A DNA stretch of 64,000 bases, from IMG/VR virus record IMGVR_UViG_3300037485_002668, positions 1 through 64,000 of that record, one strand, 5' to 3'. Below are positions 1 to 64,000 of this stretch, in pieces (the stretch's first letter is position 1; each line of letters begins with the position of its first letter). This DNA comes from a virus. The notes beneath the pieces are model-generated. The model was not told where the DNA came from, searched no databases, and worked only from the letters and a program-made list of their open reading frames with translations. The position numbers were made by a program, and so were the translations under genes.

Positions 1-49
1 ACAGAGTGTCAATTTTTTCGATTAAAGCCCGGTGTGGGGCTTTAGACAT
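1..49 (-). CDS. partial CDS, N-terminus only
   Basis: An ATG at 49-47 follows a clear AAGGAG ribosome binding site 4-5 bases upstream, and the frame stays open to the window edge, giving MSKAPHRALIEKIDTL. Only 16 residues are visible, so no function can be given. It continues the minus-strand block that contains the helicase genes. A GC-rich palindrome (AAAGCCC/GGGCTTT) lies inside its first codons. Confidence 0.5.
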   Translation of the reverse strand, partial: MSKAPHRALIEKIDTL

Positions 50-77
50 GGGACTCCTTGGTTAAAAATTTGCGGCC

Positions 78-209
78 TGTCCCGGTGCAGGACTCGAACC
101 TACCCTATCAGGTAAATCGTTTACTTGTGGCTGGCCGTGTCACAGCCCTTTGGACTCAAGTAATTGATTATAAGCCCTGACGCTCTGAGCCAACTAAGCT
201 AACCAGGAC
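78..209 (-). tRNA. tRNA-like gene with a greatly extended anticodon arm
   Basis: The minus strand folds as a tRNA. It has an 8-bp acceptor stem (GTCCTGGT/ACCGGGAC), a D arm (GCTT/GAGC with an AGTTGG loop), a T arm (GTAGG, loop TTCGAGT, CCTGC) and a 4-nt variable region. The anticodon stem TCAGG/CCTGA closes about 63 nt instead of 7. That stretch folds further into AATC/GATT, a 7-bp TTACTTG/CAAGTAA helix and GGCTG/CAGCC. No 7-nt loop with U33 can be made from the ends, so no anticodon is assigned. The 8-bp acceptor with a terminal G:C pair resembles tRNA-His, but a GTG is not in a normal loop. It could be an intron-bearing tRNA or a tRNA-mimic RNA. No CCA is encoded. Confidence 0.7.
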
Positions 210-219
210 CGCCGCAAGT

Positions 220-384
220 TCATTCATTATCGATCGAATTTACTTTTTTGATTATTGGATATAACGGGATCAGGTTAAGCAGGGCATCCCGCCTGGAATC
301 GAATTCATCGCCAAACAAGGTGATAAACCACCAGATAAGCTGACCCAAATAACCACAAACTATAAAAAAAATCAAAATTCCCAT
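220..384 (-). CDS. small membrane protein
   Basis: A 54-residue frame whose ATG follows CAGGAG at 6 nt spacing. Residues 1-24 are strongly hydrophobic (MGILIFFIVCGYLGQL and onward) and form one membrane segment. The rest is charged, with a second weakly hydrophobic stretch. It sits at the end of the small-gene operon. No family recognised. Confidence 0.6.
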   Translation of the reverse strand: MGILIFFIVCGYLGQLIWWFITLFGDEFDSRRDALLNLIPLYPIIKKVNSIDNE

Positions 385-385
385 T

Positions 386-751
386 TTAATCTCCTGTTTT
401 TATTTTCCACCAGCTATACGGCGACTTGCACTTGCAGCCATTAAAAAATTCCTTACCGCAGGTCTGGCAAGTAGTATTATCATAAATACACGAAAATATA
501 TATTTTGGCGGCCTGGGGTTGGGAACAAAGTCTGGCAACTTTTCACCGCAGCCAGGACAATATTTGATATAGCTGCTGGGATATTGTTTCATCAGATCAA
601 CTAACGTATAGTCGGGCGTGGTACCGACAATAATCCAATTGGGTTTATGCTTTTGGAAATAATCCAATGAATCGACGGCCATATAATTATAATCGGGTCG
701 AATAAAAAACAAAGCATACGAACAGCAATTGGGATGCGAATGCGACGTCAT
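386..751 (-). CDS. zinc-binding hypothetical protein
   Basis: 121 residues with two Cys pairs, CPGCGEKLP and CQTCGKEFF, plus CKCK near the C-terminus. This suggests one or two zinc ribbons in the C-terminal half. The N-terminal part carries a further CC. The start sits 1 nt upstream of the stop of the preceding membrane-protein gene, so the two are translationally coupled. Many phages carry such small zinc proteins with unknown roles, and nothing here narrows the function. Confidence 0.6.
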   Translation of the reverse strand: MTSHSHPNCCSYALFFIRPDYNYMAVDSLDYFQKHKPNWIIVGTTPDYTLVDLMKQYPSSYIKYCPGCGEKLPDFVPNPRPPKYIFSCIYDNTTCQTCGKEFFNGCKCKSPYSWWKIKTGD

Positions 752-1012
752 TTATTTCGCCTTTTCATAGGATTTGAAAAAAATATGGAAAATCCACGCC
801 AGACAAACGGATTGACCCCAGGTTAATTTGGCGGCCAGGACGCCGCTGGCAATTAAGCCAGGGAACGCGGCGGGGATGGCGACGGGCCAAAGAAAATAAA
901 GAACGGTGCCGCCAATAACGGCGCCGATAAAAATCAAAAGCGCCAGCCCGATAACGGGCAGAGCCTTTAATAAGAAATTGGCCAAAGCTTTAAAAATTTT
1001 TTTGACAATCAT
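752..1012 (-). CDS. two-segment membrane protein
   Basis: 86 residues with two long hydrophobic stretches (LPVIGLALLIFIGAVIGG to FLWPVAIPAAF, and the LIASGVLAA region) between basic ends, typical of a small inner-membrane protein. Its ATG overlaps the upstream stop as TAATG. A holin role is conceivable, but the gene lies in the replication block and not beside lysis genes. No family recognised. Confidence 0.6.
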   Translation of the reverse strand: MIVKKIFKALANFLLKALPVIGLALLIFIGAVIGGTVLYFLWPVAIPAAFPGLIASGVLAAKLTWGQSVCLAWIFHIFFKSYEKAK

Positions 1013-1251
1013 TATTTTGATACCTCGCTTATTTTTGGTAGTTTGTAATAGTGATGTCCATCCCAGCCATTTAAAAAAGTATCAACCCGGATTAATCGTT
1101 TTTCCTCGCAAAGTTGATATATAGCAATGTAAGTAACATCAATGGCCAATCTGAAATGGAAAATAATATCTTGGGCGTTCAAACGATTTTTATCCTGATA
1201 ATCTTTGACGTAACTCAGGATTGCCTGTTTCAGCCATTCGTTATCTTCCAT
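1012..1251 (-). CDS. small winged-helix-like protein
   Basis: The start is placed at the second ATG (MEDNEW), because GGAGG lies 5 nt before it and overlaps the upstream ATG at 1263. The 79-residue product reads like a compact winged helix: helices around LNAQDIIFHFRLAIDVTYIA and IYQLCEEKRLI, then a wing ending GHHYYKL. It is first in an operon with its own promoter at 1276-1304. A DNA-binding regulator is an inference from fold only. Confidence 0.5.
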   Translation of the reverse strand: MEDNEWLKQAILSYVKDYQDKNRLNAQDIIFHFRLAIDVTYIAIYQLCEEKRLIRVDTFLNGWDGHHYYKLPKISEVSK

Positions 1252-1275
1252 GGGTACCTCCATTTTAGAATATCA

Positions 1276-1304
1276 AATATATAAAAATTTTTGCAATAAG
1301 TCAA
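1276..1304 (-). promoter_or_regulatory. sigma70-type promoter, shared phage consensus
   Basis: On the minus strand TTGACT and TATATT are separated by exactly 17 bp, directly upstream of the winged-helix gene. The hexamers match six other promoters in this window. Confidence 0.75.
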
Positions 1305-1322
1305 GTTAATTTTTGAAAATTT

Positions 1323-2600
1323 TTAAAATTCATAGCTTAGTGACAGCGTACCGGGCGGCGGCGGGTCGGGGTCGATAGCCTCGAAATAGTTATAGGCGCG
1401 GTGGTAATGGAAATCCAAATCGCCAATGGCGCCATTGCGCTGTTTGGTGCAAAGCAATTGCCAGAAGGTTTCGGCAACGTCCGGGACGCCCGACTGAAAC
1501 GGAGCGTAGGTGAAAAAAACCATGTCGGCATCCTGTTCAATGCTGCCCGAATCCCGAAGGTCGGACAGTTGCGGGCGTTTCAATTGACGGGTTTCGACCT
1601 GACGGCTTAGTTGCGACAATACAATCACGGGAATTTTACATAACAACGCTGTGGATTTCAGCGTTTTGGAAATGTTCCCAACCCGAACGTTTTGATTTTC
1701 GCCTTCGCCGTCCAGGAGCGTCAGATAATCGATAATGACCAGATCAATGCCGTACATTTTGACCAGGGAATTGATTTTTTGTTTCAGCAAAAAAAGATTA
1801 TGTTTGGGGCAGTCGTCAAACCAGATATCCAAATTATGCAATTTTTCGCAGCCGTGGTGGAACCCTTCGTATCCGTGCAGGCGGCCATCAAAGGCTTCAC
1901 TTTTTGCCAGGCGGTCCAGCAGGTACTGAGCACGCATTTCAAGGGAAATAAATAGAATTTTGTGCTGCAAGCGAGCGCATTCCTTGGCCAGCGCCAGTGA
2001 AAAAGCGGTCTTGCCCGTGCTGGGGCGGCCGGCTAAAATAATCAAGTCGCCACATTGCGCCTTGACCAATTGATTAAACTGACGCCAGGGGGTGCGCAGG
2101 ACACTGGAATTTATCTGCCGAAAAATTTCGGGATTATCGAAACGGGTGATTAGCTCATTCAGGCTGACCACGGGTTCGTCAAGTAAAAGACTTTCGACCG
2201 AATCCACGGTGGCGTAAACGCGTTTGATAATCTGGTCAAACGCAATTTTTTTGCCAATATTTTGCTGAATAAAAGTCGCCAGTTCAAACAGCTTGCGGCG
2301 GTCGGTCCATTCCTTCAGGCGCGTGATCACCAGATTAAACTTTTCGACCGTGAACTTGAATTCAATCATTTTTTTTTGCAGCGATTGGTACACGGCAGGC
2401 GGTACCATAAATTCAAACGCGCGCAAATCGATTAAACCAGCTTCAGAAAACTGTTTAAAGGCGGCCTTAAAAATCAGGCTGGTTTCGGGCAGAGAATAGG
2501 AATCGCTGTCAACGTTCGTAAAAAAATAAACCGATTGACCAGGGTATTGAAACAACATTGCCAATGACGCCCACTCTGCTTTGTCAGAAACGGGAAGCAT
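1323..2600 (-). CDS. DnaB-like replicative helicase
   Basis: A 425-residue RecA-fold helicase that would unwind the fork as a hexamer. Walker A GRPSTGKT is at residues 191-198, Walker B LVIIDY near 287-292, and the sensor stretch VIVLSQLSR near 320-328. The downstream region RDSGSIEQDADMVFF is typical of DnaB. The N-terminal ~165 residues are helical, as in the DnaB collar domain. The ATG overlaps the stop of the upstream replication-initiator gene (TAATG), so initiator and helicase are co-translated. Confidence 0.92.
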   Translation of the reverse strand: MLPVSDKAEWASLAMLFQYPGQSVYFFTNVDSDSYSLPETSLIFKAAFKQFSEAGLIDLRAFEFMVPPAVYQSLQKKMIEFKFTVEKFNLVITRLKEWTDRRKLFELATFIQQNIGKKIAFDQIIKRVYATVDSVESLLLDEPVVSLNELITRFDNPEIFRQINSSVLRTPWRQFNQLVKAQCGDLIILAGRPSTGKTAFSLALAKECARLQHKILFISLEMRAQYLLDRLAKSEAFDGRLHGYEGFHHGCEKLHNLDIWFDDCPKHNLFLLKQKINSLVKMYGIDLVIIDYLTLLDGEGENQNVRVGNISKTLKSTALLCKIPVIVLSQLSRQVETRQLKRPQLSDLRDSGSIEQDADMVFFTYAPFQSGVPDVAETFWQLLCTKQRNGAIGDLDFHYHRAYNYFEAIDPDPPPPGTLSLSYEF

Positions 2601-3718
2601 TAATCATTATCATCAAATAAAGTGTCTTTAGCACGGCGATTATTTTTGTGATTTAAGTATTCTGAACGCAATTGGTAAAGCCAGGGAACTTCAGTGCCGC
2701 GTTTATTTTCCCGAAATTTGGCGGGTGACTGAATAACGTTTTGAATGTAAAAAGGTTTTGTTTTATGAATGAATTCAATGACTTCTTTGGTGGCCTGCGC
2801 AAACCTGGGAATGGCTTGATCCTGGTAACTGGTTTTAAAGGAATCGGGCATGTCCAGCCTTAAAATATCAATAAAGTGTCGGCGCCAGTCTTCGTGAAAA
2901 GCTTCATTTTGTTTTTTGATACGACTGAAAACGATATAATTTTGGTCAGCCATAGCGGATTCAAATTGTTTGGCTAATGAATCGCCGAATTGCCAGTAGG
3001 GGGAACTGGGTTGGTAGTGATTCGGCAACGCGTCACCTGATTTGGAATACAGGTACTGGCATTTTTGACAGATCAAATATTTGCCATTGAGGGGGGTCAG
3101 GGGGGTCTGGCAAATCGTGCAAATTTTGGTGGTTGATTTGGGTGATTTTGAATGGGAGGAAATATTATTATCTTTTAAATAAACTGAGGTATTATCTGAG
3201 GTATTATCTGTATATGTATTATCTGTTAAAGAATCGGTATTTTTGGCCGACTCGTTGGGGTTAAAATGGCCGAATGCTTCCGGATTTTTTGGCCGTAACG
3301 TTTCGTCATTTTTGGCCGAAACGGAAGCGTCATTTTGGCCGTTTGGATTTTCGGGATAGGTAGATTCAAGAAAAGCGGCAAATTGTTCAATGAATTTATC
3401 AAACAGGAATCGATAATGCACGGTCGGGTTGCCATTGGCTTTTTTGATTTTCGTTTCCAGGAAACCCATTTTTTTCATTTTAACCGTAATTCGGCGAATA
3501 GTACGTTCAGGCGCGTGGGTTTCTTTGAACCAGTCTTTATAGCTTTTGTAGAACCAGCCTGATTGATTTTTATCACTCCAGAAAATGATTTGATTTAGCA
3601 GCGCGCCGGCGGTGTGGGACCCGTCCATGAATTCGATATACGGAATCGGGGTGACAATGACGTTTTCGCGGCCAGCCATAGACAGGTAGGCGCGTTTGAT
3701 GTTTTCGTAATTACTCAT
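2600..3718 (-). CDS. replication initiator-like protein, winged helix plus zinc ribbon
   Basis: 372 residues. The N-terminal ~115 residues (FYKSYKDWFKETHAPERTIR, then MKKMGFLETKIKKANG and HYRF) look like the winged helix of phage replication-organiser proteins. A low-complexity polar linker follows, then a zinc ribbon (CTICQTPL to CQKC). The C-terminal part is helical and may contact the helicase. It lies immediately upstream of the helicase gene, the usual initiator/loader-helicase order. Start: ATG after AGGAG. The exact family (gpO-like or DnaD-like) is uncertain. Confidence 0.75.
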   Translation of the reverse strand: MSNYENIKRAYLSMAGRENVIVTPIPYIEFMDGSHTAGALLNQIIFWSDKNQSGWFYKSYKDWFKETHAPERTIRRITVKMKKMGFLETKIKKANGNPTVHYRFLFDKFIEQFAAFLESTYPENPNGQNDASVSAKNDETLRPKNPEAFGHFNPNESAKNTDSLTDNTYTDNTSDNTSVYLKDNNISSHSKSPKSTTKICTICQTPLTPLNGKYLICQKCQYLYSKSGDALPNHYQPSSPYWQFGDSLAKQFESAMADQNYIVFSRIKKQNEAFHEDWRRHFIDILRLDMPDSFKTSYQDQAIPRFAQATKEVIEFIHKTKPFYIQNVIQSPAKFRENKRGTEVPWLYQLRSEYLNHKNNRRAKDTLFDDND

Positions 3719-3889
3719 TCAAGCTCCTGATTAAAAAATTTGGGGATCGATAGCATGGTGAAAGTATAACTTTTAGACCTAAAAATATTGGAACCAGATT
3801 ATATTGACAGGTAGATTCAAGGGGGAAGTATTTTTAGCATAGTGAACTCCTTTTCGTAAAAAGTAAATTCAAAACTGGGGTAAAAATAT

Positions 3890-3918
3890 AATATACGGGA
3901 TAAAAAAATGAAAGTCAA
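3890..3918 (-). promoter_or_regulatory. promoter of the replication operon
   Basis: TTGACT, 17 bp and TATATT on the minus strand, with CCG before the -10. It faces the initiator gene 170 bp downstream. Its -35 overlaps the left arm of the inverted repeat at 3914-3963, so a protein bound there would block it. Confidence 0.78.
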
Positions 3919-3963
3919 GTGTGTATTTTTGCTACACTTTTAGCGCAATTATACACACTTGAC
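3914..3963. promoter_or_regulatory. 13-bp inverted repeat, probable operator
   Basis: GTCAAGTGTGTAT at 3914-3926 is repeated exactly in inverse as ATACACACTTGAC at 3951-3963, with 24 nt between. The left arm overlaps the -35 of the minus promoter, and the right arm also creates TTGACA on the plus strand. A weak AT-rich hairpin (AAATTACG/CGTAATTT) follows at about 3968-3990. The rest of 3719-3995 shows no gene. Confidence 0.6.
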
Positions 3964-3995
3964 AGTTTAAAATTACGAGTCTACGTAATTTAGGT

Positions 3996-4229
3996 TTAAG
4001 ACCAATCGCCAATGACGTTTGATGGGAGGTTTTTTATAACCACGCCCATTTTTTCGTGTTCGATAGCGGCGGTTACCAGATGTGACTTGGCTGCACAGCG
4101 TAAAATAAAATCATCGTTTACTTTTACGTAACGATTATGGTCATTGCAAAGCAATTTAGCGCCGAGGCCAAGCGACTGAACCAGGCAATCAAGCTTTTGC
4201 GGATGATTGGTTTTTACCAGAACGTCCAT
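3996..4229 (-). CDS. hypothetical protein
   Basis: 77 residues, start ATG preceded by CGGAG. The sequence is mixed alpha/beta with no recognised motif. It is the last gene of the long minus operon that begins near 10646, and lies 11 bp after the phosphatase gene. Confidence 0.6.
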   Translation of the reverse strand: MDVLVKTNHPQKLDCLVQSLGLGAKLLCNDHNRYVKVNDDFILRCAAKSHLVTAAIEHEKMGVVIKNLPSNVIGDWS

Positions 4230-4240
4230 AGAAACTCCGT

Positions 4241-4858
4241 TTAGAAAAAATTGTTAAATTGATAAATTCTGAATTCCCCGTGGTCAAAGCGCGGGGTTTC
4301 CAATAACTGATTTAAGGTAATATCGTAAAAAGGAATTTGTTTTTCAAAATAGACGGATACCAAGCGCAGCAGGAATCCGTGCGTAACGCAAAGGTGGGTT
4401 TCAGATTCAAAATGTTGTAAATGAATCAGTAGGCGGCGGAATCTTTGGATTGAATAGCCAAGCGATTCGCCATTACTAAGGGGAAAGGGTGCATGATCAT
4501 AATTAACCCAACTGGCGATAAGAGATTGACGAATGGCATCGCCAAAACCGTTTTTTTCGGCATAAATTTTTTCGGAAATTACGGTGGGGTCAAACTTTAC
4601 TTCCGCCAGTTCCTTGCGGATAAAGCAAGGGCGCTGGAGGTTCGCGACCAGGTGGGCGGTTTCCAGTGCACGGCGCGCCGGGGAACACCATATTTTATCA
4701 ATTGGCAGGTGGATTAATTCGGCTGGGGATGGCCAGCCGGGCAAAATCGGGGGGTCGTTTTTTTTTGACAGCGTTTCCATGAAAGTTTGATAGGGAACGT
4801 TTTTAAAATTATTTCGACTGACTTTGGTCGGGGCATGGCGCATAAAGATAATTTTCAT
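4241..4858 (-). CDS. histidine phosphatase family protein
   Basis: 205 residues of the phosphoglycerate-mutase-like (histidine phosphatase) fold. The nucleophile motif MRHAPTK has His8, SPARRA supplies the second Arg, an acidic residue sits in LAEVKFD, and the second catalytic His is in CVTHGF. Such enzymes dephosphorylate sugars, nucleotides or proteins through phosphohistidine; the substrate is not evident. It is in the same operon as PurA-like, Nudix and vWA/pseudokinase genes, so a nucleotide substrate is plausible but unproven. Start ATG after AAGGA. Confidence 0.82.
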   Translation of the reverse strand: MKIIFMRHAPTKVSRNNFKNVPYQTFMETLSKKNDPPILPGWPSPAELIHLPIDKIWCSPARRALETAHLVANLQRPCFIRKELAEVKFDPTVISEKIYAEKNGFGDAIRQSLIASWVNYDHAPFPLSNGESLGYSIQRFRRLLIHLQHFESETHLCVTHGFLLRLVSVYFEKQIPFYDITLNQLLETPRFDHGEFRIYQFNNFF

Positions 4859-4889
4859 GGTAGATCCTTTTCGAAAATAGAAAAAAATA

Positions 4890-4964
4890 TAGCGGGGGAG
4901 GGATTTGAACCCCCAAGTACGGGTTTATGAGACCCGCTGAGTTGCCAGTTACTCGCACCCCGCG
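4890..4964 (-). tRNA. tRNA-Met(CAT), initiator-like
   Basis: A complete 75-nt cloverleaf. The anticodon stem CGGGT/ACCCG encloses loop CTCATAA (anticodon CAT), the D stem is GAGT/ACTC and the T arm is GGGGG with loop TTCAAAT and CCCTC. Six acceptor pairs form, but position 1 (C) faces T at 72. A mismatched 1:72 pair is the hallmark of bacterial initiator tRNA, and the first bases CGCGGGG match E. coli tRNA-fMet. The discriminator is A and CCA is not encoded. It lies inside the minus operon between the 104-residue gene and the phosphatase. Confidence 0.88.
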
Positions 4965-5003
4965 ATTTTAGGAAATGAATTTTTTTTTGGGTTGTAAGTC
5001 CTT

Positions 5004-5318
5004 TTACAAGATTGATTCCTTCGTCACCAGGACGTCGTGGTTGGTGAAATCCAGGTGAATGATGCCGTCATCGGTTTGCAGGTTAATGACGGGCGACAGG
5101 TTGTTTTGGGTTTTAATTTTGCTCAATAAAATTTTTAACCTTTTAACCTGTTCTTGTTTAATTTTCCAGGTTTCAGAAAGTTCCGACATTTCGGCAACAA
5201 TCTGAAAATACGCCGCCAGGACTTTCAAAAGCATGGGCTTTTGGTGGTCGGGTTTGAAGGCGGCGGAGGCGCCGTTGGCAGCGAAGTCAAGGATTTTGGT
5301 TAAGTCGTCTGGGGTCAT
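5004..5318 (-). CDS. hypothetical protein
   Basis: 104 residues, mostly helical in the first 70 and beta-rich at the end. Its ATG overlaps the stop of the PurA-like gene by 4 nt (ATGA), so it is probably co-translated with it. No MazG-type EExxE motif or other catalytic signature is visible. Confidence 0.6.
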   Translation of the reverse strand: MTPDDLTKILDFAANGASAAFKPDHQKPMLLKVLAAYFQIVAEMSELSETWKIKQEQVKRLKILLSKIKTQNNLSPVINLQTDDGIIHLDFTNHDVLVTKESIL

Positions 5319-6493
5319 GATACTTGCACAATCGATTTAGCTTCGGGTCCATAACTGAAATAGATTGAAAGATTTTCAAAATATTTTTGAAACAAAGCTT
5401 TAAATTGTTCTGGCGAAATACTTTTTAATCTATCATATTCAATTACATAAACCTGGTCATGATCAATTTGGTCCATGCAGGTCACAACCAGGTTCAGGTT
5501 CAATTTTATAGAGCATGGCTTGATTGAGACCAAATCCTGGTCGATTAAATTTAACATAAAATTCAGATTTAGTGGAGCAAATCTGAATTCGCACTGGAAC
5601 GGATTGTAAACGTTGGTAGTTTCAATGGCGTTCGGGTATAATTTAGTTTCAGGGTTGGGCATGGGCCCCGCTCCGTGCCGGGTTAAATAGCTTCGGGTGA
5701 CATAGTAAACGTTTAGTTCCCTAATAGATGGAACTGAACGGCACAAATTGATAATATTTTTTAATCCCGTATTGGATGGCGTAACATACGGGAATGTTCC
5801 GAACGCTTGGTCTAAGCCCAATCCTTGCGCACCTTCGAAAATTAAGTGATTATAATTCAGAAAATACAGCGGCTGGGTATTGACCATAAAATAAGTCAGG
5901 TCATTTAAATATTGAATAATAATCTGGTCATGATGCTGCCAGAAATCAGATTCATAAAATTGGGTTTTTAGCTTTAATTGATTTAGCCGTTGCGGAACAT
6001 ATTCGGTTTTTATTTTAGCTAATAACCGTTTGGCGATATCCACCTGCGCAATTGAAAATTTGAATGGTTCCAATTTGTTACGTTTAATTGTTTCCCATAG
6101 GCCAATACCACAACTGCCATGTTTTTTACGCCGTTTTTGTTCAATCAATTGGTTTATAACAACGTCATAAGGCGTGGTAACAATCGCGCGTTTATCATAA
6201 AACATGGGGGGTAAACAATTAAAATTTCCAATAAACGAAGAAAATTCGTTTTTAAAAGTCATTGGATTGCAAACGAAATATTTACTTAAATACGTGCTTG
6301 CTTCAGCCAGTGCGCCAGCCCCAATGTGCCCGAATACGTGACGTTTATTTCCGTCAACCACGGTATGCGAACACTGAGCGCCGCCATTATAGCGGATTAC
6401 CAAAGAATGTTCATATTTTCGGGCAAGCCAGTCGGTAACCAAGCCTTTTCCCTCGTCACCGAAACCAGCGCCAATCACGGTAGAAGCAAGCAT
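5315..6493 (-). CDS. PurA-like (adenylosuccinate synthetase family) protein
   Basis: 392 residues of the adenylosuccinate synthetase superfamily, which ligates aspartate to IMP using GTP. Visible signatures are GDEGKG at 12-17, GGAQCSHTVV with His43, GSCGIGLWET, the conserved EGAQG and GTFPYVTPSNTG region, and TRHGAGP. Phage PurZ enzymes make aminoadenine (Z) DNA precursors and replace the catalytic Asp of GDEGKG by Ser. Here Asp13 is kept, so canonical PurA chemistry or a PurZ relative with the ancestral residue are both possible. No other Z-DNA gene (DatZ, MazZ, DpoZ) is seen in the window. The protein is shorter than bacterial PurA (~430 residues). Confidence 0.82.
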   Translation of the reverse strand: MLASTVIGAGFGDEGKGLVTDWLARKYEHSLVIRYNGGAQCSHTVVDGNKRHVFGHIGAGALAEASTYLSKYFVCNPMTFKNEFSSFIGNFNCLPPMFYDKRAIVTTPYDVVINQLIEQKRRKKHGSCGIGLWETIKRNKLEPFKFSIAQVDIAKRLLAKIKTEYVPQRLNQLKLKTQFYESDFWQHHDQIIIQYLNDLTYFMVNTQPLYFLNYNHLIFEGAQGLGLDQAFGTFPYVTPSNTGLKNIINLCRSVPSIRELNVYYVTRSYLTRHGAGPMPNPETKLYPNAIETTNVYNPFQCEFRFAPLNLNFMLNLIDQDLVSIKPCSIKLNLNLVVTCMDQIDHDQVYVIEYDRLKSISPEQFKALFQKYFENLSIYFSYGPEAKSIVQVS

Positions 6494-6507
6494 TTTGTTA
6501 AATTCCT

Positions 6508-7425
6508 TTATTTGAAAATAACAATCCCTGGGGTTGCCTGGGATTTATGGGTTAAGTCTTTAACGGCATTGCGAATGGTTACGGAAGTCGAACCATCCCA
6601 GCTATTTAAAACCGATTCTTTTTCACGGCCTTCATTAATTTCAATGGCCGAAATAATCAGTTCGCTTAATTTGGTATAATCTGAAAGCGATAACACCGAT
6701 TGACCTAAAACAGAAGACCACGATTTTTGAACATTTTTTAAATATCTCGAAGCGTAATTTCCCTGTTCAATAATAACGTGGTAAACATTGAAACGTTTTG
6801 AAACCATGGCAAACAGGTCATTGGCTGAAAGGTCGCTTTGCGGTTTGTCGCTGGTAAATTGTTTGATTTTTTCAGCGTATAACGTTGGATTCAACTCTTC
6901 ATCGCCAATGGTAAACAGATAGCCCTTTTTTTGGCGTTTTTCAAAACAATCCAACTGCGTGTGAAGCGCAGCAAAGTACCAGGCGAAAGTATAACTTTCA
7001 TGGTCATTACCGCCGCCATTCCCTTCCAGGAAAAAGTCGGTAAGCTGGGAAGCAATTTTTAAATCCGCCTCAAATTGACTTACCTGGAGCGGCACTTTAT
7101 CACATTCGGAATCCCCAATTGCCATGGTCAGGATATGGGGATCAGGGACGGATTTACGGGTAAAGACTTCACGCATAACATTACCGAGGCCTTCCCGAAC
7201 GAAAAAATCGGAAATTTGTCCCATGGAACCGGTAACGTCAAAGGCTAAAATGATTGCAGTTGAGTTTGGATTTGATACTGAATCACGGGATTCACGATAG
7301 TTAATGGCTTTTGGATCCAGATGTGCTTTTAAATCTACGCTTGAAAAAAGCTCATCTTTGGTTTTGGTTTTGGTGGTACTGGAATATGATTTCCAGTCGG
7401 TCGGCGACCAACGGGTATTTCCCAT
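6508..7425 (-). CDS. vWA-domain protein
   Basis: 305 residues with a von Willebrand factor A fold. The MIDAS signature FDVTGSMG (Asp63, Ser67) is followed by acidic loops ending in FTIGDEEL. vWA domains bind partners through a bound metal and often work with ATPases or kinases. The gene lies directly downstream of the J-domain pseudokinase gene, 13 bp away, suggesting the two form a complex. The N-terminal ~50 residues are polar and Lys/Ser-rich. Its function is unknown, and it is not related in sequence to the Ro-like vWA protein at 12143. Confidence 0.85.
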   Translation of the reverse strand: MGNTRWSPTDWKSYSSTTKTKTKDELFSSVDLKAHLDPKAINYRESRDSVSNPNSTAIILAFDVTGSMGQISDFFVREGLGNVMREVFTRKSVPDPHILTMAIGDSECDKVPLQVSQFEADLKIASQLTDFFLEGNGGGNDHESYTFAWYFAALHTQLDCFEKRQKKGYLFTIGDEELNPTLYAEKIKQFTSDKPQSDLSANDLFAMVSKRFNVYHVIIEQGNYASRYLKNVQKSWSSVLGQSVLSLSDYTKLSELIISAIEINEGREKESVLNSWDGSTSVTIRNAVKDLTHKSQATPGIVIFK

Positions 7426-7437
7426 AATAATTTCCTT

Positions 7438-8400
7438 TCAATAAAATGGTTTAGGGATTGGGTCATTAAAAAATTCTTTTTTCCCCCATGTGTCAATGAT
7501 AACTTGGTCCCATTGCTGATATTCAGTAATCGCGTTTTGGGACGAAACGGAATTAAACCACAAGTGCAGTGGATTCGGTAACGTCTGATTGCCTGATAAT
7601 TCAAGTCCCAGGCGGCGAATTAGTTCCAGATCAATAAAATTTTGGGTTACTTTGGGATTAACGCGGGTTAACTCCAAAGTACGTTTTGGCAGCGCCAGAA
7701 TAGGTGCATCAAAATTACTGGCGAACCAAAAGCTGGTTAATACAACATAATGTTTTTCGGGACAGATAAAACAGTTTTCAAGCGAAATATCGTGATGTAC
7801 GATTTCATTATATTGTAAAAAACAGGCTAAATCATAAAGCGAACTGATAACCCAGGCGATAGTCCGAAAATTAACTTTATGATCCCAATGATTGAATGCG
7901 TCCGCCAGCAAAATAGTTTCGGGATCATAGGTGGTAACAACCAGGAGGCCATTTTCACAATTTTCGGCTTTAGTGATTTTGGACAGCCTGGAATCAAATT
8001 CCTGGCGCATAGCAGCATTTACGAATTTTAACGAATTCAATTTATCAATGGCGTTGGCAACCAATATTTTGAATTCAGTCTTGACAAAATAAATGACGTT
8101 GTTTTTGCAAATAAACATTTCCCCAAAATCCAGGACGTTTGTTTTTTGGGGATAAATGATCATTTTTTTACCCGAATCCAGTTTGAATGCCCTGGCGTTT
8201 TCAGGTAAATCCCAAAGTCCGCTGGCAATTAGTTGTTTGGCTTCATTATAAAGCGAATTGATGTGTAAAAATATACTATCATCAATACCGCCATTGGCAT
8301 CCGGGTGCCAAATTTTGCAAAGTTGCCGGTAGTTTTTTTCCAGGTCATTACCGAACAGGACTTTGGGATTTTGAATTTTTAGAATTTCGGCTGCGTTCAT
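7438..8400 (-). CDS. J-domain fused to a kinase-like (probably pseudokinase) domain
   Basis: 320 residues. Residues 1-60 form a J domain with the DnaK-stimulating HPD at 32-34 (KIWHPDANGG). The rest resembles a protein-kinase fold with a catalytic-loop-like HHDISLEN at 202-209. The expected DFG position reads SFWF (223-226), so a magnesium-binding Asp is missing and a pseudokinase is likely. Start and upstream Nudix stop overlap as ATGA, and the vWA gene follows. J domains recruit Hsp70, so the module could hand a client to host DnaK, though this is inference. Confidence 0.78.
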   Translation of the reverse strand: MNAAEILKIQNPKVLFGNDLEKNYRQLCKIWHPDANGGIDDSIFLHINSLYNEAKQLIASGLWDLPENARAFKLDSGKKMIIYPQKTNVLDFGEMFICKNNVIYFVKTEFKILVANAIDKLNSLKFVNAAMRQEFDSRLSKITKAENCENGLLVVTTYDPETILLADAFNHWDHKVNFRTIAWVISSLYDLACFLQYNEIVHHDISLENCFICPEKHYVVLTSFWFASNFDAPILALPKRTLELTRVNPKVTQNFIDLELIRRLGLELSGNQTLPNPLHLWFNSVSSQNAITEYQQWDQVIIDTWGKKEFFNDPIPKPFY

Positions 8401-9002
8401 AATGCGCGTTTTAGGATTAATTGTTTTTCAAGCCATTGAAGTGCAATGATGGTCTTGGCATCACAAATTTCGCCTTGTCGAGCCATATTAAGCGCTTCGG
8501 TTAATGAGAAGTTTTCAATTTTAATATCTTCGTTTTCAGTTACAACGCCGCCGCCATCGTTTTTTTTGTCTTTTAACGTAACGGGGGCTGCGTATAAATA
8601 AATATATTCTGAGCTGCCTCCGGGGGAAACGAAAAAGCTGGAAATATAATACAAGGCTCCGGTCAATTTAAATCCAGATTCTTCAAATACTTCTCGTTCA
8701 GCGCAATCAATAGGAAGTTCATTTTTTCCGACCATGCCGGCAATTGTTTCCAGTACCCATCCACGGTCATGATATGGGCGAGGATCAAATACATGCGCGG
8801 GATAGCGGAATTGTCGCGTTAGCCAGACCTGAGCGGGGTCAGATTGATAAAGCAATACGGCAACGCTGCTGCCACGTTCAAAACACAAGCGCTTGATTTC
8901 GGCGGACATTTGCCCGTTGAATTTTTCGTGTTTCAAAACGGCTTCGTCGATTTTGAAAAAGCCGTCGAACACGCGGGTATTTTTGATGATTTCGACTTTC
9001 AT
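8397..9002 (-). CDS. Nudix hydrolase, ADP-ribose pyrophosphatase-like
   Basis: 201 residues with a full Nudix box from Gly89 (GX5EX7REVFEESGF). It is followed by SPGGSSEYIYLY, where the Pro and SSE pattern resembles NudF-type ADP-sugar pyrophosphatases. These split ADP-ribose to AMP and ribose phosphate. The upstream part QFRYPAHVFDPRPY and ETIAGMVGK also fits that subfamily. Start ATG after CGGAG. It is first in the tight Nudix/J-pseudokinase/vWA trio. A role in ADP-ribose or NAD turnover during infection is inferred. Confidence 0.88.
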   Translation of the reverse strand: MKVEIIKNTRVFDGFFKIDEAVLKHEKFNGQMSAEIKRLCFERGSSVAVLLYQSDPAQVWLTRQFRYPAHVFDPRPYHDRGWVLETIAGMVGKNELPIDCAEREVFEESGFKLTGALYYISSFFVSPGGSSEYIYLYAAPVTLKDKKNDGGGVVTENEDIKIENFSLTEALNMARQGEICDAKTIIALQWLEKQLILKRAL

Positions 9003-9016
9003 GGTGATCTCCGTTT

Positions 9017-9229
9017 TTAAAAATATTGTCCAGGATGCGGACCGTAATGGTCAACTTCCGTCTGTAACAAATCGTTTAATTCTTTAGCTGAGGACAAGAC
9101 GCATTTGGTTAATTGGCCGTGGCTGTTTCTTATATACAAAAGGTCTTGAGATGCGAGTACCGTCGAAACTTGCGAAAGGTCAGTTTCGATTTCCTGGCCG
9201 TCGGTAGTGGTGATTTTAAAGTTAAGCAT
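9017..9229 (-). CDS. small beta-rich hypothetical protein
   Basis: The start is set at MLNFKITT because GGAGC lies 7 nt upstream, giving 70 residues. It has alternating strands (LNFKITTTDGQEI, LLYIRNSHG) and a short helix, ending HPGQYF. No family recognised. It is immediately upstream of the Nudix gene. Confidence 0.55.
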   Translation of the reverse strand: MLNFKITTTDGQEIETDLSQVSTVLASQDLLYIRNSHGQLTKCVLSSAKELNDLLQTEVDHYGPHPGQYF

Positions 9230-9336
9230 GGTTTGTGCTCCGAATAAAAGTTTTTTTGCCATTGCAGGGTGAAATGAAAAAAATCAGTCATTTCGTTTTG
9301 GTCGGCAAAGTCAATTGAATTTTGAACCACCAGCAT
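9130..9336 (-). CDS. possible small gene overlapping its neighbour
   Basis: 68 residues. The ATG has a strong CGGAGGG ribosome binding site about 4 nt upstream. It overlaps the next gene by 100 nt in another frame. The first 45 residues look protein-like, the tail is basic and less convincing. It may be a real overlapping gene or a decayed one. Confidence 0.35.
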   Translation of the reverse strand: MLVVQNSIDFADQNEMTDFFHFTLQWQKNFYSEHKPCLTLKSPLPTARKSKLTFRKFRRYSHLKTFCI

Positions 9337-9359
9337 AATCCCTCCGAAAACAAAGGTGG

Positions 9360-9710
9360 TTAATTGTATTTTAATTCTTTATAAATTGCGGCAATCAAGT
9401 GATAACGTTTTTGTTCATAATAATCTAATTCCACCCACGGTTTAATAAGGGGGCTGGTTTGTAATATAGGATTAAACACTTTGCTATAAGACCAGCCTTC
9501 ATTTTTAAAATGGTCAATCCAGACATCATAATGTGGTATCTGGTCGTACAAATGGAAAAAGGTCATTCCTAAAATATAAAATGATGATTCACCTGGATAT
9601 TTTGACCAGTCTATCTGTGAATAATCCTGGCAAAATGACCGATTGAAAGCGCGTACCGCCTCGTAACAGATACTGGCGATATAGATTAGTGATTGGGGAA
9701 TATCAGACAT
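9360..9710 (-). CDS. hypothetical protein
   Basis: 116 residues when started at MSDIPQSL, just after the upstream stop. An in-frame upstream ATG at 9749 would overlap that gene. The protein is aromatic-rich (YHLIAAIYKEL and FFHLYDQIPHYDVW) and probably helical. No family recognised. Confidence 0.55.
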   Translation of the reverse strand: MSDIPQSLIYIASICYEAVRAFNRSFCQDYSQIDWSKYPGESSFYILGMTFFHLYDQIPHYDVWIDHFKNEGWSYSKVFNPILQTSPLIKPWVELDYYEQKRYHLIAAIYKELKYN

Positions 9711-9714
9711 TTGT

Positions 9715-9936
9715 TTATAACCAGTCGTAAGTTTTCTCAAAGATTGCACGGTCGCAAATATAAAGTTCGTTATCCACTCCTTGCATTAAATAATCGCCAG
9801 TTTTGCCTTGTTTATAATTGCCTTCCAGCGCTTTAACCCGGAATTCTTCGTGGACTTGCTTGGCGTGGATAATAATTGGTTTTTTTCGACAGGGGTGTAA
9901 GCCGTCGACGTTTTCGAAGGTTTCGTAAGTTTTCAT
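9715..9936 (-). CDS. small conserved phage protein
   Basis: 73 residues starting at MKTYETF after GAGGAAC. The C-terminal pattern GDYLMQGVDNELYICDRAIF followed by EKTYDWL recurs in small phage and plasmid proteins that share a G-D-x-hh-x-G-V, Y-x-C and I-F-x-x-T-Y signature. No biochemical role is known to me. It sits with similar small genes at the head of this operon. Confidence 0.6.
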   Translation of the reverse strand: MKTYETFENVDGLHPCRKKPIIIHAKQVHEEFRVKALEGNYKQGKTGDYLMQGVDNELYICDRAIFEKTYDWL

Positions 9937-9967
9937 AAAATGTTCCTCGATATAAAGGGTTAATTGG

Positions 9968-10240
9968 TTAGACAATGCGCCAGACGCGTGTACCAATTTT
10001 ACCGGTAGTTTCGTCCAGGGCGTGAATGCCAAAGAATTTCTTTGGTTTCAGCCGTTTACTCATGGCGGAAATTGCAGTTGGCGATATTTTGTAATCGGGG
10101 TTACCATCCACCACGAAAAATGAATCGCCTACCTCCATTTGTTCAATGGGGTATTTTTTTAATCGATATGATTTCCAATCGGGAACCGGGATACCTTTGT
10201 CAATTGGTACCGGTTTGAATGGTTTTTTTTCTTTAGCCAT
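9968..10240 (-). CDS. small conserved phage protein
   Basis: 90 residues. The layout is a Pro/Lys-rich start, IPVPDWKSYR, YPIEQMEVGDSFFV, a basic helix and C-terminal TRVWRIV. This matches a common small phage family with a YP..M.VGDSF core and a final RVWR. The function is not known. ATG follows AGGAG at 10 nt. Confidence 0.65.
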   Translation of the reverse strand: MAKEKKPFKPVPIDKGIPVPDWKSYRLKKYPIEQMEVGDSFFVVDGNPDYKISPTAISAMSKRLKPKKFFGIHALDETTGKIGTRVWRIV

Positions 10241-10253
10241 GACGGGGTTGCTC

Positions 10254-10646
10254 CTAAATTATTTTATTAATGAAATATCTATTTTCGGTTTTCCAATAAT
10301 TCGGAATACCGATTTCAGTGTTAACAACTTCCAGATAACCAGACTGGGTTGGTTCCAGGTTAAATTTTTCAATTAAGACCGATTTTACCAGGTGCCAGTT
10401 TTCCAGGCAGATATAAAAATTGGTTACGTCAACGCTGCCAAGTTCGGTATAAATGGCAGCGCCTAATTCCCACGCAAAAAGCATGGGGGGATCGCTAAAT
10501 CGGTCTAGTCTTACCGGGTTGTCTTCAAATTTACCCCAATAATAGATATTGCCGATTTTTTGATAGACCTCCCGGATTGCCAGAATGGTTTTTAGATATT
10601 TTTTATAAAAGGCGGCTTTATATTTTTGATATTCAGTATTTGTCAT
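10254..10646 (-). CDS. hypothetical protein, first gene of operon
   Basis: 130 residues, mixed helical and aromatic sequence with no recognised motif. It is the first gene after the minus promoter at 10747-10775. The ATG is preceded by a GGTGAT element rather than a strong ribosome binding site. Confidence 0.55.
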   Translation of the reverse strand: MTNTEYQKYKAAFYKKYLKTILAIREVYQKIGNIYYWGKFEDNPVRLDRFSDPPMLFAWELGAAIYTELGSVDVTNFYICLENWHLVKSVLIEKFNLEPTQSGYLEVVNTEIGIPNYWKTENRYFINKII

Positions 10647-10746
10647 GTATCACCATAAATAAAATTCGTTGGGGCTGTTCACATTTCGGGTACCATACAG
10701 CCCCAACGGTGTATTTAAAAAGGAGAGGAGAATGAATACGGCGGTC

Positions 10747-10775
10747 AATATATAAAAATTTTTTGACTTTGTCAA
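10747..10775 (-). promoter_or_regulatory. promoter of the 10646-3996 operon
   Basis: TTGACA, 17 bp and TATATT on the minus strand, back to back with the plus promoter at 10808. The divergent pair sits in a 219-bp AT-rich intergenic region with no gene. Confidence 0.82.
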
Positions 10776-10807
10776 GAGAAATTTTGCAAAAATTTTTAAA
10801 AAAAGGG

Positions 10808-10836
10808 TTGACTTGAAAAATATTTTTACGTATATT
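10808..10836 (+). promoter_or_regulatory. promoter of the Ro/JAB/ThiF operon
   Basis: TTGACT, 17 bp and TATATT with TTTTACG directly before the -10. The first gene's AGGAGGT and ATG lie 20-30 bp downstream. Confidence 0.85.
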
Positions 10837-10865
10837 CAAGGCTTCATTTAAATAGGAGGTAAGTC

Positions 10866-11150
10866 ATGAAATTTGATCCCACAAAATTTAATGCAATAGC
10901 TGAGGCAGCATTTCAGGATAGCTGGTGTGCCATTTGTGGTAAAAATGCCGTTGATGCCGGTTGGGATATTGATATGGTGAAAACGTTTCAAAATATAACC
11001 CGGCTTTTCTTTTCGCATGGGATGGCGTTTTTGGTTGATTATATGCACAAAGAGAAAGGGAACCCTTTTATTGCATTAAATGGTGAAGTATTGAGCAAGG
11101 AAAATTTAATTGATTTATTTACACAATATTTTGAGGTCACGAAAAATTAA
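10866..11150 (+). CDS. hypothetical protein, leader gene of the Ro operon
   Basis: 94 residues, ATG 5 nt after AGGAGGT, the strongest binding site in the region. It contains one CAIC pair near residue 20 and a helical remainder. No family recognised. Its position first after the promoter implies high expression. Confidence 0.65.
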   Translation: MKFDPTKFNAIAEAAFQDSWCAICGKNAVDAGWDIDMVKTFQNITRLFFSHGMAFLVDYMHKEKGNPFIALNGEVLSKENLIDLFTQYFEVTKN

Positions 11151-11164
11151 ACAAAGGAAAGTAC

Positions 11165-11434
11165 ATGTTAAAATTGACAGTCGTAATTGACGGTGAAAAT
11201 CGGGTTTATGAAGAAACGGCTTTGCAATTGCAGGGCATAAACCTGGATTTGCCGGCGGAAGAAATTCTGGCTAAGCTGGAAAGTTGGCTGCAAGAAGAAA
11301 ATAAATCGCTGAAGGAAAACGGAGCGTTTCTGTATAAGGTAAGCAAGGACGCGGGTCAGGAAACGATTGTTGTTTATCCGAATTCGGAAGCGGCGGCGGA
11401 AGAGGGCTTTGAAAAGTTTGTTGCCGAAATATAA
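11165..11434 (+). CDS. small acidic protein, unassigned
   Basis: 89 residues with a beta hairpin start (LKLTVVIDGENRVYEE), a long helix (AEEILAKLESWLQEENKSL), then strands. The beta-beta-alpha order is compatible with a beta-grasp (ubiquitin-like) fold, which would suit the JAMM and ThiF genes downstream. There is no C-terminal Gly-Gly and the match is not strong enough to claim. ATG follows AAAGGA. Confidence 0.6.
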   Translation: MLKLTVVIDGENRVYEETALQLQGINLDLPAEEILAKLESWLQEENKSLKENGAFLYKVSKDAGQETIVVYPNSEAAAEEGFEKFVAEI

Positions 11435-11452
11435 ACTGCGAATCGGAAATTT

Positions 11453-11614
11453 ATGAATGACCACGCCGAGGTGATAAATGCTTATTCAAAAGTATTCCCG
11501 CTGAATGAACTTCGGCCTTTGCTCGATTTATTTTTTACGGGTGGGGCGCGGTTTGGCTGGTCGTCGGCCTTGGATGAAGTTGAAAAAAGGTTAACTCAAA
11601 AAAAGGATAATTAA
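11453..11614 (+). CDS. small hypothetical protein
   Basis: 53 residues, MNDHAEVINAYSKVFPLNEL through a C-terminal DEVEKRLTQKKDN. The composition is coding-like, and a CGGAAA element precedes the ATG. It fits exactly between its neighbours in the operon. No family recognised. Confidence 0.5.
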   Translation: MNDHAEVINAYSKVFPLNELRPLLDLFFTGGARFGWSSALDEVEKRLTQKKDN

Positions 11615-11617
11615 ATT

Positions 11618-11842
11618 ATGTTATTTAAGGGATATAACGTAATTTGTTTTTTATTTGGGCATAAGGTTAAATATAACGATTCTGGGTTTGATGTTTGTAT
11701 TAGATGCAACGCGCATGAGTTTTATGATATGAACAAATACAAATTGGCTGGATATTTATTGCGGCCTTACTGGAAGTTGATATTAATCTATAAAAATATT
11801 AAAAGCTATTTTCGTACAAAATATGGCGGATATCCATTTTAG
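11618..11842 (+). CDS. small putative zinc protein
   Basis: 74 residues, start 3 nt after the previous stop with AAAGGAT upstream. CFLFGHK and CIRCNAHEF give a C-x4-H, C-x2-C-x2-H arrangement that could bind one zinc. The C-terminal half is aromatic and basic. Function unknown. Confidence 0.55.
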   Translation: MLFKGYNVICFLFGHKVKYNDSGFDVCIRCNAHEFYDMNKYKLAGYLLRPYWKLILIYKNIKSYFRTKYGGYPF

Positions 11843-11854
11843 AAAGGCAGTGAC

Positions 11855-12109
11855 TTGAATAAAACGGATTTAATCAGCACAATAAACGATATAATTTTAG
11901 CTCAACTTTTTTTGGTGATATTTTTAAAATATAATGATTATCAACTATTAAATTGGTTAAATCGTTATTTTCATCATTTTTTGTGGCATCTAATATTGGT
12001 ACTAATAATTGTTTTGTTATTAGATATTTTTGGAATATCATACGAAATTAAGCTGATTTTAATGTATATTTGTTCAGCGTTGTTGATTGAATATAGAAAA
12101 AACGAATAA
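11855..12109 (+). CDS. membrane protein with TTG start
   Basis: 84 residues from a TTG preceded by AAAGG at 6 nt. Three hydrophobic segments are visible (IILAQLFLVIFLKY, FLWHLILVLIIVLLLDIFGI, LILMYICSALLI). It lies just upstream of the Ro-like gene. No family recognised. Confidence 0.55.
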   Translation: MNKTDLISTINDIILAQLFLVIFLKYNDYQLLNWLNRYFHHFLWHLILVLIIVLLLDIFGISYEIKLILMYICSALLIEYRKNE

Positions 12110-12142
12110 AAAACAGAAACATTAAATTTTAAAGAGGTAAAT

Positions 12143-13654
12143 ATGGAAACCTTACTTGCCGAGGGGCAGTTGCAGGTATTTAACCTGCTCAAAAATGGGT
12201 GCCAGCATTTGTGGCATCGGGGGAAACCAGATCAAGCGAAAATTGAGGGGGTCTTAAAAGAATTTTATCCGTTAACGTTTCAAGACCCAAATTTCCTGGC
12301 GCACTTGGCCTGTTGGTCGTTGCGGCAGGATATGAAAGATCTGAAAGTAATTTCGATTTACCTGAATTTTTTGTCTTCAGCCGACGGGACGGCGTTTGAC
12401 CGGGAGGCTAATTTGTTCCGGCCGAATTTGCGGATTGTAAGTTCGGCGGCGGTGCAAAAGTTGGACGTGCCTTTGACCCTGCGGGTGCTGCAATTGGGAA
12501 AAACCAAATATGAAATTCAGCCAGGGGTAAAAAGTACGCATTGTCCCGTGACGTTACGGACAGCAGTTGGGAAATACCTGGCGTATCGGCAGCATTTACC
12601 GGCAACGTTAGCGGGAATCAAGGCGCAGGGCTTGCGCAAAAAGTATCTGGCAATTTATCGGGCGTTGCATCGGCGGGTACCGGCTGAAGTTTTGGCGGCA
12701 TTCAAGGCGGATACCTTAATTGAAAAGTTCGGGGGGACGTCAGAAGAAATTGTAAGCCAGATTGAAAAAACGGCCAAATCGGTGCCGGTAATTTTATCAA
12801 TGCTGGAAAAATCGGCCATTAGCCCATTGGTGGCGGTGGCGCTGCTGGAACGGTGCACGCCAAAACAGGTCGTGGTTTATCAGGCTTTGTTTGAGGAACT
12901 GGGGCTGCTGGCGGTACCGGAAGTGGCGGAAATATTTGCGGCAAAAGCGGCCATGGCGGGGGCCAGCGTGGATCGCTTAAAAGTCAAGGGCGTACCGGCC
13001 ACGGAACAATTAAAACAGGAAATCCAGGCGCAGGCGCATAAGGCGGCGGTCGGGTCGGTTGGCAAAGTGTATCTGCATTTGGACGTTTCGGGTTCCATGC
13101 GAACGTCGATTGACTGGGCCAAGAAATACACGGCAAAAATTGCGGCGGCCATTCAAGACCCGGCGAATAATCTAAAGATTGGGACGTTTCAGACGATTGG
13201 ACAGGAATTGCCGGCACCGGGTGGTTATACCCAGGCGCATTTTGAAAAGTTATTTTTTGGCGTCAATAGTTTTGGCGGAACGATGTGCCACGCGTTATGG
13301 GAGAAATCCCGGACGTGGGGGGCGGACGTGGACGTATTTGTTACCGACCAAAAGCATAATGACGGAACAGCGGAAAGCAGTCCCGGCTACATTCAGGATT
13401 TGGCGGATCATTTTGCTAAATTTTCCAGACCCAAGGCGGTGGTGATTGTGAACGTCGGGGTGCATACCTCAATTTTAAGACAGGCGTTTGAACGGGTGGG
13501 GGTACCCGTGACGGAAATTTTGGGGTCGGATTTGGAAAAGTCACAAGGGATTGGGGAGGTGCTGAGGACGGCACTGAAGGGGTCGCTGGCGATAGTTGAG
13601 GAAATTATGGCGACGCCGTTGGTTGAATTGCCAAAATGGTGGTGGGCGGTATAA
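12143..13654 (+). CDS. Ro60-like protein (TROVE plus vWA)
   Basis: 503 residues. Residues ~1-300 are helical repeats resembling the TROVE ring that binds the ends of misfolded RNAs and Y RNAs. Characteristic stretches are FLAHLACWSLRQ and LRTAVGKYLAYRQ followed by LRKKYLAIYRALH. Residues ~305-500 are a vWA domain with MIDAS DVSGSM at 314-319, then FGGTMCHALW and ADVDVFVTDQKHNDG, close to the GGTDCSLPMIW and ADVFIVFTDN pattern of human Ro60. Bacterial Ro (Rsr) works with Y RNAs in RNA quality control, and some phages carry a copy. Two tRNA-like RNAs lie at the end of this operon. Start ATG after AGAGGT. Confidence 0.85.
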   Translation: METLLAEGQLQVFNLLKNGCQHLWHRGKPDQAKIEGVLKEFYPLTFQDPNFLAHLACWSLRQDMKDLKVISIYLNFLSSADGTAFDREANLFRPNLRIVSSAAVQKLDVPLTLRVLQLGKTKYEIQPGVKSTHCPVTLRTAVGKYLAYRQHLPATLAGIKAQGLRKKYLAIYRALHRRVPAEVLAAFKADTLIEKFGGTSEEIVSQIEKTAKSVPVILSMLEKSAISPLVAVALLERCTPKQVVVYQALFEELGLLAVPEVAEIFAAKAAMAGASVDRLKVKGVPATEQLKQEIQAQAHKAAVGSVGKVYLHLDVSGSMRTSIDWAKKYTAKIAAAIQDPANNLKIGTFQTIGQELPAPGGYTQAHFEKLFFGVNSFGGTMCHALWEKSRTWGADVDVFVTDQKHNDGTAESSPGYIQDLADHFAKFSRPKAVVIVNVGVHTSILRQAFERVGVPVTEILGSDLEKSQGIGEVLRTALKGSLAIVEEIMATPLVELPKWWWAV

Positions 13655-13655
13655 G

Positions 13656-13883
13656 ATGAAATCACTTCCAAAAATAGATTATGATGAACAATTGGTTAAC
13701 AAGCTTGAAATTCAGCTTTTAAGAAGTAGGATTTCGGTTTTAGCGCATTTCATTAAATTGTTGCGGGATGATGCGCTGACCGTAGAAAACAAGCATACGA
13801 TTTTGAATGCGTTATGTGATTTTTTTGAAATTCCAAAGGAGGTGGGGGATAGGAAATATCCTACTTGCGAGGAAAAGGAATAA
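13656..13883 (+). CDS. small helical hypothetical protein
   Basis: 75 residues from MKSLPKID, starting 1 nt after the Ro-like stop. This start is preferred over one inside the Ro gene. Mostly helical (LEIQLLRSRISVLAHFIKLL). No family recognised. Confidence 0.6.
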   Translation: MKSLPKIDYDEQLVNKLEIQLLRSRISVLAHFIKLLRDDALTVENKHTILNALCDFFEIPKEVGDRKYPTCEEKE

Positions 13884-13887
13884 TTAA

Positions 13888-14109
13888 ATGGAAGTTATTG
13901 CCATAAATTTTTGTTTAGGGGCGTATTTTTTAATTTTTGCAATATATAATTTAGAATTGGCATTGAACCATGACAAAAGATATGAACTTTTTACGTATGG
14001 TGTAGCTATTTTATCGGTATTGTGCAGTCTTTTGTTTTTTTATTTGTCAATTAGCGGAATTGTTCAAAAACTTGATTTGATATTGTTAAAATTAAACGGG
14101 CTGAATTAA
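13888..14109 (+). CDS. small two-segment membrane protein
   Basis: 73 residues with two membrane helices (IAINFCLGAYFLIFAIYNLE and LFTYGVAILSVLCSLLFFYL) and a short polar tail. ATG after AAAGGA. Function unknown. Confidence 0.6.
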   Translation: MEVIAINFCLGAYFLIFAIYNLELALNHDKRYELFTYGVAILSVLCSLLFFYLSISGIVQKLDLILLKLNGLN

Positions 14110-14937
14110 TTGAATGCTAAAATTCAAAATATTTTGGCGGCGCAAAAAGAGGCGATTGTGCCTGTCTGGAAAGGCGTTTTTTCCCATCGGCAGCGAAAAT
14201 TTAAAGTCGATTGGAATGACGGCTGGTACTGGGTGAAATACGCGGACGCGGGTATCCTGGAAGCCAGAAAACTGTCATTGTTGGAAATTCAGATGGTCAG
14301 CCAGAAATGGAAATGCTACCTGGGGTATCTGGTCAATAACGGCTTTTATTTTGCGCAGCCGGCACAGGAAAAAGAATTCAATCGGGCAAAAGCTGACGTT
14401 TCGGCGGTATTTCGGTCATATCCCGTGCGTTTCTGGCAGGGGCTGGATACCTGGCAGGAAGTGCGGGTTTGTGAACGGGATGGCGATCTATATTTCGTTC
14501 AGACTGAAATGCCGTCGGCTTTATTTTTGCAGGTATACGGACGTTACCAGAATCAAGAGCGGATTGACAGTATTCCAGGTTTGACGCCGGCGTTGCGGAA
14601 TTTGTTTTGGGTTACCTGTTTGCAGGATCAATTTTTACAGGAACAGGCGGAACAATCGGCGCGGGAACGATTTAGTCAGACGCTGGAAGGGCGAATTCGA
14701 AACGCGCTGGAATTGGGCGGCGCGGAGTATATTTCGCATCGGCAGGTGGGTCAGCGGTTGAATGTATTTTGGCGGGTCGGGGGTGTGCAATTTGATTCGG
14801 TGGTGGATTTGAATTTGCGGGGGGTGGAATTGGGCTTTTGTTTATCGGGGGAGGATCAAAAGCATACGTTGGTTAGTGCGCCGATTTTGGCGCGGGAATA
14901 TATTCAAAACGATGAATTGGTGATTTTACGGAGGTAA
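14110..14937 (+). CDS. hypothetical protein of the JAMM/ThiF cluster
   Basis: 275 residues, probably from a TTG 1 nt after the upstream stop. Trp/Gln-rich N-terminal region (WNDGWYWVKYADAG), a central alpha/beta part and a C-terminal strand-rich region ending LAREYIQNDELVILRR. The stop is immediately followed by the JAMM gene ATG, so they are co-translated. An E2-like role would fit the position, but no E2 signature (His-Pro-Asn with catalytic Cys) is visible, and I do not recognise the family. Confidence 0.65.
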   Translation: MNAKIQNILAAQKEAIVPVWKGVFSHRQRKFKVDWNDGWYWVKYADAGILEARKLSLLEIQMVSQKWKCYLGYLVNNGFYFAQPAQEKEFNRAKADVSAVFRSYPVRFWQGLDTWQEVRVCERDGDLYFVQTEMPSALFLQVYGRYQNQERIDSIPGLTPALRNLFWVTCLQDQFLQEQAEQSARERFSQTLEGRIRNALELGGAEYISHRQVGQRLNVFWRVGGVQFDSVVDLNLRGVELGFCLSGEDQKHTLVSAPILAREYIQNDELVILRR

Positions 14938-15330
14938 ATGAACGCTTTAAAATTCATTCGGGAATCCGGGGCGGTGATAATTGACGGGTACGTTATTCAG
15001 GTCAAAGTAGGGACGGAACTGAACGTGGAATTTGACTTTATGGCGGCCTGGGAAATTATTAAATGTTTACCGAAACAGTTTAGAATGCTGCGATTAATTC
15101 ATGTGCACCCGGATGGTATACAGGAACCCTCCCGTCAGGATTGGCTAGTACTGAAAGCCTGGCAAAGGGCTTTGGGGTCAAAATTTATGGTTACCATGGA
15201 AATCTTGACCGTGGATGGGGTGCGGACGTTTGCACCTGAAGGTAAAGAGGTGAATTCGGCTTTTAGTAATGAAATTTTTGAACTTTTAATTGATTTGAGT
15301 TATTTGCGCAGGGATTGTTATTGGTTATAA
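14938..15330 (+). CDS. JAB/MPN (JAMM) metalloprotease-like protein
   Basis: 130 residues with a complete JAMM zinc motif, HVHPDGIQEPSRQD: His55 and His57, then Ser65 and Asp68 in the exact H-x-H-x7-S-x2-D spacing. Prokaryotic JAB proteins remove ubiquitin-like tags or process their C-termini, usually beside E1-like ThiF genes, as here. A likely active-site Glu is in the preceding strands (VEFDF). ATG directly follows GGAGGTAA. The substrate is unknown, since no clear ubiquitin-like protein is encoded nearby. Confidence 0.82.
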   Translation: MNALKFIRESGAVIIDGYVIQVKVGTELNVEFDFMAAWEIIKCLPKQFRMLRLIHVHPDGIQEPSRQDWLVLKAWQRALGSKFMVTMEILTVDGVRTFAPEGKEVNSAFSNEIFELLIDLSYLRRDCYWL

Positions 15331-15339
15331 GGAGAAGAC

Positions 15340-22707: not shown

Positions 22708-22955
22708 AAAATAGTTTTCAAAATACCAAAAGCAATTGGGATAAAAATAATTATGGAACAAAAACCAGCAGATCGTTTAACGGGCGTTCCCTGATCATCA
22801 ACGGGGTCATCTTCGCCTAAAAATGAATCAGATCCCTCAGTACAATCGTGACAGGGGGAATTGGTTTTTAACTCTTTATCGGCGCCGATACAAAAGCCAG
22901 ATTCGATTTCTTTGCCACACTTGGGATTGCAGCAAATAATTCTATACGTTCCCAC
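22704..22955 (-). CDS. tail-anchored zinc-ribbon protein 2
   Basis: 83 residues from a GTG preceded by GGAGGT. Cys pairs CCNPKCGKE and CHDC, an acidic linker, then SAGFC and membrane segment SIIIFIPIAFGILKTIL. Same layout as the other four members. It is directly upstream of, and coupled to, the sigma54 activator gene. Confidence 0.65.
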   Translation of the reverse strand: MGTYRIICCNPKCGKEIESGFCIGADKELKTNSPCHDCTEGSDSFLGEDDPVDDQGTPVKRSAGFCSIIIFIPIAFGILKTIL

Positions 22956-23268
22956 TGAGCACCTCCTGGTTAAACAGCGCTAAAAAGAATCCGGATTCGT
23001 GAGGGTATTCGTCTAAATATTTTTTGGCTAAATCGGGAACGGTGATCCGATGCCGAACATATTTACGGTCTTCGGGGAAATGTAACGCCCACTGAAACGC
23101 GAATTCAGGGGGAAAAGCCTCCCGTTGTTTATACGTATGGTTCCGCAATTTGCGATGGTATCTTAATTTTAGGAATAACGGTTCCCACTCGTTTTTTTCA
23201 ATGGCAGCTTGAATTAAAGGTGCAATTTTGGGATTACTTCCAAATAAATCTTGTAAATTTTGAAGCAT
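22942..23268 (-). CDS. hypothetical protein
   Basis: 108 residues, helical, Arg/His-rich in the middle (LKLRYHRKLRNHTYKQREAF) with HFPEDRKYVRHR. ATG overlaps the upstream stop (ATGA). The sequence could suit nucleic-acid binding, but no family is recognised. Confidence 0.58.
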   Translation of the reverse strand: MLQNLQDLFGSNPKIAPLIQAAIEKNEWEPLFLKLRYHRKLRNHTYKQREAFPPEFAFQWALHFPEDRKYVRHRITVPDLAKKYLDEYPHESGFFLALFNQEVLSGNV

Positions 23269-23411
23269 CAGACCTCCTCGTCACTATCGATAACAATATC
23301 GCCGCCACATTTCGGACATTTATCCGGGGCGCGTTTGCCACTGCTTTTGTAAGTACATTTAGAACAGTACCAGGTAAGTATGGTGGCACATAATTTTTTG
23401 ATAAATTCCAT
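23268..23411 (-). CDS. short zinc-ribbon protein
   Basis: 47 residues: MEFIKKLCATILTWYCSKCT, then CPKCGGDIVIDSDEEV. Rubredoxin-like C-x2-C pairs bind one zinc. Its stop overlaps the next ATG, confirming it as a real operon member despite its size. Function unknown. Confidence 0.6.
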   Translation of the reverse strand: MEFIKKLCATILTWYCSKCTYKSSGKRAPDKCPKCGGDIVIDSDEEV

Positions 23412-23419
23412 GATAAAAC

Positions 23420-23608
23420 CTATTTCTGAAAAACTTTTTTAAGCGGAATTGAATAGACTTCCACTTCAACCAATTCAGCGCCAGCCGCTTTTGCCTGGTC
23501 GAAAAGCTTTTGGCCGGCCAGGATGTCGCCTTCGGGGTTGACGATAATGACATCACCTTTCAGTTCGGCGGTGGCGGTGGGGTGAATATGGTTAATATTG
23601 ATTTTCAT
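23420..23608 (-). CDS. small hypothetical protein
   Basis: 62 residues starting at MKININHIHP, because GGGGAG lies 6 nt upstream; an in-frame ATG at 23677 lacks a site and overlaps the previous gene. Beta strands then an Ala-rich helix (AGQKLFDQAKAAGAELVEVE). No family recognised. Confidence 0.58.
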   Translation of the reverse strand: MKININHIHPTATAELKGDVIIVNPEGDILAGQKLFDQAKAAGAELVEVEVYSIPLKKVFQK

Positions 23609-23628
23609 GGTATGCTCCCCGTTTGAAA

Positions 23629-23823
23629 TTAACGTAAAATAATCCCTAAAATAAGAATACCTACCAGGAGTGTACATCCGGGGCCGGTAACGTTTGAATC
23701 TTTTTTGCAGTCAGGACAGTAATCCCCGGAACCGACAAAGGTATGTCCGCAGCTTGAACATACGGAATGTTCCAACTTTGGAATTTTTAATTCGTCTGTA
23801 TTTTTTGATTTTTCTTCGGACAT
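23629..23823 (-). CDS. tail-anchored zinc-ribbon protein 3
   Basis: 64 residues: a charged start, a zinc ribbon (CSSCGHTF, CPDCKKD), GPGC, then membrane segment TLLVGILILGIILR. It is the shortest of the five and shows the design most clearly. Confidence 0.68.
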   Translation of the reverse strand: MSEEKSKNTDELKIPKLEHSVCSSCGHTFVGSGDYCPDCKKDSNVTGPGCTLLVGILILGIILR

Positions 23824-23928
23824 GGATAGAACCCTCCAAAAAATTTGCGGGGCGGCGGGTTTTTGTATTGCATCCGGAGTTATTGGTTTGGTTAGTTAGT
23901 TTGCCGCCCCGCAAGTTAAACTTTTACT

Positions 23929-24288
23929 TCACTTGACAATTAACTCGTAGCGACAGAAAACAAATGATCCCCCTTGCGCCTGGGCTTCCAGTTTACCATT
24001 GACATAAATTTTTAAGTATGCTATGGAAAACTTAGTACCCAATGGTACGACGGTTAATTCCAGTCGTTGACATTTACTGGTGGTAAATTCGATCTGCCAG
24101 GGGATCAGAACGGAACTACCAGGGACAGTGAATATGTCGTCAACGTTATAGCCAATGGTAGCTTCGTTTAAATTGTACCCGGTGATTTCATATTTTACCT
24201 GGGCGACGGGCGCAGGTTTCAACGGATCCTTGTCACAGCCGCCTATTAAGGTAAGGACGGCCGCGACGAAAATTAGTACTTTTTTCAT
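23929..24288 (-). CDS. small lipoprotein
   Basis: 119 residues. The signal peptide MKKVLIFVAAVLTLIGGC ends in the lipobox LIGGC, so the mature protein would be lipid-anchored at Cys18. The rest is beta-rich (YEITGYNLNEATIGYNVDD) with two more Cys that may pair. It would sit in the envelope of the infected or lysogenic cell, where superinfection exclusion or lysis are possible roles. ATG after GGAGG-like GGAGGCC. Confidence 0.72.
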   Translation of the reverse strand: MKKVLIFVAAVLTLIGGCDKDPLKPAPVAQVKYEITGYNLNEATIGYNVDDIFTVPGSSVLIPWQIEFTTSKCQRLELTVVPLGTKFSIAYLKIYVNGKLEAQAQGGSFVFCRYELIVK

Positions 24289-24324
24289 GTGGCCTCCATA
24301 GGTTAATGATTTTGTTCAATTGGT

Positions 24325-24360
24325 GTTGCGAGACTCGCAACTTTCGGAAACAGTTCCGAA
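24325..24360. other. two adjacent hairpins
   Basis: GTTGCGA/TCGCAAC with a 3-nt loop and TTCGGAA/TTCCGAA with a 4-nt loop stand 1-2 nt apart upstream of the lipoprotein gene. They have no T run, so they look like RNA processing or stability elements rather than a terminator. Confidence 0.45.
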
Positions 24361-24371
24361 TGCGTGCGGAG

Positions 24372-24467
24372 TCAGAGTTCGCAAACCGGGATTTCAAAAA
24401 CGCCGAACCAGTCTAATTGGCTATGGGTGGCGGGCTGGTCCGGGTGATAGATACAATTTTGAGGCAT
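24372..24467 (-). CDS. possible 31-residue peptide
   Basis: MPQNCIYHPDQPATHSQLDW and eleven more residues, with an ATG 4 nt after CGGAGG. One Cys/His cluster (C-x2-H) near the start and a Cys near the end could hold a metal. Its operon position supports it, but the size leaves doubt. Confidence 0.4.
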   Translation of the reverse strand: MPQNCIYHPDQPATHSQLDWFGVFEIPVCEL

Positions 24468-24588
24468 GGTTCCTCCGTAAACAATTGGGGGTAAAATCAA
24501 TAATCTCATTTGACCCAGTTCATGGTTGGGTTTTGTGATTGTTGTTGTTATTTAACGGTGCGATTTTACCCCCGTTAATTTAAATAGT

Positions 24589-24834
24589 CTAAATTAAAAA
24601 TGAAACAATAATTGGAACGCTGAAAATAAAAAATAACGGAACGATACAGCCAATCCCAAAGCAGCCTTTATCGACATAGCTGCCTTCGTCTGAGCCGGTT
24701 GGTGATTGACCCGCGTTTTTGCAAGCTGTACAGGTTATGTATTTTGTTTCGATGGTATCAGATAAACTGGGGGTGCTTGTGCTCCCAAAAATCCGACCAC
24801 AATGCCTGCATTCAGTTTGCCTTGTCTTCGCCAT
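24589..24834 (-). CDS. tail-anchored zinc-ribbon protein 4
   Basis: 81 residues. Zinc ribbon CRHCGRIF and CTACKNAG, a Ser/Gly/Asp linker, then DKGCFGIGC and a long membrane segment IVPLFFIFSVPIIVSFLI. It has two Cys at the membrane border where the others have one. Confidence 0.65.
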   Translation of the reverse strand: MAKTRQTECRHCGRIFGSTSTPSLSDTIETKYITCTACKNAGQSPTGSDEGSYVDKGCFGIGCIVPLFFIFSVPIIVSFLI

Positions 24835-25039
24835 GGCGGTGGTTTCCTTTTAAAAATGTTTCCGGTACCCAGCGGATACCGTTTTTTTGATGCTTTATTT
24901 TTTTCAGACTGATTCGATACAGGAACCAGTAACGTTCGGACGGTTCAATTTTTTTGACGGTACCATCCCGATGATCGCGTTCATCTTGAACCTGATCGCC
25001 GATACTAAATTTGGGGTGCGTCACTTGCTTCAAATCCAT
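24812..25039 (-). CDS. small SH3-like hypothetical protein
   Basis: 75 residues from MDLKQVTH; the longer frame from 25093 lies within the upstream gene. FSIGDQVQDERDHRDGTVKK resembles the G-D-x-V...G-T-V turn of KOW/SH3-like beta barrels. It overlaps genes on both sides by 23-35 nt. Nucleic-acid or protein binding is possible. Confidence 0.5.
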   Translation of the reverse strand: MDLKQVTHPKFSIGDQVQDERDHRDGTVKKIEPSERYWFLYRISLKKIKHQKNGIRWVPETFLKGNHRHGEDKAN

Positions 25040-25295
25040 AACATTCTTGCAACCAAACGGGATCAAAATTAAATGGCCACATAAACCAACCATTTCTTAC
25101 GCCGTGTGGGTCGGCCTTAATATTGGTTAATTTTGTTTTTACCGGTGCGCTATCACTTTTAGCTATCATGAAAAAGCTTAAAATAGATGCGACATTTGGA
25201 TTGGCGACTATGTCTGGATGCCCGCAACTTGAATGGCAATCGCCTGGGCATGGCCGTCGCCAGCGGCATTGGTAACAATTTTCTTGATCTGTCAT
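25005..25295 (-). CDS. Cys-rich hypothetical protein
   Basis: 96 residues from MTDQENCYQC, whose ATG overlaps the upstream stop (ATGA). Seven Cys fall within the first 25 residues (CYQCRWRRPCPGDCHSSCGH), a pattern seen in small zinc or iron-sulfur clusters. The remainder is unremarkable. Function unknown. Confidence 0.55.
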   Translation of the reverse strand: MTDQENCYQCRWRRPCPGDCHSSCGHPDIVANPNVASILSFFMIAKSDSAPVKTKLTNIKADPHGVRNGWFMWPFNFDPVWLQECYGFEASDAPQI

Positions 25296-25501
25296 ATAAT
25301 TTGGCAAAGATATAATTTAATAATAAATGAAATAATTATTAATGAACATCCACTTGCACTCTTTAATTTATTAGAACAATTTTTACACAAAGCATCCGCA
25401 TATTCAGTTCGGGTTTCATCGTCCTTTAATTCGTTGTCATGATAACTTCCTTTGTGCAGTCCACAACCTGGACAAAGTACTTCAACGTTATGATTTTTCA
25501 T
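25292..25501 (-). CDS. tail-anchored zinc-ribbon protein 5
   Basis: 69 residues: CPGCGLHKG, an acidic middle, CKNC, then SASGC and membrane segment SLIIISFIIKLYLCQII. It is the first of the five in transcription order, directly after yidD. Confidence 0.66.
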   Translation of the reverse strand: MKNHNVEVLCPGCGLHKGSYHDNELKDDETRTEYADALCKNCSNKLKSASGCSLIIISFIIKLYLCQII

Positions 25502-25516
25502 TTTATTTTCTCCTAA

Positions 25517-25726
25517 CTACCTAACCGGGTCAAAGCCGCCACGATTGAACGGGTTACAGCGCAGGATACGCCAGCAACCCAGGGCGATCCCTTTTAAGAC
25601 GCCGTACTTTTGAATGGCCTGCAAGGTATAGGTTGAGCAGGACGGGGTAAACCGGCAACATGGCGGTTTCAATGGTGATAAGTATTTCTGATACCATTTG
25701 ATTAAGGCGACAAATAAGTTTTTCAT
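25517..25726 (-). CDS. yidD: YidD, membrane protein insertion factor
   Basis: 69 residues, almost entirely the YidD family pattern: [53 protein letters not shown]. In bacteria YidD sits between rnpA and yidC and helps YidC insert membrane proteins. Here it heads an operon rich in small tail-anchored proteins, which may need such help. It was probably taken from a host. The three Cys typical of the family are kept. Confidence 0.92.
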
Positions 25727-25750
25727 ATTTATACCTTGATTTGGTTAAAT

Positions 25751-25894
25751 TAATTTTGATAGCGAGAGCCAGGTGGCTGGCCTGGGAAACTCTCTGGCCA
25801 CTTTTTGCTCCTTACCTGTGCAACGGTATGGCGTTTGAAGGACTAATTTTTCAGACGGCGCCACCGTCTGATTATGCCCTCGCTATCAAAATTA
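25751..25894 (-). ncRNA. structured RNA closed by a 19-bp stem
   Basis: CTCGCTATCAAAATTA pairs perfectly (16 bp) with its complement 112 nt away and extends by three more pairs. Inside are a 7-bp hairpin CAGACGG/CCGTCTG and a GTGGC/GCCAC helix near the 3' side. The promoter at 25911-25939 would start transcription about 8-10 nt before the stem. No T run follows, so it is either a leader of the yidD operon or an RNA cut from it. I matched it to no known riboswitch. Paired 5' and 3' ends are also a feature of Y RNAs. Confidence 0.6.
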
Positions 25895-25910
25895 TTTGTT
25901 TTACGTCCTA

Positions 25911-25939
25911 AATATACAAAACTATTTTGAAAAAGTCAA
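25911..25939 (-). promoter_or_regulatory. promoter of the yidD to bEBP operon
   Basis: TTGACT, 17 bp and TATATT on the minus strand, immediately before the structured RNA. It follows the shared consensus exactly. Confidence 0.83.
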
Positions 25940-26021
25940 GAGAAAAGTTTAAAAATTTTTAGAATTTTTTGGGGGAATTGTTTCAGATAAGGGAGCGTTG
26001 CATTTGCGGCGATAGCCTGGT

Positions 26022-26062
26022 TAAAAAAAAATAGCGCCGGTCAAGAGGGAACCGGGCGCTAT
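26022..26062 (-). terminator. terminator of the late tail operon
   Basis: ATAGCGCC and GGCGCTAT pair with a further GGT/ACC across a bulge, followed on the minus strand by a run of T. It lies about 95 bp past the last tail gene. A second stem CTCTTCAG/CTGAAGAG lies at about 26085-26120. Confidence 0.85.
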
Positions 26063-26157
26063 ACTCAATTAATGTAACTAAACACTCTTCAGTAGTGCGC
26101 GTACCAGGAGGCTGAAGAGCAAAATAATATATTAATCTTTTTTATAAAAAGCAAGGG

Positions 26158-27042
26158 TTATTTTTTGAATTTCAGGTTGGACGGGGCGGACGGGGGACGG
26201 GGGTCGGATGGCTGGCAGGGGGTGGTGGGGTTTACCTGCAAATAGACCCAGGTCTCGGCGCACTTTACGCCGTGCTGGTCGATAACTACCTGGATAAAAT
26301 CGTAACGGTTATCGCTGGACGGACGCTCACGGGTGTCCCAGGTAAGTTCGCCGTGAATGTTGGCATCGTACAGGTAGGTGGCGGCGGGATCCATTTCGTC
26401 ATCACGGGCGCTGGAATATTTGGGGTGGGCAATTTTGTCACCCATGTAGATTGCCCAGTAACGAACGCCGTATTTCAGGTCGTCTGCGCCGTTTGGATCC
26501 GTGGCGGTGTCCAGGCGGAAATGAATGACGGGGCAGTTGATTTGGTAACGGTTACCCCAGGAGCCATCGCCGCCTGAAACGTTGATAAATTGCGTTCGGG
26601 AAATAGGGGGTAAGTTGCCGGCGGGCGGGGCGTAGGGTTCCACGAACGGACGGTTAACCGGGGGGATTTCCAGGTAAAAATAGGTTTCGGTCGAGACGGA
26701 ACTGGCGCCCTGCTGGATGGTCAATTTCAAATAGTACTGGCCGCAGATATTGGTATGGGAAAAGACTTTGTTAACTACGGATGGCCAGGATTCAAACACG
26801 GGAAACAAAACGTTGCTGCACGAACGGTGCAGGTTCATGTGGATTTCGCTGGCCAGTTGCGCGGCGCTGGTGCAGGTACTTTGGTCCACGCGCCAACGGA
26901 TGGTCGTGCTGCGGATTATATATGGTTCGAAATAGGAACCGCTACCTGCAACGGGGATCGAGACCAGGGTGATGCGCGGGGTTTGGGCGGGGCAAATCCA
27001 GGCGATTGCGAAATACAAGATAATAAGGAAAAGTTTTTTCAT
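26158..27042 (-). CDS. exported beta-rich protein
   Basis: 294 residues with a Sec signal peptide (MKKLFLIILYFAIAWICPAQ). The mature part has two similar halves, each starting with a W-R/F-R-x-D segment and ending in WVYLQVNP or YFYLEIPP, which suggests tandem beta-sandwich domains. Several Cys pairs are consistent with export. The C-terminus is Pro-rich. It is last in the late operon. It may coat the cell surface or associate with the tail fibre after lysis. No family recognised. Confidence 0.6.
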   Translation of the reverse strand: MKKLFLIILYFAIAWICPAQTPRITLVSIPVAGSGSYFEPYIIRSTTIRWRVDQSTCTSAAQLASEIHMNLHRSCSNVLFPVFESWPSVVNKVFSHTNICGQYYLKLTIQQGASSVSTETYFYLEIPPVNRPFVEPYAPPAGNLPPISRTQFINVSGGDGSWGNRYQINCPVIHFRLDTATDPNGADDLKYGVRYWAIYMGDKIAHPKYSSARDDEMDPAATYLYDANIHGELTWDTRERPSSDNRYDFIQVVIDQHGVKCAETWVYLQVNPTTPCQPSDPRPPSAPSNLKFKK

Positions 27043-27045
27043 TTG

Positions 27046-27085
27046 GCCCTCAATCGGCGTTCTACCCAGGCGGGCTGGGCGGCGA
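27046..27085 (-). repeat. late-operon hairpin repeat, degenerate copy
   Basis: A CCCAG/CTGGG core after TCAATC on the plus strand, lying just upstream of the exported-protein gene. It is the weakest of the copies listed below. Confidence 0.45.
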
Positions 27086-27089
27086 CGGG

Positions 27090-27542
27090 TTAAAAGAGTT
27101 TTTTCAGAAATGATTTGGTACTGGTGGTCATGGGTTCGTATTCGTAAATGTTAATATCGATTACGATCCGGTTTACGTTTGGCGGCGGAGGGGAATCGAT
27201 GGCGAAGGTTTTATCGTTAACCAGCTTTTCGATTTCGGTCGCGTTGAATTTCATTTCTACCGTATCCAGGTAAAGGCGGGTAGAACCGGCTTTCAGGGCT
27301 TTGAAATTGACCGTCAAAAATTTAATCAGTTGATTCTGGATGGTGGTATTTTCAAAGCCGCAGGCGATAATGTTATTCGTACCCGCGGGCATATTGGCGA
27401 TTTCCAGCGGGAAAATACCAGACGTTTTTTTGGCCTGATATTCAAGATAAAGCGGATCAAAATGAAAAATAAACGCGGCGTTACTCAGGGAACCCTCCAG
27501 GGCGCCCTCGACTTTGGCAGTGAATAAATCATTGACGTACAT
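27090..27542 (-). CDS. cohesin-like domain protein
   Basis: 150 residues. The sequence runs as a cohesin-type beta sandwich: FTAKVEGALEGSLSNAAFIF, HFDPLYLEYQ (the Y-D-P-x-x-L pattern), ACGFENTT, then FLTVNFKALKAGSTRLYLD. A Pro-rich linker and a basic tail follow. It has no signal peptide. Its start overlaps the stop of the dockerin-containing gene, which is the expected binding partner type. The assignment is from pattern only and needs a profile check. Confidence 0.55.
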   Translation of the reverse strand: MYVNDLFTAKVEGALEGSLSNAAFIFHFDPLYLEYQAKKTSGIFPLEIANMPAGTNNIIACGFENTTIQNQLIKFLTVNFKALKAGSTRLYLDTVEMKFNATEIEKLVNDKTFAIDSPPPPNVNRIVIDINIYEYEPMTTSTKSFLKKLF

Positions 27543-28315
27543 TATTTAGTTCCTTTCAATTGTTCAAACGTGGTAGACAGAGCGCCAAGACGGACGGCGG
27601 AATTTTTTTGCAGGCCGTACCGTTCGGCAAAAATTTTAAAATCGTAACTGTAAATGATGCCGTCACGGTTGGTATCGAAGGCGCGTTTATAACAGGAATT
27701 ACCTGACAGGCAATAAAAGCTATTCGCAAACGCGGTGAAGTCGCTGAGGTAAACCTTGCCATCATTATCGAAATCGCAGGAATTGGGGACGGCAATGGTA
27801 CTGGCGGCGGTGGCGATAATTTCATTTTGCAGGTTCAGCGCCTGCACCGTAATCGCGGCGGTGGTCCAGATGGGCTGATCGGGCAGGATAATCGTGGCGC
27901 CATTTTCGAAGGTGGTCAGCGTTTCGGAGTGGGCGCCGATTACGCACGTGAGCGCGTACGCGGGAGCGCTAGGCGTCCAGGCGCAGGCGATACTGGCATC
28001 GGCATAAGTCAGGTAAGTAATAGCCAGTGAGACCAGGATGGTATCTACCTGGTTGGAATAGGCGGATTCATTACCGATACTATCGTAAGCCGTGGCGACA
28101 AAATAGTAATGGGCGGGGGTGGTAAAGGGGATGGACTTTTCGAGTACCTTACCCACGTTCAGGATGGTAGAATAGGTGTCGCTGGCAGTACCGTAATAAA
28201 TTCGGTAACCGGATAGGTCGGGTGTGGTTACGGGATCCCAGGCGAGTTTAACCGTAAACTGGCTAAAGGCAACCGTGACCATTAATAACAAGGAAAGGAT
28301 TATTTTTTTAGGCAT
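27542..28315 (-). CDS. exported Fn3-dockerin protein
   Basis: 257 residues from MPKKIILS (GGAGG 8 nt upstream). Signal peptide to about residue 18. A fibronectin type III domain spans about 20-93 (LAWDPVTTPDLSGYRIYYG, YYFVATAYDSIGNESAYSN). A second beta domain follows. A dockerin-like pair of calcium loops lies at about 181-234 (DFDNDGKVYLSDF and DTNRDGIIYSYDF, each D-x-N/D-x-D-G). Dockerins bind cohesins, and a cohesin-like gene is next in the operon. Confidence 0.75.
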   Translation of the reverse strand: MPKKIILSLLLMVTVAFSQFTVKLAWDPVTTPDLSGYRIYYGTASDTYSTILNVGKVLEKSIPFTTPAHYYFVATAYDSIGNESAYSNQVDTILVSLAITYLTYADASIACAWTPSAPAYALTCVIGAHSETLTTFENGATIILPDQPIWTTAAITVQALNLQNEIIATAASTIAVPNSCDFDNDGKVYLSDFTAFANSFYCLSGNSCYKRAFDTNRDGIIYSYDFKIFAERYGLQKNSAVRLGALSTTFEQLKGTK

Positions 28316-28580
28316 TTTGAGCGCCTCCATTTTTAATTTGCAGATATTTCTCGAACCCTGTTTTTCCCAGGAACAGGCCGAAACAGATAATAAATAAATT
28401 AACCGTCAGCGAATAGACGGGCGTTAGCGCGGCAATTTTGACAGGGTCAGCGTTGGCGATTTTCAGGAAAATGAAAATCAACGCAAACGCCGAAACCGAA
28501 AAGCCCTGGAACCCGCGGGAGGTTAGGTTATACAGGACCTTATCGAAATGCCGACGCCAGAAAATTTTATTCTCAGCCAT
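28308..28580 (-). CDS. two-segment membrane protein, candidate holin
   Basis: 90 residues from MAENKIFW, the second of two close ATGs (AAGGA is 6 nt before it). Two membrane helices (GFSVSAFALIFIFLKIANA and VYSLTVNLFIICFGLFLG) with a basic start. It lies downstream of the tail fibre gene next to another small membrane gene, the common place for holins. No endolysin is recognised nearby. Confidence 0.55.
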   Translation of the reverse strand: MAENKIFWRRHFDKVLYNLTSRGFQGFSVSAFALIFIFLKIANADPVKIAALTPVYSLTVNLFIICFGLFLGKTGFEKYLQIKNGGAQNA

Positions 28581-28863
28581 TGCCATTCCTTTTAGAATGA
28601 TACGTTTCAATGTGGTGGTCGTGCCAAAGTAAATTTTTTTCGAGGGAACCACTCTGTTTATTTAAATAGTCCTGGATGGTTTGCAATTGAATGCCCGTGA
28701 CATTGCTTGTTTCCGAAAGCAAATTTTCCAGTTTCATGATGTCGGTCTTTGAGGCCATCGTATTGCGAACCTTCCAGTCTACACGGATCACATACGCGAC
28801 CACCGCAAATAGCGTTAACAGGATATGCCAGTATGCCGAGAGAGAATTAAGTATGCCTTCCAT
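28573..28863 (-). CDS. membrane-anchored coiled-coil protein
   Basis: 96 residues: an N-terminal membrane helix (YWHILLTLFAVVAYVIRV), then a helical heptad-like region (DIMKLENLLSETSNVTGIQLQ), then a His-rich end. The layout resembles holin-associated XhlA-like or spanin-like proteins. It overlaps the next gene by 8 nt. Confidence 0.52.
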   Translation of the reverse strand: MEGILNSLSAYWHILLTLFAVVAYVIRVDWKVRNTMASKTDIMKLENLLSETSNVTGIQLQTIQDYLNKQSGSLEKNLLWHDHHIETYHSKRNGNG

Positions 28864-28869
28864 AGAACC

Positions 28870-31095
28870 TTAATTAGTTTGAATAAAAACCATTTCGATG
28901 TCCGTACCGGACTCATAACCGGCGGTGAAATTAAATTTAAACTGGTCGCGGTCAAGTTGGACGTTGATATTCGTGGCGGGGGTGACATAATATTCATAAT
29001 AGCAGGCCATGACGACGGGGTGATAATACGCATCCAGCGCATTCCACAGAGTTTCCGCACGGGTGCGCACGGTATAATCGTCATAAGAATCCAACGTGAC
29101 CTTGAGAACTTTTTGGGATTTGCCGATTTTGTATTGGTGATAATAATTCGTTTGTTTCCAGAATTGATCTAATTTCTGGACATTGGCGATTTCGATTTGT
29201 TTCACTTCGTCATAATTAAAGGCAACGGAGGAACCGCTATACACAAAGACCAGGCACGCATCCGCGCCGAACGAGGCGGAAGAGGAACTGGAACTGGACA
29301 CCGAGGCCGAAGATGAAGACGAAGATGAAAATGACGAACTGGAGCTAGAAAATGACGAGCTTGAACTAGAAAAGGATGACGAACTGCTGGAAAGGGAACT
29401 AGACGATGACGAACTTGAAAAAGAACTGGACGATGAAGACGAAGAAAAGGATGACGATGACGAGCTACTCGAAAAAGAAGACGACGACGATGAAAAAGAA
29501 GATGAAGACGAGGAGCTGGATTGGGAACTGGACGATGATGACGAACTAAACGAACTGGAACTAGACGAGCTCGAAAAAGACGATGAAGATGATGAAAAAG
29601 AAGACGATGATGACGAAAAGGATGATGAAGATGACGAAGAAAAAGACGATGACGATGATGAAAATGATGAACTGGAAGATGAAGATGATGATGACGAACT
29701 GGAGGCAGCCACTAATTCACTGGCGCCGATATACCAGGTAGAACGGGTATTGCCAATAACGTCATCGGTAAAGACGCCGCTTAAATCTTCGCCGTCATCT
29801 AAAGTTGTAATTTCATCGCCGCCGGCGGTTAGTTTGTAATTGTCAGCGTCATAATCCACAAAGCAGGAAGTGCCATCATGACAATTTAAGCTCCGATAAG
29901 CGACGTCGGGACTGGTAGCGTCTTCGGAAACGTTGTAACCGTTAGTGGTAAAGGAACCAGTAAAGCAGCCCGATACACAAGATTGAACCAGATTGTTTTT
30001 AATGGTAACGGTATTTAATAATTGCGCAATCCCATAACCGCTACCTTTGGCTACGGTATTATTAAAAACGTTATTATTGACGCCAGCCAAACGAACATAA
30101 CCGCCGCAACCATAAATAATATTGTTCCGGATATTGGCAACGGTGCAGGCGCCATCGGTACGAATAGGAGTAGTTGAACTATCGCCTTTAATTAAACAGC
30201 GATTAATTAAAATCGTACCGCAATCGGCCGCGTAAATTCCAATATTCCCAGACCCTGAAGCGTCCAGCGCCAATTTAGAAACTTCGATATTCGCCAGATG
30301 GCCTTCAGTAGTTTCGTCAAAATAGATGCTGTCACTGGTACCAAAGTTGATGCGTGCGCCATTACCATACGCGGAACCATCATGTTCAGCACCCGCCTGC
30401 GCGGTAATTTTCAGAAGATTGCCGTTGGTGTTGGTATCAAAAATAACATAACCCGCAATTGCGGTTTCTTCTGAAAGATGTTCACCCGTCAAATTTCCAG
30501 TCAAGGTCGCTTCGATATCAGCTTCGAAAGAGGTTAACGTGGCATAATCACCACCGGCGCCTGCGCCAATTTGGTAGGTACCGGTCGAAATTGTGCCGCG
30601 TGAATAATCCTTTTCGGTATTTAGTCGGGTGTGCGAATGTTCACTTTTCAGGATCGAAGTGAAATCGTGAACGTCGCTTAAAATTATCTGATTATGTTTC
30701 CGGCTTTTGTCATAAATGGATTCATAATCCGATAAGGTAATATAGCCTTCGTTCAACAACCATTGAAAATCGACAAACCATTCGCGCTTTAAACGCTGAG
30801 GGTCAAACAGTTCAGGATCGGATTCCCAAATAAATTTACCAGATTCATTGGTAACTGAAAGGAACTTCTTTAAATTACGAACGGATTTTTTAGTAGACTT
30901 CCAATCCCGGCTACCCCGAATTTTCCAGAAATCGACATTGGGCAATTCAATCACGCAATGGTGTTTACGTTCCATTTCGCCATTGAATGAATGGTCATCG
31001 CGAATGTCAATAATTTGACCATCGCGCCAGCCCTGGCGGTGACGGTCATCGAAACGTTCGTGGTATTTGCTACCGATTTTGATTAATAATTGCAA
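28870..31095 (-). CDS. beta-helix tail fibre with poly-serine stalk
   Basis: 741 residues from a TTG (GAGGG upstream). Residues ~1-155 are a charged N-terminal domain, ~160-450 a right-handed beta helix (GGDYATLTSFEADIEATL, many N-N-x-I/V turns). About 155 residues of almost pure Ser with Phe every 6-9 residues come next, then a C-terminal ~110-residue domain (NYHQYKIGKSQKVLKVTLDS). The Ser codons are mixed, so the tract is selected as protein. It probably binds or cleaves a surface polysaccharide. The N-terminal beta-helix motif recurs in the gene at 36026. Confidence 0.78.
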   Translation of the reverse strand: MQLLIKIGSKYHERFDDRHRQGWRDGQIIDIRDDHSFNGEMERKHHCVIELPNVDFWKIRGSRDWKSTKKSVRNLKKFLSVTNESGKFIWESDPELFDPQRLKREWFVDFQWLLNEGYITLSDYESIYDKSRKHNQIILSDVHDFTSILKSEHSHTRLNTEKDYSRGTISTGTYQIGAGAGGDYATLTSFEADIEATLTGNLTGEHLSEETAIAGYVIFDTNTNGNLLKITAQAGAEHDGSAYGNGARINFGTSDSIYFDETTEGHLANIEVSKLALDASGSGNIGIYAADCGTILINRCLIKGDSSTTPIRTDGACTVANIRNNIIYGCGGYVRLAGVNNNVFNNTVAKGSGYGIAQLLNTVTIKNNLVQSCVSGCFTGSFTTNGYNVSEDATSPDVAYRSLNCHDGTSCFVDYDADNYKLTAGGDEITTLDDGEDLSGVFTDDVIGNTRSTWYIGASELVAASSSSSSSSSSSSSFSSSSSSFSSSSSSSFSSSSSSFSSSSSSFSSSSSSSSFSSSSSSSSQSSSSSSSSFSSSSSSFSSSSSSSSFSSSSSSSSFSSSSSSSSLSSSSSSFSSSSSSFSSSSSSFSSSSSSSASVSSSSSSSASFGADACLVFVYSGSSVAFNYDEVKQIEIANVQKLDQFWKQTNYYHQYKIGKSQKVLKVTLDSYDDYTVRTRAETLWNALDAYYHPVVMACYYEYYVTPATNINVQLDRDQFKFNFTAGYESGTDIEMVFIQTN

Positions 31096-31119
31096 CTATT
31101 TAACCCTCAATGATTTTGT

Positions 31120-31440
31120 TTAATCCACGCCTGCAAAATCGTTGATCATAGAATTGATGGTAAATTCCAAATCACTATCGCTGGGCAAGGTGCCGGCGTC
31201 CAGGCTGGTGGCTATAGTCGAATTCGTAACTACAGCATAAGAGAACTGCTCAACACTGGCGGAACCTGCCAAAATTGTTTTAGCATAAATTACCCGCGCC
31301 GCATGTTCCGCTTCGGTCGGTTCGTCTACACCGCCAAATGCTTCGCCTAAAATTGCGAGCGCGGCTTTTTGCATAAAGAATTTAACCTTGTCCTGGAAAA
31401 AATCCCAACCTGCAAAAGCCATTCTTACATCAGAAGCCAT
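31120..31440 (-). CDS. hypothetical virion-associated protein
   Basis: 106 residues, ATG after GGAGGG. Ala-rich helical start (MAFAGWDFFQDKVKFFMQKA) and a middle with PTEAEHAARVIYAKTILAG. Proteins of this size and tone accompany phage fibres. The exact role is unknown. Confidence 0.55.
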   Translation of the reverse strand: MASDVRMAFAGWDFFQDKVKFFMQKAALAILGEAFGGVDEPTEAEHAARVIYAKTILAGSASVEQFSYAVVTNSTIATSLDAGTLPSDSDLEFTINSMINDFAGVD

Positions 31441-31502
31441 TTTTAAATCCCTCCATTAAATAATTAAAAGTGAAATGATAATTAGAAAAACGATTTATCG
31501 GT

Positions 31503-32447
31503 TCATTTAATTATTTGTAAATTAGTAACTTTATCTGGCGGGGTAGTATCACCACCTGGGTTATTCCAGCCAGCTAACTTTGCCAGCAATACCCAAAAGG
31601 CTTTGGCCTTATTTTCACAATTTTCAAAAGACGTGTGGCCATCCTGATTTAAATTATAATGGCTGTGTTCCCGTTTAAAGGCGCGGCCGTTATAAGCGCC
31701 TGAATAGTTTACTATGTCATCGCCACATTCCCAGGCTTGGGTATTGGGATTAAACCAATAATAGTCAATGTCGCCAAAATCAAATAAAACTTTATTATTA
31801 TTGCGGCAAAAGGTGCGAATCTGTTCATTGTTCACATAGGCAAAATAACCACAGACGTCATAACTGGCATCGGTCGGGCTGTAGGTATGGTGGCCGTAAT
31901 AGGTGCCGGAATGGCCGGTCATGTAAATAAAAATTACGTTTGGACTTTGCGATTCAAGGATGGGCATCGCATTCAGGTAACGGGGAATATAACTGACGGG
32001 ATCAATACTGACGCGTTGCTGATAACACCACGTCCAGGTTGACAGGTTTAATAAGGGATTGGCTTGTAACGTATTTCGAACGTTCAATTTGCCGGCGTCC
32101 GAATCCCAATATTCCTGGTGTTCAATGTAATTATCGCAACTGCCGCTGGCGCCCAGACCTTTAGAAATCGAAAAAATAGCCGGGTTTTCAATCACAGAAC
32201 AATCCCGAACCTGGAAATCCAGATTGCTATTTTGCGCCTTGAGGCGGGTCATACCGATTATGATTTGTTCACCGTGGGAACTATTGCAGAAATTTAAATT
32301 GAACATCGCTTTCGCACGGGTGATATACGCGCCGGGGATCTGGTCGAATTCCGCTACCGCTAAATGGTCGATAATTAAGCCCTGGGCGGAGAGATTGGTA
32401 AGGTAAAAAATGGCGGTACAAAACAGCAGGTACAGCGTGCGCAACAT
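31503..32447 (-). CDS. exported SGNH-hydrolase-like protein
   Basis: 314 residues with a signal peptide (MLRTLYLLFCTAIFYLTNLS). CNSSHGEQ may carry the block I Ser. VIFIYMTGHSGTYYGHH resembles block III, and KREHSHYNLNQDGHTSFEN supplies a late Asp-x-x-His-like site. It could be an esterase acting on surface glycans. The C-terminus (PPDKVTNLQIIK) looks like the start of an Fn3 or anchoring tail. The catalytic assignment is tentative. Confidence 0.5.
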   Translation of the reverse strand: MLRTLYLLFCTAIFYLTNLSAQGLIIDHLAVAEFDQIPGAYITRAKAMFNLNFCNSSHGEQIIIGMTRLKAQNSNLDFQVRDCSVIENPAIFSISKGLGASGSCDNYIEHQEYWDSDAGKLNVRNTLQANPLLNLSTWTWCYQQRVSIDPVSYIPRYLNAMPILESQSPNVIFIYMTGHSGTYYGHHTYSPTDASYDVCGYFAYVNNEQIRTFCRNNNKVLFDFGDIDYYWFNPNTQAWECGDDIVNYSGAYNGRAFKREHSHYNLNQDGHTSFENCENKAKAFWVLLAKLAGWNNPGGDTTPPDKVTNLQIIK

Positions 32448-32453
32448 AGCACC

Positions 32454-32846
32454 TCATTTGAGTTTAAAGTTCAGCGGCGGGAAAATTTTGGCGGGAACCA
32501 ACGTATCAAACACGGCGGGACAGAGCGGGGTCGGGCTGGCAGTATCATAAGGCGCGACACAAAAAAACCAACGCATATTGGCGGGAACGAAAATTGAGGC
32601 GGAAGTGGCGGTTTGGACGTCCAGCATTTCGGTAAAGTACGCCGCGCCCGGTCCCCAGTACAGACGATATCCATACGGGGTGGGAACTTCAGGCCAGGCC
32701 ACGTCCACCCGATGCAAGTTCAATTTATAATTCTGATAATCGGTATAGACGGTCAAAAGTAAATTGCAATGCGGTTCCCATTTAGCCTGCGCGGGGGTCA
32801 GGATAATCAGCAATACCAGGAATAATTTTTGGAATAAATTACACAT
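32454..32846 (-). CDS. exported Fn3-like protein
   Basis: 130 residues from MCNLFQKL, with a signal peptide (LFLVLLIILTPAQA). VDVAWPEVPTPYGYRLYWGP and RWFFCVAPYDTASPT follow the Fn3 pattern seen in the dockerin protein at 27542, so the two are probably related. ATG after GAGGC. Confidence 0.58.
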   Translation of the reverse strand: MCNLFQKLFLVLLIILTPAQAKWEPHCNLLLTVYTDYQNYKLNLHRVDVAWPEVPTPYGYRLYWGPGAAYFTEMLDVQTATSASIFVPANMRWFFCVAPYDTASPTPLCPAVFDTLVPAKIFPPLNFKLK

Positions 32847-33702
32847 GATTTGCCTCGGCGAATAATTGAAAACGGCGGTAACACAAATCAAAGGCGTTCA
32901 GATAACGGCGGCGGGAATAATCGCCCATTTGCCAATCCTTCAAATAATTTTCCATGGTGGTAATTTGGTCGGAACGCCAGCCGGCATCCCACCATTTACC
33001 GTGAACAGAATAAATGCGCTCCTCAGTGCCGGAATAAAGTTCGCCTTCCTTTTCCAAAATAGCGGTTTCGGGTTTTAGAATCCAATGGTGAATGCCGGTG
33101 AAAGTATAGGGCGGCAAACAGAGCATCCGTTTATGCTTTTCCAACTTCAAACCCAAAATATTCAGGAACAGAAAGTCATCAAAATAAGCGGCGGTTTCAA
33201 ATTCAAGAAAATGGCGGAACCAATCGATGTTTTTCACATCGAGAAAAATCGGCGAGGTGGTATGGACTTCGGGATAAACCGCGGCGGGGCGGCGTAAATC
33301 CACCTGATATTTTTGTTGATAGGCGGTATCAAAATTAATTAACATGCCGTTGCTGCCAGTGACAATCCAATGCTGGGCGGCAAGTTCAAAGAATTTCGTA
33401 CAATTGGCGGTAAAAAAAGTGTCGATGTCCAAAAGACAGATCGATTTATAGCGGGGCGCGGCGTCCAGGGCGAGGTGAAAGCGGCGGATGGCGGTTTGAC
33501 GCACCGGGTCGCCGTCAGATACATTCAATATTTTAACGCAGGCCGGGGTTTTTAGTTCAGGCAATTGATAACCTGCGATAAGGATATCGATATTATTAGC
33601 GGGGTGGTACTCCATGAAGGAGTTGATAAAGGCGTACAGGGCGGGGAGGTAATTGGGACTGGCGCCGGTGATGAAGGCGTATCTTGCTGGCATGTCAGTC
33701 AT
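32839..33702 (-). CDS. glycosyltransferase, GT-A fold
   Basis: 287 residues when begun at MTDMPARYAF; MPARYAF is equally possible. YAFITGASPNYLPALYAFIN is a GT8-like start, and LLDIDTFF has the metal-binding D-x-D at 92-94. A C-terminal IYSVHGKWWDAGW follows. It would transfer a sugar from a nucleotide sugar, perhaps onto a tail protein or host surface glycan. The next gene is a second transferase. Confidence 0.72.
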   Translation of the reverse strand: MTDMPARYAFITGASPNYLPALYAFINSFMEYHPANNIDILIAGYQLPELKTPACVKILNVSDGDPVRQTAIRRFHLALDAAPRYKSICLLDIDTFFTANCTKFFELAAQHWIVTGSNGMLINFDTAYQQKYQVDLRRPAAVYPEVHTTSPIFLDVKNIDWFRHFLEFETAAYFDDFLFLNILGLKLEKHKRMLCLPPYTFTGIHHWILKPETAILEKEGELYSGTEERIYSVHGKWWDAGWRSDQITTMENYLKDWQMGDYSRRRYLNAFDLCYRRFQLFAEANHV

Positions 33703-33705
33703 AAC

Positions 33706-33731
33706 TCCCACCCAGGCAAGCTGGGAGGTGG
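33706..33731 (-). repeat. late-operon hairpin repeat
   Basis: On the minus strand CTCCCAG, loop CTTGC, CTGGGTGGGAG, then ATGACTGACATG at the start of the glycosyltransferase. It belongs to a family of at least ten hairpins placed just before late-gene binding sites. Confidence 0.7.
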
Positions 33732-33737
33732 TTTGGG

Positions 33738-34592
33738 TTATTCGTAAATTTCGAGGCCGTCCAGCCACTTTACACGGAGCTCGCGGTTTTGGAGATTCCA
33801 CATATAGTTGAACACGCGGGCGTTATGTTCCGTGTACGGACCGGAGAAGCCAGTGATATAATTTTTCAGATAATTAACGTTCCAATAGCGGCGGTGGAAA
33901 CTGTGCAGGCGGGCGCCCGCGAAATAAAGGCCGTAATCCCAGCGCTGGACTTTACCCTGATTCGGGACATTGAAAATCCAGTATGCGCCAGGGACGGCGT
34001 GAAAGCCAGATTGCAAATCACGAATGGCATAGACGATACAATCCATGCGTTCCAGGACGTTGCCGGGGCGGGACTGATAATCGCAACAGCGTTCGATCAG
34101 GTCACGGCGTGCAGCGGGGATAAACATGGGGACGTCGGCCAGCGGGAGATCGTTGGTGTGTCGGTACGGCCAATGCGGTGAAAGCGTATGCCAGCGATGC
34201 GTGAGGCCGCCCTGGTGTTCGTTAGTACCCAGGATCGGGAGATTCATTTGCACGGCCAACTTGAAATAGAATTCAAAATTATCCACGATACAAACGTCGG
34301 CGCCCCAAAAAAGAATGGCTTCGTATTTATCGAAAAGGTTTTCCAGGGCGTAGTAAAAATCGGCGAAAGTCAAATGCCAGAACAGGGAACGGCCGGGGTA
34401 ATCCGGAATCGAAATGAAATGGACGTTCGGCCACTGGCGATAGTAAGCATCCGGGAGCGCGGCGTGGGGTTCTAATAGGACGTAGCAATCCGTCTGGGAA
34501 AATTCGTAGAACTCCAGGGCGTTCAGGATGGCGTTCGTACCGGGCATGTACGAAAGCGAGGTATTGAAAATTAGGGCGTAGGGATTTGGCAA
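33738..34592 (-). CDS. glycosyltransferase-like protein
   Basis: 284 residues, probably from a TTG with AAGGA 7 nt upstream inside the hairpin element. ALIFNTSLSYMPGTNAILNA and EAILFWGADVCIVDNFEFY give a GT-A start and a D-x-x-x-x-D acidic site in place of a strict D-x-D. The rest (PNQGKVQRWDYGLYFAGARL) fits a transferase core. The substrate is unknown; it is paired with the transferase at 32839. Confidence 0.6.
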   Translation of the reverse strand: MPNPYALIFNTSLSYMPGTNAILNALEFYEFSQTDCYVLLEPHAALPDAYYRQWPNVHFISIPDYPGRSLFWHLTFADFYYALENLFDKYEAILFWGADVCIVDNFEFYFKLAVQMNLPILGTNEHQGGLTHRWHTLSPHWPYRHTNDLPLADVPMFIPAARRDLIERCCDYQSRPGNVLERMDCIVYAIRDLQSGFHAVPGAYWIFNVPNQGKVQRWDYGLYFAGARLHSFHRRYWNVNYLKNYITGFSGPYTEHNARVFNYMWNLQNRELRVKWLDGLEIYE

Positions 34593-34605
34593 TCAATCAT
34601 CCTTT

Positions 34606-34626
34606 CCACCCAGATAAACTGGGTGG
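34606..34626 (-). repeat. late-operon hairpin repeat
   Basis: CCACCCAG and CTGGGTGG around a 5-nt loop, followed on the minus strand by AAAGGATGATTGA and the TTG of the glycosyltransferase at 34592. The binding site lies within the conserved flank. Confidence 0.75.
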
Positions 34627-34779
34627 TGGGGTTTTATGGTTCGTGAAAGTCTAAAAATTTTTATAATTATGGTCGTTTACAGGGCTTTTAAAAGGGTCAA
34701 AAGTCGGGTAAATCTGGCCAAATTTTTACAATACGTAACAGGTTGTTTTTTATAAATATTTTTAGCGTTTTTAAATAGC

Positions 34780-34902
34780 TTATTTTCCGTTTTTAAAGAT
34801 ACCTTTGAAAAGCCCTGTGTCCGTTGATTTATACGAACGCATTAGAGGCTTTATAAGGCACTTTAATTTATTAGGCAGGGTTTTAGTATACCTGGCGGGC
34901 AT
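34780..34902 (-). CDS. 40-residue basic peptide behind a hairpin
   Basis: The ATG comes 16 nt after a copy of the late-operon hairpin and its ATGATTG flank, as for larger late genes. MPARYTKTLPNKLKCLIKPL and a Lys-rich tail (FKGIFKNGK) give a very basic product. It shares MPARY with the start of the gene at 33702. It may be a true small gene or the remnant of a transferase. The rest of 34593-34945 is empty. Confidence 0.4.
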   Translation of the reverse strand: MPARYTKTLPNKLKCLIKPLMRSYKSTDTGLFKGIFKNGK

Positions 34903-34918
34903 GGCAGACAATCATGAT

Positions 34919-34940
34919 CCCACCCAGACGGGCTGGGTGG
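34919..34940 (-). repeat. late-operon hairpin repeat
   Basis: CCCACCCAG with loop CCCGT on the minus strand and CTGGGTGG. It precedes the 40-residue frame at 34902. Confidence 0.75.
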
Positions 34941-34945
34941 TGGGG

Positions 34946-35536
34946 TTAAATTGTTCTTACCAGGCGGACAAAATAGTCTTTGGTTCGCAGGTCGTGCATT
35001 ACAAATCCTTGAAAATACGAAACGACCCAGGCTTCGTTATCATCGACATAATCGGACGTCCAGATATAACGTTCAGCGCGGCTGAAAGCGAAATTAATAT
35101 GCAAGTCGTCAATCGGGTGACGTTCAATCAGACTGGCAGCCTCGGCTACGGTGGGCAGACGCCAATTGTCAAAACCGCCCAGCCGGCGCGTGTGGTTCAT
35201 TTGTTCCATATAAGCCATCGCCAGATCGTGAGACGCAGGCTGTTCACGGCCTTCACATTGCCACATGAGACCCGTAGACCAATCCAAAATTACTTTAAAA
35301 TTGTTTGGCAATATTTCAACTTTATAAAAATGCTGGCGGTCAGGGGCGTGGGGATAGTCGTAATAATCGAATATTTTCAACTGGTCGATTTCAATCCGTA
35401 CCTGGTGGTTTGATAGTTTATCCGCGACATGGCGAACTTTCATGGGTGGCTGATAGTCGATAAAATTCAGGATGCCGCGGGTCATGAGATCACGGCTGAT
35501 TAAAAAATCCAGGGAAGCGGTGTCATAACGAATCAT
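34946..35536 (-). CDS. adhesin with DUF1566 (Lcl C-terminal) domain
   Basis: 196 residues. The C-terminal half matches the DUF1566 pattern: WQCEGREQPASHDLAMAYME, RLGGFDNWRLPTVAEAASL, YIWTSDYVDDNEAWVV and a final YFVRLVRTI. This fold is C-type-lectin-like and occurs in surface adhesins and phage receptor-binding proteins. The first 80 residues are a separate acidic domain. It is probably a virion-surface decoration binding a host glycan or protein. Confidence 0.72.
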   Translation of the reverse strand: MIRYDTASLDFLISRDLMTRGILNFIDYQPPMKVRHVADKLSNHQVRIEIDQLKIFDYYDYPHAPDRQHFYKVEILPNNFKVILDWSTGLMWQCEGREQPASHDLAMAYMEQMNHTRRLGGFDNWRLPTVAEAASLIERHPIDDLHINFAFSRAERYIWTSDYVDDNEAWVVSYFQGFVMHDLRTKDYFVRLVRTI

Positions 35537-35539
35537 TTT

Positions 35540-35971
35540 TTATTGCCTTTCAATTACAAGTCCATACACAAAAGCTGGCGGGGGTGCGGGATTGGTATTT
35601 CTTTTAATAAAGTCTTCAATTTCGGCGGGTTGGTCGGAATAGACGGTCACGCGGCCATAGTGTATACCCCGTTCGGTAACGGGTTTATTTTCGAGCGTCC
35701 AGTAAACCATATAATTATCATAAGCGGTATATTCTGATTTACGATTGGGGTCATAAGCCCCTACCGCAGCCGCCGATAAAACAGGCGGTTTACCGTATAT
35801 GACAGGGGGTCTTAAATCGAAATTGTGCGTGGCAATATCTTCGTAAACATGCCAGGTGCAATTGGATTCTAATTTTAATTCCCAGGTATCAGAGTCCGGG
35901 GCAGACTTTTGGTAAAGATAAAAATGAACGCCGCCGGTACAGTCGATACATTTTAGAAGTTTTTGAGTCAT
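35540..35971 (-). CDS. hypothetical late protein
   Basis: 143 residues from MTQKLLKC after AAGG. Beta-rich with several Cys near the start (CIDCTGGVHFYLYQ) and a Pro-rich middle. It lies 3 bp before the DUF1566 gene and is likely co-translated. No family recognised. Confidence 0.58.
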   Translation of the reverse strand: MTQKLLKCIDCTGGVHFYLYQKSAPDSDTWELKLESNCTWHVYEDIATHNFDLRPPVIYGKPPVLSAAAVGAYDPNRKSEYTAYDNYMVYWTLENKPVTERGIHYGRVTVYSDQPAEIEDFIKRNTNPAPPPAFVYGLVIERQ

Positions 35972-35996
35972 GACCTTGGCCTCACAGTCATCCCTC

Positions 35997-36024
35997 CCCA
36001 CGGGCAAGCCGTGTGGTGATGGGG
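35997..36024 (-). repeat. late-operon hairpin repeat
   Basis: The minus strand has CACACGG, loop CTTGC, CCGTGGGG. Here the stem changed from CCAG/CTGG to ACGG/CCGT, a compensatory swap that keeps pairing. It stands before the gene starting at 35971. Confidence 0.72.
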
Positions 36025-36025
36025 G

Positions 36026-37216
36026 TTACCAGACGTTTTCTTCGTCCCATTGCCAGCCACCGGTGAGGGCGGAAACTTTTACACGATTGGTGTCGCCGAA
36101 CTGACGTTCAATTCTCCAGATTAGGGCTTTCGTAAAAGGTATCTGAGGATTGCCAGTTTCGATGGTACAGGTATCACCGATGTCGGACATGAGATCAACT
36201 AATTCACATTCAAATTCCAGCAGGACCAGACCGTTTTTGTAAATCGAATAGGCACGCTTGGCGGTCTTGAGCGCCTGGCTGGAAGAAACGGATTGCGTAA
36301 ATTCATCGCCGCCCATACACCAAAAGCTGCGGGCATCGCCGTCAATATCATCAAAAAATGCCAGGTATGGGTCGGCAGTCAGGTCAGCGCCCGCGGCATA
36401 AATATCGGAACTGGTATCCAGGCAATGCAAATCTTCACTGCCGCCAACGATACTGACCAGATTGTTGTTGACACTTTTGCTATGCAACGAATGCAAGCCA
36501 GGGGCGGTCGCATCCGATGAACAATTACAATCAGACTCAGAACTGAAAGTTCCGTCAAAATCATTATTATCCGAATCAAAGACAGCGTTATTTTTGGCAA
36601 TCACCGTGCCGGTATTCGCGCCATTTACACGGATACCGTAACTGTTCAGGTAGACGGTATTGTTGTAAATATAGGCGGTGTGACAATCTTCGATATTCAC
36701 ACCAGCTCCGTTATGATTATAAATAAAATTATTGTAAAGGCGAACATTGGCATCCGCATGGTCAATCCAAATGCCGTGACAGGTATCCACCCGGTCGCCA
36801 TAAAATAAATTATACGCGATTAGAACTTCGGAAGCGGCGCCTGAATTTTCCCACCAGATACTATAGTGACTGGCGTCCACATCGGTCGAATCAAATGCAA
36901 TGCCTTCAATGCGGCAATAGTTGGTGAAATTTTTAATCGTATAACCGTTGATGCCGGTGTAATTAATCGTGAACCCTGTGCCCGCGGTACCCGTGTGGCG
37001 CTCAGCCGTGGGGGTATAGACGCGGGGGTAACGGGTAGCATCCACGACCCATCCGTTCATCATAAACGATTCATTCAGCACCGAATCGTTATAACAAGCG
37101 GCCTGCTCAATCGTATCGGCGGCAACCAGGTCGCCGTTTTTAGCCGCTTCCCAGAGAGTCAGCGTGGCGTAATTGCGGCCGGCGGAACCAACCGTGCTGG
37201 TATTGACCGTGGGCAT
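36026..37216 (-). CDS. right-handed beta-helix tail protein
   Basis: 396 residues. The start TVGSAGRNYATLTLWEAAKN matches the beta-helix entry of the fibre at 28870. Turns such as VRLYNNFIYNHNGAGVNIED and AYIYNNTVYLNSYGIRVNG are typical parallel beta-helix coils (about 100-260). The C-terminal ~90 residues form a different domain. A baseplate or side-fibre protein with glycan binding or depolymerase activity is likely. Confidence 0.78.
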   Translation of the reverse strand: MPTVNTSTVGSAGRNYATLTLWEAAKNGDLVAADTIEQAACYNDSVLNESFMMNGWVVDATRYPRVYTPTAERHTGTAGTGFTINYTGINGYTIKNFTNYCRIEGIAFDSTDVDASHYSIWWENSGAASEVLIAYNLFYGDRVDTCHGIWIDHADANVRLYNNFIYNHNGAGVNIEDCHTAYIYNNTVYLNSYGIRVNGANTGTVIAKNNAVFDSDNNDFDGTFSSESDCNCSSDATAPGLHSLHSKSVNNNLVSIVGGSEDLHCLDTSSDIYAAGADLTADPYLAFFDDIDGDARSFWCMGGDEFTQSVSSSQALKTAKRAYSIYKNGLVLLEFECELVDLMSDIGDTCTIETGNPQIPFTKALIWRIERQFGDTNRVKVSALTGGWQWDEENVW

Positions 37217-37953
37217 TAGGGCTTCTCCGTGACAATATTTTTCCGCAAGGGGACGTCAAAGCGGGGCGGCATCGAAACCCGTTGATCCTCAATGACTTCC
37301 TGGAAACGGGTGGTATTGGAAAATTTATAATCGGCCTGAATGCGGGTAATCAGGCTTTTGAAAGCTTGCGAATCCGTGGCGGAAGTGGCCAGGTTTTGCA
37401 AGGTACGATTCGTGTTCAAATGCTGGCGGTAATTTATTTTAAACTTGCGGTGTTTGGCGGCGTGGGGTTGACGCAAGGCTTTAATTTCTTTTTCATCAGC
37501 GAATTCAGCATCGGGAATATACAAGACCAAAAATTCCCGCAAGTCATTTTTACCATGGGATTTGGATTTTAAAAAATGGCGGGTCGGGTCCAGGTCGCTA
37601 AAGATTCGCAGCGCGCCGAAATGTGTTAATAAGTCGGGTTTCACTTTTTCCAAATCCAGGGGGGCGCGCCAGCGGTCAATGGGGCGGTAATGCGGGAGCG
37701 CGGGCATGTGGCGAAAGGGGACGGCGGGGCGCGGCACCAGGTGGTAGGTTTTGTCGATTTCGTAAAAGTAAAAGCGCTGGCAATATTTATCGAACAGGGC
37801 GGGGACGAAGGGGATTTCCAGCGCGGGCGGGGTGGTGCCGCGGATTAGCATGTGCGCCCAATCGCGAAGGATATCTGTGTCGGAATAGACTTCGAGAATA
37901 TCGCCGTCATCGTAGACGGGGGAGTCGGAAATTTTCAGGACTAGTTCGGCCAT
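37216..37953 (-). CDS. hypothetical tail protein
   Basis: 245 residues from MAELVLKISD; the frame also opens at a TTG three codons earlier. Pro/Arg/His-rich middle (HYRPIDRWRAPLDLEKVKPD) and basic C-terminus. Stop and next ATG overlap (TAATG). Between the beta-helix protein and a large distal tail protein, a baseplate connector is the likely role. Confidence 0.58.
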   Translation of the reverse strand: MAELVLKISDSPVYDDGDILEVYSDTDILRDWAHMLIRGTTPPALEIPFVPALFDKYCQRFYFYEIDKTYHLVPRPAVPFRHMPALPHYRPIDRWRAPLDLEKVKPDLLTHFGALRIFSDLDPTRHFLKSKSHGKNDLREFLVLYIPDAEFADEKEIKALRQPHAAKHRKFKINYRQHLNTNRTLQNLATSATDSQAFKSLITRIQADYKFSNTTRFQEVIEDQRVSMPPRFDVPLRKNIVTEKP

Positions 37954-37970
37954 GGCTGTCAATCATCCTT

Positions 37971-38036
37971 CCACCCAGACAAGCTGGGTGGTGGGTTTTG
38001 CTGTCAATCATAATTCCCCACGGGCAAGCCGTGGGG
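37971..38036 (-). repeat. two tandem late-operon hairpin repeats
   Basis: Copy one (37971-37991) has the CCACCCAG/CTGGGTGG stem, copy two (38016-38036) the CCCCACGG/CCGTGGGG stem. Both are followed on the minus strand by ATGATTGACAGC. The two stem types side by side show the swap within one array. Confidence 0.8.
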
Positions 38037-38040
38037 TGGG

Positions 38041-39522
38041 TTAGTTGTTGATGCCGGGGCAAAAAAGGGTTTGGGATTTCTTTTTGCCGTACAGCTTGTA
38101 ACTGGCGTTGGTTATGTCCGTTAGCGGCCAGGTCTTGACGGCGGCGTGTTCACGGGTGACATAATCGAACGCATATTCTACAATAAATTCGTTAATAAAC
38201 TGGTCGTGGCCTACCAGCGGGTTGGTGATCACCGTGGGCGTCAGGGCGGCCAGACCAAAGTCCGGGTGAAACAATAACAGGCGCAACTTACCGCTTAACA
38301 TTTGACCCATCTGCGCCAGGGAGTGAGGCAACACGACCAGCAACGCTTGCATAATCGTATGCGGCTCATCAAAAGACAACGTAATCGTATTCGTTTTATC
38401 GGTATGGTACGCTTCATTGAATGAATAGTCCAGGGTGGTTTCATCGGTGACGCCGGTGCCGCCGACATCGATATAATCATCGGCCAGGCCGGCGTAATCG
38501 CTGAGCAGTTCGTAAATAATTTCGGCGACGGTCTTGGCTTCGAAATTAGCCGAAACCCGAAACGTCAGCACATCCCCTTCGGTGGGGGAATTCCAATCGG
38601 CGGCGGCGATTTTAATTTGCGAATCCGTGGCATCGGTCACATCATAAAAATCGGCCAGAGTGGAACCGTTATTGGAATAATCGTTGGGGCCTGTAATTTG
38701 GAACGTAGAACCGCCTGCGCCCAGGGTGATCGTCCATTCGCCTACGTACGCGCCCGTATAGACCGTGACTGCGTCCAGCGAAGACAGCGCGCCATCGTTC
38801 CACGTGAAACTGGTGACCAGGTGACCAGAGTTACTGGCGCGTAGCGTGGGCGTGGGACTGCTGGCGTAAATGCGCACGGGCTTATCGAAAAATTGCGATA
38901 GCAGATTATCCACCCGCAGCACCGCTTCCTGGCCTGTCCAGACAAACGGTTCGCGTACCAGACCTTTAAACACCGTGAGGGAATTGGCGTTACCGTCCAG
39001 GCGGAGATTCACCTGCACTAAATTGTTGGTAATGGGAAGCGTGGCCACCATGGAACCCGTGGCATACGTGGCACCCAGCGCGCCCACCCAGCCGATTTGA
39101 TTGGCGCTGGCGGACGTTAACGTAAACGATTCCAGATTGTCGCCGTCCGTAATGGTGACTACATCGCCAATGGCAAACGTACCCAGGCCGGCGTTTAAGT
39201 CCATGGGGTTATTGGTACTGGCCTCGGCGGTAATGCGTTGAATGCGTTTGAACTTCGCGCCTGAGCGACCGGTGAAACTGGCGTAATATTCATTCGGGTC
39301 GGAAAAGACAATTTCAATATCCTGGAGAATAACTTCACCGCTGAAGGCGGGGTCAATTTCAATTTCGCCCGAAATTTGCGAAATGGTACGCACGCCTTTG
39401 ACGCCGTTCAAAGTGATATTTTCACCATCGGGATCTAAAATCACTTCCAGGTAAGGCTTGGCCCCGGCGGGGTTTTCCAACAACGTTTGCCAGCCGACGG
39501 GCAGGGAAGTTTTTGCGGGCAT
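38041..39522 (-). CDS. large distal tail protein
   Basis: 493 residues, Thr/Asn/Asp-rich and mainly beta (LITIT-like strands throughout, AIGDVVTITDGDNLESFTLT). It sits right after the tape measure and a small tail protein, where distal tail or tail-associated baseplate proteins are found. No catalytic motif is visible. Confidence 0.65.
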   Translation of the reverse strand: MPAKTSLPVGWQTLLENPAGAKPYLEVILDPDGENITLNGVKGVRTISQISGEIEIDPAFSGEVILQDIEIVFSDPNEYYASFTGRSGAKFKRIQRITAEASTNNPMDLNAGLGTFAIGDVVTITDGDNLESFTLTSASANQIGWVGALGATYATGSMVATLPITNNLVQVNLRLDGNANSLTVFKGLVREPFVWTGQEAVLRVDNLLSQFFDKPVRIYASSPTPTLRASNSGHLVTSFTWNDGALSSLDAVTVYTGAYVGEWTITLGAGGSTFQITGPNDYSNNGSTLADFYDVTDATDSQIKIAAADWNSPTEGDVLTFRVSANFEAKTVAEIIYELLSDYAGLADDYIDVGGTGVTDETTLDYSFNEAYHTDKTNTITLSFDEPHTIMQALLVVLPHSLAQMGQMLSGKLRLLLFHPDFGLAALTPTVITNPLVGHDQFINEFIVEYAFDYVTREHAAVKTWPLTDITNASYKLYGKKKSQTLFCPGINN

Positions 39523-39944
39523 TACGCAACCCTCCCGAAAAAATGCAACTGCGTTTCGTACCGGGCGGCGCGGCGGCCATAGGTGATAATTTCCATATAG
39601 TTCGGGTCGAGAATCATATCCATGTACGTGCCGGCGACCTCCAGGTAACGGTAATAGACGCGGACTTTATAATTGTTCGCAATGACGGCGCGGACTTTTG
39701 TTAAAGTGGACAGATATTCGTGAAAAATATCCAAGTCCAAGCGCCAATGTTCACGGTTACTGGCGGCGGCGGAAACCTTAGTGGGGTCATAAAGCGTGGG
39801 GTAAGCGTCATTCGTTTCAAGCGTGAACAGATTATTGACCGTATAAATCTGGGCGGCGTTAATTTCCATTTCGTCAAAATCGTAGGCGGTACCCCAGGCG
39901 GCGCCGTTATAAAGTTGAATGCGGGTAACGTTGACGGCAGGCAT
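39522..39944 (-). CDS. small tail protein
   Basis: 140 residues, beta-rich, starting MPAVNVTRIQLYNGAAWG. Its ATG and stop overlap the neighbouring genes as TAATG and ATG junctions. By position it resembles the distal tail protein that follows the tape measure in siphophages. Confidence 0.62.
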   Translation of the reverse strand: MPAVNVTRIQLYNGAAWGTAYDFDEMEINAAQIYTVNNLFTLETNDAYPTLYDPTKVSAAASNREHWRLDLDIFHEYLSTLTKVRAVIANNYKVRVYYRYLEVAGTYMDMILDPNYMEIITYGRRAARYETQLHFFGRVA

Positions 39945-42900
39945 TATGACCTCCCGAAACTGGTGACAGTGGTAATATTTTTCGAGCGGTCACGATACCA
40001 GCGTTCGGATTTCTTTTTGAACTCCACCCAGGCACTCGGGTCGCCGCTGTGAACGATCACATCGAAATTCAGGTCCACGTTGGACGTGGCGGGTTTGGCG
40101 TTCGGGAAAACGTTGGGGTCGCCCGTGGAAATGAACTGACGCCAGTTGGGTTCGGGGTATTTGGAAACCACGCCTTCAGGGATTACGACTTCGTTGCGTT
40201 TTAGTTTGGCGATAACTTCATCGGCGGCGATAAGGCCGGTGTGGGCGGTGACATCGTAGCCGAAACCGCCGGTATGGAGTGGGGGCGGGGTTGGCGGTGG
40301 CGTACCGTTATTGGCGGCGGCCAACCACTCCATTAATGCCTGAAGTTGAGCGTAAGCCTTAGTTAAATCCAGGTCAATTTCAATTTTCTTTTGATTATAT
40401 GTATCAATTAAAGTATTTAAATCATCTTCAAGCTTTTTTAATTGATTCTCAAATTCAGTAATTTCTAAATCGATTTCAAGTTGTTTGTTGTTATAAGTGG
40501 TATATAGTTCGTCTAACTTTTTCTTGAGTGCTTCGATTTGGTCTATCGCTTCTTGTTTAACAGCATCTTTGGCCGCGTTTTCATCCAGGACACCGCCAGC
40601 ATCGGTAAATTTTTTCTTTAATTCCTCAAGTTGCGCCGCCATGTCTTTATACGCCTGGCTGTTTGGATCGAGCGTAGCCAGAAAGTCTTGCATTCTGAAA
40701 ATCATGGCGTTAATTTGTTCGTCTGCGCCAGTGGTATTGAAATCGATTTTAAAATAAGTCAGTTTATCAAGCGCCTTAGTGGCAGTATCAAAATCGGTAG
40801 AAAATTGGTCGTAATCGGCAAAAAGCGTATCCAGCATTTCACCCCAGTTAATTACCAATGCGTGCGTTTGGCCTGAGATACCTTCGAGCAACTTTTGAAT
40901 TTCATATAGATTAGGCGGTGTATTACTTCCCATCCGTGCTAAAATTTCATTTAATGATTTTACATTAGAAGTTATTTTTGCACGGTCAATTTCAAACGCA
41001 TGTGTCAGTAAACTTTTTTCTTTTAATTTATCAGTAATGCTTTTTTGAATATCCATAATTTGAAATTCAATTTTTTCACGATTGGCATTGAATTCTACCT
41101 CAAGACTAATTTTCTCTTTTTCTAAATCCGCTATGGTTTTATTCAAATCAGTAATGGCAGCCTCTACTTTATTTTTTAAATCAGCGGCCATTGAATTTAA
41201 TTGTAGATTGTTTGCGATTAGCCACTCGTTTAGCGTTCCCTGATAACCGTTCATGACGGCTAAAGCGTACTGAGCTTTGTAAATGTTATCGGTCAGGTCT
41301 TTGTACGCTTGCGACTGGGGATCGAGGGTTGCCAAAAGTGCTTGATTGTCAGCAATTGCCGCTTGCAAATCCGCAGTCATTTGTGGAAATTGAATATTTC
41401 CATAATAATTTTTCAATTCCAAAGCTTTTTCCGCTAACGACCCGAGTCCCGTAATTTGCGATGTAACAGCATCCGCCAACTCCGTAGTTAAACCACCGGT
41501 CGCGGCAGTTGCAGCAAGTAATTGTTCTACCAGAGTTTGTAAAGGTTCGGCTGCATTATTTAGTGCTAAATTGTTTTCCAACAACCATTCGTTCAAAGTC
41601 CCCTGGTAACCGTTTAAAACCGCCACAGCGTATTGCGCCTGCATAATCGCATCCGCCATGTCTCTATATGCTTGTGACTGTGGATCCAATGTAGCCAGTA
41701 AGGCTTGATTTTGCTGGATGGTGTTCAACAAATCGGTTTCGATAGTCATGTTCGGCATTTCGCCAAAATATTTTTTCAGACGAATTGCCTCTTCCGCCAT
41801 ACTGGTTAAGCCAGTCAGCGAGGAATCAAAAGCCGCGCCTAATTCAGCGGTAATCCCGGTGGTCGATTCAACAGCGGCTTTAAATTGATCCGCTAACGTT
41901 TCTATCTGGGCAGCCTGATTATTCAGGTGTAAATTATTATTTAAAAGCCACTGATTGAAATCACCCTGGAATCCGTTCATAACTGCCAGGGCGTATTGTG
42001 CCTTATAAATATTGTCAGCTAAATCGCGATAAGCTTGTGACTGTGGGTCCAGCGTAGCAAGTAACGCCTGGTTGTTTGCGATTGCGGCTTCCAAATCTGC
42101 TGTCATTTGTGGAAACTTAATATTCCCGTAGTAATTTTTAAGCTCTAAAGCTTTGTCGGCTAATGATCCAAGCCCGGTGATTTGAGAAGTAACCGCATCT
42201 GCCAGTTCAGCGGTCAATCCACCAGTGGCTGCAGTAGCCGCCAGTAGCTGGTCAATCAAAGTTTGAAGTGGTTCTGCTGCATTGTTAAGCGCCAGGTTGT
42301 TTGCTATTAACCATTCGTTCAGCGTGCCTTGAAATCCATTCATGACGGCTAAAGCATATTGCGCTTTATAAATATTATCAGATAGGTCTTTATATGCCTG
42401 AGAAGTTGGATCTAACGTAGCTAAAAGTGCTTGGTTGTTGGCAATAGCCGCCTCCAGGTCTGCGGTCATTTGTGGAAATTCGATGTCGCCAAAATATTTT
42501 TTCATTTCCAGTGCACGATCAGCCAGGTCACCAAGACCTTTCACTGTGTCTTTAAACTGATTCCCTAACTCTTCAGTCAAACCAATCCCGAGCTGGAAAG
42601 CATCCACAAATTGTTCCTGGAAAGTTTGGACAGCGGCAGTCGTGTTGTTTAATGTAATATTGTGGAGTCGCAAGTATTCGTCTATACTGGCAACTTCACC
42701 ACGTGCCACAGCCAGTGCGGCCTGGGCTTTCCAGATTTCATCTTGTAAATCACGGTACGCCTGAGACGTGGGATTCAAAGTTCCCAGTAAAGCTTGGTTG
42801 TCCGCGATAGCTTGCGCTAAAGCTTGTTCCATTTCGCCAGTCGGCATGTTAAAATATTCTTTTACCCTTAACAATTCGTCTGCCAAAGAACCTAATCCCT

Positions 42901-45900
42901 GACGACTGGAATCGAAAGCGCTGGAAAGTTCGGAAGTCAAACCAGTTATGTCAATCGATTCCAAAAAATTGGCGGCTAGTTCATGTAACGCTGCGAAGGT
43001 AGCTTCCGCCCCGTTAGCCATGGCATCTAAAACTGTTTTGGTAGTGCTTAGTGTGATATTATATTTTGTGAAATATTCGTCTATGGAACCTACTTCACCA
43101 CGCAATACAGCTAATGCCGCTTCCGATTTCCAAATGCTATCTTGAAGTTCACGATATGCCACTGAAGTTGGATCAAGCGTAGCCAGCAATCCTTTGTTGT
43201 CAATGATCGCTGCTTGCAAGTCACGTTCCATGCTGGGAAATTTTATATCACCAAATTTCGCTCGCAACTGAACGGCGTTATCGGCTAAATCTGTCATCCC
43301 CTTTTGTGACTTTTCGAAGGCACTCAGCCAATCACCTGAAAGTAATTTGCGCCCGGCTTTTTCAAATTCTTCCCCCATCTTCTCAGCATCCTGTGCAATC
43401 TTTTGTTTCTGCATCCCCTCATTTAATTCCGCTAATTTGGCGGTTACCCAAACCAGTGCATCGCCAGAAAGCACCCCACTGTCACGTAATGCTTCTAATC
43501 CGGAGATTTGTTCCCGTAATGGCGCGCTTGAATCTAAAAGTTTCCCGTACAGACCATCCAGTTTATCCATTACTTGCTGGTATTCATAAGATCCGGCTTG
43601 CAATTTAGGTAATAGTTCGGAATAGGCGTTGATTTGTTCCATTACGCCATCGGTTGTTTCAATGCCCAACTCAGAAAGTTTTTTCAAAAGTTCCTGGTGT
43701 TCGGTAAGTTGAACATTCGATTGACTTAGCTTTTCACGTAATTGGTCAATCGCCATCATGACATTTTCATATTCAATCGAATCTTTACTAAGATTCGCGG
43801 CCACGCCTTCCAGCATCTTGATTTGATCCGCTAAAGGCGTATCCGATGCCGTCAACTTCTGAATAAGACTATTAATATTTTCGGTTGCAACCTGATATTC
43901 AGCGGAACCGATTTGCATGGTAGTCGCTAAGGCGTACCACTGTTTTATCTGTTCGTCAATTGGTGCATTTGAATCGACCAACTTACTAAGCGCCTGGCCA
44001 ATTTTATCATAAAGTTGACGGTATTCGTAAGAATTTACATCCAATTGAGCGGCCAGTAACGTCCAACTTTGAACTTGTTTTAATACCGATGCCTGGGTTT
44101 CAACGCCTGCCGCATCCATTGCTTCGTTAAATTTTTCCTGAGCGGATTTTGCTTTTTCTATTACCTCGCCGGTATTATTTAGCTGTAAATTATTCGCCAA
44201 TAGCCAGGAATTGAATTCACCCTGATAGCCATTCATGACCGCCAGGGCATATTGAGCTTTGAAGATATTATCAGCTAAATCTTTATACGCTTGAGATGCC
44301 GGATCTAAAGTAGCCAAAACAGCTTGATTGCCCGCAATCGCAGCTTCTAAGTCAGCCGTCATTTGTGGAAATTTTATATCACCATAATAGTTTTTCATTT
44401 CGATGGCTTTGTCCGCCAGAGAACCCAGGTCGGTTATTTGAGATTTGACGGCATCGGCTAAGGCGGTGGTAAGGCCACCTAATTTTTCAATTGATTCCTG
44501 AATACTATCGGCAAAAGTCTTTTGACCTTCAGTGGCACGTTCGGATGCATAGTTAGCCGCTAACATTTCATCACCCGTACCTTCGACCCGAATCGCTAAA
44601 TTTTCAAACCATTGTTCCGTACTGGAAACTTCACCCCGTAAGACTGCCATCGTTGCCTGCGCTTCCCAAACCTGGATAGTCATTTTTTTGTAAGCATCGG
44701 AAGTTGGGTCCATGGTTGCAAGCAAGCGTAAATTCCCCTGCACGTTTTCATTTATTAAATCAGCCAGTCCCTTTTGACCCCAATCGGCCTTGCCGAATTG
44801 TTCCTGATTCTTTGCCGCAACGTCAATTAAATATTGCAAGTCTTCAGTGGCTTTGGTAAAACTATTATCAAAAGTAAAGGCGCGGGTTAACCGTTCCAAT
44901 TCAGCCGTGTTGTTCTTTAGTTTATCGGTAAATTCTTTTTGGATTTTTTCGCCTAAATCTTTAAAGCCTTCACCCATGTTTTTCATGTTTGCGCCAATGG
45001 TAACCATTACTAAAAAGGCTTGATTGGTATTGTTCAGACTGGTCAATAGTTTTGATTCAAAATCATTGGCAAGGTTATTTACTAATTCGTCAAGGGTTGT
45101 AATTTGCGTACCTAAATCACCCAGGCTGTCTTTCATATCATTGACAGTAATTCCGGTTTTTTCGGCGGAACCGCCTAACACATCCATCAATAATGACGCG
45201 GCTTGCAATCCCAAAGAAACAGGATCAAGGCCGCCTTTTAAAAAGCCAGTTACTGTACTTGTTAATAAATCGACCGCCTTAGAACCCGTATCACCTAAGC
45301 CTAAAAACTTTTTCGCAACGTCACCGATTTGACCGGCGTATTCAGTCCAGTCTTTTGCGCCTTTCTCCGATTTTTGTGAAAGTCCCTCTACCTGTTCCTG
45401 GCTAATCCCCGCCTGAGCGACAAAAGCCTCCCAGCCTTTGGTATCGCCAATTTTTTCGTAAAGCGATTTGATATTACCTAAAAGTTGTTTTTCACCATAG
45501 GCATCGCCCAACTCTTTGGCAACGGGTATCAACGCCGCCTGATTTGCAATCTGTTCGCGAACGGAAGAGGTTAATTCGATACCGGCATCGGTTAACATTT
45601 GAAGCCCAGTCTTTTGAGCATCGATAGCACTATTTGACCGATCCATCTCTTCCATTAAGGAAACGATTCGATCCTCGACCATCTGATAACCAGTGGAGCC
45701 CTCCACCAATTTAGAACGAACGTCTTGTAATTGGGAAATTTGTTTTTCAATAGGTGCATTGGTATCAACAACCTTATCAATAGTTTCTTTTATTTTTTTG
45801 GTTAACTGGTCGTAATAGCCTGAACCCTTTTCAACCTGATCTGATAAGGCTGAAAATTTATCGATTTGTTTCGTATTGTTTTCTAATAGGTCAACACCTG

Positions 45901-48148
45901 CGTCACTAAGTCCTTTGATAAGCAATTCCTGTTTCGATAGGTGTGGATTGACCATGCCTAATTTTTCATAAAGTTCATTCAGCTTATCGTTAATCTGTTT
46001 CTTAGCCGCAATATCATTCCCGTAAGCTGTGTATAACCGTTCATAAGTTTGGACTTCCTTTTGAACTTCTGAAGATAATTTTATATTTGATTCTTTTAAT
46101 AAATCCTGGGTGGAAGTCATCTTTTTTATCGGTTCAACGGTATCGCCGACTTTAGTTTTCAAATCATTTATTTGCGCCGTCAATTGGTTGTAATCATACG
46201 TACCTTTTTGAACCTTGTCACGCGCGACTTCTAAAGTAGTTATTTTATCCCGTAAAGATTTTTCAGATTGAATACCAGCGTCGGCTAATGCTTTTTCAGC
46301 GCCCGTAAGCTGGTCAATTTCCTTTCGCATCGCTTCGGCTTTATCGGTAGCTTTTTTCAGGTCGGTAGCAAAAGCGCCTGCATTACCCATGGCCACGCCA
46401 AAACCGACTTTCATCGCCCGCAGCCAGGAGTTGCTCGGTTCAATTTCCTTTTGAATCTGGTCTTCAATCTCTTTGAGTTGCGTTTTTAGACGTTCCGTTT
46501 CGATTTCACGAAACGCCCGTGCAATGCCTGCCAGACTCATTCCATACTGGTCAACGTTGATACCAGACTCTTCTAATTTCTTGCGTAAAGCTTCCGTAGT
46601 TTCGGTATATGCCGCCGTCCCCTCTTTGGTAGATTCAAGTTTTTTACCGAGCGCCTCAACCGAATCTACGTTGTCGGAAGTAGCATCGATTTCAGCAAGC
46701 ATCGCCTGGTATTGACGTTCAAGGGCAGCGCTAAAAATAGCATAGACCGCGACCACAGCTCCGACTCCAATTGCCAAAGAACCGAGACTTGCACCGGATT
46801 TCCCAAGTGCCTCATTTACTGGTGATAGTTTATCTTTTAAGCCATCAAAAGCTTCTTTCAACACGTCGACTGTTGCTTTGCCGGTTTCCCATGCTTTTTT
46901 AAAAAACTGAATTCCACCGGTTAATGCCACTATACTTCCAACTGATATTGCAACTGCTTTTAAGGCTGCGGGATGTTCATTAATAATAGTAAGGGTTTTG
47001 TTAATTGCAGGTAAAAATTGACTGCCGAGAGTTATGGCCAGGTCATTGACAATTACTTTTAACCGATTGAATTGAGCTGTGGTAGTTGCGCTTCGTACCG
47101 CGAATTCAGCGGCTAAAGAGGAATTTTCAGAATAAGAGGTAGCACTATCATCTAAAGCTTTTTTGAATAAGTCAACCGATCCGGCACCCTTAAGAAGTGT
47201 TTGGCTAAGGCCGGCACCAGTATATCCAAGCTTATCTAAGGCGACCATGCTGTCTTTACCCGATGCCTTTAAACCCTCAAGAAAAGTTATAATAGTACCA
47301 GCAGCGTCTTTTTCAAATGCTCTTTTAAATTCAGCACCCGTCATTGTACCAGCAGCGGATGCCTTGCCGGCAACATTCGCAAGTTCCTCCAACTTGGCGC
47401 CGCCTTTGGCTACGGCAAGGGACATATCCATAACCAATTTTGAAAAAGCGGTGCCGCCTAATTCAGCATTCATCCCCGTACTGGCAAGTGACGCTGAAAT
47501 TGCCAAAATTTGTTGTTGTGTAATCCCTGCCTGAGCGCCAGCGCCAGCAAGACGGCCGGCAAAGTTCATGATTTCGCCTTCGCCGGCGGCCGATGCCGCT
47601 CCCAACGTATTAACCGCCGATCCGATTCGACTTATTTGTTCCGCCGCTGACATGCCCGCCGGTGCGACCCCACGGGTAACGTTAACAAACCGCGCCATAG
47701 ATTCGGAAGCCTCCTCTACGGACATATCGGTAGTTACGCCCAGCATGGAAACGGTTTTGGTAAAGCCTAATAAATCCGAATTGGCGATACCTAGCTGACC
47801 GCCGATTTCAGCGATCCGGTTTAATTCGTTGACAGAAGTTCCCGATTCAATTGCCAGTGAACGCAAACCATCCTGGAGTTTTTGACCGGCATCAGTTAAT
47901 TTACCGGTGGAATCCCGTACCCCGTCAACTGTTTTAGCGACCCCAGCGAAAGATTCCTCAAATTTAGCGGCGGCTAAAATACTGCCGGTAATAGCTCCAG
48001 CCGTAGCAAGCATAGCCACGTTTAACACGGTATTTAAAGTTTGGGCGGTTTTGGAAGTATTGTCCTGAACCTTTTTTAATCCAGAAGAAAAAGTATCGGT
48101 TCCTTCCAGGCTTATGCGTGCAACGATATCGGTAACGCCACCAAACAT
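39944..48148 (-). CDS. tape measure protein with internal repeats
   Basis: 2,734 residues. It sets tail length and helps DNA passage. Residues ~1-330 are a TP901-type tape measure core (AAAKFEESFAGVAKTVDGVR, GAGLSQTLLKGAGSVDLF). Two hydrophobic segments follow (ALKAVAISVGSIVALTGGI and SLAIGVGAVVAVYAIFSAAL). The central part contains many ~55-residue coiled repeats around YEYQQVMDKLDGLYGKL. The later part has eight ~118-residue repeats around NNQALLATLDPQSQAYRDL and AQYALAVMNGF. At about 0.15 nm per residue the tail would be near 410 nm. ATG after AAGGAT. Confidence 0.95.
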   Translation of the reverse strand: MFGGVTDIVARISLEGTDTFSSGLKKVQDNTSKTAQTLNTVLNVAMLATAGAITGSILAAAKFEESFAGVAKTVDGVRDSTGKLTDAGQKLQDGLRSLAIESGTSVNELNRIAEIGGQLGIANSDLLGFTKTVSMLGVTTDMSVEEASESMARFVNVTRGVAPAGMSAAEQISRIGSAVNTLGAASAAGEGEIMNFAGRLAGAGAQAGITQQQILAISASLASTGMNAELGGTAFSKLVMDMSLAVAKGGAKLEELANVAGKASAAGTMTGAEFKRAFEKDAAGTIITFLEGLKASGKDSMVALDKLGYTGAGLSQTLLKGAGSVDLFKKALDDSATSYSENSSLAAEFAVRSATTTAQFNRLKVIVNDLAITLGSQFLPAINKTLTIINEHPAALKAVAISVGSIVALTGGIQFFKKAWETGKATVDVLKEAFDGLKDKLSPVNEALGKSGASLGSLAIGVGAVVAVYAIFSAALERQYQAMLAEIDATSDNVDSVEALGKKLESTKEGTAAYTETTEALRKKLEESGINVDQYGMSLAGIARAFREIETERLKTQLKEIEDQIQKEIEPSNSWLRAMKVGFGVAMGNAGAFATDLKKATDKAEAMRKEIDQLTGAEKALADAGIQSEKSLRDKITTLEVARDKVQKGTYDYNQLTAQINDLKTKVGDTVEPIKKMTSTQDLLKESNIKLSSEVQKEVQTYERLYTAYGNDIAAKKQINDKLNELYEKLGMVNPHLSKQELLIKGLSDAGVDLLENNTKQIDKFSALSDQVEKGSGYYDQLTKKIKETIDKVVDTNAPIEKQISQLQDVRSKLVEGSTGYQMVEDRIVSLMEEMDRSNSAIDAQKTGLQMLTDAGIELTSSVREQIANQAALIPVAKELGDAYGEKQLLGNIKSLYEKIGDTKGWEAFVAQAGISQEQVEGLSQKSEKGAKDWTEYAGQIGDVAKKFLGLGDTGSKAVDLLTSTVTGFLKGGLDPVSLGLQAASLLMDVLGGSAEKTGITVNDMKDSLGDLGTQITTLDELVNNLANDFESKLLTSLNNTNQAFLVMVTIGANMKNMGEGFKDLGEKIQKEFTDKLKNNTAELERLTRAFTFDNSFTKATEDLQYLIDVAAKNQEQFGKADWGQKGLADLINENVQGNLRLLATMDPTSDAYKKMTIQVWEAQATMAVLRGEVSSTEQWFENLAIRVEGTGDEMLAANYASERATEGQKTFADSIQESIEKLGGLTTALADAVKSQITDLGSLADKAIEMKNYYGDIKFPQMTADLEAAIAGNQAVLATLDPASQAYKDLADNIFKAQYALAVMNGYQGEFNSWLLANNLQLNNTGEVIEKAKSAQEKFNEAMDAAGVETQASVLKQVQSWTLLAAQLDVNSYEYRQLYDKIGQALSKLVDSNAPIDEQIKQWYALATTMQIGSAEYQVATENINSLIQKLTASDTPLADQIKMLEGVAANLSKDSIEYENVMMAIDQLREKLSQSNVQLTEHQELLKKLSELGIETTDGVMEQINAYSELLPKLQAGSYEYQQVMDKLDGLYGKLLDSSAPLREQISGLEALRDSGVLSGDALVWVTAKLAELNEGMQKQKIAQDAEKMGEEFEKAGRKLLSGDWLSAFEKSQKGMTDLADNAVQLRAKFGDIKFPSMERDLQAAIIDNKGLLATLDPTSVAYRELQDSIWKSEAALAVLRGEVGSIDEYFTKYNITLSTTKTVLDAMANGAEATFAALHELAANFLESIDITGLTSELSSAFDSSRQGLGSLADELLRVKEYFNMPTGEMEQALAQAIADNQALLGTLNPTSQAYRDLQDEIWKAQAALAVARGEVASIDEYLRLHNITLNNTTAAVQTFQEQFVDAFQLGIGLTEELGNQFKDTVKGLGDLADRALEMKKYFGDIEFPQMTADLEAAIANNQALLATLDPTSQAYKDLSDNIYKAQYALAVMNGFQGTLNEWLIANNLALNNAAEPLQTLIDQLLAATAATGGLTAELADAVTSQITGLGSLADKALELKNYYGNIKFPQMTADLEAAIANNQALLATLDPQSQAYRDLADNIYKAQYALAVMNGFQGDFNQWLLNNNLHLNNQAAQIETLADQFKAAVESTTGITAELGAAFDSSLTGLTSMAEEAIRLKKYFGEMPNMTIETDLLNTIQQNQALLATLDPQSQAYRDMADAIMQAQYAVAVLNGYQGTLNEWLLENNLALNNAAEPLQTLVEQLLAATAATGGLTTELADAVTSQITGLGSLAEKALELKNYYGNIQFPQMTADLQAAIADNQALLATLDPQSQAYKDLTDNIYKAQYALAVMNGYQGTLNEWLIANNLQLNSMAADLKNKVEAAITDLNKTIADLEKEKISLEVEFNANREKIEFQIMDIQKSITDKLKEKSLLTHAFEIDRAKITSNVKSLNEILARMGSNTPPNLYEIQKLLEGISGQTHALVINWGEMLDTLFADYDQFSTDFDTATKALDKLTYFKIDFNTTGADEQINAMIFRMQDFLATLDPNSQAYKDMAAQLEELKKKFTDAGGVLDENAAKDAVKQEAIDQIEALKKKLDELYTTYNNKQLEIDLEITEFENQLKKLEDDLNTLIDTYNQKKIEIDLDLTKAYAQLQALMEWLAAANNGTPPPTPPPLHTGGFGYDVTAHTGLIAADEVIAKLKRNEVVIPEGVVSKYPEPNWRQFISTGDPNVFPNAKPATSNVDLNFDVIVHSGDPSAWVEFKKKSERWYRDRSKNITTVTSFGRS

Positions 48149-48175
48149 GCGGATCCTTGTGTCAATAATAAGATA

Positions 48176-48688
48176 TTACGGTAAGCTGAATGGCGGTAAC
48201 GATGGCGGGGAATCGTTGGCAGCTTGTTTTCTTAAAAGAGCATTCCACTTTTCAAGTCCCGAATATAACGAACTATGCAAGCGTTTGTGCTGAAGACTTT
48301 TCATAATTACCAAATTTTCGGGGTCGTTATTGTTCCTGTCGCCATCAATATGATGAACATGTTCGTCGGGTAATAATTTTTTTTGGAAATAATCTTCCGC
48401 GACACGGCGATAACCAACCGGGTCGTCACTTTTAATAAAAGTTTCATCTGAAGACAGAATAAGCCGATAAAAATAATTCTTATCGATTTCATGGTTATTA
48501 TTGACGGCAGCGCCTATTTTGTTGACAATTTCGATAAACGTTTCCGGGTCGTCCCGAAAGTCGATATAAAAACGGCAATCATCGGCAGCAATAATCTTTG
48601 AAGCTTCGTCGGCAATGTCTGGTAAATTGAAAGCCGGATTAGTTTCAAAGATGTTAAAATCGATATTCGGTAATTCCAAATCAGTCAT
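48176..48688 (-). CDS. HNH homing-endonuclease-like protein
   Basis: 170 residues. The C-terminal DEHVHHIDGDRNNNDPENLV and MKSLQHKRLH form an HNH core with the usual D-G-D-x-x-N-N. Such genes often invade structural operons. It sits between the tail chaperones and the tape measure, behind a hairpin repeat. The N-terminal ~90 residues are acidic and may bind its own DNA site. Confidence 0.8.
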   Translation of the reverse strand: MTDLELPNIDFNIFETNPAFNLPDIADEASKIIAADDCRFYIDFRDDPETFIEIVNKIGAAVNNNHEIDKNYFYRLILSSDETFIKSDDPVGYRRVAEDYFQKKLLPDEHVHHIDGDRNNNDPENLVIMKSLQHKRLHSSLYSGLEKWNALLRKQAANDSPPSLPPFSLP

Positions 48689-48710
48689 TTTTTGTCTGTC
48701 AATCAGTTAA

Positions 48711-48731
48711 CCCCGCGGGCGAGCCGCGGGG
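48711..48731 (-). repeat. late-operon hairpin repeat, GC-rich version
   Basis: CCCCGCGG/CCGCGGGG around loop CTCGC on the minus strand, then ACTGATTGACAGAC before the HNH gene. The stem differs at several paired positions from other copies while keeping full pairing. Confidence 0.75.
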
Positions 48732-48734
48732 GGA

Positions 48735-49148
48735 TCAGGTTACTTTGAAATTCGGGGGGACTTCGTGCCAGACCGTGTTATCCTGGGGAAGTCCTGTGGA
48801 ACGATTTTCGTCCTGAAATTGGATTAAGGGGGGAGGATTGCGCACGCCCTGGAGGTGCGCCATGCGAGCACCGAGCGCGTTCACGTAGTTCGCAAACAGT
48901 TTCGGATAATGTTTCAGCAACGTATCCAGCAACGATTCAAACATCAATTCCGAAGGGTTGCGATTGGGTAACGCATTGATCATAAATTCACGGCGCAGCG
49001 GGTCGGCTAAATCACGGTCCAGGTCGGGATCAAACATCCCCTTATAATGCCAACGCTGAGCGGCCAAATCGCGCAGAATTATTTCGTCGCGTTCGGTTCC
49101 GCTGAAGAGTTTTTTATTGCGTCCTTTTTCGCCTGGTATAAATCCCAA
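48735..49148 (-). CDS. tail assembly chaperone T domain (reached by -1 frameshift)
   Basis: 137 codons open from 49148 in the -1 frame relative to the upstream gene and overlapping it by 70 nt. The junction heptamer at 49109-49115 joins the two frames as ...AIKK-LFSGTERDEIILRD. This gives a G-T fusion product covering 48735-49636, as in lambda-type siphophages. Its own ATG at 49148 has no binding site. The T part would contact the tape measure, encoded just downstream after the HNH gene. Confidence 0.75.
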   Translation of the reverse strand: MGFIPGEKGRNKKLFSGTERDEIILRDLAAQRWHYKGMFDPDLDRDLADPLRREFMINALPNRNPSELMFESLLDTLLKHYPKLFANYVNALGARMAHLQGVRNPPPLIQFQDENRSTGLPQDNTVWHEVPPNFKVT

Positions 49149-49636
49149 AGCTTGGTATATTGCGACAGCAATAAATTACTCAATTCCATATCGGTTTTAA
49201 CCCAGGCTTCCACCTCGGCCAAATCCTGGCGGCTGGGGAATAACGGCTGGTCTTCCATGGTTTTCAAAAAACGGGGAATAATTTTCTGCATGGAAACCAA
49301 CATCGACATATTTTCCGCGATTTGTTCCGCCCGATTTACGGGCTTGGACTTTTCCATATTCTCACGGGATTTTGCATCCGTGATGCGTTCGAGCCGTTGC
49401 CGCCATTCCTTTTCATTCACCGGCACGTCTTCGAAACCCTCGGCGCAGGCCAGGGCGTATTCACGTTCCCGAACATAGGTTTGTTCGCGTAAAATGTCGG
49501 TCATATCCAGACCTGAAATTTTGACCGGCACGGATTTATCGTTACCCGATTCATCTTTACCGAGCGGCCAGTCGAAAATAACTTCAATTTTTTTTTGTTG
49601 CTGCGCGTCGCGAATTAATTGCAGGGTGGTACTCAT
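49079..49636 (-). CDS. tail assembly chaperone G
   Basis: 185 residues, helical and charged (VREREYALACAEGFEDVPVN and NRAEQIAENMSMLVSMQKII). It holds the unfolded tape measure during tail building. The size, position between the tube protein and tape measure, and the slippery site near its 3' end all fit gpG. ATG overlaps the upstream stop. Confidence 0.78.
   Translation of the reverse strand: MSTTLQLIRDAQQQKKIEVIFDWPLGKDESGNDKSVPVKISGLDMTDILREQTYVREREYALACAEGFEDVPVNEKEWRQRLERITDAKSRENMEKSKPVNRAEQIAENMSMLVSMQKIIPRFLKTMEDQPLFPSRQDLAEVEAWVKTDMELSNLLLSQYTKLWDLYQAKKDAIKNSSAEPNATK
49109..49115 (-). other. slippery heptamer A-AAA-AAC for -1 frameshift
   Basis: On the minus strand the G frame reads ATA AAA AAC TCT. 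The heptamer A AAA AAC allows both tRNAs to slip back one base with full or near-full pairing, and the new frame continues through the T domain for 120 codons. No strong downstream stem was confirmed by eye. Confidence 0.8.
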
Positions 49637-49992
49637 GATACAGTTTCCTTTGGTTTGGGGGTGTCTTGTTTTTCAGTTGTTTCTGGTTCATGTTTTGGCG
49701 TTTGGCCAGTGGGTTTAATTTCATTTCTGGCGATACTGAGCATTTTGTTACGATAGTACTGATAATTCAGCTCAAAAATAGCGAAGGCGGCTTCTTTGAT
49801 AGGAGTGCCATCCTTAGCAGTCAAAATAATATGCAATTGAGACTCGGTAGGCAAAGAAGCGCCTTCGTATAATGCAATCGCCGTCCCTTTATGGTCGCGC
49901 GTAAACGAAGTAGGCTCAATTCCCAGCAGCGTTTTCACCGCGGCGATATAATGGAAATCGGTTTCGGGAATACTATTTTTTCCGTAATTCAT
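49633..49992 (-). CDS. hypothetical tail protein
   Basis: 119 residues, first half alpha/beta (LLGIEPTSFTRDHKGTAIAL), second half with a Lys/Pro/Thr-rich tail. Its stop overlaps the chaperone start by 4 nt. It may be a minor tail or chaperone-linked protein. No family recognised. Confidence 0.58.
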   Translation of the reverse strand: MNYGKNSIPETDFHYIAAVKTLLGIEPTSFTRDHKGTAIALYEGASLPTESQLHIILTAKDGTPIKEAAFAIFELNYQYYRNKMLSIARNEIKPTGQTPKHEPETTEKQDTPKPKETVS

Positions 49993-50033
49993 TTTTTTTG
50001 CTTTCTGTTTGTTTTTAAAAAGTCAGTTAGTTT

Positions 50034-50822
50034 TTAGGTATGCAGTTTCGGATAAAATACCTGCACTTCAGACGCGGCTTCGGGGGCGGTGGTAATGGTT
50101 AAAGTCGTGCCTGTTACCGAAGCGCCTGATTTAATAAAGGTACCGGTATCTTCCGTGCTTAATTTTTTCTTCAGACTGGCCAGCTTGGTATAATCGAACT
50201 GGGTATTATACAGCGCGGCGCTAACGCAAGCCACCGGGGTGGAACTTAAGGTAAACGTGGTGGTGCTGCCAGAACCCGTGTATTTATCGTAAACCATTTC
50301 ATAACCGGTCTTTAAAATCCAGGGTTTGGATTCGGTATAGAATGGAATTACGAAATCGGCGGTATCCAGCGGATGATCCACGGCCGGGGATTGAATGACC
50401 AGGTCTTCAAAAACCACCGTGTATAAATGGGTCAGGTTGTCGAAATCCCGAACGATACATTCCAGGTGGATTTGCGGTAATTCATTATCGACCAGGAGGT
50501 TCAGACCGTAAGTGGTGGAAGTGCTAATGCCGAATAACTGCGCCAGCACGTCCAGCGACTTGCCTTGGTAACAGGTAAACGAACCCGTCCACAAGGGACC
50601 GCGTTTGTAACGTCGGGAACGGTCGCCGCCGCCCTGGTGGAACAATTGGGCTTCGGACTGAAATGACGGGGCGCCGATATTGATATTCAGGATATAGCTC
50701 AAATTCGTCCAGACGACCGGGGCCAGCACGGACGCCTCCACGCGGACAAAGCGGTTTAACGTAAATTTATGACTTGGCTGTGCCGATTGTGGGACAATCG
50801 ATAATTGATCAGTAGTTGCCAT
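50034..50822 (-). CDS. probable major tail tube protein
   Basis: 262 residues, beta-rich (FTLNRFVRVEASVLAPVVWT, TYGLNLLVDNELPQIHLECI). It lies just before the chaperone pair, the standard place for the tube protein. The C-terminal ~90 residues (SGSTTTFTLSSTPVACVSAA) look like an added beta domain exposed on the tail. ATG after AGGAGA. Confidence 0.68.
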   Translation of the reverse strand: MATTDQLSIVPQSAQPSHKFTLNRFVRVEASVLAPVVWTNLSYILNINIGAPSFQSEAQLFHQGGGDRSRRYKRGPLWTGSFTCYQGKSLDVLAQLFGISTSTTYGLNLLVDNELPQIHLECIVRDFDNLTHLYTVVFEDLVIQSPAVDHPLDTADFVIPFYTESKPWILKTGYEMVYDKYTGSGSTTTFTLSSTPVACVSAALYNTQFDYTKLASLKKKLSTEDTGTFIKSGASVTGTTLTITTAPEAASEVQVFYPKLHT

Positions 50823-50834
50823 TTAAAAATTCTC

Positions 50835-51323
50835 CTAAGTTAAGAGATTGAGATCAAATTCAAGGCGGAACTGTTTGGTAGTTGAATCTTTGGTAATCCA
50901 GCGCGGGCCGGTCAAATTTTGCATCCGAATCCCTTGCGCAATCAAAGACGTATTGGTATAAGCAGTTCCGTAGTAATTTATATTGTATTTTATGCCATAT
51001 AATGTTTGTGGATTGGTAAATGTCGTAATAATTGAATTTGAAATCATGGCAATTTCGTTAATACCGCCACATTTATTTTCGTCCCAGCAACCCAGCGTGA
51101 CCGACCACCAATGACCGGCCAGGCCCGCCTGATTTTCACGGGCCGCGCCCATGCGATAGGGCGGTTCGATATAAATTAACGGTTTCGCAATGGAAAAATA
51201 TTGCGTTTCCGGGTAACCTTCAATCGGTTGCCAGCGTGACCAGGGGGCAGACGCGGTTAACTTTTCAAACAGCCGCAGCAGGTTCAACTGGGTATCGAGA
51301 ATTTCATAACCGGAACGAATCAT
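50835..51323 (-). CDS. probable tail terminator protein
   Basis: 162 residues, alpha/beta (IDTQLNLL-like helix at the start, TKQFRLEFDLNLLT at the end). It lies between the HK97-gp10-like gene and the tube gene, matching the tail terminator position. Four-nt overlap with the upstream gene. Confidence 0.58.
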   Translation of the reverse strand: MIRSGYEILDTQLNLLRLFEKLTASAPWSRWQPIEGYPETQYFSIAKPLIYIEPPYRMGAARENQAGLAGHWWSVTLGCWDENKCGGINEIAMISNSIITTFTNPQTLYGIKYNINYYGTAYTNTSLIAQGIRMQNLTGPRWITKDSTTKQFRLEFDLNLLT

Positions 51324-51772
51324 GGATTAGCCCCTGGGTTAACGGGCTGACCCTGGAAAATTTTGTTCAGCGTATTGGTCCAGGTCGTCAGCACGTGATC
51401 CTTTACATCCCGGACTGAGTCGACAATAAAACGACGCGGCTGAATGCCTTTCAAGCCTTCGTGAACATCGACATTATGCGGCGCAATGCTCCCCTTACTG
51501 GACACTGTCCATTCCGAGGCACTGATACGCTCCTTTTTAATCGAATTCACCAACATGAAACGGCGGCGGGGGATTGGAATTTGGCCAATCCGGGGATCAT
51601 CCCGGCCCGACACTTTCGGATCAATTGCGGGGCCGGTGACGAATTGCAGGACTTTATCCTTGACCACCTGAGCGCCCCAATTGACCAAAGACGCCTGGAC
51701 GACGGGCAAATTTTTCCGTAACAAGTCCAGACGTTCCTGCCATGAGCGGGTATCAAAAGACGGGTCAGGCAT
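51320..51772 (-). CDS. HK97 gp10-like head-tail protein
   Basis: 150 residues. The pattern V-x-W-G-A-Q-V-V at the start, then APHNVDVHEGLKGIQPRRFI and a C-terminal helix, matches the HK97 gp10/neck protein family with its H-x-x-x-V-H-E-G and R-R-F-I elements. It joins head completion proteins to the tail. Confidence 0.75.
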   Translation of the reverse strand: MPDPSFDTRSWQERLDLLRKNLPVVQASLVNWGAQVVKDKVLQFVTGPAIDPKVSGRDDPRIGQIPIPRRRFMLVNSIKKERISASEWTVSSKGSIAPHNVDVHEGLKGIQPRRFIVDSVRDVKDHVLTTWTNTLNKIFQGQPVNPGANP

Positions 51773-52259
51773 ATTTAATCATTCCTACAATTTGGGCGGC
51801 TAACGAATTGGCGAGACGCAAGTCCAACACTCTTTTGATACGATAATTGGAACTATTGTACGCCACGTAAACCGTCCGTTCGTCATCCACATAACCAGAC
51901 AGATCTACAAACACGCCGCTGGTATTACATGTGCCATTTAAAATCAATTCATATTTTAGAAATTCACCAATCGATTCCTGCTTGTACAAAAAATTACTGA
52001 TCATCGATTTTTCGTAAACAGAAATTGCGGGGTCATGAAAAAATGCTTTAATGGCGGTGGTGGTAGTCGTGGCGGCAATTTTCCCCGTGCCCAGGCAATC
52101 TTCAGCCAACGGAAACAGGCGATGATATTCCGGGTCGTAACGGGGAAAACTGGTGTTCTGACTGCGGTACGTCATGCAAGGGCAGGTCGTACCGGTTTTT
52201 ACCACCAGATTTGCGCTGGCGCCGTAGTTCAATAAAAATTCGATCCATCGGGTTTGCAT
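51765..52259 (-). CDS. head completion protein
   Basis: 164 residues from MQTRWIEF; a GTG 15 nt upstream would overlap the previous gene. Alpha/beta with CPCM near residue 25. Its place between the connector and gp10-like genes suggests a stopper or neck role. Confidence 0.55.
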   Translation of the reverse strand: MQTRWIEFLLNYGASANLVVKTGTTCPCMTYRSQNTSFPRYDPEYHRLFPLAEDCLGTGKIAATTTTTAIKAFFHDPAISVYEKSMISNFLYKQESIGEFLKYELILNGTCNTSGVFVDLSGYVDDERTVYVAYNSSNYRIKRVLDLRLANSLAAQIVGMIKYA

Positions 52260-52264
52260 GGTGA

Positions 52265-52732
52265 TTACGCCCACAACGAATAATTGGTGGTGGAATAATC
52301 GATTTGAGTCGAATCATAACCATCGGGTTCGTAATCACTGCCGCCCGAAAACGAAATATAACAACGGGAAAGCTTTACCCCGGCGGCGGATAAATCGTCT
52401 AAAATTTCCTTTTCAATCTCTTCGATTAAAGCTACGCGATCCTTCACGGAGACGGTAATCGGATTGAACGGACCAATTAAAAACAGACTTTCTTCGGGCG
52501 CATACGCCAACACACGCGCGGCGCAGATACCAATTTCCGCGGCGTCAATTAAAACCTGCTGATACGCGGCGAGACTGGCGTAAGTTACCGAACCACGCGC
52601 GAGCCAGGAATCCGTCTTGGCCTCAGCGTAGGGGATATATGCCTTTGAATTCAGCGTGGTATCATCGAGCTGCGTGGTGTTCAGCTTGCGTAATCGCTGC
52701 CGAACTTCCGTCGGGGTAATGCGATAAGCCAT
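52265..52732 (-). CDS. head-tail connector (gp6-like)
   Basis: 155 residues, helical N-terminal ~100 (YRITPTEVRQRLRKLNTTQL, AAYQQVLIDAAEIGICAARV). Helical adaptors of this size follow the capsid gene in many siphophages and form the ring below the portal. ATG overlaps the upstream stop (TAATG). Confidence 0.65.
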   Translation of the reverse strand: MAYRITPTEVRQRLRKLNTTQLDDTTLNSKAYIPYAEAKTDSWLARGSVTYASLAAYQQVLIDAAEIGICAARVLAYAPEESLFLIGPFNPITVSVKDRVALIEEIEKEILDDLSAAGVKLSRCYISFSGGSDYEPDGYDSTQIDYSTTNYSLWA

Positions 52733-53034
52733 TACACTTCATTCTCTAAATTTTCAGTTTGTTTCCGACCGCGGCCAGGCTTGACGGGGGGACTCGTGGT
52801 ATTAGGCATCCCGGCCAGCGATTCCGTGATGGATTGAAGCTCATCATTTTCCGCATAGCGCAGGATTTTGGCCACGATTAACCCATTCCAGAACTGAGTG
52901 GCCGGGACTTCATAAACCCGTTTCGGATTTTCCTTAAATTGTTTTTCGGAAATATCCAGCACAAATTCATTTTCAACATCGTAGCGGAACGTCCATTCCA
53001 ACGCCACAACGCGCATTTTCGTAGGTGTTTTCAT
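52732..53034 (-). CDS. small head protein
   Basis: 100 residues: MRVVALEWTFRYDVENEFVL, then VYEVPATQFWNGLIVAKILR and a Lys/Arg-rich C-terminus. Similar short proteins lie between capsid and connector genes. No confident family. Confidence 0.58.
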   Translation of the reverse strand: MKTPTKMRVVALEWTFRYDVENEFVLDISEKQFKENPKRVYEVPATQFWNGLIVAKILRYAENDELQSITESLAGMPNTTSPPVKPGRGRKQTENLENEV

Positions 53035-53101
53035 AAAAAACCTTTTTTTTTAGTGTTAAAATAAAGTTAAAATAAATGCGGGCCGGAGCCCGCGGATTCG
53101 A

Positions 53102-54199
53102 TTAACTATGGGTATCCAGACAGCTTAGGCCGTTTTTATCGATCACGTGCATGGCAACGCGTTTCGAAATCACATAGCGTTCCTTTTGCTTTTCGATAAT
53201 CCGATCAGTTTCGGTTAACAGCATGTTGTCGTTGGTGACATACCCTAACGCTTCGTCATCGGTGCCGAAAATACGGTCGGACGTCACGGTCGAGGTATCC
53301 CATTCGTAAAACGTGGGTAACTGAATACTGGTAAAGCCCCACTGTACGGGTGGATTGTTCATTTTAACAAAAGCCGTCCACCAGAGTACGCCCATGGCTT
53401 TCACGCCCAGACAGTTGCTGACGATATACGGTTTCGGCGGCTTCGTGGCAAATTCCACAATATCGCCTTCCACGATAATATCATTAGTGGCTACCGTAGC
53501 CGTGTTCCCAGCAGGGAGGCCGTTGCTATTGGCAGTATTGTCACCATTGATAATCATGTAAACCATATTATCGGTTTCGGTAATCGCGATTTGCTGACCC
53601 ACGCGCTGCAATACAGTGGCAACTAATGGTAACGGAACGTCTTTAATTTCTTCATAATTGAACAGAAATTGTTTACCGTATTTTTGCAAATTGACGGTCT
53701 GTTCGCTGACGGCCATGGTCACTGAGGGGAATTCCCCACCCGCGCCAACCACCGCGAACGTCCGCTGCGCTTCGGTGTCATCCAGGTAAACCTTTTTGTA
53801 AGACATACCTTTGATGACAGTATAATTTTTAATAAAAACCTGGGTCAAGCCCATTTTCATCGCGCCGGCGTAAACCTGCAACGACACATATTCCGCGAAC
53901 AGGGTCGTGGTGGCGGAGGTGGAGAAAAACTTTTCCACCGGGTCGGCATAATTTCCAAACGCGTTGACGCCGTAATATTTAATAATTTCTTCAATCGCCG
54001 TATCAGGTACGGGCTGATTCGATTTACGCAACTGATGTTTCAATTGATAAATTTCAAAGTTTGACTTTTGAGAATACAAAGATGGGCCGATGGCCTTTTC
54101 ACGTTGATTCTCCAGCCAAACACGCAGGGGGTAGCCTTCCATTGCGGCTTGGGTATAGACCCCTTTATCGAGGTTGAGAGATTTAATCCAATCTGACAT
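53102..54199 (-). CDS. major capsid protein
   Basis: 365 residues with HK97-fold features. A helical N-terminal ~65 residues may act as a scaffold-like delta region. Then FFSTSATTTLFAEYVSLQVY, GMSYKKVYLDDTEAQRTFAV, a spine-helix-like stretch LPLVATVLQRVGQQIAITET, and a C-terminal YVISKRVAMHVIDKNG. It follows protease/scaffold and decoration genes in the order seen in HK97-like phages. ATG after AAAGGA. Confidence 0.85.
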   Translation of the reverse strand: MSDWIKSLNLDKGVYTQAAMEGYPLRVWLENQREKAIGPSLYSQKSNFEIYQLKHQLRKSNQPVPDTAIEEIIKYYGVNAFGNYADPVEKFFSTSATTTLFAEYVSLQVYAGAMKMGLTQVFIKNYTVIKGMSYKKVYLDDTEAQRTFAVVGAGGEFPSVTMAVSEQTVNLQKYGKQFLFNYEEIKDVPLPLVATVLQRVGQQIAITETDNMVYMIINGDNTANSNGLPAGNTATVATNDIIVEGDIVEFATKPPKPYIVSNCLGVKAMGVLWWTAFVKMNNPPVQWGFTSIQLPTFYEWDTSTVTSDRIFGTDDEALGYVTNDNMLLTETDRIIEKQKERYVISKRVAMHVIDKNGLSCLDTHS

Positions 54200-54223
54200 G
54201 GTAATTTATTCCTTTCAAAAAGA

Positions 54224-54682
54224 TTAGATAATAATGTGAACGTAATTAGTGGGCTCATCTTTGGCGATAACCGCGCCGGGGTTGCCGGACGTACCGCATT
54301 CCACATACATATAAGTGGAGCCATTTACCTGGAACGGGTCTTTCAGAACAATCGTACCGCCGGTATAGGGCAGGCACAGAATGCGGGTACAGGGACGCCA
54401 GTTGCTGGCTTTATCGGTATACCCCCAGAGATCGACCGTGAAACGATAAGTATGATAATTGTCCTCTTCCACGTTAGTGATAATACCGTCCGGGACTGTA
54501 TCATTCGGACAGTCGCTGATTTCCCAGTTGGTCGCATAGGTTAATTTAATTAATTTTGAATGCTTGACCAGCGTTTTGGCAGCAATCAGCGCGGCGACTT
54601 TCGTATTCAAATCCGAGTCGCCATAAGCGGTAATTTCGAGCGATTGACCAAACCAGCCATTCGCGCCGATATTTTCGGGCAT
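54224..54682 (-). CDS. capsid decoration-like protein
   Basis: 152 residues, beta-rich, rich in Gly/Thr near the end (STYMYVECGTSGNPGAVIA). It lies between the protease/scaffold and capsid genes, where lambda gpD-like cement proteins are encoded. ATG after AAGGAGG, a very strong site, consistent with a high-copy product. Confidence 0.62.
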   Translation of the reverse strand: MPENIGANGWFGQSLEITAYGDSDLNTKVAALIAAKTLVKHSKLIKLTYATNWEISDCPNDTVPDGIITNVEEDNYHTYRFTVDLWGYTDKASNWRPCTRILCLPYTGGTIVLKDPFQVNGSTYMYVECGTSGNPGAVIAKDEPTNYVHIII

Positions 54683-54691
54683 GTTGCCTCC

Positions 54692-56617
54692 TTAAATAAT
54701 AGATTTGCTCAAATTGGTTTGTACGGCGGGCGCCGAGGACTTTTCAAGGTTCGGCGTAATTTTTGATTGCGGCGGATGTTCTTTTTCATAGGCGGAACTG
54801 AATGACGCGTGCAGGTCTAAAAGTTCAGTCAGCGCCATTTTCCCAAAAACCGTTTTGCGGGTGGCAACCAGTTCGGGATTGGTGTGGTCGAACATATTTA
54901 ACAGACCGGCGAACGTCACCGTAGAATTTACCATTTCTTTGCGAAAAACGTCCAGCGCCGCGACCTGTTTCTTAATTTCCGGGAGGGGCTGGTCGGCAAA
55001 AATCTGATTCATTTCGGATTGAAAAGACTTGAGGGCAGTCAATTCCTGTTGAACTTGCTCGGGTGAAATGCCAGGGAAGGCTTTTTCAAAGTTGGCTTTG
55101 AACTCTTTGGCAGCGTCCCGCTCGGTAATGAGCATGGCAGCAGACTTCGTAATTTCGTCCAACGCGGCCGTAAAATTCGGTTCCGTCAACTCGAATTCAC
55201 GTTCCTGGATATTCAGAGCGGGAAGTGATAATTTCATCACGACTCCTGTATTAGTTAATGATTTTTCTTCTTTGGCTTTATGCGCCAAAAGATGATTTTC
55301 AGCTTTTTTTCTTAAATCTTCGGTAGAAACATTGGAACTTACAGCTTTAACCTGACCCATGCGCGCCAGCGCGTTATTGAAATGCGAGGCGTCCAGCGTG
55401 CCGCCGGTACCAGCGGCGCCATTGCCTTTGGCGTGATGGGGTAAATGGCGGGCATTGCGGGGGGCGGTCAAACCATCGGCGTCTTTATCCAGGCCGGGTT
55501 CGACGGCGGCAAAACAATTGTCTTCCAGGGTATTAATATAGGCGGCTGACCACTGGGCTTTTTCGGCATCGGGGGTGACGCCGGCGGCGGCCAGGTCGAA
55601 CATTTCGTAATAGTAGGCCAGGGGATCAAAATCGGGCGGGGGGGGTTTAACGGCGGGCGGAGGCATTTCTTTAGCGACACTGGACAGGGATTCCAGGGTG
55701 CGGGCGACCACGGTTTGAATTAACGTTTCAGGGAAATCAACGCCAGGGAAATAACTTTTGGTAACCTGCGCCGCGATTTGAGCGCCGAGGCCGACACTGG
55801 AAGTTTCCAGACATTCGACTTCAGCGGCGTCGGAATTTTGAAATTCACAAAACATTAATTTAGGGTTGTCGCTGTTTTTCTCATAAATTGGTTTGTAGAC
55901 AGGGACCGTAAAGCCGACGCTCAAATATTTATTGATTCCCATATCAATTAAGCGACATTCCGTTTTTTCATCTTCCGTCACGTTGGATTTATAAAATTTA
56001 GCCGTGGCGAAATAAATCGCGCCGTCCAAAGATTGAATAAACTGAAGACGTTCTTTAAAACCTTTTTTAGTACGGCCGGGGATCATAGCCAGGGCTTCGT
56101 CAACCGTATACGCTTTTAATTCCGAATGATAAAAAAGCCCATCGCCAGGATTAATCCGGTCATGACCCGTCAATTTTCCTTTGCCTACCAGGGTATCTGA
56201 CAAAGATTGCAGCGCGTCTTTACGGAAACGATCGGCGGCGCGGTCGGGAAAATTATTGGCGACCTGAGTTTCCCAGGTACGAACCATTTCGGGGGTAATT
56301 TTATCCGGACGCGGCATAAAACTTTTAATAATTTCCCAATCCGTTTCAGTAACGTCCGTACCTTTAATCTGAAGGTCAAACGTTTTATCAATTCGTGAAT
56401 TGGGAATGAAATCTTTTTTCGCATCTAGCATAGCGACATACTCCAGGCAATCGTTGGCGGAGGTGAAATAGTTACGAAATTCGGCGGCGTCAGGCGAGGT
56501 TCCTTTGGCGAATTGAATATGGCGACCGGGTTTGGTGATAATACCTTCAAAGTTTAGCGGGGGGCCATAATAATCGTCAAAATAGAAATACCGTTCAGTC
56601 GATTCGATTAAACGCAT
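54692..56617 (-). CDS. prohead protease-scaffold fusion
   Basis: 641 residues. The first ~300 resemble a phage prohead serine protease (GHDRINPGDGLFYHSELKAY, LDGAIYFATAKFYKS, INKYLSVGFTVPVYKPIY, EVECLETSSVGLGAQIAAQV). An Ala/Pro-rich linker follows. About 350-440 is a phage-specific region (YINTLEDNCFAAVEPGLDKD, ARHLPHHAKG, HFNNALARMGQVK). The C-terminal ~180 residues are helical and scaffold-like. It matures and shapes the capsid. Catalytic residues cannot be fixed by eye. Confidence 0.72.
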   Translation of the reverse strand: MRLIESTERYFYFDDYYGPPLNFEGIITKPGRHIQFAKGTSPDAAEFRNYFTSANDCLEYVAMLDAKKDFIPNSRIDKTFDLQIKGTDVTETDWEIIKSFMPRPDKITPEMVRTWETQVANNFPDRAADRFRKDALQSLSDTLVGKGKLTGHDRINPGDGLFYHSELKAYTVDEALAMIPGRTKKGFKERLQFIQSLDGAIYFATAKFYKSNVTEDEKTECRLIDMGINKYLSVGFTVPVYKPIYEKNSDNPKLMFCEFQNSDAAEVECLETSSVGLGAQIAAQVTKSYFPGVDFPETLIQTVVARTLESLSSVAKEMPPPAVKPPPPDFDPLAYYYEMFDLAAAGVTPDAEKAQWSAAYINTLEDNCFAAVEPGLDKDADGLTAPRNARHLPHHAKGNGAAGTGGTLDASHFNNALARMGQVKAVSSNVSTEDLRKKAENHLLAHKAKEEKSLTNTGVVMKLSLPALNIQEREFELTEPNFTAALDEITKSAAMLITERDAAKEFKANFEKAFPGISPEQVQQELTALKSFQSEMNQIFADQPLPEIKKQVAALDVFRKEMVNSTVTFAGLLNMFDHTNPELVATRKTVFGKMALTELLDLHASFSSAYEKEHPPQSKITPNLEKSSAPAVQTNLSKSII

Positions 56618-56623
56618 TTAGCA

Positions 56624-56953
56624 TTAGCGCTCCAGCGAAGGGATATCGGCGGTATCGGTAGTTTTTATGGCGGTTGGATTGGCATGAGTGACAATGGGTT
56701 TAAATTTTATTTTTTTTGGCGGGAAGGGCGGTGCTATTTTTTCAGGTTCGGGTTCAGAGACGGGTATTACTTTTGGCGGGAGGATCAATTCGGGCGGGGG
56801 TGGTTGGACAGGAAACAGGTCTTTGCGTTCCTTTTTCAATTTGGCGATGGCGGCTTCGGTTTCGAGTTCGAGTTGGCAGGGGGCGCAGTGAGTCCAGGGT
56901 GATTTGCCGGCGTGGTCGAACTCTTTTTTACAGCGTTTACAGAAGTCGAGCAT
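56624..56953 (-). CDS. zinc-ribbon and Pro-rich protein
   Basis: 109 residues. CKRCKKEFD and CAPCQLEL bind one zinc, followed by a Lys-rich helix and a Pro/Glu/Lys-rich tail (PPPPELILPP). It lies next to the protease/scaffold gene. Function unknown. ATG after AAAGGA. Confidence 0.58.
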   Translation of the reverse strand: MLDFCKRCKKEFDHAGKSPWTHCAPCQLELETEAAIAKLKKERKDLFPVQPPPPELILPPKVIPVSEPEPEKIAPPFPPKKIKFKPIVTHANPTAIKTTDTADIPSLER

Positions 56954-57057
56954 GTGAATTCCTTTCGGAAAAAAGTAAGATTCAAAGGCTTTAATTTAAA
57001 TAATACGTAAAAGTTCCAAATTTTTACACTTTCTGTAATTTGGCCGTCAATCATAAG

Positions 57058-57078
57058 TCCACCCAGGCGGGCTGGGAG
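57058..57078 (-). repeat. late-operon hairpin repeat
   Basis: CTCCCAG, loop CCCGC, CTGGGTGG on the minus strand, then ATGATTGACGG. It lies 100 bp ahead of the zinc-ribbon gene at 56953, where the late operon resumes beyond the plus cassette. Confidence 0.7.
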
Positions 57079-57212
57079 GGGGAAAGTTTTTTTCGTGGAT
57101 TTTAAAAATATTTTTATGGTGAAAAGTGAACGGGGCGTTAGTGTTTGGGGCTATTGGGGGTAAAAAAATGGTAGAAAAACGGGGGTCTTTGGAAAATAAT
57201 CTAAGAAAAGAC

Positions 57213-57241
57213 TTGACTTTTTAGATTTTTATGCGTATATT
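57213..57241 (+). promoter_or_regulatory. promoter of the plus-strand cassette
   Basis: TTGACT, 17 bp and TATATT with ATGCG before the -10. It starts the cassette 54 bp before the first gene. The 56954-57294 gap otherwise holds only the hairpin repeat. Confidence 0.83.
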
Positions 57242-57294
57242 GTTAATGTAATAAGGAACGAAAGTTCACTGAAACCAAAAAGAGGAGCAAAACC

Positions 57295-58191
57295 ATGAAA
57301 ATCGAACGAACAATCAAAAATGAAAAAGTAGAAATAGCAGTTTTCTACTTTCACACCATTCGCAATACAAACCAAATCATTGTACATCTGAATTCTGCCT
57401 GGTTTGAAAAAGAAATCATCGGCGAATACTTTTCCGAATATCAGGGCAAAAAAGGCGTTATTCGCATTGATTCTTTTGAAAACAAAAATACGATACGCTT
57501 GCGAACACTGACTGGGACTCCTGAGAAACAAACGATGGCTTTTTTGGTTTCCCCTGAGATGTCAAGTGAATTACAAGCGGCTTCATATAATTTTTTAAAA
57601 GCCAAAGAAGATAAAGAAAATCGAGAGAAGGCGTTCCTTGCTACATTAACAATCGAAAATTCAAATTTAATAGCTTATCATCAGGGTGCTGGGGATTATT
57701 CAAGCGACTCGGTTTATCTTTGTACGAAATATGAATTTGAAGGCGAAACAGGTCGCAAATCTTTTGACCTGACGAAAAGCCAAACCGAACATCTGTATGC
57801 GTTTACAGTCAAGTTTGCGCCAAACAATTTATATTATGATACTTACGAAGTAGAGCTTAACGAAACGCAAAAAGCCGAATTACTTGCCCTTTTGAATGAA
57901 GGCAAAAAAGAAGATGACGCTATTCAAGATGAAAAGAATCGTTACAATTTAATGAGTGAAAGTGGGAAACGGTTTTATCAGGCGCATAAGCAAGCAAAAA
58001 AGATGATGGCCGAATATGAAGGGTTAACTTATCGTTATTGTTTCGCTAATTGCCTGAGTGAGATAATTAAGATTCAAAAATTTAACAAGTTTCGCGATGC
58101 TCAGGCAAAAAAAGGTTTGGGTCAATGTTGGGAATGTGGTTGCTGGGTTCCTTTTAAACAACTGGACGAAACGGGTTATTGTGGATGCTAA
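57295..58191 (+). CDS. hypothetical protein with C-terminal Cys cluster
   Basis: 298 residues, Lys/Glu-rich. N-terminal beta strands, a long helical middle (LNETQKAELLALLNEGKKED), then CWECGCWVP and CGC at the very end, which could form a zinc site. It is first in the cassette. ATG after AGAGGAGC. No family recognised. Confidence 0.65.
   Translation: MKIERTIKNEKVEIAVFYFHTIRNTNQIIVHLNSAWFEKEIIGEYFSEYQGKKGVIRIDSFENKNTIRLRTLTGTPEKQTMAFLVSPEMSSELQAASYNFLKAKEDKENREKAFLATLTIENSNLIAYHQGAGDYSSDSVYLCTKYEFEGETGRKSFDLTKSQTEHLYAFTVKFAPNNLYYDTYEVELNETQKAELLALLNEGKKEDDAIQDEKNRYNLMSESGKRFYQAHKQAKKMMAEYEGLTYRYCFANCLSEIIKIQKFNKFRDAQAKKGLGQCWECGCWVPFKQLDETGYCGC

Positions 58192-64000: not shown

What the first reader, a model, noticed from the sequence alone, without database searches (positions are those of the whole stretch)
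27090..28315. Adjacent cohesin-like and dockerin-like proteins in a tail operon
Cohesin-dockerin pairs build cellulosomes. Finding both as neighbouring genes beside phage adhesins suggests calcium-dependent assembly of a fibre or surface complex. The dockerin protein is exported, while the cohesin-like one is not.
Basis: partly seen in the sequence, partly recalled or inferred. Interest (0 to 1): 0.7.

Follow-up and report, generated by a model that had tools for sequence, protein, structure and literature searches.

The report
Cohesin-like and dockerin genes in phage
A long-tailed bacterial virus carries, as two coupled neighbouring genes, a secreted protein ending in a calcium-binding docking module and a small protein resembling that module's usual socket, a pairing best known from bacterial cellulose-degrading machines; whether the two bind each other is untested.

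Summary
The window is part of a 99,244-bp phage record. Gene 27542-28315(-) encodes a signal peptide, an fn3-like region and a C-terminal dockerin with two intact calcium loops. Gene 27090-27542(-) starts on the dockerin stop codon, has its own ribosome-binding site and cannot encode a signal peptide. Its cohesin relationship is weak by Pfam (16 bits, cut-off 24.1), but a profile of 31 bacterial cohesins picks it alone from 543 viral frames (E 1.1e-5; 0 of 20,000 shuffles). Structure prediction failed, so fold and interface are untested. No relatives were found. In Cloacimonadota all five listed cohesins in short open frames lie directly downstream of a dockerin gene, so such couples have a bacterial precedent; those cohesins are exported, the phage one is not. 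Best reading: a one-to-one, non-cellulosomal, calcium-dependent docking pair whose partners meet outside the cytoplasm. Binding is inferred; the host is unknown.

The parts
27542..28315 (-). dockerin protein gene, 257 aa: signal peptide, fn3-like region, second beta region, C-terminal dockerin
   Evidence: ORF; Dockerin_1; 2y3n_B E 3.4e-4
28259..28315 (-). signal peptide, about residues 1-19 (MPKKIILSLLLMVTVAFSQ)
   Evidence: read from the translation; listed by a simple pattern scan; no dedicated predictor was run
28040..28258 (-). fn3-like region, about residues 20-92, beginning at the strand that follows strand A
   Evidence: weak fibronectin matches in the PDB; blastp to secreted bacterial proteins, 30-40% identity over residues 1-119
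27611..27784 (-). dockerin module, residues 178-235
27740..27775 (-). calcium loop 1, DFDNDGKVYLSD
27641..27676 (-). calcium loop 2, DTNRDGIIYSYD
28324..28328 (-). ribosome-binding site GGAGG, 8 nt before ATG 28315
27551..27556 (-). ribosome-binding site AAAGGA, 8 nt before ATG 27542
27540..27544 (-). TAATG stop-start overlap joining the two genes; six other 1-nt overlaps of this kind lie in the window
27090..27542 (-). cohesin-like protein gene, 150 aa, no signal peptide; cohesin-related part about residues 14-115
28870..31095 (-). long poly-Ser protein, probable tail fibre, upstream on the same strand
   Evidence: sequence; no Pfam or PHROGs hit
28573..28863 (-). small membrane protein, holin-like by appearance only
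   Evidence: sequence; no Pfam hit
28308..28652 (-). small membrane protein, holin-like by appearance only (the real start is probably an internal ATG)
   Evidence: sequence; only PHROGs match E 0.062, unknown function
26158..27042 (-). exported 294-aa protein, next gene downstream; not cohesin-like
   Evidence: no Pfam or PHROGs hit; hhalign to cohesins 0.2%

Best explanation
A phage-encoded, one-to-one, non-cellulosomal cohesin-dockerin couple. Shown: an exported fn3-type protein ends in an intact two-loop dockerin; the next gene, translationally coupled but with its own ribosome-binding site, encodes a small protein that is a probable distant relative of cohesins and has no export signal. 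Inferred: the two bind each other through the dockerin. Further inferred: the dockerin can fold only where calcium is plentiful, outside the cytoplasm, so the exported partner waits in the periplasm or on the surface; the cytoplasmic cohesin-like partner is a virion or tail-associated protein; the two meet at lysis or at the next cell surface, so that the virion picks up, or holds on to, an fn3 adhesin.
For: Dockerin. Cohesin relationship: only outlier among 543 frames, 0 of 20,000 shuffles, first of 169 ORFs in hhalign; the 18-sequence alignment A4 used for retrieves 36 PDB chains, 30 named scaffoldin, cohesin or anchoring proteins, 4 NagJ and 2 endoglucanase. Coupling: TAATG and an own ribosome-binding site. 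Single partner each in the record. Precedent: the five cohesin rows listed with open frames under 200 aa all lie directly downstream of a dockerin gene (the dockerin in L149 read by eye), probably two independent cases because four loci look orthologous. In print, 'adjacent cohesin/dockerin domains' are mentioned for Hot-Seep1 (PMC10553843, passages).
Against: Cohesin score under Pfam's cut-off; PF00963 scan of the record finds nothing; hhalign probability only 41-47%. The first cohesin strand is missing from the ORF (alignment A1). No signal peptide on the cohesin-like protein, whereas all nine bacterial cohesin proteins looked at from those five loci have one. The profile of 11 Cloacimonadota-type dockerins gives the phage dockerin frame only 9.2 bits, E 0.043, so it is not of that type. 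No homologues, hence no conservation of the pair. Both structure models failed.
Confidence: 0.4

Rival explanations
1. The dockerin targets cohesins of the host or of its neighbours: the exported phage protein plugs into surface cohesins (receptor masking, superinfection exclusion, or adhesion of the infected cell), and the neighbouring protein is not its partner.
For: Cohesins and dockerins are abundant in some bacterial phyla: PF00963 in 67 of 124 and PF00404 in 69 of 124 genomes of the phylum of G001, a genome titled Candidatus Cloacimonadota. The dockerin protein is exported; the cohesin-like one is not.
Against: Host unknown: no convincing spacer-like match in 121 and 288 genomes of two phyla (one 12-kb piece only, short imperfect matches). 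The phage dockerin is not of the Cloacimonadota type. It leaves the adjacent cohesin-like gene unexplained.
Confidence: 0.23
2. The 150-aa protein is a beta-sandwich of the wider cohesin/carbohydrate-binding superfamily without docking function (for example a tail decoration or sugar-binding protein), and its place next to the dockerin gene is chance.
For: Score below Pfam's curated cut-off; missing first strand; no signal peptide; mixed late region in which none of the ten ORFs scanned by Pfam reached a curated cut-off.
Against: The only Pfam family it touches at E<=1 is Cohesin; it is the only one of 543 viral frames above noise with the cohesin profile, and it lies directly behind the record's only dockerin.
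Confidence: 0.25
3. One split gene: ancestrally or by recoding a single exported protein with dockerin followed by cohesin, interrupted at TAATG by frameshift or error.
For: The cohesin's missing first strand could lie in the 22-residue tail after the dockerin; the frames are joined by one base.
Against: Read-through joins do not raise the Cohesin score (15.8 and 16.4 against 16 bits). Own ribosome-binding site. Six other one-base overlaps in the window show that this is a normal gene junction here.
Confidence: 0.07

Closest known systems
Cellulosomal cohesin-dockerin type I pairs (Clostridia)
   Same: Dockerin with two calcium loops; partner distantly related to scaffoldin cohesins.
   Different: One cohesin-like and one dockerin in the record, no multi-cohesin scaffoldin, no catalytic domain on either protein; the cohesin-like protein is not exported and lacks the first strand.
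Stand-alone small cohesin genes behind dockerin genes in Cloacimonadota (loci L145-L149)
   Same: Dockerin protein gene directly followed by a cohesin protein of 154-160 aa on the same strand.
   Different: Bacterial cohesins carry signal peptides and in four loci are followed by a second cohesin gene; the dockerin protein there is a deiminase-like enzyme (my reading). Sequence similarity to the phage pair is near noise.
Non-cellulosomal cohesins and dockerins of ANME archaea and syntrophic sulfate reducers
   Same: Used outside cellulose degradation, thought to link surface proteins; passages of PMC9012536 and PMC10553843.
   Different: Cellular genomes, not virus-encoded.
Earlier phage reports naming dockerin: Vibrio phage VvAW1 gene 40; E. 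coli phage vB_EcoS_HSE2 Gp02
   Same: Phage proteins said to resemble dockerin proteins (PMC3558961, one passage; PMC5967307, two passages).
   Different: VvAW1 gene 40 is reported as a BLASTP similarity only; HSE2 concerns a carbohydrate-binding module of a cellulosomal protein (PDB 2wz8). Neither passage mentions a cohesin neighbour. Three tblastn searches with dockerin or cohesin queries found no convincing match in 50,697 phage records.

Membership tests
Dockerin type I module | Two calcium loops with D/N at positions 1, 3, 5 and 12 | tested here: met
   DFDNDGKVYLSD and DTNRDGIIYSYD; the position rule is recalled
Dockerin type I module | Match to the curated Pfam profile over its cut-off | tested here: inconclusive
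   23.3 bits, over, in the six-frame search; 20.4 bits, under 22.9, in the whole-protein scan
Dockerin type I module | Part of an exported protein, usually terminal | tested here: met
   N-terminal signal peptide by sequence; module near the C-terminus
Dockerin type I module | Calcium-dependent binding to a cohesin | not testable with these tools
   needs protein
Cohesin | Match to Pfam PF00963 over the curated cut-off | tested here: not met
   16 of 24.1 bits; no match in the six-frame scan
Cohesin | Recognisable homology to known cohesins by a tailored profile | tested here: met
   E 1.1e-5, only outlier of 543 frames, 0 of 20,000 shuffles; hhalign 41-47%
Cohesin | Complete nine-strand beta-sandwich (strand count recalled) | tested here: inconclusive
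   model useless, pLDDT 38; alignment starts after the first strand
Cohesin | Extracellular, with an export signal | tested here: not met
   no signal peptide and no possible in-frame extension
Cellulosome | Scaffoldin with several cohesins plus dockerin-bearing enzymes | tested here: not met
   one dockerin and one cohesin-like frame in the 99-kb record; no enzyme domain on either protein

The most novel reading that the evidence does not exclude
A calcium-gated snap fastener for a virus: the phage exports a dockerin-tagged fn3 adhesin, keeps the matching cohesin-like socket on the virion side of the membrane, and the two click together only after lysis or at a new cell surface, where calcium lets the dockerin fold.
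Probability: 0.15. Interest if true: 0.8.

Novelty: new variant of a known kind. Interest (0 to 1): 0.5.

Why it matters
Cohesin-dockerin pairs are among the tightest and most engineered protein fasteners. None of four dockerin domains and five cohesin domains from bacteria, nor the phage's own dockerin, matches any of 38,880 PHROGs families at E<=0.1, and literature searches for phage-encoded pairs found none (full text of open-licence PMC papers only). A phage-borne pair split across the cell membrane would be a new way to assemble or decorate a virion in two compartments, and would offer a small orthogonal pair for engineering.

Tried and rejected
Relatives: scans of IMG/VR with both proteins, the major capsid protein (18), a tail protein (19) and the terminase (68), and of GTDB genomes with the cohesin-like protein (21), gave no confirmed relative; the tool may leave out near-identical records. 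A search of viral contigs with the Cloacimonadota-type cohesin alignment A2 gave 205 pattern hits, none confirmed (64). tblastn of both proteins against 50,697 phage records gave nothing convincing.

Host: a YidD scan gave mostly Clostridia, but YidD is too conserved to tell. The capsid protein has one distant match in the phylum of G001, in a contig (L151/L152) whose other ORFs share nothing with this phage by blastp and which holds no cohesin. DNA searches for spacer-like matches in two phyla gave only short imperfect hits, which I judge to be chance. The host stays unknown.

Single-sequence cohesin-like search in 395 genomes of the phylum of G002: 3 of 395 matched at E<=0.01 (90); the one match without stops reads as ribosomal protein S6 (my recognition; 95) and none of the three loci scores as a cohesin (95), so such matches are chance.

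Split-gene idea: read-through joins do not help the Cohesin score (40). Donor-strand idea: the phage fn3 lacks strand A while three exported phage proteins end in an fn3-strand-A-like tail (87); secreted bacterial fn3 proteins show the same missing strand (94), so it is not phage-specific; not pursued.

Structure prediction: cohesin-like pLDDT 38 (53), dockerin 45 (86); no fold search was run on these models, since matches would be meaningless.

Full report
Setting. The window is bases 1-64000 of a 99,244-bp virus record. The capsid protein (phrog_3922, E 6.9e-42), a 2734-aa tape-measure protein and a PBSX-type terminase in the rest of the record (L003) mark it as a long-tailed phage. Its closest terminase match in 50,697 phage records is 47.8% identical, and pattern-based searches of IMG/VR found no relative of its capsid, a tail protein or terminase. 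Late genes run on the minus strand.

The dockerin gene. The frame 27542-28315 (-) starts at ATG 28315, preceded at 8 nt by GGAGG. The 257-aa product has a signal peptide (read from the sequence), an fn3-like region that begins directly after it, a second beta region, and a dockerin at residues 178-235. Dockerin_1 scores 20.4 bits in the whole-protein scan and 23.3 bits, over the cut-off of 22.9, in the six-frame search. The best solved relative is the dockerin of a cellulosomal family-48 hydrolase (2y3n_B, E 3.4e-4, aligned over 62 residues). Both calcium loops are complete. It is not of the Cloacimonadota type: a profile of 11 such dockerins gives 9.2 bits, E 0.043, still the best of the 543 viral frames; for the domain alone it gives 13.8 bits, and 0 of 20,000 shuffles reach that (18,889 were reported, maximum 11.5).

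The cohesin-like gene. The frame 27090-27542 (-) overlaps the dockerin stop by one base (TAATG). AAAGGA lies 8 nt before its ATG, and the codons upstream in frame are ATA and TAA, so no signal peptide is possible. Six other junctions in the window overlap by one base in the same way. Pfam's only match at E<=1 is Cohesin, 16 bits against a cut-off of 24.1, and a PF00963 scan of the whole record reports nothing. I therefore built a profile from 31 cohesin domains: 30 from the phylum of G001 (G001 is the genome of a locus titled Candidatus Cloacimonadota) and one, itself below the Pfam cut-off, from a Thermoanaerobacteraceae genome. Against all 543 stop-to-stop frames of 60 aa or more in the virus, only this frame stands out (20.0 bits, E 1.1e-5; next 4.3 bits), and none of 20,000 shuffles reaches 20 bits (18,723 were reported, maximum 14.7). 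hhalign of all 169 viral ORFs of 90 aa or more ranks it first at 40.8%, next 7.5%; against an 18-sequence alignment A4 it gets 46.9%, while three control proteins of the phage get 0.2-0.7%. A4 in turn finds 36 PDB chains: 30 named scaffoldin, cohesin or anchoring proteins, 4 NagJ and 2 endoglucanase. The relationship to cohesins is thus probable, not certain. The frame begins after the first cohesin strand, and joining it to the dockerin's tail does not raise the score (15.8 and 16.4 bits), so a split single gene is unlikely.

Precedent for the arrangement. In one search the listed cohesins with open frames under 200 aa are five (G086, G091, G092, G093, G126; the listing is truncated). In all five loci the cohesin gene lies directly downstream of, and on the same strand as, a dockerin protein gene, 8 to 129 bp away (in L149 I read the dockerin by eye). 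Four of the loci look orthologous, so this is perhaps two independent cases. All nine cohesin proteins taken from these loci begin with a signal peptide, unlike the phage one. Pairwise similarity to the phage protein is close to noise: the arrangement, not recent descent, is the parallel. Dockerins occur in 69 of 124 and cohesins in 67 of 124 genomes of that phylum.

Is it known in phages? None of ten query domains (five bacterial cohesins, four bacterial dockerins, the phage dockerin) matches PHROGs at E<=0.1. tblastn with a bacterial dockerin, a bacterial cohesin and the phage dockerin against 50,697 phage records gives nothing convincing. An IMG/VR scan with a cohesin alignment confirmed none of 205 pattern hits. 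In print I found two loose mentions of dockerin in phages (PMC3558961 gene 40, passage; PMC5967307, passages) and no cohesin-dockerin pair (searches; open-licence PMC only; seen as search listings except where passages are named). Cohesins and dockerins outside cellulosomes are known from ANME archaea and sulfate-reducing partners, where surface linkage is proposed (PMC9012536 and PMC10553843, passages).

Mechanism. Shown: the sequence facts above. From general knowledge (recalled): dockerins need calcium to fold and bind, and cytosolic calcium is low. Inferred: the exported dockerin protein is the calcium-loaded half, displayed or stored outside the cytoplasm, and the cohesin-like protein is the half made with the virion; they meet at lysis or at the next cell. 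Rivals are docking onto host cohesins, and a non-docking cohesin-fold protein. I could not separate these: both single-sequence models failed, no homologues were found in the collections searched, and the host is unknown (searches gave only short imperfect DNA matches in 121 and 288 genomes).

Verdict. I call the smaller protein cohesin-like, not a cohesin, because it misses the curated cut-off, the first strand and the export signal. The system is not a cellulosome. It is a new variant of a known kind: in the searches named, an adjacent pair of this type was not found described in a phage.

Noticed in passing
L002:1049-4427 (record positions 65049-68427): Four consecutive genes resemble a type IV (IV-B-like) CRISPR module: Csf1 (TIGR03114, E 1e-10), Csf2 (TIGR03115, 7.7e-8), Csf3 (TIGR03116, 0.0019) and a PAPS-reductase/CysH-like protein; the NCBIfam matches are all below the curated cut-offs. 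Type IV systems in lytic phages and an archaeal virus are reported (PMC10848311, passages).
   Followed up: partly
window 25517-25726 (-): Phage-encoded YidD, the membrane protein insertion efficiency factor (TIGR00278, E 5.2e-28).
   Followed up: partly
window 26158-27042, 31503-32447, 32454-32891 (-): Three exported phage proteins end in a similar short tail, PP..NL..K, like the first strand of an fn3 domain, followed by stop; shuffled proteomes give 0.055 such ends on average (the pattern was chosen after seeing it).
   Followed up: partly
window 21528-21767, 22704-22955, 23629-23823, 24589-24834, 25292-25501 (-): A set of small proteins that each look like a zinc ribbon followed by a C-terminal membrane segment (by eye).
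   Followed up: no
window 28870-31095 (-): Probable tail fibre with a long run of serine blocks interrupted mainly by single F residues.
   Followed up: no
window 21760-22761 (-): A sigma-54-type AAA+ activator with a C-terminal helix-turn-helix-like end, unusual in a phage in my view (NCBIfam best E 3e-75 on the shared domain, below the family cut-off).
   Followed up: no
L145-L148 (Cloacimonadota genomes): Conserved bacterial locus: a deiminase-like protein (my reading) with C-terminal dockerin followed by two small exported cohesin proteins, the second with a C-terminal sorting-like tail.
   Followed up: partly
window 39944-48148 (-): Tape-measure protein of 2734 aa, which predicts a very long tail.
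   Followed up: no
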